Part shown: in pieces, positions 1-40,652 of the stretch
How positions within the stretch are numbered: position 1 is the first letter of the stretch
How the letters are laid out: each line of letters begins with the position of its first letter
The notes under the pieces: generated by a model
Seen by the model: the letters and a program-made list of their open reading frames with translations, nothing else
What the model was told of the DNA's origin: nothing
Databases searched by the model: none
Position numbers and translations under genes: made by a program
Source of the DNA: a virus
Virus record (IMG/VR): IMGVR_UViG_3300009285_004900
Coordinates: 1 to 40,652 of that record
Direction: 5' to 3' (one strand)
DNA: 40,652 bases

Positions 1-397
1 TTGTGCCATCGTAAAAATTTTTCTTTGCCAAAGACACAAAATTGTTGACGGTTTTTGGGGTTTTGTCGGCATGTAATTTTATTGTTATATCGCCTTCTGA
101 TGTTTTGAGAAGTGCAGTATATGTTTTTTCTTTATCAATAGTCATTTTAGGGGTGGGAACTTTTGACGGTGTTGGCGTTGAAATGCGGGTTGGTGTCGGT
201 GTAATTCGTTTTTCTCCAGTCGGGATATTTAGCTTTATCTGATCGGTAGGCTCATTTTTTTCCCCAAGAACGGAAATATCAGAGGAACTGTTTTCCTTGC
301 CAATTTCAGTGGTTTTCTGTTGATTTTCATCTATCAAACTAAACGTAAACCCAAGCACCGCAATCAAGCCGAATAAAAAAATGATTCCGCCTTTCAT
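1..397 (-). CDS. Membrane-anchored cyclophilin-type peptidyl-prolyl isomerase, 3' end outside window
   Basis: The frame is open from an ATG at 397 to the left edge, giving about 132 residues without a stop. Residues 1-22 form a hydrophobic segment (IIFLFGLIAVLGF), a signal anchor. A threonine/proline-rich linker follows (TPTPTRISTPTP), then the start of a cyclophilin domain with the segments GDITIKL, TPKTVNNFVSLA and FYDG, which match the conserved N-terminal half of the family. Cyclophilins catalyse cis-trans isomerisation of prolyl bonds; this one should face outside the membrane. The active-site half lies beyond the window. It overlaps the preceding small gene by 59 nt and has no strong ribosome binding site. 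A second folding factor, GroEL, is encoded at 38421-40013. Confidence 0.8.
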   Translation of the reverse strand, partial: MKGGIIFLFGLIAVLGFTFSLIDENQQKTTEIGKENSSSDISVLGEKNEPTDQIKLNIPTGEKRITPTPTRISTPTPSKVPTPKMTIDKEKTYTALLKTSEGDITIKLHADKTPKTVNNFVSLAKKNFYDGT

Positions 398-524
398 ATT
401 TTTGTCGTAAAGTTCTCAACATCATTATTTTCTGTCTTGGTGTTAAATCTATAATCCTTGCTATCTCATCCAGCGAGAGCCTATGATAATTCCTAAGCCG
501 CGCATGTTTCTTTTTTCGTGCCAT
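339..524 (-). CDS. Small basic protein, function unknown
   Basis: A 61-residue ORF, very rich in Lys and Arg in its first 15 residues, followed by a segment LSLDEIARIIDLTPRQK that resembles a helix-turn-helix-type helix pair. The start ATG lies one base after the stop of 526-900, so coupled translation is likely. Its last 20 codons overlap the cyclophilin gene in a different frame, which lowers confidence in the C-terminus. No family recognised. Confidence 0.45.
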   Translation of the reverse strand: MARKKKHARLRNYHRLSLDEIARIIDLTPRQKIMMLRTLRQKYERRNHFFIRLDCGAWVYV

Positions 525-525
525 G

Positions 526-900
526 TCATAATGGTTGTAATTTCCCCCGTTTTTCCATCTTTTGTTTTAACTTCTCAACAAGAGCAGGATTTGCTTTCAA
601 TTGGCGCATTACTTCCTCACCCTGTAAATACGCTAAATGTCGTCTTCCGAAATACTGTTCAACGCTTGTTACTCCTTTTCCTTGCGTGATATTTTTGAGA
701 TAATTCGCTGCTGCATTTGTTCTCTCTTGTATTTTTCCCTTAAATTCCCGTTCTCGTTTTCTGTCCATTGCATCATTCCAAACGTCAACTTCGGCAATGA
801 CCCGTTCATTGTGTTCTTTAGAAAATCCAGGATCGCCGTACGGTTTCTGTTCCATGTACTTCCAATCCTTACGATCTATTTTGTCTTTCTTTGTTTTCAT
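526..900 (-). CDS. Hypothetical charged protein downstream of coat gene
   Basis: A 124-residue, strongly charged and mostly helical protein with no membrane segment or cysteine cluster. It is the first gene after the major capsid gene, separated by about 100 nt that contain a long hairpin (907-942). The 3' arm of that hairpin supplies the only SD-like sequence (AGGT) before the ATG, so translation may depend on opening the hairpin. The position suggests a virion or head-completion role, but no conserved domain is recognised. Confidence 0.6.
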   Translation of the reverse strand: MKTKKDKIDRKDWKYMEQKPYGDPGFSKEHNERVIAEVDVWNDAMDRKREREFKGKIQERTNAAANYLKNITQGKGVTSVEQYFGRRHLAYLQGEEVMRQLKANPALVEKLKQKMEKRGKLQPL

Positions 901-906
901 AACATA

Positions 907-942
907 CCTGGAAACAAGCGGATGAGTGCTTGTCTCCAGGTA
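907..942 (-). terminator. Long hairpin after the coat gene, no U-run
   Basis: The arms ACCTGGAAACAAGC and GCTTGTCTCCAGGT pair over 14 positions with one mismatch and a loop of 8 nt. It lies 63 nt beyond the coat stop. No T-run follows on the minus strand, so it may protect the coat mRNA 3' end or restrict ribosome access to 526-900 rather than terminate. Confidence 0.4.
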
Positions 943-1004
943 TATGATGGTTTGATTGGTGTATACCCCTTCTCCGTTTGCTCAAACCATCCAAAAGCAC
1001 CGTC

Positions 1005-2288
1005 TCAATCTGTCTTGCGAGTCTGTTTCCCGTTTGCTGCAGGAGCCAGACAGATGGTATTTACAAACCAGTGCATTACTGCCTGATATTGTATGGTGTT
1101 CTGCAAACGCAGAAGACCGCCACCGCCCGGATCTTCCATCCAGCTTACGTCGGAAACCTGGGTTATTTTCCAGGTAGAAAGGTTCAAAAGAAGAACCTCG
1201 CCGTCTGGAACATCATAGTCACGGAATACTCCAACTACATTTCCGCCGGCCGCAAACTCAAGTCCTTTCCATCCACCAAGCAATTCTGCCTGATTGACAG
1301 TCCGTCTCATTGCAGTTAAGAGATCGCCATATTTTCGATAGAGTGTCTTATTAACCAGAATGATAAACTTATCCTCTGCATCAGCATACTCTTGCACATC
1401 TCCATCTATAGTTTCAAGCCGTGCCAACGAAAGAGCCTCGCTTGCAGAACCGAAACTTGGAGTCCAACCAACAGTGTTTCTTGCAAGACCTGCATACGTA
1501 CTCGTTCCAGTAGATGAGGAAAGAGCTGCCCGAATACCCAGAAGTTCTGAAGTACCTGCGCCTTCTCCCGATCCATCCTGAATGAAGATTGCATCATCTG
1601 CCGCCGTAACGATTGCCGTAGGTGCGCCGGAAACGATAGACGTACCCGTCACTGATGTGATGGTTCCATCTGCCGCTCCAGCCGTACCGACACCGATGAC
1701 CTGATCGACTGCGAAATACTTGGTAGGAGAAATGTCGCCATTTATCGTACCGTAATAGTCCACTGCCCTGCCATCGTCCACCGTACCATAGCCTGCCTCG
1801 GAAGTTGCGATTGCTTCAACTGCAATCGTACCGGTTCCGACTGATCCGCCGGTTGTCCGCACCATAGAAACTACGCCGTCACCGCCACCATAAAGCTGTC
1901 TATTCACGTGTCGAGCGAAATCGCTCGAGAGTTTTTCAGATTGAGCTTGTAGAGAGTTCTGGACTGCTAATGTGTTGCTTTTGGATGCGTCAATTGCCAA
2001 TTTCGAGATATTCAAAGCGCCCGTCACAATCTCAACCGATACAGTAGCTCTGCTCGTGTTACGTCCACCTGAAGAAATAACGGAATTTCCGTCATCCGCC
2101 AAGTTTGCTACTCCACCATGTCGCGTTGTATAGATCGGTGCAATAAACTCATCATTCATAACCAGCGTTTCGCTGTCGCGCTTCATCTGGTCAAGAAGAA
2201 TGGTTTTCTTTGGGAAATTATCCTGAACATACGGCAATAAAACCTCTTTCAAAGTTGCTATTATATCACTTAATAAAAGTTCAGCCAT
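1005..2288 (-). CDS. Major capsid (coat) protein, HK97-type fold likely
   Basis: A 427-residue protein directly downstream of the scaffold gene, the usual place for the coat gene. It opens with an amphipathic helix (LLLSDIIATLKEVLLPYV), has a long Gly/Ala/Thr-rich middle typical of surface domains, and ends with a beta-rich segment similar to coat proteins of short-tailed phages. The ATG at 2288 is fixed by an in-frame TGA three codons upstream. There is no SD near the start. The nearest, AGGAGG at 2338-2343, is 49 nt away across a 9-bp hairpin (see 2289-2343). Assignment is from size, composition and gene order; no diagnostic motif is expected in this family. Confidence 0.8.
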   Translation of the reverse strand: MAELLLSDIIATLKEVLLPYVQDNFPKKTILLDQMKRDSETLVMNDEFIAPIYTTRHGGVANLADDGNSVISSGGRNTSRATVSVEIVTGALNISKLAIDASKSNTLAVQNSLQAQSEKLSSDFARHVNRQLYGGGDGVVSMVRTTGGSVGTGTIAVEAIATSEAGYGTVDDGRAVDYYGTINGDISPTKYFAVDQVIGVGTAGAADGTITSVTGTSIVSGAPTAIVTAADDAIFIQDGSGEGAGTSELLGIRAALSSSTGTSTYAGLARNTVGWTPSFGSASEALSLARLETIDGDVQEYADAEDKFIILVNKTLYRKYGDLLTAMRRTVNQAELLGGWKGLEFAAGGNVVGVFRDYDVPDGEVLLLNLSTWKITQVSDVSWMEDPGGGGLLRLQNTIQYQAVMHWFVNTICLAPAANGKQTRKTD

Positions 2289-2343
2289 ATTATTTCAATA
2301 TTGATCGTAAAGCTAATAGATCAATATCTCTTTTTCACCTCCT
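2289..2343 (-). promoter_or_regulatory. Structured coat-gene leader: SD, 9-bp hairpin, then AUG
   Basis: On the minus strand AGGAGG (2343-2338) is followed by ten bases, then a perfect inverted repeat ATATTGATC/GATCAATAT (2298-2306 with 2319-2327, 12-nt loop), nine bases, and the coat ATG. No other SD precedes the start. Folding would cut the SD-AUG distance from 49 to about 19 nt, or 17 with one added G-U pair. Phage T4 gene 25 is known to use a hairpin in this way. Confidence 0.6.
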
Positions 2344-2347
2344 TTCG

Positions 2348-3073
2348 TCAAACCCCGCGGCTGCGAGTCAAAGACTCACGTATAGCTTGTGCGAGATTGT
2401 CACGAGTGATAAGTTGGGGAGGTGGAGGGGCTTTTGATCCGGCCGTTGATCCTATTTGCGTTTCCATTCCTCTAGGTTTGATGCCTTTGAGTTTATCTTC
2501 TTTCCATTTGTCCAGCTCGTCTTCAAATTTGAGCTTATACGCTTTTTCGGGATTTTTGACACCGGTCTCATCCATATATCTTAAAAGGTCTTCAACTGTT
2601 GATTTTGGCTGTCCCTTTTCTTCCGCGCCTGATAACACCGCGCTTACATCATCAATAAGTTTGCTTCCTGCAAACGCATCTGCTATTGCTTTTTTTACGC
2701 GTGTATCAAATACATCTGTCGTAACAATTCCCAATTCACGGGCTTGCTTGAGCGCGACCTGCCTCACTTCTTCAGGAGATAGATTGTCTGTTCCACCTTT
2801 GGCTTTTTCATTAAGCGCCTTTTGTTTTTCTTCTTCTTCAAGGCGGGAACGATCCTCATCCGCTTTTTCAAGTTCGGCCAGTCTTTGGGATTTACGGGTA
2901 TAGTCGGGATAAAACTCACCGATTTTACGATTCCATTTGGTTTCATATTCCCTAGCTGATTCTCCCAGTCCAACCAATTGCGACAATTCGTCTTGGGTAT
3001 ATTCCTTTTCCCCGACTTTTACAGATGATGGCGGTTCTGGAGTTTCTGTTTTCTTATCAAAAAAGTCAGTCAT
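2348..3073 (-). CDS. Capsid scaffolding protein
   Basis: A 241-residue, highly charged, helical protein, rich in Glu and Lys with a coiled-coil stretch around residues 55-90 (KSQRLAELEKADEDRSRLEE) and a proline patch near the C-terminus (APPPPQ). This composition, and its place between portal-side genes and the coat gene, are typical of phage scaffolds, which template procapsid assembly and are then lost. The ATG at 3073 has a strong SD (AGGAGGTGAT, 11 nt upstream). It is preceded by the promoter/hairpin leader at 3131-3252, so scaffold and coat likely form one transcription unit. Confidence 0.75.
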   Translation of the reverse strand: MTDFFDKKTETPEPPSSVKVGEKEYTQDELSQLVGLGESAREYETKWNRKIGEFYPDYTRKSQRLAELEKADEDRSRLEEEEKQKALNEKAKGGTDNLSPEEVRQVALKQARELGIVTTDVFDTRVKKAIADAFAGSKLIDDVSAVLSGAEEKGQPKSTVEDLLRYMDETGVKNPEKAYKLKFEDELDKWKEDKLKGIKPRGMETQIGSTAGSKAPPPPQLITRDNLAQAIRESLTRSRGV

Positions 3074-3130
3074 TTTATTTGTTATCACCTCCTTTCTATG
3101 TTGCGAAGTTGTATATTCGCAAGAACGTCT

Positions 3131-3147
3131 GGAGGCTTTTTGCCTCC
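3131..3147 (-). other. Second hairpin in scaffold leader
   Basis: Perfect 6-bp stem GGAGGC/GCCTCC with a five-base loop, between the U-run hairpin (3156-3178) and the scaffold SD. It hides a GGAGG that could otherwise act as a decoy ribosome site. Confidence 0.45.
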
Positions 3148-3155
3148 TTTTCCAC

Positions 3156-3187
3156 AAAAATAGCGCCACTTCGGGCGCCCTCTAATT
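3156..3187 (-). terminator. Hairpin plus U-run in scaffold leader
   Basis: On the minus strand GCGCC-CGAAGT-GGCGC (3178-3163) is followed by TATTTTT. It is preceded by GCGAATTAGAGG, a block shared with the leaders at 11003-11040 and 35393-35425. It lies between the promoter at 3225-3252 and the scaffold gene, so it could attenuate that promoter as well as stop upstream read-through. Confidence 0.55.
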
Positions 3188-3224
3188 CGCTGCCTTGGCC
3201 GGCTATATAAGCTAGCTATTATTC

Positions 3225-3252
3225 ATTATACTGAATTTCCCTTGTTTGTCAA
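3225..3252 (-). promoter_or_regulatory. Consensus sigma70-type promoter for scaffold/coat
   Basis: TTGACA at 3252-3247, 16-nt spacer, TATAAT at 3230-3225: both hexamers are perfect. The -10 overlaps the stop codon of 3226-3417. The leader is about 145 nt and contains two hairpins before the scaffold SD. Confidence 0.75.
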
Positions 3253-3417
3253 TGGTACTTTCCCTATAGATGTCTGCAAAACTAAACTCCATGATCCGTC
3301 GTCACGTGCAATCCACGTGGGATTTACGGAAATTCTACATCCATACTCATCACAAAGCTTTTTATATTCTTTGGCAAATTTCTTCGGTGTTTTTTCTTTT
3401 TTCGGTTCTTCTGCCAT
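3226..3417 (-). CDS. Small hypothetical protein
   Basis: A 63-residue protein with a Lys-rich N-terminus (EPKKEKTPKKFAKEYKKL) and a compact beta-type remainder with two cysteines. It has a strong SD (AAAGGAGGTTTT before the ATG). Its stop codon is part of the promoter at 3225-3252. No family recognised. Confidence 0.65.
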   Translation of the reverse strand: MAEEPKKEKTPKKFAKEYKKLCDEYGCRISVNPTWIARDDGSWSLVLQTSIGKVPLTNKGNSV

Positions 3418-3429
3418 AAAACCTCCTTT

Positions 3430-3642
3430 TTACACTTTTATTCCCAATTTATTACATTCAACAATTAAAGCGTCAACCTCTGCAATTTCTGCATCTCTTT
3501 GTTTTATCTCACTTGCTTTTTGCGCCTCAATCGTTTCTTTTTGCTTTAACAAAAATTCAAGAGAGTAATTTGCCTCGGAAGTAATAGTGTCTTGTTTTAT
3601 TACTTTTATTGAATTTTCATCAATTTTAGTCACAGTGTCCAT
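3430..3642 (-). CDS. Small coiled-coil protein
   Basis: A 70-residue protein. Residues 28-60 form a Glu/Lys/Ala-rich helix (LLKQKETIEAQKASEIKQRD), a likely coiled coil. SD AAGGA before the ATG. It sits 12 nt upstream of 3226-3417 in the same operon. Function unknown; perhaps a chaperone or accessory factor of the fibre-like gene before it. Confidence 0.65.
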   Translation of the reverse strand: MDTVTKIDENSIKVIKQDTITSEANYSLEFLLKQKETIEAQKASEIKQRDAEIAEVDALIVECNKLGIKV

Positions 3643-3665
3643 AATTCCTTCTTTCTTAAATTATA

Positions 3666-4397
3666 TCATGCAAGCTCATTGACAGTTTTTACAGATGCGA
3701 TCGCAAGCCCATTGACAGTTTTTACGCTCGCTTTAGCAAGACTATTGATTGTTTTAATATTGGACGCGCCGCCTGATGGCGGTTGTACCGCAATTGCCGA
3801 ACTTACATAAGGAGCCGCCGCAGACAAATCATATTGGGCAATTCCCGATGCCCCAGCCGATGCTAGAGTTTTGTAAATTACATTCAAGTCAAGACCTGAT
3901 ACGTCAACGTGTTCCTGTTGAGTCCAACCAGAAGGAAGAGATGTTATGGTTTTTGACTGATCCCAATTTACTCCACCTATAATAAGACAATTATCAACGG
4001 TGGTCGTGATTGACGGGATTTTCGCCTCTGTTGAGTCATCAAAAGCAGTAATAGACGAAATATCAAAAGGGTCTCCGCTTTGAAAACCATCAATCCGAAG
4101 CATTACCGCTCCGGTTAAATTATCAGAATCAATATCGATTGTATAGTTAGCCGGTTCAGATGAGGCTATCCGGTAAAAAACCTGATGGTCAACTCCTTCA
4201 TTTGAGGCGTGAGAGCGGGTGTCAGCAAGAAGTTGAGTAAAGCCGGTAACCGTATAAGTATGATCTTCTGAAACGGCCATATCGCCGCCGACAAAAAGAA
4301 GCAAAAGATCACCATCAACTGTTCCGGTTGGAACAGCTATTGTTCCATCACCAGTACTCCAGCTCGTTTGTGTAGATGTTTGAATAACTACTGCCAT
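3666..4397 (-). CDS. Putative virion/fibre protein with C-terminal 11-residue repeats
   Basis: A 243-residue beta-rich protein (many Thr, Ser, Gly, Asp; almost no Lys clusters). The first 200 residues look like a single beta-sandwich domain of the kind seen in phage tail or decoration proteins. The C-terminus carries three near-identical units of the form (S/N)-(V/I)-K-T-(V/I)-N-x-L-A, encoded by 33-bp DNA repeats. Such tails are often trimerisation or attachment modules. It lies directly after another fibre-like gene (4401-5663). Assignment is by composition and context. Confidence 0.6.
   Translation of the reverse strand: MAVVIQTSTQTSWSTGDGTIAVPTGTVDGDLLLLFVGGDMAVSEDHTYTVTGFTQLLADTRSHASNEGVDHQVFYRIASSEPANYTIDIDSDNLTGAVMLRIDGFQSGDPFDISSITAFDDSTEAKIPSITTTVDNCLIIGGVNWDQSKTITSLPSGWTQQEHVDVSGLDLNVIYKTLASAGASGIAQYDLSAAAPYVSSAIAVQPPSGGASNIKTINSLAKASVKTVNGLAIASVKTVNELA
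3670..3760 (-). repeat. Three 33-bp tandem repeats in a fibre gene
   Basis: Units begin at about 3670, 3703 and 3736 on the plus strand (GCAAG-C/A-...). The first two are nearly identical, the third is diverged. They encode the repeated K-T-V-N-x-L-A units at the protein C-terminus and could change copy number by recombination. Confidence 0.7.
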
Positions 4398-4400
4398 AAT

Positions 4401-5663
4401 TTAGATATGAGTCATATAATCTTCGCTTGGGTCAAAATAAATCTCGTCAGCAGTTAAAGCTCTGCCTGCTACTCTAATTACATCATCAACTCCGCTGGGC
4501 TGTGCAACTTGAATATCTCCGGCGGTAGTTGAAACATATACTTGCGCAGAAACTGTTAAAACGGGAAAAGCGGTGTCTGCCCTTATAATTCCATGCAATA
4601 AAATCGTGGTTGCCGAACCATCTCCCGCAGCCGCCAAAACTACTATTCCCAACATTACATCTCCCGAAGTTGATGCCGCATTCGCATCAGCTAGCTCCCA
4701 GCGTGAATCAACAGCTGCAAGATAGACTAAATCTCCAAAAGCTAATACTGCTCCTGCCGTACCCGCAACAGTAATACCTGAATATTTTCCGTCCGCAGAA
4801 CCTGCGGGGTCTAAAGCGACTGATGAGTTTTCAGAAAGAGTAATTACGCCACTGGCAGTTGTAGTTGGAAGTGTAACTGTTCCTGTAAAAACAGGACTTT
4901 CCAAAAAAGCAACTGTCTTTCTTACAGCGCTTGTAGTAATCGTAAAATACAAGGCATCGGTTAAAAATTCCATTGCTCCTGCTTCTGCGGTTGTATTTAA
5001 AGTTCCAGATGTAAATTTGAACGGTGCGGTAGAAGCGGTGGCAGTTCCAGCCTTTAAATGAAGTACAGCAGTAGGCGTCGTCGTCCCGATGCCGACGTTG
5101 CCGCTATTATCAATTCTGACCTTTTCAACATTGTTAGTAAAAAATGAGATACCTGAACCAGTATAAGAATCTAAATAGAATAAACCTCGTTTTGCCACCG
5201 TCGCCACAGCCGAATTACCATAACCAAACACTGACATAGCACTACCCGTAGAACTATCAAGCTGAATAGCACTGTAACCAGTGGTAGCTATATTCTTGAG
5301 GTTGAGTGTCGCTACGCTATTGTTTGCTACGACATCTAAAGCAGTTGCGGGCCCTGTCGTCCCGATGCCGACGTTGCCCGTTGCACCGTCAATAGTCATC
5401 ACAGTTGTATCTACACCGCCATCATTAACTTTGAAGGTTATATCGCCGTCAGAAGCATCATTCTCTATGATTATCCCGCCAGTATTGTTTCGGAAATAGG
5501 TATTAGTGCCATCATGGTAAAGCTCACCATCTGAACCTGTACCTAAAAGAAGAGAGATGCTATCATTTAAGATAAGGTTTCCCGTCATCGTATCGCCGGT
5601 AACATTGACATAACGGGAGTCAAGCAATCCTAAAGTTAGTGCTGAAGATATAATACGCGCCAT
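4401..5663 (-). CDS. Tail fibre-like protein with repeated NVGIGTT-P motifs
   Basis: A 420-residue protein. It opens with a segment YVNVTGDTMTGNLIL, which is common near the N-terminus of phage fibres and appendages. Two GNVGIGTT-x-P motifs follow (around residues 100 and 195), each after a short IDxxGN strand; these occur in repetitive fibre shafts. The C-terminal 150 residues are an Ala/Gly/Thr-rich domain. The ATG at 5663 was chosen because the longer form starts with TTG and overlaps the previous stop. The two motifs share an exact 23-bp DNA repeat. A third, degenerate copy occurs in the unrelated small gene at 21636-21836. Confidence 0.7.
   Translation of the reverse strand: MARIISSALTLGLLDSRYVNVTGDTMTGNLILNDSISLLLGTGSDGELYHDGTNTYFRNNTGGIIIENDASDGDITFKVNDGGVDTTVMTIDGATGNVGIGTTGPATALDVVANNSVATLNLKNIATTGYSAIQLDSSTGSAMSVFGYGNSAVATVAKRGLFYLDSYTGSGISFFTNNVEKVRIDNSGNVGIGTTTPTAVLHLKAGTATASTAPFKFTSGTLNTTAEAGAMEFLTDALYFTITTSAVRKTVAFLESPVFTGTVTLPTTTASGVITLSENSSVALDPAGSADGKYSGITVAGTAGAVLAFGDLVYLAAVDSRWELADANAASTSGDVMLGIVVLAAAGDGSATTILLHGIIRADTAFPVLTVSAQVYVSTTAGDIQVAQPSGVDDVIRVAGRALTADEIYFDPSEDYMTHI
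5080..5102. repeat. 23-bp direct repeat, copy 1
   Basis: GTCGTCCCGATGCCGACGTT plus GCC, identical to 5356-5378, encoding the GNVGIGTT motif. A 19/23 match is at 21781-21803. Confidence 0.8.
5356..5378. repeat. 23-bp direct repeat, copy 2
   Basis: Exact copy of 5080-5102 inside the same fibre gene. Recombination between them would delete or duplicate about 92 residues. Confidence 0.8.
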
Positions 5664-5664
5664 A

Positions 5665-6069
5665 TCATGAAATTTCAAAAACAGTTATTGTTCCGCCTGC
5701 AGCCGCAGCAATACCATAAATAATCGCAGTTCCCATATCTATTGACGGAGAATATTCTTGAGTACCTACAGGAATACCACCCGTATCAGAAGCTGTTACT
5801 CCGGTTCCACCCAGCCAGCATTTAGTTGTGCCAGCATTAAAACAGATAAACGATTTCCGATTAGCCAATAGTGTTCCGGGTAGCACAGTAGCCGTACCGT
5901 TAGCTACTGCTATAGCAGTGGTTAAGACCACTCCGTGCAATCCTGTCAAATAAAAACCTCCATCAGCCCCAAATACTCCCCTTACGGTTTCAGCCGTTCC
6001 TGCCGTACCAGTATGTCCTACTAAAGCGGGAAATTGGTTTGGGTCTTGCCGTGCCGGTTGATCTGCCAT
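5665..6069 (-). CDS. Putative virion structural protein
   Basis: A 134-residue protein, Gly/Thr/Ala-rich after a charged 15-residue start (MADQPARQDPNQFP), with a beta-sandwich-like pattern and a low charge density. It ends where the fibre-like gene begins. Composition matches small decoration or fibre-associated proteins; no family recognised. Confidence 0.6.
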   Translation of the reverse strand: MADQPARQDPNQFPALVGHTGTAGTAETVRGVFGADGGFYLTGLHGVVLTTAIAVANGTATVLPGTLLANRKSFICFNAGTTKCWLGGTGVTASDTGGIPVGTQEYSPSIDMGTAIIYGIAAAAGGTITVFEIS

Positions 6070-6072
6070 AGA

Positions 6073-6282
6073 TTATTTTTGTGGTTTATTTAATAAATCC
6101 GTTATCTTTGTAATAAAAATAACTTTTCTGCCAGTATGTCCTCGCACCGCGTCAATTATATTCGCGTCATATCCGTAAGACTTAAAAAATTTACCTAAAA
6201 CATTCTCAAAGTCATAAATATTAGACCAAGTAGTTTCTGGGTCAAAAATAAATAAATATTCTAAGAATGCTAGTTTTTTCAT
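6073..6282 (-). CDS. Small hypothetical protein
   Basis: A 69-residue protein with mixed aromatic residues (FLEYLFIFDPETTWSNIYDF) and a basic C-terminus. It is packed between the structural gene (stop-start gap of 3 nt) and 6284-6469. No cysteine cluster or membrane helix. Function unknown. Confidence 0.6.
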   Translation of the reverse strand: MKKLAFLEYLFIFDPETTWSNIYDFENVLGKFFKSYGYDANIIDAVRGHTGRKVIFITKITDLLNKPQK

Positions 6283-6283
6283 A

Positions 6284-6469
6284 TTATTTCATCATCTTAC
6301 GAGCAATTTTAACATGCTCGGAGGAATAACTTTTACCCAATGATTTCTTCTTATGCCATTTAGAGCTTCCAGCTTTCCCCTTATTCATCGAGGCATAAAA
6401 TATTTGTTCGGCTTCGTATTGATTCATCATTGAGTATAAGACTTTTTCACCTGTTTTGGTTAGTAGCAT
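6284..6469 (-). CDS. Small basic hypothetical protein
   Basis: A 61-residue basic protein with the C-terminal stretch KSYSSEHVKIARKMMK. The ATG at 6469 has an SD (GGAGAC) about 9 nt upstream and overlaps the end of the portal gene by 23 nt. A longer form would run 107 nt into the portal gene and is less likely. Confidence 0.55.
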   Translation of the reverse strand: MLLTKTGEKVLYSMMNQYEAEQIFYASMNKGKAGSSKWHKKKSLGKSYSSEHVKIARKMMK

Positions 6470-8645
6470 TTTTACTGTCTCCTCTCTGTGCTTGTAATGA
6501 TAATTTTGCCCTATCCATTGCCTGTTGCTCGGCTTCTTTTTGCCGTATCTCATCCTCGCTTATCTGAATACCGACTTTCGCTGCCATTTGCGATTTGCCC
6601 GAGGGTGGCATGTCTCTAAATGATATAGATTCAGATGGCTTTTTTTCTTCACTTACTGGTTGTTCTCTGTCTTTTAACTTTGTATCTTTAATCGCCTGCG
6701 CCGTTGCCAACATTCCCTCCTCAATCCTTTGTTCGCTTGTCGGCAATACTCCCGCTTCTTGCATGTCTTTCATCACTTCTCCGACAGCAATTTTTATCTT
6801 CTCAATTTGATCCTCTGTCATCTGTCCCTCCGCTCCAAACTCATCCATTGCCTCTATAATTTCATTAGTTGATCCAAATTGATATATCTCCAAAAGCCTC
6901 TGGAAGTATACTTTGATAACCTCTGGCGATACAAGACCAATTTGTGAAAGCTGAATAAGATAATCTCCAAGTTCTTTGGCTGCCGCTTTTTGTGCTTCTC
7001 TAGTATAGGCAAGCCCGCTCTGCACTTCTATCTCTACCCGATAATCCCGTTTTATGGGAATCGCATCAAGCGGCTGATCTTCATCAATCTTTAATTCCCT
7101 ACGTTTCTGCAATGCGGATGCGCCGATAATGTCAAAATACTGTGGTTCTCCCTTTTCCAGATAATAGACTGTTTGGGGTGTAACGAAATAATCATCGGCA
7201 TAATCAAGCATTTTCTCTGTTATCCGCTTTACTACTCCCTGTACCCGCGCCATTGGGATTGAAAGGTTTGCAAATTCGCTTTCTTTCAAACTTTCTATGG
7301 CGGCGTTGGCTTTAACTCCTTTAGGAATTTTAGCAAGGGCAGACGTTGTTACACCCTGTTCTTCAATCAAACTCTCCAATAAATTCATAAAACTGAAAAC
7401 GAACGGCGGAATAGAAACAAGCTGATTTTGCACGGGTGGCGTAGTGTTATACTTAAAGACTTGACCGCCTGGCGTATTGTTTGGTTCTTGCGGTTCTCCT
7501 GATTTAATTGACCATGAACCGGCAACCATTGTGTGAAGATACCGTTCAACCCTTGAAACTACAAGATCGAGCGATTTGTTCTGTGGGATAAAACGCTCAA
7601 TGAGGGGCACCTGATAGAGCGGCCCCGGCTCAAAACGCAAATCCACGAGCGGATACCCAGGAAGGTTAAGATATTCGTCCCGCAAAGTTATATTACCGGC
7701 TACGAAGGATTGACGAATAACCGGATCACCCTTTTTCCTACGCTTCAGTATCTCGCCACCATTATCTTGCAATTTTATTCTTGCTTCGTTTTCGTCATTC
7801 AGGTATTCCCTCACAAATGCTTCTTTCTCGATGATGGTTGCTGCCTGATCTGCGTTTGGTGCACCGCCAAATCTCGCTTTGGCGTATGCCTCTTTAATAT
7901 CCGATGAGGCATTACGATTGTCAGGATTTATTTTTAATAACTGATCTGCCGCAAATCGCTCATCTGCTTTAATCTCGGAGATGAGACGCGGTCTGGCTTT
8001 GATAACAAACGGGGAATCTTCAAGCTCGTTAACCGACCCTACGACATAAACATCAAACGCATCAAAAACCATTGTTTTCAGCGTTTCTTCGATGGCGTCA
8101 GGCCATACCTGAATGAAAGAAATACCGTGCTTTGCAGTAAGGATAATCATCAATACAAGCTTTTCTAAAAGATTTTGTTTCTTAAATTCTTCTTCTAACC
8201 AATGTCCGCTTGATTTTGCCACACGTTTTGCTTCATCAAGCGCTTTGCGGTATTCGGGATTGGGAACTTTTACTACTTGTCCTGTTTGTGGATCAGGTTG
8301 TTCGATTGCAGGATATTGCGCGGAAGATACCCGTTCAGGATAGACAATAGGAATGAATTGACGTGAAGAGAGAAGATTGGCAACACCACGTATCTGCCGT
8401 GATGCTTTAGGCAATGCCCGCATCGGCGCCCAGACAGTTGAATTTTGTGAAAGATCGACAATCTTATTTTGCGATCGTGAAAGATAGCGGAAGTGAAACC
8501 CGTCATCAAAGAAGTTGTTATCGTACCACCTCCGCTCAAACGACCAGCGAAGGTTTTTAGCCGACTGCATCATCGAATCTATGGCTTGGCCTACTTGGTC
8601 TTTCGTAAGATGGCTGGTTGAGTAACTGAATGATCTATCTGCCAT
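6447..8645 (-). CDS. Portal protein
   Basis: A 732-residue protein downstream of terminase. Its length is close to the P22 portal (about 725 residues) and well above the HK97 type. Features consistent with a portal include an N-terminal helical wing, an Arg-rich stretch near residue 80 (ALPKASRQIRGVANLL), a central stem/clip region with PLVDLRFEPGPLYQVPL, and a Gln/Lys-rich helical C-terminal barrel. Portals form the dodecameric DNA channel and bind the terminase. The ATG at 8645 follows the stop of the upstream gene by one base; the extra codons upstream use weak starts. A long portal supports a podovirus-like particle. Confidence 0.85.
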   Translation of the reverse strand: MADRSFSYSTSHLTKDQVGQAIDSMMQSAKNLRWSFERRWYDNNFFDDGFHFRYLSRSQNKIVDLSQNSTVWAPMRALPKASRQIRGVANLLSSRQFIPIVYPERVSSAQYPAIEQPDPQTGQVVKVPNPEYRKALDEAKRVAKSSGHWLEEEFKKQNLLEKLVLMIILTAKHGISFIQVWPDAIEETLKTMVFDAFDVYVVGSVNELEDSPFVIKARPRLISEIKADERFAADQLLKINPDNRNASSDIKEAYAKARFGGAPNADQAATIIEKEAFVREYLNDENEARIKLQDNGGEILKRRKKGDPVIRQSFVAGNITLRDEYLNLPGYPLVDLRFEPGPLYQVPLIERFIPQNKSLDLVVSRVERYLHTMVAGSWSIKSGEPQEPNNTPGGQVFKYNTTPPVQNQLVSIPPFVFSFMNLLESLIEEQGVTTSALAKIPKGVKANAAIESLKESEFANLSIPMARVQGVVKRITEKMLDYADDYFVTPQTVYYLEKGEPQYFDIIGASALQKRRELKIDEDQPLDAIPIKRDYRVEIEVQSGLAYTREAQKAAAKELGDYLIQLSQIGLVSPEVIKVYFQRLLEIYQFGSTNEIIEAMDEFGAEGQMTEDQIEKIKIAVGEVMKDMQEAGVLPTSEQRIEEGMLATAQAIKDTKLKDREQPVSEEKKPSESISFRDMPPSGKSQMAAKVGIQISEDEIRQKEAEQQAMDRAKLSLQAQRGDSKNATNQNR

Positions 8646-8646
8646 A

Positions 8647-8907
8647 TTAGACAATCTCCTTATTTATCATCTCTTTGAATTTTTCATCCGATATATCGCT
8701 TTCGGGTATAAACTCTGATTCTTTGGCAATTGGCGGTTCAATAGGCTTCACTTTGTCAGTAAGCTCAAGATCACGATATTGCTCTGGTGTTTTTGCGATA
8801 AGCGCATTCATCCACTTTGTCCGTTCTTTTTTGTTCTCGTTTTTTTCCCACATCAACAGACCAAATAGCGCGAAAACTACCAGTCCTAAAACTATTTCAG
8901 CAATCAT
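8647..8907 (-). CDS. Single-pass membrane protein between terminase and portal genes
   Basis: An 86-residue protein with an N-terminal hydrophobic helix (IAEIVLGLVVFALFGLLMW) and a charged, Glu/Lys-rich tail expected in the cytoplasm. SD AAGGAGATT lies just before the ATG at 8907. Placement inside the packaging operon is unusual for a membrane protein. Function unknown. Confidence 0.65.
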   Translation of the reverse strand: MIAEIVLGLVVFALFGLLMWEKNENKKERTKWMNALIAKTPEQYRDLELTDKVKPIEPPIAKESEFIPESDISDEKFKEMINKEIV

Positions 8908-9374
8908 ATAATCTCCTTTCGGTGTTCCCAGTATTGATCCCATTGATTCGGTATTTTGTAGATTTCCGGAGCATAGAGTTTCTGGTCTGCAAAGTTAAAA
9001 TAAGGATATTTATTTTTGATGAACGTGCATTTTACAGGGATATCGCCATAATTATACGTAAACCCATCATCGGTTATTTTCCCCTTTACCCAATTACGAA
9101 ACGTTGACATAACCTCATGGGTAACATGGCGTTTTTCGATTATACATTCTATCATCTCGCAATCGAGCCCTCTCTTCTCCTTTATACATCTAGCCGCGTC
9201 TCCAGTTACGACAAATGTCGTATCCAAAAGAACCCTCTGCATAAGATCGAAAAGATCAAGCAATGCGGAGTTTAATTGTTCAAGAGAAAACTTATATTGC
9301 TCCCCATTCGTTCCAGATTTCGGGAGTGATTTCTGCTGCAATTTCTTGTGTTTGTGTTTTAAGTGCTTCTTCAT
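8904..9374 (-). CDS. Hypothetical protein after TerL, possibly nucleotidyltransferase-like
   Basis: A 156-residue ORF whose first 27 codons overlap the terminase end, so the true start may lie inside the frame; no good SD helps to decide. From residue 40 the segment LDTTFVVTGDAARCIKEKRG, with strands containing EMIECIIEKRH and a later GDIPVKCTFI, is reminiscent of small nucleotidyltransferase-fold proteins in phage packaging regions. I cannot confirm catalytic residues. The stop overlaps the next ATG (ATGA type). Confidence 0.55.
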   Translation of the reverse strand: MKKHLKHKHKKLQQKSLPKSGTNGEQYKFSLEQLNSALLDLFDLMQRVLLDTTFVVTGDAARCIKEKRGLDCEMIECIIEKRHVTHEVMSTFRNWVKGKITDDGFTYNYGDIPVKCTFIKNKYPYFNFADQKLYAPEIYKIPNQWDQYWEHRKEII

Positions 9375-10629
9375 AACTTAAGCGGATCAGCGTTTTAGGC
9401 TTCTCCATTGCCTCCTTTTCTTTTATAATTAACCGCCAAACTGCCAATGCGTGCGCAATTATGATATCGTCATGAAACCCTTGCGGCGCTTCATATCGTA
9501 CTCGATCTGTTACCTCTGATATATCATACGTAAAATTCGTCAATTCCCGCTTTGTCTCTTCGATTGGGAGTATATGTATCCGCTTCAACTCTATCCAATT
9601 TACCAGCTTTTCAATCAACTGTCTTTTCTGGTCGTTAGTAAATCTGATAGGATCGACCGGTATTCCCATTCTTGCAAGATCATCAACAATCGGATCGCCT
9701 AGTCCTGTGGCATCAATAACTACTTGAGCAGGCGACGTACCGTCAGTAAAATGTCGCGCGGTTTCCGCGATCCTCGCCTTTTGCATTCCCCAGTCTATCT
9801 TGTTGAACCGCGCTTGATAAACTTGTTTATTATTGGTTGCATCATAAACCGCCAGAACCGTAAAATCTTCAACTCTTGCAAGGTCAACGCCTATTATATA
9901 CCGGTGTCCCGCTTGCGGCTTTCTTGGCTCTGCATCCATGATCTCAAGGAAGTTACGGAATACAACACCAGTATCTTCAAGAAATTGTGCGTATATCTCC
10001 TGCTGTACTACCCTTTCCGGCATCGATGCTATATCCGCACGGATAGCCGCTAGATCAATGAATGGGTTGTCAAAGCTAGTGAATGTGAAAAAACTATAGA
10101 GCGGTTGTTCAGGGTCTTTTCCACGTTCTGCCAGCTCGAACAGCTTTCCTTTTCCTTTTGGCGTTCCGCCTATAACCGCCCGCAAGTTCGGATAATCCCA
10201 AAACATTGGCCGGATGGCGTTATCCCACAGATATTCGTTCTTGAGAATGATGCCTGCTTCATTGAGAAACGCCTTGTCGTATCCAAAGCCTTCCATCGTT
10301 TCTGGCGTATCTGCTGATCGGAAGTCAATATACGCGCCATTGATTGTAATCATCTTGGCCTGTTTGCGCCATTCCCACACATTCTTTGGCAATTTGTTAA
10401 GGTGCGGTATAAAATATCTCTCTATATACTTATCGATATTCGTATTAACTACATCTACCCATAATCCCCGTTTGAATGTTCCTTCTAGCGCGCATTTGAT
10501 AAAGTTGTTTGCCGCGCCTTTGGTCAATCCAAACCGTCTTCCTTTAGCAACAATCGTATATCGTGATTGACTATCAAAGATTGACTGTTGTTTTGGAAAG
10601 TTCTTTATGGGTAGTTCCAGTTGGTTCAT
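9292..10629 (-). CDS. terL: Terminase large subunit (packaging ATPase and nuclease)
   Basis: A 445-residue protein with the full TerL layout. A Walker A-like motif VAKGRRFGLTKG is at residues 27-38, in the arginine-rich form common in phages. Walker B YDKAFLNEAG is at 117-126 with its Asp and Glu. The C-terminal RNase H-type nuclease has GVDLARVEDFTVLAVYD (Asp249), VIDATGLGD (Asp306) and FHDDIIIAHALAV (Asp387/388). It powers DNA translocation into the procapsid and cuts the concatemer. The ATG lies inside the end of terS with 56 nt of overlap, so translation is probably coupled. Confidence 0.95.
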   Translation of the reverse strand: MNQLELPIKNFPKQQSIFDSQSRYTIVAKGRRFGLTKGAANNFIKCALEGTFKRGLWVDVVNTNIDKYIERYFIPHLNKLPKNVWEWRKQAKMITINGAYIDFRSADTPETMEGFGYDKAFLNEAGIILKNEYLWDNAIRPMFWDYPNLRAVIGGTPKGKGKLFELAERGKDPEQPLYSFFTFTSFDNPFIDLAAIRADIASMPERVVQQEIYAQFLEDTGVVFRNFLEIMDAEPRKPQAGHRYIIGVDLARVEDFTVLAVYDATNNKQVYQARFNKIDWGMQKARIAETARHFTDGTSPAQVVIDATGLGDPIVDDLARMGIPVDPIRFTNDQKRQLIEKLVNWIELKRIHILPIEETKRELTNFTYDISEVTDRVRYEAPQGFHDDIIIAHALAVWRLIIKEKEAMEKPKTLIRLSYEEALKTQTQEIAAEITPEIWNEWGAI

Positions 10630-11002
10630 CTATTTTTTTTTCTGAAACGATTTTGATTATGAGTGGTTTATCTTCGTCGCTGATATGTTCCATAACGGTT
10701 TTTAATGCAAATTCGTTGTGATATTTTCTTTCCAGCCACCATGCCGCTGCTTGCCATGTAGTTTGCGCTGCCTTTTGAATAAATGCTATATTTCTTGCCT
10801 TACATGTGTTCTCTGCTTTTTTTAGAGCCTCTACAAGCTCTACATGATAGGATGGATTCGGTTTTCCATCGGATTCCAATTCTCTCTGCCAATCGTAAAA
10901 AGTAGATTCTGAAACACCTGCTAAATTAGCACTATCTTTATAATTATTGCCAGCATTAATATATTTACAAATTTCTTCGACTATTTCCTTACTATATTTC
11001 AT
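10574..11002 (-). CDS. terS: Terminase small subunit
   Basis: A 142-residue protein with an N-terminal helix-turn-helix (NYKDSANLAGVSESTFYDWQ, residues 19-38), central helices (residues 52-90) and a charged tail, as in small terminases that recognise packaging DNA. It immediately precedes and overlaps terL. The ATG at 11002 directly follows the seven-T run of the hairpin at 11010-11028. The only SD-like bases, AGAGG, lie just 5' of that hairpin. A start four codons upstream would fall inside the hairpin and is unlikely. Confidence 0.85.
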   Translation of the reverse strand: MKYSKEIVEEICKYINAGNNYKDSANLAGVSESTFYDWQRELESDGKPNPSYHVELVEALKKAENTCKARNIAFIQKAAQTTWQAAAWWLERKYHNEFALKTVMEHISDEDKPLIIKIVSEKKIDEPTGTTHKELSKTTVNL

Positions 11003-11040
11003 AAAAAAAGACACGCTTTCTGCGTGTCCTCTAATAGACG
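11003..11040 (-). terminator. Terminator-like hairpin between SD and terS start
   Basis: GACACGC-AGAAA-GCGTGTC (11028-11010) followed by seven T, then ATG: a textbook intrinsic terminator shape placed immediately before a start codon. AGAGG (11032-11028) abuts the 5' arm, so folding would put an SD about 7 nt from the AUG. The upstream block GCGTCTATTAGAGG resembles the leaders at 3156-3190 and 35393-35425. Confidence 0.6.
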
Positions 11041-11064
11041 CTTGGCCGCTATTTTGTCGGCTAG

Positions 11065-11098
11065 ATTATAGCTTACTCTTTTTTGTTTATTTTGTCAA
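11065..11098 (-). promoter_or_regulatory. Promoter-like elements at the methyltransferase 3' end
   Basis: A perfect TTGACA (11098-11093) lies within the last codons of the methyltransferase gene, and a perfect TATAAT (11070-11065) just after its stop. The spacer is 22 nt, longer than the usual 16-18, so activity on its own is uncertain. The same 22-nt arrangement occurs at 29106-29139. Confidence 0.4.
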
Positions 11099-12194
11099 TT
11101 ATAGGTGTGATCGTCTGCCATTCTTCCTCTTTTTCTTTATTATAAGCATGTTCCAAAATATATTTTCCTACTTCTGGATGTATTATATCTCTTATTATTT
11201 TATCTTTTGGATAATCCGAAGAAACTTTGAAATTAGTTAAATCAAATCCCCATTTTTTAATCATTTTATTATCAAATCTATCAATCGAATCTATCTCAAT
11301 TTCATTGAAAACTTCATTATCCGGTATATCAAAATTAGCCCAATAATAATGCCTTCCTCTTTCTTGTGGTTTGATTAATGAATCATACCAACTAATAACA
11401 TTTTCTATACACCATTTTCCCTTGAAATAACCTTGTAAGAATAATATCTCCTCATAAAGTTTCATATCGGGATAAATTGGTTTACTATTTCCAAAGTTTT
11501 TTCTCATTCTACTATGTGTCGGACAAGGAGGACTAGACCATATAAAATCATATTTTTCAAAATGTTCTTCTAAATATTTATGAGCATCAGTAATTATTAT
11601 TTTATCATTTGGAAAATAATATTGATAAATTTTAGCTATTTCAGGATTTAATTCCACTGCGGTTATATCTAATTCACCCCATAATCTACGATTACCACCA
11701 ATACATGAATATAAATTTAATATTTTAATATCTTTAATATCTTTTACTTGTTCTCTCTTAAATTCTTCAATTGGAGCAATATTATCAATCAATTGTTGTA
11801 TATTCTCTGGAAATTTAATATCAACAGCATATTGCGACCAGTCAAAATCGGGATATTGCGGGATCATGTTTGCCAGAAGATCGCTATCGTAAAACCCTGC
11901 TCTGTCGTTGTCCGATAGTGCATATTCCAGTTTTTTCTTCTCGGTAGTCGCATCAACTACCGATACCCATATATCTCTTATACCCAATTCTTTATAAGCA
12001 CGAAGACGCATATTGCCACCCAATACTGTACCTTCATTAGTTATAAGCAATGGCTTATATACATTAAGTTTACCAATTTGTTTTTTAAGCCTTTCATAAT
12101 CTTTTTCTTTTATGCTTCTTGGATTCTTTTCCCAATTTTTAAGATCGTTTATATTTGCAATAATTTTACCGTCTTTTATAATTGTATTTATCAT
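11073..12194 (-). CDS. ParB-like domain fused to DNA cytosine-5 methyltransferase
   Basis: A 373-residue fusion. Residues 10-130 match the ParB/sulfiredoxin-like module seen in phage methylases (KNPRSIKEKDYERLKKQI, then GTVLGGNMRLRAYKELG). Residues 157-345 are a C5-cytosine methyltransferase: motif I ILNLYSCIGG (158-167), an acidic loop AVELNPE (179-185), motif IV SSPPCPTHSR with the catalytic Cys224, and motif VI WCIENV (261-266). It would methylate viral or host DNA at C5. The DNA coding the C-terminal half is visibly more AT-rich than the N-terminal half, suggesting a recent fusion. It follows the sugar cassette after a 111-nt gap in which I see no clear signal. Confidence 0.85.
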   Translation of the reverse strand: MINTIIKDGKIIANINDLKNWEKNPRSIKEKDYERLKKQIGKLNVYKPLLITNEGTVLGGNMRLRAYKELGIRDIWVSVVDATTEKKKLEYALSDNDRAGFYDSDLLANMIPQYPDFDWSQYAVDIKFPENIQQLIDNIAPIEEFKREQVKDIKDIKILNLYSCIGGNRRLWGELDITAVELNPEIAKIYQYYFPNDKIIITDAHKYLEEHFEKYDFIWSSPPCPTHSRMRKNFGNSKPIYPDMKLYEEILFLQGYFKGKWCIENVISWYDSLIKPQERGRHYYWANFDIPDNEVFNEIEIDSIDRFDNKMIKKWGFDLTNFKVSSDYPKDKIIRDIIHPEVGKYILEHAYNKEKEEEWQTITPIIDKINKKE

Positions 12195-12305
12195 ATTTAA
12201 TATAGAAAATACTGGCTGTTGCGTTCATGTTCTCTATAAAATAGCATGCTGTATTAGAGTCATTCGTACGAGCATTTAACCGACATTGGATCTAGCTGGC
12301 ACCAG

Positions 12306-12782
12306 TTATCTTCTCAAACTCAAAAAATAAGGTTTATTATGTTTTATTATTTCATCCACGATATCTGGTATATCTTCCTTTTTTTCTGGCCATACACATT
12401 GTATATTTGGAAACAATTTAAGAGTGTATTTTGCATCCTCACTCCAATGGCTAAATCCATCATGAGTATAATCTTTATCTCGTCCAGATGCGATAAGTTT
12501 TACATTTAATTTCTCGTGATTTACATAATTTCTAATCGTTTCAAATGGACGATATAAAAGAAACGTAGTAATACTGTAGATAAATGGTATTTTACCTTCT
12601 AATGCCAATCCACAGGCTATTCCCATTCCTGCCTGTTCACTAGCTCCAACGTTAATAAATTGTTCTGGTAACTCATCTCTAAATTGATTCCAAAGTTTAT
12701 AGCCTAAATCCATCGTTACCACAATAATATCTTTATTTTTTTTAGCGTGTTTAAATAATTTATCCGCAAATAGCCTTCTCAT
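12306..12782 (-). CDS. Transketolase-like C-half, pyrimidine-binding domain only
   Basis: A 158-residue protein matching the PYR domain of transketolases. FINVGASEQAGMGIACGLAL (residues 42-61) holds the conserved Glu49 that activates thiamine pyrophosphate, and the segment ASGRDKDYTHDGFSHWSED matches the substrate-side loop. Ordinary split transketolase C-subunits have about 300 residues; this one stops after the PYR domain and lacks the C-terminal domain, which in this family is not needed to bind the cofactor. It overlaps the N-half by 23 nt and should assemble with it into one enzyme. It is the last gene of the sugar cassette. Confidence 0.85.
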   Translation of the reverse strand: MRRLFADKLFKHAKKNKDIIVVTMDLGYKLWNQFRDELPEQFINVGASEQAGMGIACGLALEGKIPFIYSITTFLLYRPFETIRNYVNHEKLNVKLIASGRDKDYTHDGFSHWSEDAKYTLKLFPNIQCVWPEKKEDIPDIVDEIIKHNKPYFLSLRR

Positions 12783-13392
12783 ATTCCTCCTTTGTCATTA
12801 CATGATAATGAGCTGACTGTCCTTTCAAAAAAGGTAGTTGTTCAACATTTGTCAGTCGTATTTGTAATTGGTTATACAATCTATCATCGTTTAACATAAA
12901 ACAGATAGGATCAAGATCATCATCTTTTAATTGTCTATATGCTCCATAAAAATTATAGTTAAGATATAATTTGAGATTGTTTAATTTTTCTCGCCTCATT
13001 ATTTGCGCTGATTCATAAATACTCCCCTCTGCACATTCCCCATCACTTATTATACAGTAAACGTTTTTTGTTCTATCAGCCAACGCCATCCCAACGGCAA
13101 TCGGCAATCCTTGTCCAAGAGAGCCAGTAGAACAATCGAGTCCACAAATAGAACACCGATCAGGATGAGTACCATGATGCTTCCATATTTCTTCCGCATT
13201 TCTACCTCCGTATTTCTCAATTACACAATAGAGCGCCACTCCTGCATGACCACTACTCAATATAAATAACTCGTCTTTCTTTTTAATTTTGTATATTTCA
13301 TCAATAATATTTACCGAAGTCAAACAACTGCCAATATGGGACAATTTATTTCTATAGCTTATTTCTAGTATCCGTTTTTCAAGTTTGTTCAT
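12760..13392 (-). CDS. Transketolase-like N-half, thiamine-pyrophosphate-binding domain
   Basis: A 210-residue protein matching the PP domain of transketolases. It has an N-terminal His-containing HIGSCLTSVNIIDEIY and FILSSGHAGVALY. TGSLGQGLPIAVGMALA and the cofactor/metal motif SDGECAEGSIYESAQ follow, ending about 30 residues later in NYNFYGAY. It is shorter than usual (about 270 residues). Transketolases move two-carbon units between ketose and aldose phosphates and can make sedoheptulose-7-phosphate, the entry point of heptose synthesis. Stand-alone split versions also occur in polysaccharide loci, where they may act on other sugars. Its start overlaps the stop of the epimerase gene. Confidence 0.85.
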   Translation of the reverse strand: MNKLEKRILEISYRNKLSHIGSCLTSVNIIDEIYKIKKKDELFILSSGHAGVALYCVIEKYGGRNAEEIWKHHGTHPDRCSICGLDCSTGSLGQGLPIAVGMALADRTKNVYCIISDGECAEGSIYESAQIMRREKLNNLKLYLNYNFYGAYRQLKDDDLDPICFMLNDDRLYNQLQIRLTNVEQLPFLKGQSAHYHVMTKEEYEKAICG

Positions 13393-14170
13393 GTGATTTT
13401 TTTTGATAAAAATCTATTGTCTCTCGCAATCCCTCCTCAAGTGACCTCGTATCCCATCGAAATATCCTTGTATCTGCAACCCATCTATGCGTATCATACC
13501 CGCGCATATTCTCAATGTATTCAATTTGCGGAGTAACGCGCATTATCTTGCTTATTATCCTTACAATTCTATTGTTTGTAGTCTGTAGGCCGGTACCGAC
13601 AGGGATTGCCCATTGGGTGATTTTTGTGTAATATTCCGTACAAAAAATTACAGCATTAACAAAATCTTCCACATACATCCAATCATGCGCCGGCGATGGG
13701 TCAAGCCGTAACTCTTCATTCTGCACTATGCTTCGTATAACCGTTGGAATAAATCTAAAATCCGCTTCACCAGGACCAAAAATAGAGTATGGCCGAATTG
13801 AAATAATCGGCTTTTTATATTCATCTGAAAAAACCTTGCACAATTCTTCTCCTGCTTTTTTTGTAGCCGAATACATTGTCTGTACAGGCAACGTTACGCT
13901 TGACGTTGAAAAGTTGACAAATGCCTTATAGTCAATGTTTTTTGTATTTTGCAAATATACCCACAACAAATCTATATTCGCCTTCTTTATTTCATTTATG
14001 TTTGTCAGATGGCTATGGTTTCCGTATCCCGCCAAATGGAAAAAGTAATCAAATGACTTATCATACGTATCCCATTGCTTCAATCTTACAACCTCATGCT
14101 TTAATTGTTCCAATCTTCGACACAAATGTTTCCCGATGAATCCTGATGCTCCCGAAACTATTGAGCGCAT
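13379..14170 (-). CDS. NAD-dependent epimerase/dehydratase (extended SDR)
   Basis: A 263-residue protein with the Rossmann motif VSGASGFIG (residues 5-13), an FHLAGYGN strand after the second cofactor site, the catalytic pair YSATK (Tyr100, Lys104) and the downstream substrate loop RPYSIFGPGEADFRFIP. The family acts on NDP-activated sugars as 4,6-dehydratases, epimerases or reductases; the exact reaction cannot be read from sequence. At 263 residues it is shorter than usual (310-340). The ATG at 14170 has an ideal SD (GGAGG, 5 nt away). In this cassette it most likely modifies the activated heptose. Confidence 0.85.
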   Translation of the reverse strand: MRSIVSGASGFIGKHLCRRLEQLKHEVVRLKQWDTYDKSFDYFFHLAGYGNHSHLTNINEIKKANIDLLWVYLQNTKNIDYKAFVNFSTSSVTLPVQTMYSATKKAGEELCKVFSDEYKKPIISIRPYSIFGPGEADFRFIPTVIRSIVQNEELRLDPSPAHDWMYVEDFVNAVIFCTEYYTKITQWAIPVGTGLQTTNNRIVRIISKIMRVTPQIEYIENMRGYDTHRWVADTRIFRWDTRSLEEGLRETIDFYQKKSHEQT

Positions 14171-14366
14171 TCTGACCTCCTTTCCGTATAAAAACTGTTT
14201 CTCCGCATTGGCCGCATACAACAGCAAAATTATTGCTTATAATTCTTGTGGTTCCTTTATGAAACCGCATAACGGTAAAAAAACCGTATATGTCCATTTC
14301 GCCCAGAATTTGCCGTTGTCCGTTTTTTTCACACTTTGGACAAATTATAAGTTGTTTTTTGTTCAT
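14094..14366 (-). CDS. Small zinc-ribbon protein in sugar cassette
   Basis: A 90-residue protein with CPKC (residues 9-12) and CGQC (around 52-55), a four-cysteine zinc ribbon. The ATG at 14366 follows GGAGG by 9 nt and overlaps the nucleotidyltransferase end. The last 25 codons overlap the epimerase start in another frame. That overlap is long and the C-terminal sequence carries no family signal, so only the ribbon part should be trusted. Confidence 0.55.
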   Translation of the reverse strand: MNKKQLIICPKCEKNGQRQILGEMDIYGFFTVMRFHKGTTRIISNNFAVVCGQCGETVFIRKGGQNALNSFGSIRIHRETFVSKIGTIKA

Positions 14367-14889
14367 CAAAATACCTCCTTGCTTCTTCAAGCCGCGGAAC
14401 CGTACCAACGTCAAACCATACGCTTTTATCCTGACGGTACGGCCGGACGGATAAGCTCTGATTTACAAAATATGAAGAAGAATAAATCCACGTGCCCGCG
14501 CAACGCCACTCATCCATATAGGCAGTAATGGTATCCGGCTTATGAAACATACTCATTTCCGTATAATCTACATCGCTTATTGTATCCCCATTTATCACCA
14601 TAAAACTTGATTCTTGTACCAACCAATTCTTTAACGCCATGATTGTTTTATGATGGCCAAGAAGTCGAGGTTCGTAATAATACAACACTCGCCCGCCCAA
14701 ATAGTCCGTCAATATATGCGGTAAATAATGCAAATTAACGATAACATCGCGGATTCCATGATCTGCCAGACGAGTAAGAATATGTTCAATGACTGGCTTT
14801 CCTCCCACGTCAATCATTGGTTTAGGTTTATCCTTCGTCAATTCTCCAAGTCGTGTCCCGTATCCTGCCGCAAGCAATATAACTCTCAT
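14329..14889 (-). CDS. Sugar-1-phosphate nucleotidyltransferase, HddC-like
   Basis: A 186-residue protein. It shows LAAGYGTRLGELT followed by KPKPMIDVGGKPVIEHIL (residues 6-36), the NTP-binding and phosphate loop of the family, then VINGDTISDVD (metal-binding Asp, around 98-108) and a late WFDVGT strand. Related enzymes transfer a nucleotide onto sugar-1-phosphates, including HddC in GDP-heptose synthesis. It is 40-50 residues shorter than HddC, with loss mainly between the GDT and DVGT motifs, so activity should be tested. The neighbouring GmhA- and HddA-like genes point to heptose-1-phosphate as substrate. Confidence 0.8.
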   Translation of the reverse strand: MRVILLAAGYGTRLGELTKDKPKPMIDVGGKPVIEHILTRLADHGIRDVIVNLHYLPHILTDYLGGRVLYYYEPRLLGHHKTIMALKNWLVQESSFMVINGDTISDVDYTEMSMFHKPDTITAYMDEWRCAGTWIYSSSYFVNQSLSVRPYRQDKSVWFDVGTVPRLEEARRYFDEQKTTYNLSKV

Positions 14890-15023
14890 AAATTACCATT
14901 AAATATTTTATATATATCTTCTTTAGATAAATTTGAATATAAACCCTGACGATTTGGTATACGACCTTTCATAGCATGCATCGCTTTTAATCCTTTTTTA
15001 TCCCCATATTCATCTTTACTCAT
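14886..15023 (-). CDS. Small conserved-looking protein between kinase and nucleotidyltransferase
   Basis: A 45-residue ORF starting with MSKDEYGDKKGLKAMHAMKG. It has a strong SD (GGAGGGGAG) and is coupled at both ends: its start overlaps the kinase stop and its stop overlaps the next ATG. The tight packing argues that it is translated. No family recognised. Confidence 0.55.
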   Translation of the reverse strand: MSKDEYGDKKGLKAMHAMKGRIPNRQGLYSNLSKEDIYKIFNGNL

Positions 15024-16011
15024 ACAACTCCCCTCCTTTCTTTTCCTCTTTTATTTCCAGTCCTCTAGTGTCGGGATAATAGATAATGTGCTCACACCCC
15101 TCTTTTTCCATGTGTGCAACAACTGTGTCCTGTTGATTTGGCGGCACCCAAAACGCCATATATCCACAGCCGCCGGCGCCAAGTATTTTCCCTCCTTCAG
15201 CACCGTTATCGCGCGCGGCGGTATATAACTCATTTATCCGCTTTGTTGATATTCCCTTATTAGATTTCTTTTTCAACAACCACGATTCGTGAAGCAATTC
15301 TCCAAGCGACATAAAATCTTCGTGCATGATTGCCGCGAACGCCTTTTGTGCCGACTCTTTTATTGAATGCAATTTTTGTGTTTGTTCTTCAGTTAAATTA
15401 ATAAATCCCTGTTGTACCTTATGGGAGGCTCGCGTTCCTCCGGTATCGAAAAGCAATAAATACTTACAAATTTCATTGGCATAATAAGAAGATAGTTCTA
15501 CCCTTCTTACCTTGGATGGAGCGGTAACAATATAATTCTCAAAGGTTAAAACACTCAATCCTCCATACGCCGCCGCCCATTGATCTTGTTTTCCGCCATG
15601 CCATCCCATTAAATACTCTTCTGCCTCCCATGCGGATTTAGCAATATCTTCTAATTTCATTCCTAATTGTTTCCGCTTGTTTATTGTTCCTATAAGCGCT
15701 ACACACGCCGAGGCACTGCTTCCCAATCCCGCTCCTATCCGTCCATCAAATTCGCTTTTTATTTTTGTAATGTGCCCACCATCAATACCATATTTTTTGA
15801 AGATGGTATAAAATAAATTCGGATCGGCATTTGTAGGAAATATATTATCAGGTCGCTCAAAAATATCGTTATCGCTATACATCGTAACTTTTGTACGAAG
15901 ACTAATGGCCATGTTAATACATATACCCCTATATAACGAAACGTAAGGGTCAACATCTGTACCTCCTCCAAATAACGAAATCCTTGTTGGTGAAATTGCT
16001 TGAATTTTCAT
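15016..16011 (-). CDS. hddA: D-glycero-D-manno-heptose 7-phosphate kinase-like GHMP kinase
   Basis: A 331-residue GHMP kinase, a normal length for HddA. It has SPTRISLFGGGTD (residues 7-19), the GHMP phosphate loop GAGLGSSASACVALIG (93-108), GKQDQWAAAYGG (around 141-152), which is typical of the HddA/fucokinase branch, and the C-terminal KILGAGGCGYMAFWVP. HddA phosphorylates the anomeric C1 of heptose-7-phosphate in the GDP-D-glycero-D-manno-heptose pathway. A fucokinase-type specificity is the main alternative, but the GmhA-like isomerase just upstream favours heptose. It starts 6 nt after the isomerase stop without a clear SD. Confidence 0.85.
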   Translation of the reverse strand: MKIQAISPTRISLFGGGTDVDPYVSLYRGICINMAISLRTKVTMYSDNDIFERPDNIFPTNADPNLFYTIFKKYGIDGGHITKIKSEFDGRIGAGLGSSASACVALIGTINKRKQLGMKLEDIAKSAWEAEEYLMGWHGGKQDQWAAAYGGLSVLTFENYIVTAPSKVRRVELSSYYANEICKYLLLFDTGGTRASHKVQQGFINLTEEQTQKLHSIKESAQKAFAAIMHEDFMSLGELLHESWLLKKKSNKGISTKRINELYTAARDNGAEGGKILGAGGCGYMAFWVPPNQQDTVVAHMEKEGCEHIIYYPDTRGLEIKEEKKGGELYE

Positions 16012-16017
16012 ATTAAA

Positions 16018-16440
16018 TTATTTAAGTTTTTCATATACGGAATGAATCATCTGAAGATGAATATCTTCTGTTCTTGATGTACTTTTTTTTGTTTCTTTAT
16101 TGGTAGAAAAAGAGAATACCACCATTCCTAATTGTTTCGCAGTTTTTATAGCCTCAACAATATTCGGAGAAGTGCCGGAACAGGAAAGAGTAATAAAAAG
16201 ATCGCCTTCATCCGCCCAAAGTTTTAACGGCCGTGAAAAAACATGTTTATATCCAGAATCATTTGCTGTCGCGGTGAGAAATCCTATATCACATAATGCC
16301 ATCGCTCGCACGCCGCGACTCATCAAGTCTTCGGCAAAATGAATAGCATTACAAGCCGATCCACCATTACCACAAATAAATGCCTTCCGCTTCCCGGATC
16401 GAATAGTTTTGATCAACTGAATTAACTTTTTACTTTTCAT
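16018..16440 (-). CDS. gmhA: Sedoheptulose-7-phosphate isomerase-like SIS protein
   Basis: A 140-residue SIS-domain protein. FICGNGGSACNAIHFAEDLM holds the phosphate-binding Gly-Asn-Gly-Gly-Ser and the catalytic-type Glu of GmhA. ATANDSGYKHVFSRPLK, SCSGTSPNIVEAIKTA and a C-terminal EDIHLQMIHSVYE with the catalytic-type His follow. GmhA converts sedoheptulose-7-phosphate to D-glycero-D-manno-heptose-7-phosphate. Usual length is about 190 residues; here the long N-terminal helix is reduced to some 20 residues, a region that takes part in tetramer contacts. The ATG at 16440 is used; the upstream in-frame codons overlap the previous gene. First gene of the cassette. Confidence 0.85.
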   Translation of the reverse strand: MKSKKLIQLIKTIRSGKRKAFICGNGGSACNAIHFAEDLMSRGVRAMALCDIGFLTATANDSGYKHVFSRPLKLWADEGDLFITLSCSGTSPNIVEAIKTAKQLGMVVFSFSTNKETKKSTSRTEDIHLQMIHSVYEKLK

Positions 16441-16444
16441 ATTT

Positions 16445-16672
16445 TTATTTCCAAAACTGCCACCATTTTTTCGCATTATTCTCTCTCCAGCGTAATCCCT
16501 CACTAGTCTTATTTAGCGGTATTCCACCTATAAAACTTGGGTAAGTAGGTGTTTCATCATAACCTCCAGTTGGACGAGGATTCTCTATTCTTGTTCCACA
16601 TACTGCACATACAATGGCTCCATTGTCCCAATAACTACCCATTATATAATCAGCTCCACCATGAGTAGACAT
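16445..16672 (-). CDS. Small zinc-binding protein, ancestral start apparently lost
   Basis: A 75-residue protein from ATG 16672 with CAVCG and a C-terminal WWQFWK. The open frame continues upstream for 13 codons (ending KFPVKPSKC) to an ATA at 16711 that sits 3 nt after AGGA. That segment aligns with the start of the remnant at 17507-17575, which has ATG at this place. So the original start seems mutated from ATG to ATA. The lost part includes a Cys that could be a zinc ligand. Either ATA is used weakly or a shortened protein is made. Confidence 0.55.
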   Translation of the reverse strand: MSTHGGADYIMGSYWDNGAIVCAVCGTRIENPRPTGGYDETPTYPSFIGGIPLNKTSEGLRWRENNAKKWWQFWK

Positions 16673-16739
16673 ACATTTGCTTGGTTTGACTGGAAATTTA
16701 TGTTTTTTTATGCTTCCTTCTTTACGTTAAAAAACGCTT

Positions 16740-17072
16740 CTACCATTCTCCCTCCAACATTCTCTTAAAATCCTTCCATTCCAAGCTCACCAAAGTCAGT
16801 TTTTTGCCCTTATAGCGAGTAAGAGCTAGGGGTATAGCTTTCTTGCTCGTACAAGCGCTTTTCGCCTGTACAAATGCCTGTAGAATGTTGGGTTTTGTGC
16901 CATATTTGCACTGTATGATCAGTTGGTCTTCGCCGTCTGTGGCAACAATGTCGCAACCAGAACCAGTCCTTCCAAATTGCTCATGCCAGTTTCTTTTACT
17001 ATCAAATCCAAGAATACGCAATTCTCTAACTACCTCTCTCTCAAATGATTTCCAGGGTTGGTAAGAACTCAT
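16740..17072 (-). CDS. PD-(D/E)XK nuclease, Holliday junction resolvase-like
   Basis: A 110-residue protein with the Hjc-like restriction-fold signature: Glu in FEREVVRELRILGF (residues 10-23), RTGSGCDIVATDG with the catalytic Asp, and LIIQCKYG, where Gln-x-Lys replaces Glu-x-Lys, a known variant. Small stand-alone enzymes of this type cut branched DNA during recombination or before packaging; a nicking or degradative role is also possible. The start overlaps the stop of the membrane protein at 17069-17191 (ATGA). Confidence 0.75.
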   Translation of the reverse strand: MSSYQPWKSFEREVVRELRILGFDSKRNWHEQFGRTGSGCDIVATDGEDQLIIQCKYGTKPNILQAFVQAKSACTSKKAIPLALTRYKGKKLTLVSLEWKDFKRMLEGEW

Positions 17073-17191
17073 AATTTTCCCGCTAATGCTATCGCCAATA
17101 ACATAACAAACACAAAAATTCCCATGACGAAAAATGCCATTTTTAACTGCTTTTCAACATGTTCATTTACCTCATAAGAGTTTTTATTCAT
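17069..17191 (-). CDS. 40-residue single-pass membrane protein
   Basis: Starts MNKNSYEVNEHVEKQLK, then a 19-residue hydrophobic helix (FFVMGIFVFVMLLAIALAG). SD AGGAGAG lies 5 nt before the ATG, and the stop overlaps the nuclease start. Clear membrane topology with strong translation signals. Function unknown; holin- or inhibitor-like roles are possible. Confidence 0.65.
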   Translation of the reverse strand: MNKNSYEVNEHVEKQLKMAFFVMGIFVFVMLLAIALAGKL

Positions 17192-17234
17192 TTTACTCTC
17201 CTAATTTTTTCATTGTATAGACATTTTACGCCAT

Positions 17235-17510
17235 TCATTTTCTTATTTCTATTCTCTTTTTTTCAAAGTCATAATTAAGTCTTTTTTTCCATTTTTTTAA
17301 TTCTCTCTTTTTTTGCGCACCCCAATCTGCGGCTCGCAGTCCAAATCGAACGGTACTTCCTTTTAATTGGAAGGTAATCATTGGATTACAAATATCACAG
17401 CCGCTGGTCAGTCCGCATTTACAGTTTTTGATCATTTTCTCGAAAAAATAACTTGCTTGATGGTATTTATTATAATTTGTTTTCAAGTTTATAGGTTTAT
17501 CTTTTTTCAT
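17235..17510 (-). CDS. Small basic zinc-cluster protein
   Basis: A 91-residue protein with four or more cysteines in CKCGLTSGCDIC (around residues 30-41) and a strongly basic C-terminal half (QKKRELKKWKKRL). This fits a nucleic-acid-binding zinc protein. The start overlaps the stop of the remnant ORF at 17507-17575. No family recognised. Confidence 0.6.
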   Translation of the reverse strand: MKKDKPINLKTNYNKYHQASYFFEKMIKNCKCGLTSGCDICNPMITFQLKGSTVRFGLRAADWGAQKKRELKKWKKRLNYDFEKKRIEIRK

Positions 17511-17575
17511 AATATAGTTTTATTTCCAAAACTGCCACCATTGCTTGGTTTGACTGAAAATTTTCTCTTTTTCAT
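17507..17575 (-). pseudogene. 22-codon remnant: internally deleted paralogue of the gene at 16445-16711
   Basis: The ORF begins MKKRKFSVKPS, matching the lost N-terminus of the 16445 gene, and then joins DNA (17520-17542) identical to the 3' end of that gene (16445-16467), read in another frame. The two matching segments (17541-17556 and 17520-17542) abut here, but lie about 210 bp apart in the intact copy. This is the footprint of an internal deletion at a short homology. A strong SD and an ATGA link to 17235-17510 mean it may still be translated as a coupling leader. Confidence 0.6.
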
Positions 17576-17808
17576 TTTTCCTCCTTTAGAAATGAGAGAA
17601 CTCTTTCACTTATTCTTTTTCTTTGTTCCTTCCTTACCATAGGTATAACAGTAGAAAAGATGAAAGTTAAACTCGTCTCATAAATATCGTATTCCAACGC
17701 AGATAAAGTTTCCAAATCATAAGTTTTATGACGGCGAATCGCTTTTTGGATTTCTTTTCCAAATCTTATTTTAACCCATTTATTAAAGTCTGTAATTTCT
17801 TTTTTCAT
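17572..17808 (-). CDS. Small hypothetical helical protein
   Basis: A 78-residue helical protein with charged ends and a hydrophobic centre (SLTFIFSTVIPMV), too polar overall for a confident membrane segment. The start overlaps the stop of 17805-17996. Function unknown. Confidence 0.6.
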   Translation of the reverse strand: MKKEITDFNKWVKIRFGKEIQKAIRRHKTYDLETLSALEYDIYETSLTFIFSTVIPMVRKEQRKRISERVLSFLKEEK

Positions 17809-17996
17809 TTTGGTTTTTGTTTGATGTATAATCCATACTCTGCCTCGACAGCGCCGGTATTAACTATCCGCATCGCATCTTCTAATGTTTTTGCTTTTTT
17901 AGGCTTGCCGTAAACAGCATGAGTATCCGCATCCCTGTGCGTTATAAAGTAATTATTATTCAGCCATTCAATTCTAATATAATCGTTACTGCTCAT
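17805..17996 (-). CDS. Small hypothetical protein
   Basis: A 63-residue mixed alpha/beta protein (DYIRIEWLNNNYFITHRDAD, then a helix AKTLEDAMRIVNTG). The pattern suggests a small single-domain protein with a beta-hairpin and one helix. It follows 17999-18178 with almost no gap. No family recognised. Confidence 0.6.
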   Translation of the reverse strand: MSSNDYIRIEWLNNNYFITHRDADTHAVYGKPKKAKTLEDAMRIVNTGAVEAEYGLYIKQKPK

Positions 17997-17998
17997 AG

Positions 17999-18178
17999 TT
18001 ACAACCCCATTTCAATAACATGGTAACTTATTAGCAAAACGGCTAAACATAATTTTTCTCCACATTCTTTACAATACTTATCTGAAGGTTGAACAATATG
18101 TTCATTGGAACGCGGACAACTCCATTGATCTGCTGTTGAATTACATCCTTCACATCCAAAAATAGGTTCACTCGACAT
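17999..18178 (-). CDS. 59-residue zinc-ribbon protein
   Basis: The protein contains CEGC, a lone Cys after QWS, and CKECGEKLC: at least six cysteines and two zinc knuckles. SD GGAGG lies 4 nt before the ATG at 18178. One of a run of tiny cysteine-rich proteins here. Function unknown, probably nucleic-acid or protein binding. Confidence 0.6.
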   Translation of the reverse strand: MSSEPIFGCEGCNSTADQWSCPRSNEHIVQPSDKYCKECGEKLCLAVLLISYHVIEMGL

Positions 18179-18227
18179 GTTCCTCCTTCAAAAGTGATAG
18201 AGTTTCCCAAACATTACCTTAGTTGGT

Positions 18228-18395
18228 TCATAGTTCTATTTTTCCCCATAATATCTTTTTAAACGATTTTATTATAAAATAAACGCCATCCCGATGCGTA
18301 ATTCTTAAATCTAAATCCGTAATTGGACAGTTACAGTACCTACATTTTCCAAATATATACTTTGCGCCTTTAAGATTTACTTTTTTTTGGTACAT
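18228..18395 (-). CDS. 55-residue zinc-knuckle protein
   Basis: Contains CRYCNC near residue 20 followed by PITDLDLRITHRDGVYFI and a basic C-terminus (KSFKKILWGK). A weak SD (GAAGAG) precedes the ATG. Function unknown. Confidence 0.5.
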   Translation of the reverse strand: MYQKKVNLKGAKYIFGKCRYCNCPITDLDLRITHRDGVYFIIKSFKKILWGKIEL

Positions 18396-18412
18396 ATTCT
18401 CTTCAAATATTT

Positions 18413-18478
18413 TTAATTAAAGCAATCCCAATGATAATAATCATTAATAGAATAGATCATCGGCATTACATTAATCAT
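18413..18478 (-). CDS. Possible 21-residue micro-ORF
   Basis: MINVMPMIYSINDYYHWDCF-N, overlapping the end of 18471-18557. No separate SD; translation would depend on coupling. Weak evidence. Confidence 0.2.
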   Translation of the reverse strand: MINVMPMIYSINDYYHWDCFN

Positions 18479-18557
18479 AACAATTCCCAATTATAAGAGA
18501 AATCAATAGAACCGCAAAACCTATTAATATAAGTAAAATAATCGTCATTACATCCAT
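18471..18557 (-). CDS. 28-residue single-pass membrane micro-protein
   Basis: MDVMTIILLILIGFAVLLIS followed by a short polar tail: nearly the whole protein is one membrane helix. An SD-like GGCGGGTGA precedes the ATG at 18557. Size and hydrophobicity fit phage micro-proteins that act on host membranes. Confidence 0.45.
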   Translation of the reverse strand: MDVMTIILLILIGFAVLLISLIIGNCYD

Positions 18558-18560
18558 AAT

Positions 18561-18734
18561 TCACCCGCCTTTCACCGCCCCATTCAAAATCTCCGCTTTC
18601 TTCCCATATCTCTTATATCTCCATTGCTTTTGGCACGCAATACACAACGCTTTACCCATATATTCGATACTGTACTTCCACACAGCAAACGGTATAGTTG
18701 TTCCGCATTCTTGACAGCGATCATGTTCTCTCAT
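18561..18734 (-). CDS. 57-residue four-cysteine zinc protein
   Basis: Two CxxC pairs (CQEC at residues 7-10, CIAC at 31-34) separated by 20 residues, then a basic tail (RYKRYGKKAE). This is a classic zinc-ribbon spacing and supports a real gene despite a weak SD. Confidence 0.6.
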   Translation of the reverse strand: MREHDRCQECGTTIPFAVWKYSIEYMGKALCIACQKQWRYKRYGKKAEILNGAVKGG

Positions 18735-18790
18735 GCTATTTTTTGAAAATGTAACGAATGAGCGGTATTTTGTCTTTTAATCTTTTTCAT
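18731..18790 (-). CDS. Possible 19-residue micro-ORF
   Basis: A basic peptide (MKKIKRQNTAHSLHFQKIA) linked by ATGA overlaps to both neighbours. No SD of its own. It may only keep ribosomes moving between the flanking genes. Confidence 0.2.
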   Translation of the reverse strand: MKKIKRQNTAHSLHFQKIA

Positions 18791-18903
18791 AGTTTTTTTA
18801 ACTTTTCTTGCCGTTTTTTCAAGTACCAATATGCTCTCATAATATAAGACCTCGGTGTACTTTTTAGCGCATATTGTTTTGGCAATGCTATGTGTATTCT
18901 CAC
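18787..18903 (-). CDS. Small basic protein
   Basis: From a GTG at 18903 it encodes 38 residues, ending in YWYLKKRQEKLKKL. An internal ATG at 18840 with a better SD (GAGGT, 8 nt) would give only 17 residues. Which start is used cannot be settled here. Highly basic, possibly nucleic-acid binding. Confidence 0.35.
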   Translation of the reverse strand: MRIHIALPKQYALKSTPRSYIMRAYWYLKKRQEKLKKL

Positions 18904-18909
18904 TTTTCT

Positions 18910-19014
18910 TTATAATTTTTTATTACTTTCAAATCCAATTTGCTTACCCCCATCTCTACAGCTTATTAATATTGGAATATATTTCGCCTCAACTGATTTA
19001 CTTGGTAATTTCAT
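18910..19014 (-). CDS. 34-residue hypothetical protein
   Basis: MKLPSKSVEAKYIPILISCR then a polar tail. SD GGGAG lies 7 nt before the ATG, and just upstream of the SD is the hairpin at 19030-19057. Function unknown. Confidence 0.4.
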   Translation of the reverse strand: MKLPSKSVEAKYIPILISCRDGGKQIGFESNKKL

Positions 19015-19029
19015 ATTTAAGCTCCCGTT

Positions 19030-19057
19030 CGTTTGGCCGTCCTGCGATAGCCAAACG
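19030..19057 (-). other. 8-bp hairpin upstream of the 18910-19014 start
   Basis: CGTTTGGC/GCCAAACG with a 12-nt loop and no U-run. It ends 3 nt before the SD of the next gene, so it could influence ribosome loading. It contains 15 bases also found at about 21446-21460 (coding GRPNER there). Confidence 0.4.
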
Positions 19058-19072
19058 CGCAAGTCTTAAACT

Positions 19073-19783
19073 CTATAAAACCTCCTGCCTCAAACTCTCA
19101 ATTACCTCGTTGAGATCAACCTTTTCCCCATTATCTATATCCTCTTTGAAAACTACATTATCTCTTGCGTCAAACTTCATAGCTATTACTTCAAGCTCTT
19201 GAAGTTTTTTAGCGTTATTCTCCATCGAAACAATACGGCATACTGGAACAAACCATGAACCCTTGTCTCCTTCTATTAATTTTTGTTCCATCTTTACCCG
19301 AATCGAAAACATCGGGCGCATCTGTGCTGATGTCATCGAGAAAAGAGATGAAAGACAATATAAGAAACTCGATCTGAACGTCATGCCAAAAATTGATCCG
19401 TCATCCATAACACCAACTGCTTTATATTGCTCCAATTCCCCTTTTTCAGGTTTCCTCGTATCAGTATACTTGCTTTTAGCCGCGTACACAAAATAACATT
19501 CAAACTTGTCAAGAATTTGAAGTTTGCCCGTATGAAAATACTGTCCTACTTTTGGCTTTTTTCCCTCAACGGTAACCAAATTATCAAAATCTGACAATTT
19601 TTGAGTCAACAAAATTTGAGGCGGCCGCACGTCATCAGCATCCACGCGCTTCATGCCTATATTAGATAGTTCACGAAGTCGCTGACCGGTATATTTTACA
19701 AGCCCGTTTTTACCCTTACCAATTATATCCTCCCCTTTTAATCCCACCTTTTCCGCCAGTTCTACTTCGCCTTTATCTGTCAT
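19073..19783 (-). CDS. Hypothetical 236-residue protein, possibly DNA metabolism
   Basis: Largest protein of the small-gene region. It has a charged N-terminus, a segment DVRPPQILLTQKLSDFD (residues 51-67), a central beta-rich part (KVGQYFHTGKLQILDKFECY, later GVMDDGSIFGMTFRSSF), and an acidic C-terminus. The strand pattern is compatible with an OB-type or recombination-mediator protein, as expected among early phage genes, but no motif proves this. An excellent SD (AAAGGAGGTGA) lies before the ATG. Confidence 0.65.
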   Translation of the reverse strand: MTDKGEVELAEKVGLKGEDIIGKGKNGLVKYTGQRLRELSNIGMKRVDADDVRPPQILLTQKLSDFDNLVTVEGKKPKVGQYFHTGKLQILDKFECYFVYAAKSKYTDTRKPEKGELEQYKAVGVMDDGSIFGMTFRSSFLYCLSSLFSMTSAQMRPMFSIRVKMEQKLIEGDKGSWFVPVCRIVSMENNAKKLQELEVIAMKFDARDNVVFKEDIDNGEKVDLNEVIESLRQEVL

Positions 19784-19785
19784 AA

Positions 19786-19932
19786 TTATTCACCTCCTTT
19801 ATATCTTTTTAATAATTCTATGTTTACTATATGTTTTTCCAGTTTTAGCTTTAGCGCTTCCATTTTTTTAATGATTGCAAGGCATGTTTCTATTTCAACA
19901 ACCATGTATTCCAATTTACTTAGTTTTTTCAT
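19786..19932 (-). CDS. 48-residue coiled-coil protein
   Basis: One long amphipathic helix (LSKLEYMVVEIETCLAIIKK and onward). Its last codons (KGGE) are also the SD of the next gene, showing tight coupling. Function unknown. Confidence 0.5.
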   Translation of the reverse strand: MKKLSKLEYMVVEIETCLAIIKKMEALKLKLEKHIVNIELLKRYKGGE

Positions 19933-19988
19933 AGATTAAAAAGGTAGAGCTCTAGTACCTCTAATACCCCCAGCATGCGTTTTAGCCC

Positions 19989-20204
19989 CTATAGCGTGTG
20001 TAGCACAGATATGTTATTTTGGTCATTTGGGGTATCTCCAAGAAACTCAAGCACCTCTTGGTCTGTCCGTGCGTTATCCCTCCGCGCTCTATCGCAATCC
20101 TCCGGTTCGTCCCACCCATAGTCTTTGTAATATCCGCCCATAGCGTTCAACCGGTCATTTCTCAATTGCGCCATTAAAAGATAAAATTGTTGCTGCGAGT
20201 TCAT
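19989..20204 (-). CDS. Small acidic/Arg-rich protein
   Basis: A 71-residue protein beginning MNSQQQFYLLMAQLRNDRLN, with the segment WDEPEDCDRARRDNARTDQE. No SD; the start overlaps the stop of 20201-20350 (ATGA), so it is probably coupled. No family recognised. Confidence 0.5.
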   Translation of the reverse strand: MNSQQQFYLLMAQLRNDRLNAMGGYYKDYGWDEPEDCDRARRDNARTDQEVLEFLGDTPNDQNNISVLHTL

Positions 20205-20350
20205 GATTTGCTATCGTAAAAAAGAGCGACTAAACATATTGTCGGAACTGCCACAAACCAAAACTGCCACGTAGTAAATGGAAATCCTATCCATCCAAGA
20301 GAAAAACCTAACCATCCCCCGAAAATTGACTTTTTAATTAACTTTTTCAT
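20201..20350 (-). CDS. 49-residue membrane protein with two helices
   Basis: MKKLIKKS, then two hydrophobic stretches (FGGWLGFSLGWIGFPF and FWFVAVPTICLVALFY). SD GAGGA lies 7 nt before the ATG, and the start overlaps the stop of the transglycosylase. Two short helices next to a cell-wall enzyme suggest a holin-like or entry-related role. Confidence 0.6.
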   Translation of the reverse strand: MKKLIKKSIFGGWLGFSLGWIGFPFTTWQFWFVAVPTICLVALFYDSKS

Positions 20351-20964
20351 AGACAGTTCCTCTTATTTGCTATCGGCCCCCAATTCATTTGCTTCCCGTC
20401 AGCAAGCGCCCACGCTGTGGTAAGGATCGCATCCCTATCATTCCACCGCGTGGACAGCTCACTTATCAAACCCTTAGCAAGCATAATTTTGCGAAAGCCC
20501 AACCACGTAGCCTCGCGGTACTGGTAGAGCCCGCAAGACTTGCCGGAGTCGCCGCACGTTTTGAATACTCCATGCTTGCTTTCTTTGTTGGCCAGACAAT
20601 GCAATTGATAACGAAGATCAGATGCCGACTTTTTATTGTTGGCGAACCTATCAGCCGCCTCACCAATTAAAACATCAAGAGAGTAAGGCTGCGGAGTCAT
20701 AATTGGTAAAACGGCAAGCCGTGAAGGCGTTCTTACTTCCTTCACGGTCATTGCCGCTTGAAGCGGTAAGCTACTTATCACTCCTACATAACTTTCACTG
20801 ACCGCTTTCACAGTTGGGGGGTCTTGCATGAGGATTCGGGAATATATTACCGTAGCAGTTATGAAGATTATGCCGTAAATGAGGTTGAGCTTCCAAGGTT
20901 CATACTTACTAGAAAACTGATTTGTCCCGCGAATCGTAGACAGTTTACCTATTTTAATTTCCAT
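20347..20964 (-). CDS. Membrane-anchored lytic transglycosylase (SLT-like)
   Basis: A 205-residue protein. A transmembrane anchor lies at residues 25-42 (LNLIYGIIFITATVIYS). The C-terminal half is a lysozyme-like domain: LHCLANKESKHG with the catalytic Glu128, CGDSGKSCGLYQYREATW (two cysteines probably disulphide-bonded), and a final helix DAILTTAWALADG. Such enzymes cleave the glycan strands of peptidoglycan; with an anchor it should work outside the membrane. It stands far from the other lysis genes. The ATG follows the promoter at 20973-21002 by only about 8 nt, giving an almost leaderless mRNA. Confidence 0.8.
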   Translation of the reverse strand: MEIKIGKLSTIRGTNQFSSKYEPWKLNLIYGIIFITATVIYSRILMQDPPTVKAVSESYVGVISSLPLQAAMTVKEVRTPSRLAVLPIMTPQPYSLDVLIGEAADRFANNKKSASDLRYQLHCLANKESKHGVFKTCGDSGKSCGLYQYREATWLGFRKIMLAKGLISELSTRWNDRDAILTTAWALADGKQMNWGPIANKRNCL

Positions 20965-20972
20965 TTGATATT

Positions 20973-21002
20973 AGAATACCACGCCTATGCCGTAAAAGTC
21001 AA
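20973..21002 (-). promoter_or_regulatory. Promoter for transglycosylase gene
   Basis: TTGACT (21002-20997), 18-nt spacer, TATTCT (20978-20973). The spacer (CATAGGCGTGG) resembles that of the promoter at 21601-21628. The predicted start site lies 1-3 nt before the ATG. Confidence 0.45.
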
Positions 21003-21006
21003 TAGA

Positions 21007-21150
21007 TCAAACTATACCAATTTTCTTTGCTTTTTTTGCTTTTGCCGCTTGGGATTTTTTATTTAATTCTTTGAAGTAGCCAATACCATACTTTTTTTTA
21101 ATAGCTTCACCACCCATTCTGCGTAAATCTTGTATAGTCAATTCTGCCAT
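21007..21150 (-). CDS. 47-residue Lys/Ala-rich basic protein
   Basis: Begins MAELTIQDLRRMGGEAIKKK, then YGIGYFKELNKKS and a Lys/Ala tail (AAKAKKAKK). The G-G-x-x-x-K-K-K-Y-G pattern resembles small basic phage or stress-type proteins. Probably binds DNA or RNA. Weak SD. Confidence 0.55.
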   Translation of the reverse strand: MAELTIQDLRRMGGEAIKKKYGIGYFKELNKKSQAAKAKKAKKIGIV

Positions 21151-21156
21151 ATACTT

Positions 21157-21594
21157 TTATTTTTTAAACACATTTTCTTCCAATAAAATATGGATACAAT
21201 GATCTTTATCAAACTCGACAACTGCATATACCATCTTGTCTGAAAAAACCGCGTGATCTATCTGACGAAATTCAATTTTTTTTGTAAGCCATTTTTTTAA
21301 CGAAGTTTTATACGTTTTGTTATGAAGTTTATTAGACAAATAACCAATCGAAGTTATTACATTATTTTCTAATTTCTTTCTTTCTTGAAAAATATCATTT
21401 ACAAATTCTATAATTTGTTTTTTATCGTCATAATCACAGCGCTCGTTTGGCCGTCCTTCATATTCCAGCATAAAAGGATCGTGTTTTGTCACACCGTTAA
21501 GAATTATGTGATATTTTCCTAAAAAATCAGCAAGTCTCTCTTTTATTGCTAGTGTTTTATCGTACGATGGATTTTTTGCCGTTCCACCTATCAT
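21157..21594 (-). CDS. Hypothetical 145-residue protein with leaderless start
   Basis: A mixed alpha/beta protein with the segments MLEYEGRPNERCDYDD and AVVEFDKDHCIHILLE. The ATG at 21594 follows a perfect -10 hexamer by six bases, so the transcript should begin at the A of ATG, with no SD. A longer form would start upstream of the promoter and is rejected. No family recognised. Confidence 0.6.
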   Translation of the reverse strand: MIGGTAKNPSYDKTLAIKERLADFLGKYHIILNGVTKHDPFMLEYEGRPNERCDYDDKKQIIEFVNDIFQERKKLENNVITSIGYLSNKLHNKTYKTSLKKWLTKKIEFRQIDHAVFSDKMVYAVVEFDKDHCIHILLEENVFKK

Positions 21595-21600
21595 TTTTTT

Positions 21601-21628
21601 ATTATACCACATACGGCTATGTTGTCAA
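21601..21628 (-). promoter_or_regulatory. Perfect promoter giving a leaderless mRNA
   Basis: TTGACA (21628-21623), 16-nt spacer, TATAAT (21606-21601), then AAAAAA-ATG. The usual 6-nt gap from the -10 to the transcription start puts +1 on the start codon of 21157-21594. Confidence 0.75.
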
Positions 21629-21635
21629 TAGTCGG

Positions 21636-21836
21636 TCAATAGATTCCATTGGGGATCGCAATTATTTTGCCGCATTTCATACATTTCATGTAAATAAAAA
21701 ATATATTGATATTAAAAGTAACATCTAAAAAAGAAGTATTACCGCAAAGACATTTTACCTCTATAGTATGCTTTGGGCTCGTCGTATCGATGCCGATGTT
21801 ACCAGTATTTGTAAATATACCCTTTTTATTTTTCAT
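21636..21836 (-). CDS. Small chimera: fibre motif joined to a zinc ribbon
   Basis: A 66-residue protein. Residues 8-25 (TNTGNIGIDTTSPKHTIE) copy the shaft motif of the tail-fibre gene at 4401-5663. The remainder is a zinc ribbon with CLCG and CMKCGK. The DNA at 21781-21803 matches the 23-bp fibre repeat at 19 of 23 positions. The start overlaps the stop of the upstream gene (ATGA). Apparently built by recombination; function unknown. Confidence 0.55.
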   Translation of the reverse strand: MKNKKGIFTNTGNIGIDTTSPKHTIEVKCLCGNTSFLDVTFNINIFFIYMKCMKCGKIIAIPNGIY

Positions 21837-22060
21837 AGCGCCATTTGGTTTTTCTCTCTTTTGCGTTCATATAAATCTAAAATACTTCTTTGGTTGGTTT
21901 CGACTGCTTTAATAATTGCACCTATGTCTTCAGCGTTAATTTGTATCTTTTTCAAATTAACGCTATCTCTCCACACACTAGCAGTATTGTTGGATAGCAC
22001 AACAATTGTTAAAACTATCAACCAAGAAAATAAAAATATAAATACAACTTTAAAGCTCAT
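21833..22060 (-). CDS. Membrane protein with coiled-coil tail
   Basis: A 75-residue protein with an N-terminal hydrophobic helix (VVFIFLFSWLIVLTIVVL) and then a helical, charged tail. Strong SD (AAGGAGG) 10 nt before the ATG. The topology is like spanin or holin accessory proteins, but no family is recognised. Confidence 0.6.
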   Translation of the reverse strand: MSFKVVFIFLFSWLIVLTIVVLSNNTASVWRDSVNLKKIQINAEDIGAIIKAVETNQRSILDLYERKREKNQMAL

Positions 22061-22227
22061 AAGCTTATTTGTCCTCCTTTCTTCCGTTCTTCTTCAAACT
22101 TCTTTTTATTATACAAAACCTTCCATGGGATAGCACGGAAATGGATAGCCTCACGCTTTTCCAGCGGGGCGTTTTTGTATTCTTCACGCAATACTGATAA
22201 GATGTCTGATACTTCCTGTATTGTCAT
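22057..22227 (-). CDS. 56-residue helical protein downstream of structured RNA
   Basis: Starts MTIQEVSDILSVLREEYKN and ends in a charged helix that also encodes the SD of the next gene. No clear SD of its own: the ATG lies about 10 nt after the closing stem of the candidate RNA at 22238-22456, so that RNA may control its translation. Confidence 0.5.
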   Translation of the reverse strand: MTIQEVSDILSVLREEYKNAPLEKREAIHFRAIPWKVLYNKKKFEEERKKGGQISL

Positions 22228-22237
22228 ATTCGGTCTT

Positions 22238-22456
22238 AGCGGATACTATCTCCCCAACTCTAATGAAAGAGTAAAGAACATAAACGTGCGCGGTGCCTAG
22301 AATACTCCCGCTTCATAGCTCCAGGTCTGCCTTTACGCTCCACGGGCTATCTCTACCTCCTATCCGTTTCAGAATAGGGTTACAGGACGGTCGGGTTTCT
22401 CCACATCTGGTAGGCTTCCGATCTGATGATTCATCAGTCGGGCTTTAGTGTCCGCT
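22238..22456 (-). ncRNA. Candidate structured RNA of about 219 nt
   Basis: The ends pair: AGCGGACACTA (22456-22446) with TAGTATCCGCT (22248-22238), 10 of 11 bp. Inside are further hairpins: CCGACTGAT/ATCAG-A-TCGG (22441-22418), CT-A-CCA/TGGAG (22413-22399), CCTATTC/GGATAGG (22378-22359), and ATAGC/GCTAT (22350-22315). The region has no ORF and is visibly richer in G and C than its flanks. I could not match it to RNase P, tmRNA, SRP, group I introns or common riboswitches. It may be a stable RNA or a leader controlling 22057-22227. Confidence 0.55.
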
Positions 22457-22692
22457 TAAACCATAGCAGTTTGTTGGCTATCACTCACTTGACCAACAGG
22501 GACTTTGTTTAGATAATTTTGTCTTTCTTGATATGAAGAAGGAGTATAAATAGCAACTTCCCATTCGTGAGTAGTATTTGAAAAGTATTTAACTAAAACA
22601 AACCCGTTTTTTTTTAATGTAGAGTATTTATCTTCTTTAGGAAATAGGGTTAAAAGGAACAAATGGCGATTACGATTTTTATATTTACCCAT
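22456..22692 (-). CDS. Hypothetical small protein, first gene after tandem promoters
   Basis: A 78-residue protein with a basic start (MGKYKNRNRHLFLLTLFPK) and the segment VLVKYFSNTTHEWEVAIYT. Its ATG follows the six-T run of the large hairpin at 22699-22754 without a normal SD. First gene downstream of two strong promoters, so probably early and well transcribed. No family recognised. Confidence 0.55.
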   Translation of the reverse strand: MGKYKNRNRHLFLLTLFPKEDKYSTLKKNGFVLVKYFSNTTHEWEVAIYTPSSYQERQNYLNKVPVGQVSDSQQTAMV

Positions 22693-22760
22693 AAAAAATC
22701 CGCTCTATTCTGTGCCCTGTAGCCTGTTGGAAGGCAGGCACAGAATAAAACGGACTTTCC
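22693..22760 (-). terminator. Large terminator-like leader hairpin before 22456-22692
   Basis: Stem ATTCTGTGCC/GGCACAGAAT (22746-22737 with 22716-22707), internal loop, outer stem TCCG/CGGA, then six T and ATG. GGAAAG (22760-22755) lies just 5'. An alternative pairing exists: GTTGGAA just upstream can pair with TTCCAAC in the loop, giving a possible switch. Confidence 0.6.
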
Positions 22761-22793
22761 AACATATTTTATAAACCACGTTTGTACAAACTC

Positions 22794-22821
22794 ATTGTAA
22801 TACTTCTCACGCCGGTGGCAA
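22794..22821 (-). promoter_or_regulatory. Tandem promoter 2
   Basis: TTGCCA (22821-22816), 16-nt spacer, TACAAT (22799-22794). Flanks (GGCGTGAGAAGTAT and GAGTTTGTACAAAC) duplicate those of promoter 1. Confidence 0.6.
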
Positions 22822-22839
22822 CTTGTTTTGTACAACTTA

Positions 22840-22867
22840 ATTATATACTTTTCACGCCATTTGTCAA
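22840..22867 (-). promoter_or_regulatory. Tandem promoter 1, perfect consensus
   Basis: TTGACA (22867-22862), 16-nt spacer, TATAAT (22845-22840), in a context GGCGTGAAAAGTA repeated at promoter 2. Confidence 0.75.
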
Positions 22868-23164
22868 TAGGCAGTTTATTTCTTTTCTTCTCTGGTAAAT
22901 AACGACAAATAGGCTCAATTTATTGTCATTATTTACTGTTGCTTCTAATGCTTCTAAATTTAATTAAGGCTAGCTTACAAAACATCTACGCAAAGCTATG
23001 CATCTTTTAAAAACCTATGCAAATCTGGAGAAACTACAAAATCCATAGTTATACATATTTCTATATATGACTATATATAGTTCTTATGAGGCGTGGGTAT
23101 AAGCTAATTATCATTTTGCCGACATCAAAAAAATGATAAATAATTATATATATTAGTTTTTAAC
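22868..23164. other. AT-rich gene-free region upstream of tandem promoters
   Basis: About 300 nt with no credible gene on either strand. It contains runs of alternating TA, including the palindrome ACTATATATAGT, and two CTATGCA motifs. A replication origin or regulator-binding region is possible, but I see no diagnostic iterons. Confidence 0.35.
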
Positions 23165-23344
23165 TTATAACCTGCTTCTTTCCATGTGCTGCTCTTCAAA
23201 TTCTCTCCATTCTCTTTCATGCGGCGCTTCTGGAAATGGATGGATTGTTTGCTCTGGTTTTGCTCCCGCCAATTCCTTATCCTGCCTGCCATATAGGCCA
23301 GCGCTATATTCTCCTACTCCGACTTGTGCTTCTTGTTCGACCAT
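23165..23344 (-). CDS. Small acidic hypothetical protein
   Basis: A 59-residue hydrophilic protein (many Glu, Gly, His; segment FPEAPHEREWREFEEQHMER). The ATG at 23344 has an ideal SD (AGGAGG, 9 nt). Last gene of the operon that includes the HIT protein. No family recognised. Confidence 0.6.
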   Translation of the reverse strand: MVEQEAQVGVGEYSAGLYGRQDKELAGAKPEQTIHPFPEAPHEREWREFEEQHMERSRL

Positions 23345-23357
23345 ACTAATCACCTCC

Positions 23358-24083
23358 TTACCAAAATAATTGTCGCATAGTTTCTTTTCTCATTTCTATT
23401 TCTAATTGATATTCTTTTTTTATGTTTTTCCAATCCCAAAATGCCGAAGTCTGGTGGTTATTGAATACATCCGCTACCGTTCGTCTTACAAACTGGCTCG
23501 GGATTACTTTTTCTTCCTCTATAGCAAGGAAAGCTGATCTACCTTGCCGCACGTAAAAATACGCTTTCCCATCTGTCAACTCCTGCGCCGCCTTTATATG
23601 GTTAAAGCCGTCAGGTTCCAGCTCCCACATCGGTACTTTATTATCGAAAAACCTTTGTTTTATCTCACTCATAACTTCCATACCATCAGGCAAAAGTACG
23701 GTATTGAGATGCGAATGGTAGACACTTTGGTGCGATATGACGCCACAATCTCCATCCCTCTTGTTCCCCGCTCCATTCTCAAATAACACCACGTTCTCAC
23801 GTCCTGTTTTCTCTTTTAACCGTTTTATTATTTCGTCAACTTCAATTCCTTCTTCTTCCGGTACTTCATAGTAGCTCAACATGTGTTTTTTGGGAAAAAC
23901 TACATAGTATTGGTCTGTTGCGGGGGCTTTATCTATTAACGCTATGAAGTTTGGCGTCTTAATCACTATATCATTTTTCCGTGTCGTTAAATCACAAAAA
24001 GGGCATCCTTCTTTTGACTGTTCTAAAAATTTCTCCCGCTCCATTTTTTGTTTATCAGATAACCTGCCTAAATATCGATTCAC
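23358..24083 (-). CDS. HIT-family protein with CPFC motif and altered histidine triad
   Basis: A 241-residue protein. It has a zinc-type CPFC (residues 27-30), the beta segment DKAPATDQYYVVFPKKHMLS and the HIT signature region SVYHSHLNTVLLP. The triad reads His123-x-His125-x-Asn127, so the catalytic third His is Asn. HIT proteins hydrolyse or transfer nucleotide phosphoramidates and dinucleotides. The last 90 residues are an extension without a recognised domain. Starts at GTG 24083 with SD GAGGAAA, overlapping the previous stop. Confidence 0.8.
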   Translation of the reverse strand: MNRYLGRLSDKQKMEREKFLEQSKEGCPFCDLTTRKNDIVIKTPNFIALIDKAPATDQYYVVFPKKHMLSYYEVPEEEGIEVDEIIKRLKEKTGRENVVLFENGAGNKRDGDCGVISHQSVYHSHLNTVLLPDGMEVMSEIKQRFFDNKVPMWELEPDGFNHIKAAQELTDGKAYFYVRQGRSAFLAIEEEKVIPSQFVRRTVADVFNNHQTSAFWDWKNIKKEYQLEIEMRKETMRQLFW

Positions 24084-24304
24084 AATAATTTCCTCGTTTC
24101 TTTCGCAATTACACGAGGCACTCCGTAAATTCCAAGGTTAGCTGCGAGAATTGCCACCACCGTCTTTATCGTTATAGGTTCTCCCGCTATATACATACCT
24201 ACTATAACAGAGCTAACCGAATAAATAAATATCTTGACATAGTTTGGCACTATACTCCAAACACGTTCACACCCGTCAAAAAAAGCTTTAATCCTATCTA
24301 CCAT
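24080..24304 (-). CDS. Holin-like two-helix membrane protein
   Basis: A 74-residue protein with an amphipathic start (VDRIKAFFDGCERVWSIV) and two membrane segments (KIFIYSVSSVIVGMYIAG and TVVAILAANLGIYGV), then a basic tail (KETRKLL). This is the layout of small phage holins. The ATG at 24304 has an SD (GGGTGAT). Together with the peptidase and the other membrane protein at 24594 it forms a lysis block. Confidence 0.65.
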   Translation of the reverse strand: MVDRIKAFFDGCERVWSIVPNYVKIFIYSVSSVIVGMYIAGEPITIKTVVAILAANLGIYGVPRVIAKETRKLL

Positions 24305-24308
24305 ATTA

Positions 24309-24572
24309 TCACCCCCCCCGTTTTCCAGTTCCTTTACACTCAAGACATTTAAGAAAATGCCAACCATCACATTCCTCTTCATGAGATTTTGCGTGAGCTT
24401 CTTCCCAAAGTTTATCAAATATTTCATCTCCAGGTTGTGGTAACATTTCTAATTCTCCAATTCCCCTTTTCTTGTGAGGAACCCAACCAGTCCCCTCACA
24501 TTGTCCCTTACACATGGTTTTAGGATCAGGGTATGATATTCCTAAAGCTTGATATCTATCTGTAAATTGCAC
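24309..24572 (-). CDS. Zinc-knuckle (DnaJ-type) small protein
   Basis: An 87-residue protein starting at GTG 24572 with CKGQCEGTGW and CLECKGTGKRG, which resemble the CxxCxGxG zinc repeats of DnaJ-like proteins (here CxxxCxGxG in the first). The middle is acidic (EEAHAKSHEEECDGW). It may be a small folding or binding factor; lacks a J domain. Confidence 0.6.
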   Translation of the reverse strand: MQFTDRYQALGISYPDPKTMCKGQCEGTGWVPHKKRGIGELEMLPQPGDEIFDKLWEEAHAKSHEEECDGWHFLKCLECKGTGKRGG

Positions 24573-24593
24573 CTTCGTAATTTATTCCACCCC

Positions 24594-24839
24594 CTATTTA
24601 TTATTTAATTTTTTGATTATGATACATAATTCTTTCATATTTATGGCTAACTTTTGCATGACGTTATTGTTTTTTTCAATTATTTTATCGGAGGCATGTA
24701 AATGATTTTCGATAGTTTGATTAAATTGCTCATAGGTTTTTTTATTCAATTCATCTTTACCAGTAAGATAACGTAGAAACAAAATAACCGTGGCCAAGGT
24801 TCCTCCAAGCTGAAAAAATTCTCTTGCTTCATTTATCAT
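24594..24839 (-). CDS. Holin-like or lysis-accessory membrane protein
   Basis: An 81-residue protein with one N-terminal hydrophobic helix (FFQLGGTLATVILFLRYL) and a long helical tail with coiled-coil character (KIIEKNNNVMQKLAINMKEL). This resembles phage proteins annotated as class III holins or haemolysin XhlA-like. SD GGAGG lies before the ATG at 24839, at the end of the peptidase gene. Confidence 0.65.
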   Translation of the reverse strand: MINEAREFFQLGGTLATVILFLRYLTGKDELNKKTYEQFNQTIENHLHASDKIIEKNNNVMQKLAINMKELCIIIKKLNNK

Positions 24840-24840
24840 T

Positions 24841-25842
24841 TTACCTCCTCCATAGTTTTTTTATAGCGTACGCTAAATGTTCAACAGCAGATAGATTATC
24901 GGCGCTTTTAACCTTTTGCAGTTCGGTAAGCTGGGTAGATACCTCTTTGAGTACCAGCTCTTGTTTTTGGACTATTGCGGACTGTGCAGTGAGGTCTTTT
25001 TGGGTGGTTGCCATGTCATTTTGAGTCTTAGTTAATTCATCCTGCATTTGTACATTCTGCTTTTGAAGTTCTACCACCCGCCCTTGCAATCGTTCCGCTT
25101 CTTTTTTGACTTCTTCTATTTGCTGGTCTTTGGCAGTTATAACCTCCGACTGCTTACGGATCGCATCTTCATAGGTTAAAAGTTTTTCTATTTCCGCTAA
25201 GACTATTGCTTCGTTAGTAGTTACTTTCAGTTTTTCAGATACGCGATCCAGTAAACTTGATTTTCTTACCAATTCCTCAAACACCGCTTTTTCAACAGGC
25301 AATGTATCTTCACTTTCAAAGGGAAGCGTTTTATTATATGCCCTGAACTGAATAACCGCCCTTGCAACGCCTCCATAGACATTAAGAGGTACTAGGGTAG
25401 CGCTATATACATCGAAGGCCGTTATTTCGTTGTGATCGAAGCCAACCAGAACAAGGAAGTGCTGTTCCTCGGCGGTTGTCGCCGGATTAAAGTCAACCTC
25501 GGCAATAAGGGGATACCCAAGTCCAATAAGCTCACGGATTTTAGCGATACCTTGTGCTGTTACCAGACCAGTATATTTTGGCGATATATATGTTTGGGTA
25601 AGTCCAAGCACCGTTGATTTACTCCACATAAAGTTACCTGATCCTTCGGTAAATCCGCCGTTGGCTTTCAAAAGCTCATTGACTTCATGAGGATTTTTAC
25701 CAATGATATTGCCAAGTGAAGTTATGAGACAGCCATAGAGGTTTATCGTGTATTTGCTATTGGCTTTATTATAACCAAGTATTTCACTTTCCCATGGAGA
25801 TTGTCGTTGTCCATAGATTGCTGGCAGTTTTAGTTTTTTCAT
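24841..25842 (-). CDS. C39-like cysteine peptidase with coiled-coil tail, probable endolysin
   Basis: A 333-residue protein from ATG 25842. Residues 8-160 match the peptidase C39-like fold: INLYGCLITSLGNIIG with Cys38, EEQHFLVLVGFD with His128, and TAFDVYS with Asp144, a plausible catalytic triad. Residues 210-320 form a long Gln/Glu/Lys coiled coil with repeats of KQ and EV(I/Q)xxKD. Related domains occur in phage lysins that cut peptide cross-bridges. The next genes are holin-like, supporting a lysis role; a virion-associated peptidase is the alternative. No SD; the start is about 10 nt after a predicted transcription start. Confidence 0.7.
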   Translation of the reverse strand: MKKLKLPAIYGQRQSPWESEILGYNKANSKYTINLYGCLITSLGNIIGKNPHEVNELLKANGGFTEGSGNFMWSKSTVLGLTQTYISPKYTGLVTAQGIAKIRELIGLGYPLIAEVDFNPATTAEEQHFLVLVGFDHNEITAFDVYSATLVPLNVYGGVARAVIQFRAYNKTLPFESEDTLPVEKAVFEELVRKSSLLDRVSEKLKVTTNEAIVLAEIEKLLTYEDAIRKQSEVITAKDQQIEEVKKEAERLQGRVVELQKQNVQMQDELTKTQNDMATTQKDLTAQSAIVQKQELVLKEVSTQLTELQKVKSADNLSAVEHLAYAIKKLWRR

Positions 25843-25858
25843 AAAAACTGTTGGGAAT

Positions 25859-25887
25859 ATACTATCATATTTGAAAAAATTTGACAA
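25859..25887 (-). promoter_or_regulatory. Possible promoter of lysis block
   Basis: TTGTCA (25887-25882), 17-nt spacer, extended -10 TGATAGTAT ending at 25859. It overlaps a plus-strand promoter-like sequence at 25871-25899. Confidence 0.4.
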
Positions 25888-25899
25888 ATGTTATATCAT
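25871..25899 (+). promoter_or_regulatory. Possible plus-strand promoter
   Basis: TTGAAA (25871-25876), 17-nt spacer, TATCAT (25894-25899). It would start transcription about 2 nt before the micro-ORF at 25908. AT-rich sequence makes chance matches plausible. Confidence 0.3.
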
Positions 25900-25907
25900 A
25901 TTAGGTT

Positions 25908-25994
25908 ATGTTATTTTGGTTTATGCTGATTGGTGGTCTAGTAGCCGTTAGTTTATCTAATAATAAACACTCTGATGATGAGCAAGAGGATTAA
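25908..25994 (+). CDS. 28-residue membrane micro-protein, the only plus-strand gene candidate
   Basis: An N-terminal hydrophobic helix (MLFWFMLIGGLVAVSLS) followed by an acidic tail (SDDEQED), filling the gap between two minus-strand genes. The amino-acid pattern is protein-like, and a promoter match lies just upstream. No proper SD spacing (AGG is only 2 nt away), so it would be leaderless. Uncertain. Confidence 0.3.
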   Translation: MLFWFMLIGGLVAVSLSNNKHSDDEQED

Positions 25995-25995
25995 A

Positions 25996-27684
25996 TTATT
26001 GTTGTTCCCTAAAAGCACCTGAAATATTTAATCCCAGCAATTTTGCAATTGTATATAGTCCTGCTCCGGTTGCTACGCCTCCTGCTACTCCTTTACCTGT
26101 GCCTTTCAAAAATTCAGCTAAAGGCGATTTTAGACCTTGTTTTATTTCTGTTCTTTCTAATCCTGTTCTTACTGTTTTTAACAATTCTTCTCGTTCTAAT
26201 CCCTTTTTTATCATTTTTGTGCCCTTTTCAAATCCGGGCGCTATATCATCCAATTCACGCCGCAATGCCTCACGAATAGTACGATGATAACCTGCTTCAA
26301 GGCTTGATCCTTTAGTGCCGGCAGCGCTAAATCCCTTTTCAGCGTCATCCCATAAGTTTTTTGCAGTTTCGGCAGTAAGTTTTTTTCCACTTATTCTTTT
26401 ACTAATGCCCGACACTAAATCATCTATTGCTTTCACACTTGAACTGGTGGGATTTGCTCTCTTTGCCCGAACTGCCCATGCTTCAACATCTTTAACTACA
26501 TTTTTCCCTAGAACCTTTTTACCAGTTGCCTGTGCCTTTGAAATGACGGCGGTTCTCAAATTGCTTCCCTGTTGCGCCAGATCAAGTCCCTCCTTTAATG
26601 CGCTTTTCCCCAATTTTGCTTTGAATGGTTGTTTTATTATTTCTTTCGCTTTATCTCCTGCTTTTCTTAGTAATTTTGCTCCTCCCGCAAGTTCTGCCGT
26701 TCCAGCAACTTCCGTTCCAGTTATTAAACCTCTTAATAGAGGATTCATATTTACGTCTTCTGAAAATTGAGAAGCAATTTGTTTTTGCTGTCCTCCAACT
26801 TGTGAAAATATGTCTTGTGCTTGTCTTAGCAATCCCTGTTTTCTGGCAGGGTCTTGTTCTCTCTCGGCCAAGCTCACAATCGCTAAAGCGCTTTGCAAGG
26901 ATGCTTCTGCCGGTTTTTGCATTTTACCAGCCGTTATACCAGCTGTTATATCCTGCCCTACGTCTTTTGCTCCTCCCAAAAGAAAATTAAAAAGCCCCTG
27001 TCCCGCACCGACAACTGTTTTTCCAATTCCCCCCGTTGTTTGCGGGGCGATCTGACCTCCAGTAGTTGTTAATTTTCTTTGCTTGAATCCTTCGACCGTT
27101 TCACTCGGATTCATTCCAAATGCCGCCCGTGATGCTGTAAATAGTTCAGCCGCTTCTCCAGGAGTTGAATTTTCATCCGGTAATCCCTTTCCCGCCAATA
27201 GTTGTTCCTGTAAAGCAAGATTCCCGCTATCTCCAGCTGCCTTAGCAAGCAACGACCGCTTGCTTTCAAGGGTTCTTTTATAAGTATTTAACCGTTCTCT
27301 TTTCGATCCTGTTTCACCCGGCTTAACTGCCCGTAAAATATTTTCAACTGTTCCTGGCAATCTTCCTCCTGCAACCCCCGGTTGTGCATACGCAAGCGGA
27401 TCATCGTTCTTAAAATAAAGTTTTTCAAGCTGGCTTAACATACCTTCCGCTTTTTCAATCTTTTCATCTTTTTTCCCGCCCGGTCTTATCCCTTCCCCTG
27501 CTAATTTTGAGGCTAAAACAGGAGAAGTTTTAGCAAGTTCTCCCACGTCTAATACTCCCTCTCGCGCAAGGTTTTCCTGCGCCATTTCTTCCTGTCTAGC
27601 TTTTACAAATTTATCTACATCGGACGCTTTATGGCCGGCTGAAAGCGCCGCTTGCCTAAATTTCATCAGTTTATTATTATCCAT
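25996..27684 (-). CDS. Putative internal virion / DNA ejection protein
   Basis: A 562-residue Ala/Gly/Lys-rich, mainly helical protein. It opens with MDNNKLMKFRQAALSAGHKA, has a Gly-rich hydrophobic middle (VVGAGQGLFNFLLGGAKDVG) and another near the C-terminus (GVAGGVATGAGLYTIAKLLG). Large helical proteins with such patches, placed between tail and lysis genes, are typical of podovirus ejection proteins that enter the host envelope with the DNA. No enzymatic motif is seen. The stop-start gap to the upstream gene is 2 nt. Confidence 0.6.
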   Translation of the reverse strand: MDNNKLMKFRQAALSAGHKASDVDKFVKARQEEMAQENLAREGVLDVGELAKTSPVLASKLAGEGIRPGGKKDEKIEKAEGMLSQLEKLYFKNDDPLAYAQPGVAGGRLPGTVENILRAVKPGETGSKRERLNTYKRTLESKRSLLAKAAGDSGNLALQEQLLAGKGLPDENSTPGEAAELFTASRAAFGMNPSETVEGFKQRKLTTTGGQIAPQTTGGIGKTVVGAGQGLFNFLLGGAKDVGQDITAGITAGKMQKPAEASLQSALAIVSLAEREQDPARKQGLLRQAQDIFSQVGGQQKQIASQFSEDVNMNPLLRGLITGTEVAGTAELAGGAKLLRKAGDKAKEIIKQPFKAKLGKSALKEGLDLAQQGSNLRTAVISKAQATGKKVLGKNVVKDVEAWAVRAKRANPTSSSVKAIDDLVSGISKRISGKKLTAETAKNLWDDAEKGFSAAGTKGSSLEAGYHRTIREALRRELDDIAPGFEKGTKMIKKGLEREELLKTVRTGLERTEIKQGLKSPLAEFLKGTGKGVAGGVATGAGLYTIAKLLGLNISGAFREQQ

Positions 27685-27686
27685 TT

Positions 27687-28532
27687 TTATTGGTTAAACA
27701 TATTCCATAAATCTTCAAGGGAAGTACTCGCACCTGTCGTGTCCGGTGTAAATTTATAATATGGTTTTTCCAGTTCATATTTCGACTTTGGCAAAGCAAC
27801 TTCTTGAAATTGTCTTTGCGCGAGGGCGTTGGCAATAGCATTTTGCTGTTCTCTTTCAACTAATTCTCGTTCTTGTAAAGCTCGTTGTAGTGCATTTTGC
27901 TGCGCTGTCTGCTGTTGGCCATAGAGAGAAAGAGCAGACTGGATAGAGGTGGGCGCCTGTGCCCCTTGAATGGCGGCTATTGCTTGTGAAAGATTAGTCA
28001 TTTCCTGCCCCTTGCCAATGGTCAAATTTCCCAAGAGGTTTTCAATATCCCTTAGTCCACTCTCACGGGCAAGTCCAGTTTCTTTTGTTTGTCCGGTATA
28101 GAACTGACGGAGAGGAGAAAGTTGTTCTCCAAGTGTAGTTTCAAATAAACCGGATGAGAGAGGTATGCCGCGTCTTCCAAACTCCCTGCTGGTTGTGGTT
28201 TCCTGCGCTTTTGTTTCTACCTGTTCTCTGCGGGTAATTTCAGCAAGAAGCGTTTGATACCTTTGTTTTAGCGGTTCTCTTTCAGCGGTTAGCTGTCTTC
28301 CTCGTTCGGCGTACGTTGATTCAATTTGCGGTCTGGTTGATTCAAGAGTTTGCAGTGCCGGAGCTTGCAGTTGTCCGGTGAGCGCTGCAAGCTGCCGCGC
28401 CATGTCAATAACAGAAGAAGTAGAGGTGCTTGGAGCGCTTGGTGTACTTGGCCTGTTTTGCTCTTGTTGCCGCAAAAGCTCTCTAAATTCAGTTTCTTCG
28501 ATTGGATTCCTGTCTGTTTTGGAAAGTTGCAT
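27687..28532 (-). CDS. Putative internal virion protein, Gln-rich coiled coil
   Basis: A 281-residue protein with low-complexity Ser/Thr/Pro near residue 35 and long Gln/Arg/Glu helices (RALQERELVEREQQNAIANA). No membrane segment or cysteine. With its neighbour it probably forms the ejection machinery. The ATG at 28532 lacks an SD. It follows the HNH gene by 19 nt, so the HNH gene may have separated it from its original leader. Confidence 0.6.
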   Translation of the reverse strand: MQLSKTDRNPIEETEFRELLRQQEQNRPSTPSAPSTSTSSVIDMARQLAALTGQLQAPALQTLESTRPQIESTYAERGRQLTAEREPLKQRYQTLLAEITRREQVETKAQETTTSREFGRRGIPLSSGLFETTLGEQLSPLRQFYTGQTKETGLARESGLRDIENLLGNLTIGKGQEMTNLSQAIAAIQGAQAPTSIQSALSLYGQQQTAQQNALQRALQERELVEREQQNAIANALAQRQFQEVALPKSKYELEKPYYKFTPDTTGASTSLEDLWNMFNQ

Positions 28533-28551
28533 CAATCTGGTATCAGCGATT

Positions 28552-29046
28552 TTAGTATCCTAAGGCCTTTCTGCCTATATCATAGGCTTTATGACATTTA
28601 CGACATAATCTCATCCAATCCTCTAAATCTCTTTTATATAATCCTGACTTATTTGACCAATCATAAAAGTTTTCTCCTGTTTCTTCACATTTATCACATA
28701 TCATAGGTTTTCCATTCCAATATGCTACCCATTTATGGATGCCTGAATAACCAACTTTTTGACCTGTCCAATGTCCATTTTTCTCTCCAATATTCCAAGG
28801 AGCTGGTTTACTATTTGCTATGCTTATTTTTCTTTTTGTTTCTTCAGTATGTAGTTGTCCTAATCTTCCTTTTGAATAATAAAGACGCGGTTTTCCCTTT
28901 CTTTGTTTACTCATTTCCTGTTTCATTTCATCTGAATGATGATGTCCAGTAAATGCTTTAGGAAATAGCATCAATCTTTGTCTAAGCATCTCTATCTGCT
29001 TTGGAGTTCTTTGATAAACTCCTGATCTTCCTTTTATTCCAGCCAT
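28552..29046 (-). CDS. HNH homing-type endonuclease with NUMOD3-like repeats
   Basis: A 164-residue protein. The N-terminus is basic (MAGIKGRSGVYQRTPKQIEM). Two NUMOD3-like DNA-binding motifs follow (HSDEMKQEMSKQRKGK and HTEETKRKISIANS). The C-terminal HNH/zinc domain has ICDKC and LCRKCHK. Free-standing enzymes of this type nick or cut DNA and spread themselves between phages. It sits between virion genes with its own promoter-like leader, as expected for a mobile insertion. No intron is evident. Confidence 0.8.
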   Translation of the reverse strand: MAGIKGRSGVYQRTPKQIEMLRQRLMLFPKAFTGHHHSDEMKQEMSKQRKGKPRLYYSKGRLGQLHTEETKRKISIANSKPAPWNIGEKNGHWTGQKVGYSGIHKWVAYWNGKPMICDKCEETGENFYDWSNKSGLYKRDLEDWMRLCRKCHKAYDIGRKALGY

Positions 29047-29139
29047 AAAAAAACATCTTTCTAGTGTCTTCTGGTTCACACATTCGCTGGCTGTTTTATC
29101 CAGTAATTATAATTTACATCAAAATCTTGTTTTTGTCAA
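29047..29139 (-). promoter_or_regulatory. Promoter-like leader of HNH gene
   Basis: TTGACA (29139-29134) immediately follows the GT-C stop. TATAAT (29111-29106) is 22 nt away and a poorer TAAATT is at 17 nt. The leader ends AGAAGACAC, a weak hairpin, seven T, then ATG, like a decayed copy of the terS leader. Confidence 0.4.
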
Positions 29140-30078
29140 TTAAATAAAAAAAGAGAGAATAAGAGCAAGATTTCTTAAAAGTAATGAGAGATTATAAGGA
29201 AATACAAAATCAATAATCGCTTTTTCATAATATCCCAAATACCACGTTGTTAAAATAGTAGCGGTTATAACTAAAACTGATTTCTTTATTTTAAGAAAAG
29301 GTAAAAATGGAGAAAGCCATAAAAGATATTGAGGTGAGAATACTTTTGAACCTAAAATAAAAGAAAGTATAATATAGAAAGAAGAAATAAATATATTTTT
29401 GTTTTTAAAGGCAAAGATATATCCAAGCGCCATCACGGCAAGAGGAACAATTAACGGCAATGATGAATCTTTAATTTGTATCGCATTATATTTATATTCA
29501 GTCTCTTTTTTGTTTATAACCTGTATTATACTTCCTGCTGTTGACTCCGGTTGCACACCCCGCTCAAAATGAAATTTCAAAGAATAGATATTAGAAAAAA
29601 GGACAATAGCAGATAAAAAAGCAACAAGAGAATAGATTGTGTATTTTTTACTTTTGATTGCTAAAAGAGGAATTAAAAGTATTGGCCAAAACTTTATGGA
29701 AATACCAATAAAAAGCAGCATTGCGCTTTTGACAAATTTATTCTTTTGAAAAAAGTATAAACTTAAAAACATTGCCACAACAACATATATATCAAGAAGT
29801 TCTATTGCAAGCGGGAAAAGCAGAAAGAAAGGAAGAATATATAACCATGCTCTATTGGTAAGTTTTATCAAAAAAAAGAACCCTATAAGAAAAACAATAA
29901 AAGTCTGTATATGAAATAGCCAGCTATAGAGCATAAAATCTGAAGTTGCTAATCGAGGTAAGATCATGGGGATAACGGCTCCACTGGGATATTCCAAACT
30001 AAACGCTTTTCCATTTAGAAAATATCCAGAATTAAGAAAATAATGCCATAAATCCCAAATTTTGATAAATTGATACAA
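29140..30078 (-). CDS. GT-C type membrane glycosyltransferase, probably N-terminally truncated
   Basis: A 312-residue integral membrane protein with at least eight hydrophobic helices. The order SLEYPSGAVIPMI, then IKFWPILLIPLL, then SKVFSPQYLLWLSPFLPF matches GT87/DUF2029-type mannosyltransferases, which use lipid-linked sugars. Related proteins normally have 50-80 more N-terminal residues with the first helix and an essential acidic loop; here the frame starts at a TTG about 12 nt after a promoter -10. Either truncated or started at an internal ATG. It interrupts the virion genes and looks like cargo that modifies the host surface. Confidence 0.65.
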   Translation of the reverse strand: MYQFIKIWDLWHYFLNSGYFLNGKAFSLEYPSGAVIPMILPRLATSDFMLYSWLFHIQTFIVFLIGFFFLIKLTNRAWLYILPFFLLFPLAIELLDIYVVVAMFLSLYFFQKNKFVKSAMLLFIGISIKFWPILLIPLLAIKSKKYTIYSLVAFLSAIVLFSNIYSLKFHFERGVQPESTAGSIIQVINKKETEYKYNAIQIKDSSLPLIVPLAVMALGYIFAFKNKNIFISSFYIILSFILGSKVFSPQYLLWLSPFLPFLKIKKSVLVITATILTTWYLGYYEKAIIDFVFPYNLSLLLRNLALILSFFI

Positions 30079-30089
30079 GATATAAGCCT

Positions 30090-30117
30090 ATTATAACAGA
30101 CTATTTGTCAATTTCAA
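30090..30117 (-). promoter_or_regulatory. Promoter of GT-C gene with extended -10
   Basis: TTGAAA (30117-30112), 16-nt spacer ending TGT, TATAAT (30095-30090). Separate transcription of this insert-like gene is likely. Confidence 0.6.
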
Positions 30118-30135
30118 CTGTTTCACTCCACTTTT

Positions 30136-30849
30136 TCATAATCCTTTTAATCTCGTTATCAATCTTCCTCCATAAACACGAGGGAAACCGGTACCGGCAG
30201 TCCGTTTCATTTGTACTAAATATTCATTTGTGCCTGTCGGAAGTGCAAGCGTTCCAGATCTTAGACGTTCCGGTGTTCCTGAACTTGTGGCAACCGTTGA
30301 GACGGTTGAATTTGCCACCGCCACCCCTGCTGTATCATTATATAATTGCGCCGTAAGACCAGAATTTATATCGCCACCTGCAGTTACTTCAAAATATAGA
30401 TCAAAATTTGCAGTCCCCAGCTCTGAAGTAATTATTCTTGTCCGCTGTGTTTGAGATCCGCTTGGGCCTACTCCCTCAAAATTATCATTTCCCGTATAAT
30501 AACTTGCATCAATTAACTCATAATATATCTCTGGGAAAAGACCTCTATAAGCAGCGCCAAAGATTGTTGTTCCATTAAAAGTAACAGGAGCATTCAGTGT
30601 AATGGCTCCAGTCGTGGCATTATAAGTGAATAAGGAAGTACCGCCTGTCGTGTCTTTGAAATCTACAATTGCGCCAAGGTTGGTGATAACTGTTCCTCTC
30701 CTGTTCATTACCGATGATCGGTGTAAATAAGGAGTAGGTTCTTGGGTGATATTATAAGCAAGAGCGTTTTGAAAATCGCTTGGTCTTCCCGCAATACTAT
30801 TTACGGGTTTTAGTTTATCTGTTAATCCAACATCCGTATAAGATTTCAT
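30136..30849 (-). CDS. Putative tail fibre/appendage protein
   Basis: A 237-residue beta-rich protein. The first 45 residues are polar and helical, like an attachment peptide. The middle (SLFTYNATTGAITLNAPVTF) is a repeat-like beta shaft, and the C-terminal domain is a beta sandwich ending RVYGGRLITRLKGL. The start overlaps the stop of the upstream propeller-like gene. Assigned by context and composition. Confidence 0.55.
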   Translation of the reverse strand: MKSYTDVGLTDKLKPVNSIAGRPSDFQNALAYNITQEPTPYLHRSSVMNRRGTVITNLGAIVDFKDTTGGTSLFTYNATTGAITLNAPVTFNGTTIFGAAYRGLFPEIYYELIDASYYTGNDNFEGVGPSGSQTQRTRIITSELGTANFDLYFEVTAGGDINSGLTAQLYNDTAGVAVANSTVSTVATSSGTPERLRSGTLALPTGTNEYLVQMKRTAGTGFPRVYGGRLITRLKGL

Positions 30850-32240
30850 TTTGGTATAATTTGCGCATCATATTCAAAACCAAACCAATGCAACCGCGCG
30901 TTTCTGCTTGCTTCAGTTATTTTCCAAAACAAAAACTTTCCTTGTGATCCCGAAGGGAAACGATACTCAACCGCTCCATCTGTTGCTTGTCCTAAATCCT
31001 GCCAATTTTTCTTGCCTTTAGTAAATGAATTTGATATGGCAATTTGGATATGTGCTTCACAGCCTGGATTAAATAGTGCCCGAAACCAATTCCATTTTTT
31101 ATCAAGAAGTGTATTTAAGTGGATAATACCCTCCATGACGACCTCAATCGTTGCTCCATTATCCGTTGTATTTGTTCCACCGTACGTGTAGCATTGATTC
31201 CCCGAACCAAAAATAAGCTGTTCATCTCCGACTGCATCAACATACGATAACCATGCGGAAGGCCGATTGGCAAATCTATTATTCCACCATTCATTTGTTT
31301 GATAATCATACATTAAAATACAATCAGAAATAGTCTCATCCGTCAAATCATCAGTTACCGTGCCGACAGATAGCATATACTCATATTTATGCGCAACGGC
31401 GGGCGCATTGTCAAATGTTGTTCCCGCCATCCCTTCTCCCGCATCGTTATAAATCTGTTTTTCTACTGCATTAGAGATGAGTTCTGGCGTGTCTCCGTTG
31501 TATACAAATACTCCTAATCTGTTCAAGCCAAAATCCAGTTTTTCTACTTTCGCTATAGAACGGGAAGACGTTGGTGCTAATTCTGTTGATAAATCAAATA
31601 GATTATATCCATCCCATCTGTGTTGTATACCGGAGTTTTTTCCTGTGATAAGTCGATCCGATAACTTACGAAGCGTTGTGAGTTTTCCCGGCCCTGGAAT
31701 GTTTACTGAAGAACTATCGTTTGTCCAATCGGCGGGCGTTCCAACGTTTGACCAAAACATACTGGAAGCTGTACCTATCGCATATATCCTGTTTTGATAA
31801 TCCTCTAAATCAACGGCTATAGGAGCGGATGTAGTATTTGTAAAAGATGTACCATTTGTAGTATGTTTGGTAGCGGATACTCCATCACCTATCAATAGTG
31901 TATCTTCTAAAACTGCCGAAGTAAGAGTGCCGCCACTATTTAACGTTCCGTTTCCACAAATTGTCCAAGCTCCTGTTCCTTGTTGGCTATAATATAAGTT
32001 TCCTCCGGCAAATACATAATTCCAGAATTGTGTTCCATTATTTCTTTGCCATGTCATTAAATCCGCAACAGATGATCCGTTAGGAGTGGTTCCTAAATAT
32101 GTGGTATATCCTGGCCGTTTCTTTTTCGCTCCGAATTGATCGTTTTCTACATTGAGGCAGCGAACCATATCCCCTTCTTTATGAATTAGAGGATTTATAG
32201 AGAGATTGAGACTTCCTGGCGTAATAATTCCAGAATTCAT
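30846..32240 (-). CDS. Tail hub or stabilisation protein, beta-propeller-like
   Basis: A 464-residue protein with repeated short beta units of the kind NRIYAIGTASSMFWSNVGTP and GNLYYSQQGTG and the segment LRKLSDRLITGKNSGIQHRW. Such repeats suggest a propeller like the P22 gp10 tail-stabilisation family or related podovirus hub proteins. This function fits between the head-tail connector and fibre genes. No sequence motif proves it. Confidence 0.6.
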   Translation of the reverse strand: MNSGIITPGSLNLSINPLIHKEGDMVRCLNVENDQFGAKKKRPGYTTYLGTTPNGSSVADLMTWQRNNGTQFWNYVFAGGNLYYSQQGTGAWTICGNGTLNSGGTLTSAVLEDTLLIGDGVSATKHTTNGTSFTNTTSAPIAVDLEDYQNRIYAIGTASSMFWSNVGTPADWTNDSSSVNIPGPGKLTTLRKLSDRLITGKNSGIQHRWDGYNLFDLSTELAPTSSRSIAKVEKLDFGLNRLGVFVYNGDTPELISNAVEKQIYNDAGEGMAGTTFDNAPAVAHKYEYMLSVGTVTDDLTDETISDCILMYDYQTNEWWNNRFANRPSAWLSYVDAVGDEQLIFGSGNQCYTYGGTNTTDNGATIEVVMEGIIHLNTLLDKKWNWFRALFNPGCEAHIQIAISNSFTKGKKNWQDLGQATDGAVEYRFPSGSQGKFLFWKITEASRNARLHWFGFEYDAQIIPK

Positions 32241-32243
32241 ATC

Positions 32244-33377
32244 TTAAGGAAGATTATCATAAGAACTTATACTGTCTGTAATATCTATATATTCTGCGCC
32301 ACTTTTATCCCTCGGTGCTAGTTGATTGACAAAATCCGTAATGAGCGTTTGCTCTGCTAGTTTTTTTTCTGACATAGAAAGTTTACTATCTTTGTATTGC
32401 GCCTGTAAAAGGTTATACTCCACAAATCCATCCGTATAACCGCGCATAAACCGCGGCAGTTCATCAGTATCGTTTTGCATGGGCGTTCCCATGCGGTAAA
32501 ACATGACCCGTGCCGTTCCACCGCTCTCTGCTGGATTAACCTGAAACACATCATTACCGAACCAATAGTGATAGGGATGTGTTGAAAGATAGACTCGATC
32601 AGGAAAATCATCATTGGCATCCATTTTCGTGCTTTGGTAGAAATCATTGCCGTTATAGGTAACCCACAATCTGCGTGGTTGCTTGAAATCTCCAGTTGTT
32701 ACCGTTCCCAATCCCGCTGTACCAAATCCTACATCTACCGTCCCTAATGAATAGTCCTCATTGGCTTGGATGGCTGCGTTCATCAACTTATCCTTAAACT
32801 CGTTCGACCAGTCATCAATAATATCATCTGTAAGGAAATCAGCATTCCAAAGTTTTCCCTTTGTCCGTTCCCGTAGTTTTCCAAGAGCGTAAAAGGATAA
32901 TCCGGCTGGTATCCACCAGTCGCTTTCTGTTGTATCTATGCCTAATACCGAATTTCTAAAATATGTTCTATAGGCATAGGTAGATGAACCGGATGTATCG
33001 TCAAATTGGGTAAAAGCATGATCTGCCTGATAGGTGATTGTTCCATCGGTCATCGGGGTTGCGATTCCTGCAGTTCCCACAGTGGATCGTTCAAAAACCA
33101 CTTGGTTATATTTAATCGCGTAGACTGGTGTATCAGCTGGATGTTCAAATGTGGAGGCTGCCGTAGTGGTTCCTAATGTGCCGACAGATGGAGGATTGCC
33201 GCTTATAATCAATACCTCTGTCTGTTCTTCTCCTGTTTCACCTACTTGGATTGCCCACGAAGAACCCAAACCTGTGGTATTTCGTAAACGAAAAATAGTA
33301 GTACCGGCACTTTCCGTATTCATCAAATACGTTTTCGGCGCATTTTCGTGTAAGGTATTCCATGAATTGATTAACAT
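32244..33377 (-). CDS. Virion structural protein, possible head-tail adaptor
   Basis: A 377-residue protein from ATG 33377 (a TTG five codons earlier is possible). A Thr/Gly-rich N-terminal beta region is followed by a helical segment KGKLWNADFLTDDIIDDWSN and an acidic region. Gene order (upstream of the hub) suggests an adaptor or tail protein. No family recognised. Confidence 0.55.
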   Translation of the reverse strand: MLINSWNTLHENAPKTYLMNTESAGTTIFRLRNTTGLGSSWAIQVGETGEEQTEVLIISGNPPSVGTLGTTTAASTFEHPADTPVYAIKYNQVVFERSTVGTAGIATPMTDGTITYQADHAFTQFDDTSGSSTYAYRTYFRNSVLGIDTTESDWWIPAGLSFYALGKLRERTKGKLWNADFLTDDIIDDWSNEFKDKLMNAAIQANEDYSLGTVDVGFGTAGLGTVTTGDFKQPRRLWVTYNGNDFYQSTKMDANDDFPDRVYLSTHPYHYWFGNDVFQVNPAESGGTARVMFYRMGTPMQNDTDELPRFMRGYTDGFVEYNLLQAQYKDSKLSMSEKKLAEQTLITDFVNQLAPRDKSGAEYIDITDSISSYDNLP

Positions 33378-33381
33378 ATTT

Positions 33382-34377
33382 TTATATACCAACCCCTAGA
33401 AGGGTTTTGGATGACCCCCCTGGCAACGTATAATCAATCACATATAAAACTGGATTGGGGCCAGTATAAACCTCAATGTCTACATTCGCGTTCGCCCCCG
33501 ACGACCACGTGGGAGCCGCGTTGTCAGCGTCAGCAACCATACGCCATCCCATTCTGGTTACACCCGTTTTATTTATATTACTTATTCCCGTGGCATTTAA
33601 TATACTATCGTTGTAGGCACTGGTGTTTAACCCGCTTAAAGCAAGTGTTACTGACTGGGACACCGCATTCCAAGCGGCAACATTGTAATCAGAGGCCGCT
33701 AAAGAAGTTAAATTAGCAGGAGAAGTAGTAGTAACCAAAGTGATCACTTGACCAGCTAATGTCTGAACTAATGCATTTACATAAATTCTTATTTTAGACG
33801 TATCTAAAATCGTAGCATTAGCAGTTAATGCAGAAGTGTCAGCAGGACAAACGCGGCGATGCAGTTCGTCAAATTGATTAGTGGTCGCCGAGCATCTAAT
33901 CATTGGCGCGTCAAAATCTTCCTGCGTTCCGTTGCCCGCGCTATCATGGATTGTTGCCCATACTTCATCCACAGTTCCACGAAATACACGACCGTCACGA
34001 TTGTTGACATTTGGTGAAAAAGAAGATTGGTTAAAATACAACCCTTTTATTATTCGCGGGATAAAAGAATTTGATCGTAATCCTAGTTGCCATAAAAACG
34101 TATCCCTTGCCTCATCTAAACTATTAAACCAATTACTTGCGGCGTCAAGATATCCTAAAGCCCTTGACAATTTCTTTTCTATATGTTGGTTATCGGTAGA
34201 AATAACCATTTGATATTCATTTTTGCCTTTAATTCCGATATACCCGTTAGGCAATAATGCTCCTATTCTACCTTCAAGTTTAATACCACGCCCGCTTAAG
34301 TAATCTTTACCCAATGAAGTATTGGCGAATGAATGCAATAAATACTGGTATTTTTCAAACAAAAGTCGACCATACAT
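33382..34377 (-). CDS. Virion structural protein
   Basis: A 331-residue protein. The N-terminal 120 residues are helical and aromatic (YGRLLFEKYQYLLHSFANTS); the rest is Ser/Thr/Ala-rich beta structure with a C-terminal jelly-roll-like part (DIEVYTGPNPVLYVIDYTLP). Likely tail or capsid decoration. Overlaps the next gene start slightly. Confidence 0.55.
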   Translation of the reverse strand: MYGRLLFEKYQYLLHSFANTSLGKDYLSGRGIKLEGRIGALLPNGYIGIKGKNEYQMVISTDNQHIEKKLSRALGYLDAASNWFNSLDEARDTFLWQLGLRSNSFIPRIIKGLYFNQSSFSPNVNNRDGRVFRGTVDEVWATIHDSAGNGTQEDFDAPMIRCSATTNQFDELHRRVCPADTSALTANATILDTSKIRIYVNALVQTLAGQVITLVTTTSPANLTSLAASDYNVAAWNAVSQSVTLALSGLNTSAYNDSILNATGISNINKTGVTRMGWRMVADADNAAPTWSSGANANVDIEVYTGPNPVLYVIDYTLPGGSSKTLLGVGI

Positions 34378-34386
34378 ATATAATTT

Positions 34387-34854
34387 TTATACTCCTTGCC
34401 AGTAATCGACAACAATTGCCACCGTTCCTGCTTCACCCAGCCAGAAAGAAAGCGTGCCGTTCGCTCCAGAAGCAGAGACAGGATTGAATGTCCGTTGAAT
34501 ACCGCCTCCTGGGGTAAATTGACCTCTCGCGAGCACTCCCGCGCCCGTTGATCCGCCAATACCGATATTGGTAACTGCCACATCAACAGTCCCTGAAGCG
34601 ACAACAACCTCAAGCCCACTTACATATTGTCTTGTTCCTGCACCGGCGGCAGCAATAAGAGTTCCCCATACTGCCGCCCCCGTAGTTCCTACCGCTCCAT
34701 AGGAAGTGCCAATGCCACCGGCTGGAAATTGACGACCAAAATCATTAGTAACCGTTCCTAATCCTATATCAAGTTTAACAATGGGGATTTCAGTTCCCCC
34801 CGAATTTACTGAATACACATCTGTTTGAGTTCCTTCTGTTATAGTTAATGGCAT
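34387..34854 (-). CDS. Small virion structural protein
   Basis: A 155-residue Gly/Thr/Val-rich beta protein with almost no charge and a final strand (AGTVAIVVDYWQGV). Typical of head decoration or tail proteins. SD GGGGGAA is 13 nt away. Confidence 0.55.
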   Translation of the reverse strand: MPLTITEGTQTDVYSVNSGGTEIPIVKLDIGLGTVTNDFGRQFPAGGIGTSYGAVGTTGAAVWGTLIAAAGAGTRQYVSGLEVVVASGTVDVAVTNIGIGGSTGAGVLARGQFTPGGGIQRTFNPVSASGANGTLSFWLGEAGTVAIVVDYWQGV

Positions 34855-34857
34855 AAA

Positions 34858-35079
34858 TTAAAATATTCCCCCTGATTCACTCCATTGTGTTTCTGTTCCT
34901 GAAGATGGATATGTAATAAATGGGATAATGAGCATAAGCACTCCTGCTGTATGGGCAACAGAAAATGATTGAGTTGTTTCTCCTTGTAATCCCGATCCCT
35001 TATCGGTCATATTTGGTTTTACATCTACAACCGACAAATTCTTCGGCCGTATATCTACTACACCGGAAAGTTTCGGCAT
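34858..35079 (-). CDS. Small virion-associated protein
   Basis: A 73-residue protein from ATG 35079, which has GGAG 5 nt upstream and begins just after the previous stop. It holds one hydrophobic strand or helix (AGVLMLIIPFITY) and conserved-looking KPKN/VKPN turns. Function unknown; structural by position. Confidence 0.55.
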   Translation of the reverse strand: MPKLSGVVDIRPKNLSVVDVKPNMTDKGSGLQGETTQSFSVAHTAGVLMLIIPFITYPSSGTETQWSESGGIF

Positions 35080-35080
35080 A

Positions 35081-35374
35081 TCAGCTCCAAGTAAATAAAA
35101 GAACTGGCGTACCTGTCGCCTGATAAACCAATCCATTTTTTAGGTTCGTGTTAACATCAAGATCAAAAGGAATTGAGGTAGCTGGAAGACCCAGTGAAAG
35201 AACTTGAGACGTTGCAGTTGTTCCTCCAGCGCTTGCTGAATCGTGAAAGTTGATTGTGCCCACGTATGTCCCGCCGACAATAATTCTCTTGAGAATGACA
35301 TTGCGATCCGCAACTACGGTAGTGCCAACCCCAGATACTGAAGTCCAGTTATCGCCATTGAGTAAATCTGCCAT
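35081..35374 (-). CDS. Small beta-rich virion protein, first gene after leader
   Basis: A 97-residue protein from ATG 35374 with SD GTGAGGTGA. It has strands such as DRNVILKRIIVGGTYVGTIN and a Ser/Thr/Gly loop. Resembles small decoration proteins. First gene downstream of the promoter at 35461-35488 and the U-run hairpin at 35393-35418, so it opens the second virion operon. Confidence 0.6.
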   Translation of the reverse strand: MADLLNGDNWTSVSGVGTTVVADRNVILKRIIVGGTYVGTINFHDSASAGGTTATSQVLSLGLPATSIPFDLDVNTNLKNGLVYQATGTPVLLFTWS

Positions 35375-35392
35375 AATCACCTCACTTTCCAC

Positions 35393-35425
35393 AAAAAAAG
35401 AAGGCTATTGGCGCCTTCTAATTTG
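35393..35425 (-). terminator. Intrinsic terminator hairpin in virion-operon leader
   Basis: GAAGGC/GCCTTC stem (35418-35413 with 35405-35400) and seven T (35399-35393), with the upstream block GCAAATTAGAAGG shared with other leaders. It lies between the promoter and the SD of 35081-35374. Confidence 0.65.
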
Positions 35426-35458
35426 CAAACCATGTCAAGCCTTATTATCTTGATAGTT

Positions 35459-36613
35459 TTATTGTACTATTTTTTTTTGTTCTGTCAATGGCAATAATTC
35501 TTCTTGCAAATTTTCTAAGAGCGGAATCCAACAATCTCGAACAATCGTATCAATATTGAAGTTTTGCACTATCCATTCCCGACAATCTTTTTCTACCTGT
35601 TTTTCATCTTTTTTGAGAAGTGCGTATGTTTTTTCCATACATTCATACACGGATTTTGGATTAGCTACATTAACAAAACTCAAATCCTGTGTAAATCGTT
35701 TATATAGGGTTTCTGCAATAAATCCTGTTTTTCCTTCAATGATAAGTTCCGGCATGGATTGAGAATTTTGGACAACAACCGGTTTTCCGCTGGCCTGTGC
35801 TTCGATAATCCCTAATCCAAATCCTTCTGTCTGTGATGGATGTAAAAGAGCATCACAAGCATTATATTCATTGGCTATAGTATCGGAAGTGGAAAGGAAC
35901 ATAGAGCGATAATCATCAACGAAGAATATCCGCTTTTGTATACCGAGATAATTGGCATATTCTTTGATGGGGAAGCCCGCAGGAGATCGCTGTTGAATAT
36001 GAAAGAGCATTGCTGCTTCCGGGTGTTTTTCGTAAAACATTTTGAACGCTTCTAGTGCCTCCTGAAAACCTTTACGCGGCGGGCTTTCTTTGTTCGCTCC
36101 AACCATTGACCAAAGAAATATATCCTGTGGCAACCCCAATTTCTTACGGGCTTCTATTTTATCTCTTGGCTTAAAAATCTCTATATCCGTACCCTCATAG
36201 ATAAGTTGAGAAGCGAAACCCGCGTTAAGAAGCAAATTATAGCCAAACTTTGAAAAACATAAGATTTTGTAGGCGAATTGGAGCTTTTGGATGACATTAA
36301 TGGGTAATGGTTCTTTGTCTACGGGAAAATATGGGATGAAAACTGGGATTTTAGATAAAAATGAAGGATCAAGAGTCCAAATGTCTTGCATAGAGATGAC
36401 CACATTCGCTTTCCAGTTTCGTCCATGGAAGTACATACCGTCCGATCCCCATGCCTCACTCATTTTGGGATAATGCTTGATGGTAAGCCCTTTTAGCCGC
36501 GGATTAAGATTGACAGGATATTCTATGTCTGTCGGGCCGCCATCTACGCCATAAAAAGCCGAGATGGCTACCGGCCAGCCATCTTCTACCAAGCGGTAGA
36601 GAATATCACGCAT
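35459..36613 (-). CDS. GT4-family glycosyltransferase, N-terminus in another frame
   Basis: A 384-residue GT-B enzyme. The C-terminal domain has the donor-site signature HPSQTEGFGLGIIEAQASG with the Glu-x7-Glu pair (Glu263 and Glu271) and the usual GKPVV strand. The N-terminal domain lacks its first strand and glycine loop in this frame, but they are encoded just upstream in a frame one base off (36624-36701). Joined, the enzyme would have about 410 residues, normal for GT4. It transfers a sugar from an NDP-sugar; the heptose cassette could supply it. The stop overlaps the promoter at 35461-35488. Confidence 0.8.
   Translation of the reverse strand: MRDILYRLVEDGWPVAISAFYGVDGGPTDIEYPVNLNPRLKGLTIKHYPKMSEAWGSDGMYFHGRNWKANVVISMQDIWTLDPSFLSKIPVFIPYFPVDKEPLPINVIQKLQFAYKILCFSKFGYNLLLNAGFASQLIYEGTDIEIFKPRDKIEARKKLGLPQDIFLWSMVGANKESPPRKGFQEALEAFKMFYEKHPEAAMLFHIQQRSPAGFPIKEYANYLGIQKRIFFVDDYRSMFLSTSDTIANEYNACDALLHPSQTEGFGLGIIEAQASGKPVVVQNSQSMPELIIEGKTGFIAETLYKRFTQDLSFVNVANPKSVYECMEKTYALLKKDEKQVEKDCREWIVQNFNIDTIVRDCWIPLLENLQEELLPLTEQKKIVQ
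35461..35488 (-). promoter_or_regulatory. Promoter for second virion operon
   Basis: TTGACA (35488-35483), 16-nt spacer, TACAAT (35466-35461), overlapping the end of the GT4 gene. A second TTGACA at about 35431-35436 has no matching -10. Confidence 0.65.
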
Positions 36614-36623
36614 TTGGATGCTG

Positions 36624-36701
36624 TTAATAGCCCGAACTGGCGTGTGGCGCGTTTGTGTTTACCAAAATACGAAGGTCTCTGCGCTTTGTCAGTTTAGGCA
36701 T
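36624..36701 (-). pseudogene. Detached N-terminus of the GT4 glycosyltransferase
   Basis: A 25-codon frame with a perfect SD (AGGAGG, 9 nt before ATG 36701) encodes RILVNTNAPHASSGY, the first strand and glycine loop of GT4 enzymes, then a TAA. Skipping one base at the TAA rejoins the frame of 35459-36613 (next residues NSIQMRDIL). A +1 frameshift mutation, assembly error or programmed shift at the stop are the options. Confidence 0.65.
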
Positions 36702-37323
36702 AAAACATCACCTCCTTTTCCACTGGGACTTTATTGCCCCATGTGGGCGTCTTTTTGTGGCACTCGACGCAAAGTGTCCTGCCATTATCTACATCTAATC
36801 TCAAATCTGGGTATAAAGAAAACTTCTTAATGTGATCTGCTTGAAGGCATCCACTTTCATTATTCTCACAAAGTACACAAATAAAATTATCTCTACTAAA
36901 TACTTTTAACCTCCACTCTTTGTACTCTTCGGAATTCCTAATTTTGTAGTTTTCTGGAGTAATTCCACCTTTCCAGTTATTATTATTTTTGCCTCTAACC
37001 TTTTCACTTACAAACATAGTTTTGGCAGCATTGGTATTTATAAGATAGGGTCTTTTCTTATCCATCCAATATCCATTGGGGCCAATATTGCCTATTGCCG
37101 TACATTTCATTGAACAATACTTTGCCTTATTAATGCGGGATTTATGAATTTCAAACATTGTACCGCAAACCAAACACTCTTTATACAACCGCCTTCTGTG
37201 AGCAATGTCGGAACATTCTCTACCGCAGTATTTTCCACGATCATTTCTGATATGCCAAATGGTATTTTTAGCCTTAAATACTTTGTTACAAACTAGACAA
37301 TTTTTGTCGATTATATAACTCAT
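36694..37323 (-). CDS. HNH endonuclease with zinc fingers
   Basis: A 209-residue protein. The N-terminus has two zinc-finger-like units (CLVC...CGREC and CLVC...CSMKC). A linker NNNWKGGITPENY leads to an HNH domain: FICVLCE, ADHIKKF with the catalytic His, and TLCVECHKKT. This is a common free-standing phage HNH type. It overlaps the GT8 stop (ATGA) and lies directly before the broken GT4 gene, so an insertion here may relate to that frameshift. Confidence 0.8.
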   Translation of the reverse strand: MSYIIDKNCLVCNKVFKAKNTIWHIRNDRGKYCGRECSDIAHRRRLYKECLVCGTMFEIHKSRINKAKYCSMKCTAIGNIGPNGYWMDKKRPYLINTNAAKTMFVSEKVRGKNNNNWKGGITPENYKIRNSEEYKEWRLKVFSRDNFICVLCENNESGCLQADHIKKFSLYPDLRLDVDNGRTLCVECHKKTPTWGNKVPVEKEVMFYA

Positions 37324-38090
37324 GATTTTACCAATTCATCCAATCGTTTACAAACATTCGGTTGAAAATGTAATCTGTACTTCATTTTCCCCACGTTTCC
37401 GCCCGCCCAATGGATAACCTTGATTTTCTTTTCTTTATCTGGCCACCCGTCTGTTGGCGGTAAAACCAATTCATTACCAACTAGTTTAATGTTCGACCAA
37501 TAGCTTTTACTTGCCAAACCATGAAAACTATCCTCATCATCCAAAAACCTCACTTTATATTGCCCGCCAAACTTCGTTCCCATGAAAAAAATCATAAAGT
37601 TAAGCAAGTCTTGTTCTCTGTATTGAAAGTTGTTAAAGTGCTCCGACATACAAAGCCCTAACCATTGATCTACAAAAACCTTTGACTTCATAACCACAAA
37701 ACCGCAGTTAGCATAGGAAAATGGATGAATATCTAATAATCGAATAGGGTATAATTTATCTTCCCGCGGATTACTATTTTTTACTACGGCTACGTCAAAA
37801 TCTCCCTCCCAAATATGGTCGAGATTACCGGTAATGATAATATCTGCATCTAACTTCAAAATTACATCGTAGTCCTTGAACAATGCTTTCGCAATAATGG
37901 GAGTTGCTCTATACCAAAAATGTGGGTCTCCCAATTGTTTAACTTTTGCTTCATCAATAATTATTACGGGTAATTCCGCTTGACTATGAAACTTACGCAA
38001 AGAATTTATGCACATTTGCGCATATTTCATATTGTTGCTGTCTGATGGAATAAAAACACATTTTTTCATATTAATTTTTGTCTTTTCCAA
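37320..38090 (-). CDS. GT8-like (GT-A) glycosyltransferase
   Basis: A 256-residue protein with a GT-A fold signature: the metal-binding Asp-Ala-Asp at residues 81-83 in ILKLDADIIITGNLD, the acceptor-side NCGFVVMKS, and the C-terminal VIHWAGG, which supplies the metal-binding His of the GT8 family. It uses a nucleotide-sugar donor in the cytoplasm. The start is a TTG right after AAGGAGG (spacing short), or the ATG at 38069. Together with the GT4 it forms a glycosylation pair in this operon. Confidence 0.8.
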   Translation of the reverse strand: MEKTKINMKKCVFIPSDSNNMKYAQMCINSLRKFHSQAELPVIIIDEAKVKQLGDPHFWYRATPIIAKALFKDYDVILKLDADIIITGNLDHIWEGDFDVAVVKNSNPREDKLYPIRLLDIHPFSYANCGFVVMKSKVFVDQWLGLCMSEHFNNFQYREQDLLNFMIFFMGTKFGGQYKVRFLDDEDSFHGLASKSYWSNIKLVGNELVLPPTDGWPDKEKKIKVIHWAGGNVGKMKYRLHFQPNVCKRLDELVKS

Positions 38091-38098
38091 TTTCCTCC

Positions 38099-38242
38099 TT
38101 ATTGTTTCGTGAAATCTCTATAGCGATCAGTATAAGGTTCTTTCTCTCCATCTTTACGAGAAGGGATCGAGCCTTCACTATGGATATAAATACCTTCCCA
38201 AGCAATAATTAGCACAATAATTACAATTATTATTTCTGTCAT
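38099..38242 (-). CDS. 47-residue single-pass membrane protein
   Basis: Starts MTEIIIVIIVLIIAWEGIYI, a membrane helix at the extreme N-terminus, then a charged tail (SRKDGEKEPYTDRYRDF). SD AAGGA lies 7 nt before the ATG, and the start overlaps the upstream stop (ATGA). Function unknown; it may tether the glycosyltransferases. Confidence 0.6.
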   Translation of the reverse strand: MTEIIIVIIVLIIAWEGIYIHSEGSIPSRKDGEKEPYTDRYRDFTKQ

Positions 38243-38424
38243 TTTTCTTCCTTTATAACTTTCATAATTTTATCTACAGTTTTGGGTGTAGTACAATCAC
38301 ATTTACCTTTTTTAAGCCAATTTGGTGTTTTTCCATCATCATCAATGTAAGCAGGACAAATAAAATCGCGCCGACCACCAGGATTATGTCCTATTATTCT
38401 TTCGATTTTTTTCCGAATATTCAT
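38239..38424 (-). CDS. 61-residue protein coupled to groEL
   Basis: MNIRKKIERIIGHNPGGRRD followed by a part with three cysteines (ICPAYIDDD, then KGKCDCTTP) and a basic tail. Its ATG overlaps the groEL stop (ATGA), and the SD AAGGAGG lies in the last groEL codons. It is not a GroES: the mobile loop and beta-barrel pattern are absent. Confidence 0.6.
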   Translation of the reverse strand: MNIRKKIERIIGHNPGGRRDFICPAYIDDDGKTPNWLKKGKCDCTTPKTVDKIMKVIKEEK

Positions 38425-40013
38425 TTTTCCTCCTTCACGTAATCTGTAATTAAAAATTCGCATGTCATGCACATACATGCGATACTTACTGCGTTTTCCA
38501 GTGCTGATCGTACGACCTTTAGAGGGTCTATTACTCCTGCCTCAATAAGATTTTTCACTTTTCCATCTATCACATCAATTCCATACGGATACTTTTTGCC
38601 TGCCATTTTCTCCCGTACCTCGGCATAATCGAGTCCGGAGTTCTCTACAAGCCTCTGAAATGGCCTACAAAGGGCGATTTTGAGGAGAGAGCTACCGAGT
38701 GTCGTTTCTTTAATCATTCCCGACAACCTCAATAAAGTGATTTCCCCACCGGCGACAATTCCCTCTTCAATCGCAGCTTTTGTGGCATTTTTGGCGTCAA
38801 TCACCCGTTCCCGTTTTTCTCTAATCTCGATCTCGGTTGCCCCGCCTACATTGATTACTGCCACGCCACCGGCGAGCTTGGCAAGCCGTTGTTCTTTAAT
38901 ATCGGCATCATAGGGCGTATTTGCTATTTTTATTTGTTCCCGAAGATCATCCATGCGCTTTGCTATAGCCTTTGGATCGCCTTTACCCCCAAGAATGATT
39001 GTTTTATCCCTGTCGGCAATAATTTTATCTGCTCTCCCAAGTTCCACTATATCTACCGACTCTATCTGTCGTCCGGCATCTTCTAAGATTGATTTTCCTC
39101 CCGTAAGAATAGCCATATCCTCAAGTTCCTCAATGCGCCGATCCCCAAACGCTGGAGATTGCACCGCAAGCACACGAAGATTGCCCCGAAGTTTATTGAC
39201 CACCAGAAACTGTAATGCTTCTTCTATAATCTCACCGGCAAAGATAACGATATTCTTACTTTTTGTTTCTTTGAGAAACTTATCAAAAAAAGGTACAAGC
39301 TGATGGGCATAGTTAAGTTTTTTGTCAGTTAAAAGAATATAGGGGTCTTCAATGATAGCCTCTGTTGTTTCTCCGTTTGTTTGAAAATAGGGAGAGGTAG
39401 TCGCATATCCCCTATCAACTTCCATTCCCTGCTTGTACGTTACCGTTGTCTCAAATGTCTTGCCATCTTCAACACTAATAACGCCGTCTTTACCGACCTT
39501 TTTAATAGCTTCCGCTACGAGTTTGCCAATGACAGGATCGGCAGAAGATATTGCCGCTACTTGTTCTACTTCCTCGTCGGTTTTTATGGGTTTAGCAAGT
39601 TTTTTGAGTTGCTCAATGACTACTTTTGATGTTTCTTCAATTTGTGCCTTGAGAAGCATGGGATTTGCACCGGCAGCAATGTTTTTGAACGCCTCATTGA
39701 CAAGCGCTTGCGCGAGTATCGTCGAGGTTGTCGTGCCGTCTCCTGCTACTTCATTGGTTTTTAGAGAAGCGTCTTTGAGGAGCCTAACCCCCATATCCTC
39801 GTGGACATCCTTGAGGTTAATAGATCGAGCCACAGATACGCCATCATGGAGTACGACGGGCGGGACATCTTGTCCCGGTGCTTTATCAACGGCCACATTT
39901 CGGCTTCTTGGCCCCAGAGTTGAACCTACGGCATCAGCCAGTACATTCATGCCCCGAAGCATTTTCTCGCGCGCGAATTGGCCTGTAATAATATCTTTTA
40001 TAAATTTAGCCAT
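38421..40013 (-). CDS. groEL: Chaperonin GroEL (phage-encoded)
   Basis: A 530-residue chaperonin. Conserved parts are [14 protein letters not shown] (residues 31-44), the nucleotide motif EVAGDGTTTSTILAQA (88-103), the apical domain (QGMEVDRGYATTSPYF onward), and the equatorial AAIEEGIVAGGEITLLR. The family's Gly-Gly-Gly here is Gly-Gly-Glu, at an ATP-contacting loop, and the C-terminal Gly-Gly-Met tail is missing. Large phages such as EL and OBP carry their own GroEL, which works without GroES. No GroES gene is seen here either. It probably folds virion or modification proteins. Confidence 0.95.
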   Translation of the reverse strand: MAKFIKDIITGQFAREKMLRGMNVLADAVGSTLGPRSRNVAVDKAPGQDVPPVVLHDGVSVARSINLKDVHEDMGVRLLKDASLKTNEVAGDGTTTSTILAQALVNEAFKNIAAGANPMLLKAQIEETSKVVIEQLKKLAKPIKTDEEVEQVAAISSADPVIGKLVAEAIKKVGKDGVISVEDGKTFETTVTYKQGMEVDRGYATTSPYFQTNGETTEAIIEDPYILLTDKKLNYAHQLVPFFDKFLKETKSKNIVIFAGEIIEEALQFLVVNKLRGNLRVLAVQSPAFGDRRIEELEDMAILTGGKSILEDAGRQIESVDIVELGRADKIIADRDKTIILGGKGDPKAIAKRMDDLREQIKIANTPYDADIKEQRLAKLAGGVAVINVGGATEIEIREKRERVIDAKNATKAAIEEGIVAGGEITLLRLSGMIKETTLGSSLLKIALCRPFQRLVENSGLDYAEVREKMAGKKYPYGIDVIDGKVKNLIEAGVIDPLKVVRSALENAVSIACMCMTCEFLITDYVKEEK

Positions 40014-40019
40014 ACCTCT

Positions 40020-40226
40020 TTATTTTTTATTTGCTTTTTTCAACTCTCGATAATCAAAATCATCTAATTCAAAAGTTGTATCTCCTCCAAGTTCAAATAA
40101 TTTTTTATTTCTTAAAAAACTACAATAAACTCTTTTTCTATTATATTGATCAACAACCACCATTAGCGGACCGCCAACTTTATGTCTTACAAGATCTCCT
40201 ATTTGAAAATTATATTCCACTTCCAT
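40020..40226 (-). CDS. DUF2158/YodC-like small protein
   Basis: A 68-residue protein from ATG 40226 (SD GGTGG, 5 nt). FQIGDLVRHKVGGPLMVVVD matches the DUF2158 pattern F-x-x-G-D-x-V-x-x-K-x-G-G-P-x-M-x-V. An SH3-like small barrel is expected. The role of this family is not known. It sits 6 nt upstream of groEL. Confidence 0.7.
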   Translation of the reverse strand: MEVEYNFQIGDLVRHKVGGPLMVVVDQYNRKRVYCSFLRNKKLFELGGDTTFELDDFDYRELKKANKK

Positions 40227-40238
40227 GTTTCCCACCTT

Positions 40239-40304
40239 TTATTTACATGCTGATTTAATCACTTCATAAAAAATCAACAAAAAAATAATATACCAAAATA
40301 TCAT
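40239..40304 (-). CDS. 21-residue membrane micro-protein
   Basis: MIFWYIIFLLIFYEVIKSAC-K: one membrane helix and a short polar end. It begins on the base after the truncated groEL stop (TAAATG) with SD GGGAG 6 nt upstream, so translation is probably coupled. Function unknown. Confidence 0.45.
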   Translation of the reverse strand: MIFWYIIFLLIFYEVIKSACK

Positions 40305-40526
40305 TTATACACTCCCATCAAAAGGAAGGTTGATAAAACGTGCTACACTCACTCCATCATGAAGCACAACAGGAGGAATATCTTGTCCTGGGACTTTATC
40401 AACGGCAACATTTCGACTGCGAGGGCCTAGGGTTGATGAAACAGCGTTCGCTAATATATTCATTCCCCTTAGCATTTTATTACGTGCTTGTTGACCAGAG
40501 ATGATATCTTTAATAAATTTGCTCAT
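40305..40526 (-). CDS. Truncated GroEL N-terminal duplicate
   Basis: A 73-residue ORF. Residues 1-67 are 85 percent identical (57 of 67) to the start of the full GroEL, including [14 protein letters not shown]; then it diverges after FINL and ends within six residues. It lacks the apical and most of the equatorial domain and cannot form a chaperonin. Synonymous changes are frequent, so this is not a recent tandem copy. It may be the relic of a replaced groEL, or a peptide retained for another role. Confidence 0.75.
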
Positions 40527-40536
40527 AATTGTGTGT

Positions 40537-40652
40537 CTAAAATAAGCTTGTGCCTAAAATTTCTTGACCCAAGTGTTTTTCCATACCACACCTCTCACAA
40601 AAAATCCAGGTATTTTCTAAGGTGTGATAACCCCACTTTCCAACGGAGGATC
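40537..40652 (-). CDS. Zinc-motif protein, 5' end outside window
   Basis: The C-terminal 37 residues of an open frame running off the right edge: [20 protein letters not shown] then [12 protein letters not shown] and a TAG. CERC with nearby His residues suggests a zinc site. It ends 10 nt before the truncated groEL. Confidence 0.55.

Follow-up and report, generated by a model that had tools for sequence, protein, structure and literature searches.

The stretch of viral DNA analysed here (IMG/VR record IMGVR_UViG_3300009285_004900, 40,652 nucleotides; hereafter the window) carries a compact cassette in which genes resembling those for heptose activation are followed by an SDR and a split, two-domain transketolase (TK). 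The best reading of its core is a GmhA/HddA/HddC-like, heptose-type nucleotide-sugar route, which is supported by the protein comparisons given below. Judged from sequence, the cassette product is probably a carbon-branched, activated seven-carbon-sugar derivative. To the complete scheme, a modular NDP-heptose route whose SDR and two-domain TK would produce a C-branched nucleotide sugar for a GT8/GT4 glycosyltransferase pair, we give slightly less than an even chance. No description of this cassette was found in the open-access literature searched.

Organization of the cassette

The six open reading frames originally reported between positions 12306 and 16440 are all intact, closely packed and on the minus strand. 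A seventh gene had been overlooked. It encodes a Zn-ribbon protein of about 90 aa (14094-14366, minus strand), is flanked by the nucleotidyltransferase and SDR genes, and is conserved together with the rest of the cassette. With this gene included, successive genes from the isomerase to tkC are separated by gaps of 6 and 126 bases and then overlap by 38, 77, 14 and 23 bases. The Pfam matches are SIS_2, GHMP N and C, NTP_transferase, Epimerase, Transketolase_N and Transket_pyr, with E-values from 1e-7 to 1e-25.

The cassette had been described as followed by terminase genes. The small (10574-11014) and large (TerL, 9292-10629, with relatives at 79% identity) subunits, which serve as landmarks on the minus strand, are indeed nearby, but a ParB-like and C5-methyltransferase gene (11073-12194, minus strand) sits between them and the cassette. 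No counterpart of this gene was seen in the same position in the relatives examined, and we exclude it from the pathway. Adjoining TerL is a conserved 735-aa gene, the probable portal (6447-8654, minus strand), which defines the phage family.

The probable heptose core

The first product (16018-16440, minus strand; 140 aa) is a compact GmhA-like SIS-domain isomerase, assigned with Pfam, NCBIfam and an AF2 model. NCBIfam ranks D-sedoheptulose-7-P isomerase first (92 bits) and TIGR00441, gmhA, second (90.5 bits, against a cut-off of 209). The AF2 model (pLDDT 89) has phosphoheptose isomerases as its top PDB folds; the protein has the SIS fold, and phosphoheptose isomerases are its nearest relatives. 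Of the GmhA catalytic residues, which we take to be H61, E65, Q172 and H180 in E. coli numbering, the window enzyme keeps both histidines and carries E65D and Q172E. Most relatives keep E65 and Q172 (H, E, Q, H), and the isomerase of relative L146 has a higher profile score of 147 bits.

The HddA-like GHMP kinase (15016-16011, minus strand; 331 aa) contains all three GHMP motifs and scores 141 bits against the NCBIfam HddA model, for which the equivalog cut-off is 600. Its nearest relatives are heptokinases of the HddA/WcbL type. As a single-protein query against viral sequences the kinase gave no match, while alignment queries did. The third enzyme is a compact sugar-1-phosphate nucleotidyltransferase (HddC/MurU/RfbF-like; 14329-14889, minus strand; 186 aa) with all of its motifs present (GxGxRL, PKPM, NGDT and the late Asp). 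It matches the MurU, glucose-1-P cytidylyltransferase and HddC models of NCBIfam, all below cut-off, and its top PDB match is 6jq8, a 'putative 6-deoxy-D-mannoheptose pathway protein'. Both it and the isomerase are shortened, yet folded or motif-complete.

The heptose-activation route of the original prediction held up in these comparisons, in that the best profile, PDB and fold matches of the isomerase and kinase are heptose enzymes, yet all NCBIfam scores of the cassette proteins lie far below the curated or equivalog cut-offs. Its remark that GmhB is not seen also stands, as a search with the GmhB profile TIGR00213 was likewise empty for the window record and for 12 further records. In four relatives (L100, L146, L150 and L151) a compact HAD gene, encoding 96-116 aa with a DxD motif, lies exactly between gmhA and hddA. 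This putative phosphatase could well stand in for GmhB, and its position fits a 1,7-bisphosphate intermediate.

The SDR and the two-domain transketolase

The extended SDR (13379-14170, minus strand) is of the NDP-sugar 4-epimerase/C4-oxidising type according to Pfam (Epimerase) and its AF2 fold. The YxxxK motif is present, and STSSV is found where 4,6-dehydratases carry T-D-E. UDP-sugar 4-epimerases are the top folds for the AF2 model (pLDDT 89), and the putative reactions are those of an epimerase, dehydrogenase or reductase. No RfbH or 4,6-dehydratase was seen in the window, so the SDR alone could form a ketone.

Both halves of a transketolase had been recognized downstream. The products of tkN (12760-13392, minus strand; 210 aa) and tkC (12306-12782, minus strand; 158 aa, catalytic Glu49) do supply the PP and Pyr domains of a compact split TK, with catalytic residues, but the third domain is missing: PF02780 is absent from the window record and five relatives, while the control was detected in 14/14 genomes. 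Residues H19, H49, H76, D117, N147 and H195 of tkN are invariant in 106/106 homologues, as are E49, R78 and H112 of tkC in 104/104. At the substrate-phosphate site, where we take the canonical ligands to be Arg, Ser, His and Arg, two of the four positions are replaced family-wide.

Two-domain TKs have more than 400 viral matches and are also found in Patescibacteria and other bacteria. Of 80 viral loci, 58 have an SDR gene one or two positions upstream of tkN, and in most loci the SDR close to tkN has a C4-oxidising fold; only three of the 80 contain heptose genes. Another 33 loci have E1/RfbH-like genes in the vicinity of tkN, and 17 of 149 neighbours of tkN loci match the NCBIfam RfbH model.

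Recurrence and exchange of modules

About 15 divergent phages belonging to one family have the cassette in the same order next to their terminase/portal genes, and this shared gene order indicates that it is not a chance arrangement. Among the relatives is a prophage integrated in a Candidatus Roizmanbacteria (Patescibacteria) genome. A host survey with the portal profile covered 380 Patescibacteria and 83 genomes from the order of G013, and genome G013 alone matched; a single integrated prophage is therefore the basis of the host link. A TerL search of five bacterial genomes gave no match. Fecal records listed as 'phage' and a wastewater record of a Listeria phage also contain HddA or split TK; their DNA looks bacterial, and they were excluded as phage evidence.

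Within the family the heptose and TK modules occur together and each without the other. The tkN-tkC pair is found in 9 of the approximately 15 heptose-bearing lineages, and some heptose-bearing relatives are without SDR-tkN-tkC. Conversely, five virus lineages of this family, each with upstream sequence available, have SDR-tkN-tkC but no heptose genes, as do the L110 prophage and dozens of unrelated phages. The TK acceptor, then, need not be a heptose. Two relatives carry another ThDP enzyme. In L150 the SDR-TK genes are replaced by those for a 559-aa ThDP enzyme, an SDR and RfbH; the best PDB match of the former is 8rph, JanthE, a YerE-like ketone-coupling enzyme (PMC12188165). In L144 a YerE-like enzyme in two ORFs accompanies RfbH and an SDR.

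These combinations could reflect two independent pathways lying side by side, with an NDP-heptose or related route next to an SDR-TK pair that branches a different, host-made NDP-sugar. In line with this idea, the SDR most similar to that of the window (47%) comes from L033, where no heptose genes lie nearby. We nevertheless find it somewhat unlikely, given that hddC-zn-sdr-tkN-tkC has a fixed order and overlapping genes in many lineages and that in L144 hddC is followed immediately by the RfbH and SDR genes, an overlapping arrangement that suggests a shared product.

According to the original prediction the TK supplies the heptose route with S7P made from pentose phosphates, in which case the SDR would be a simple heptose epimerase or reductase. 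Transketolase formation of S7P is established biochemistry, and both the intact catalytic residues and the nine lineages with heptose genes and tkN-tkC agree with such a role. It is nonetheless unlikely: the two modules occur apart, the canonical phosphate-ligand positions are replaced, the Roizmanbacteria host G013, which also has a GmhB-like gene (139 bits), owns a full-length TK of 625 aa, and L150 and L144 instead carry a YerE/acetolactate-synthase-type enzyme that is not expected to make S7P.

It is very doubtful that the core makes another NDP-sugar, e.g. NDP-arabinose or another pentose derivative, through relaxed GmhA/HddA/HddC homologues, an idea that the low scores, the two isomerase substitutions and the shortened nucleotidyltransferase would favour, but which is opposed by top matches to heptose enzymes and not to other SIS/GHMP families, by the L146 score, by the retention of E65/Q172 in most relatives and by the phosphatase gene that four relatives carry between gmhA and hddA.

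A proposed pathway

For a modular route to a C-branched nucleotide sugar, which we prefer, we infer the following substrates, branch and acceptor. The GmhA-like isomerase would convert host sedoheptulose-7-P to heptose-7-P, the HddA-like kinase would phosphorylate C1, and the C7 phosphate would be removed by a phosphatase, a host enzyme in the case of the window phage and the compact phage HAD in the four relatives. The compact nucleotidyltransferase would then form NDP-heptose, and the SDR probably introduces a ketone at C4 of the nucleotide sugar. Finally, the two-domain split TK would add a two-carbon hydroxyacetyl unit from a host ketose phosphate; gene context and module swapping suggest this transfer to an NDP-keto-sugar. 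We also propose, more tentatively, that the phage-enriched two-domain TKs may in general use a nucleotide-sugar keto acceptor to form C-branched NDP-heptoses (e.g. nine-carbon) for virion glycosylation, with exchange between TK and YerE types.

The resulting sugar would be attached by the GT8/GT4 pair, most likely to a virion protein. Three glycosyltransferases had been named; the GT4-type (35459-36613, minus strand) and GT8-type (37320-38090, minus strand) genes are real and present in 13/13 family records tested, while neither Pfam nor PHROG gave a match for the third, at 29140-30078. The pair is located between capsid and tail genes, among structural genes, and virion glycosylation is probably the destination of the sugar. 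Lysogenic conversion of the host surface would also fit, as an integrase adjoins the cassette in L110 and L025. Nothing points to the suggested decoration of DNA beyond the methyltransferase gene adjoining the cassette. We dropped the suggested relevance to ALPK1, as there is no sign of ADP specificity and the one host relative identified, a Patescibacterium, is environmental and not animal-associated. In this phage family, with its single-prophage link to Patescibacteria, the glycosyltransferases are constant and the donor-sugar pathway is swapped.

Comparison with known systems

The capsule loci of Campylobacter jejuni likewise group isomerase, kinase, nucleotidyltransferase and SDR tailoring genes, with gmhB outside the capsule cluster (PMC10680097). 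Unlike these loci, the window cassette is phage-borne, its enzymes are compact and a ThDP enzyme is among the tailoring genes; phage GmhB is absent or replaced by the HAD of about 100 aa, a candidate substitute.

The split-gene TKs of miharamycin and amipurimycin biosynthesis also combine an oxidoreductase with a two-gene TK, and have been suggested, though not proved, to pass a hydroxyacetyl group to a keto sugar once the oxidoreductase has acted. They comprise 13 Streptomyces sequences, uncharacterised in vitro (PMC12247030), and the phage version differs in being without the third TK domain. If the reaction is right, the phage enzyme would be a transketolase that uses a ketone acceptor, so far only a proposal. 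In the yersiniose and erwiniose systems, YerE, ErwE or JanthE together with RfbH place a ThDP-dependent carbon branch on a CDP-3,6-dideoxy-4-keto sugar. This enzyme set adjoins the heptose core in L150 and L144, whereas in the window the ThDP enzyme is of the transketolase type and RfbH is absent. The closest solved structure for both subunits is the split-chain transketolase of Carboxydothermus hydrogenoformans (PDB 6yaj/6yak), in which the C-terminal chain, at 341 aa, extends well past the 158 aa homologous in tkC.

Truncated one- or two-domain TKs have been described among glycosyltransferases and epimerases in SAR11 hypervariable regions, where their function was called uncertain (PMC6811365); these are bacterial and, unlike the window genes, were not linked there to heptose or phage packaging genes. 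Our proposal would give this very common, unexplained pair, found in phages and in the surface-glycan islands of bacteria, a reaction that can be tested. Such islands may be under-reported, as one or more large AMG catalogues deliberately leave them out (PMC11360552). Phage-borne nucleotide-sugar genes are also known from Patescibacteriota phages, in an account of auxiliary genes that does not mention transketolase (PMC12911398), and from cyanophages. In Synechococcus phage Bellamy, where the stretch read has no compact TK, an HddA/nucleotidyltransferase/SDR cluster includes 4,6-dehydratase and aldolase genes.

Organization of the cassette

In the window, a 40,652-base IMG/VR virus record with an assigned linear topology, the cassette runs along the minus strand through gmhA (16440-16018), hddA (16011-15016), a compact nucleotidyltransferase gene (14889-14329), a Zn-ribbon gene (14366-14094), an SDR gene (14170-13379) and tkN (13392-12760) and tkC (12782-12306), the PP and Pyr domains of a compact split transketolase (TK). 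In this order there are gaps of 6 and 126 bases, followed by overlaps of 38, 77, 14 and 23 bases; for three genes (gmhA, Zn-ribbon and SDR) the start was picked by comparison with relatives. Beyond tkC come a ParB/C5-methyltransferase gene and the terminase genes TerS and TerL. The first of these (11073-12194) fuses a ParB-like domain to a short C5-cytosine methyltransferase, and no counterpart was seen at the same place in the relatives examined. A protein of Hjc/Mrr-like nuclease fold (16740-17072) adjoins the cassette on its upstream side.

The proposed heptose core

The original prediction assigned the cassette genes other than the Zn-ribbon gene to their families correctly, as judged by family matches. 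The best matches of the kinase and isomerase are heptose enzymes, although the NCBIfam scores of the cassette proteins are all under the equivalog cut-offs. For the kinase the best PDB match is HddA (8.5e-33), then other heptose kinases, and for the isomerase the best matches are phosphoheptose isomerases, both by sequence and by fold. The isomerase has H, D, E and H at the catalytic positions, compared with H, E, Q and H in most relatives; we presume that these four positions have the roles of the catalytic residues of GmhA. The nucleotidyltransferase retains its motifs, but the sequence does not reveal which base and which sugar it prefers.

GmhB had been reported as not seen, and profile searches confirm that neither the window nor any of 12 other records has it. 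However, four related loci carry a compact HAD-like gene directly between gmhA and hddA (L100:5423-5743, L146:6647-6961, L150:5039-5389 and L151:4230-4520). The proteins, of 96-116 aa, conserve a DxD motif and a C-terminal ending (DDRxxRFTxWxDxxKxF in most), with weak profile matches to HAD or capsule-phosphatase. They are the best candidates for the missing C7 phosphatase, a putative minimal GmhB, and of the evidence internal to these loci they speak most strongly for an intermediate that is a heptose bisphosphate. The gmhB gene of C. jejuni likewise lies outside the capsule cluster (PMC10680097). A GmhB-like gene in G013, the Candidatus Roizmanbacteria genome that hosts a related prophage, scores 139 bits against a cut-off of 149.6.

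Two modules that combine freely

The recurrence counts given here are lower bounds, and many of the contigs compared are fragments. Four relatives with a TerL 79% identical to that of the window (L012, L013, L015 and L016) keep gmhA, hddA, the nucleotidyltransferase and the Zn-ribbon gene, with gmhA past the contig end in L015, and all lack SDR-tkN-tkC. Conversely, SDR-tkN-tkC lies upstream of the terminase in six further loci (L043, L050, L056, L064, L089 and the L110 prophage), where the available upstream stretch contains no heptose genes. In L028, L029 and L100 the cassette is complete, keeps its gene order and ends at TerL. A kinase profile adds loci with SDR-tkN-tkC (L146, L147/L148, L151, L154 and L158; there is no gmhA match in L158, and the L154 contig stops within tkN) and loci without it (L144, L145 and L150). 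The heptose core and SDR-tkN-tkC are therefore two freely combining modules; the Zn-ribbon gene goes with both. A tkN profile has at least 409 viral matches; of the best 80, tkN is directly followed by tkC in 73, and in 58 an SDR gene lies 1-2 genes upstream.

Smaller rearrangements are also seen. A small HNH-like or other ORF lies between hddA and hddC (L016:8083-8460) or between tkN and tkC (L110:8611-9228), and the tkC of L064 (7192-7668) is split in two. The kinases of the phages L016 and L012 are 71.5% identical, while their GmhA proteins clearly differ, one with and one without a 9-residue loop (L016:6610-7074, L012:4204-4653), which suggests gene replacement at the gmhA position.

HddA-containing clusters are already known in cyanophages, as are 46 nucleotide-sugar genes in Patescibacteriota phages (PMC12911398), and truncated transketolases of uncertain function have been noted in SAR11 islands (PMC6811365). 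Three features appear to be new: a compact heptose core accompanied by a mini-HAD, the constant association of this core with packaging genes, and a ThDP tailoring module that can be exchanged.

The role of the transketolase

Across 104-106 aligned compact sequences from viruses and bacteria, tkN residues H19, H49, H76, D117, G118, E122, N147 and H195 and tkC residues E49, R78 and H112 are invariant, so the compact TK is, on this evidence, an enzyme under constraint rather than debris. The closest solved structure is the Carboxydothermus split transketolase. The third transketolase domain is found nowhere in the window record. At two phosphate-ligand positions of ordinary TKs, which we take to be Ser345 and His416 of the human enzyme, the compact sequences all have a conserved G-R-D-x-D-Y stretch and bulky residues instead; two flanking arginine positions are still R or K.

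The SDR model (AF2, pLDDT 89) has UDP-sugar 4-epimerases and other C4-oxidising enzymes as its best fold matches. YxxxK is kept, and STSSV stands at the site of the 4,6-dehydratase T-D-E. A 4-epimerase or C4-dehydrogenase-like reaction would therefore be likelier than dehydration; Cj1427 of C. jejuni is a precedent for a C4-dehydrogenase acting on GDP-heptose.

It had been proposed that the transketolase can supply sedoheptulose-7-phosphate. Our results do not bear this out, because the two modules occur apart, and because the only identified host relative, G013, has a full-length transketolase of its own (G013 C1, 625-aa frame). Furthermore, SDR-tkN-tkC can be substituted. In L150 (4567-11037), gmhA-HAD-hddA-nucleotidyltransferase is followed by genes for a ThDP enzyme, an SDR and RfbH, a 3-dehydrase that has His-His where the PLP lysine would stand, a replacement that we take to be diagnostic of RfbH. 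The ThDP enzyme (559 aa, acetolactate-synthase family) has as its best PDB match 8rph, the YerE-like ketone-coupling enzyme JanthE (PMC12188165). This stretch of L150, a phage that belongs to the family of the window, is likely to be a cassette for a branched heptose. A similar set is found in L144, where RfbH and SDR follow the nucleotidyltransferase gene; upstream, a putative YerE-like enzyme, split or disrupted, is read as two ORFs about 1.4 kb apart with two other ORFs within (3450-6540). Finally, E1/RfbH-like genes lie at most 8 genes from tkN in at least 33 further loci, with many 4,6-dehydratase-type SDRs also nearby.

RfbH makes the CDP-3,6-dideoxy-4-keto acceptor of YerE. Onto this sugar YerE places a carbon branch, and for the split-gene TKs of miharamycin and amipurimycin a hydroxyacetyl transfer to keto sugars after an oxidoreductase has been proposed, without in vitro proof (PMC12247030). 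Genomic context, the YerE-type substitution and the split-TK precedent therefore converge on sugar branching as the function of SDR-tkN-tkC, although the chemistry itself is inferred.

Use of the sugar and the host

Of the three glycosyltransferases originally proposed, GT4 (35459-36613) and GT8 (37320-38090) are conserved in all 13 records tested (39-55% and 40-55%, respectively), whereas 29140-30078 has no family match. The probable portal is also common to all 13, and portal, GT8 and GT4 are present whichever tailoring module a record carries. Since GT8 and GT4 lie among structural genes, in the window and in the L110 prophage, virion glycosylation is favoured as the use of the sugar. Alternatively, the sugar may serve lysogenic conversion of the host surface, as an integrase adjoins the cassette in L110 and L025.

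The contig that contains L110 is 487 kb long and belongs to Candidatus Roizmanbacteria. The gene order, read from the sequence, is host uvrB/uvrA/uvrC-like genes, phage integrase, SDR, tkN, tkC, TerS, TerL and portal, then, on the other strand, tail genes, GT4, GT8, an FkbM methyltransferase and MCP related to those of the window and of L064. Together with L139-L141 (Candidatus Roizmanbacteria UBA1450) it represents a window-family prophage integrated in a Patescibacteria chromosome beside uvrA/uvrC-like genes. A sample of 380 Patescibacteria genomes and 83 same-order genomes gave no other match, so the host link is this one integrated prophage.

Two other genes of the window encode a protein with a HIT/DcpS-like domain (23358-24083) and a phage GroEL (38421-40013; Cpn60, 5e-51). 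GroEL-like genes also lie near HddA-like kinases in the IMG/VR loci L197, L204, L210, L211 and L221.
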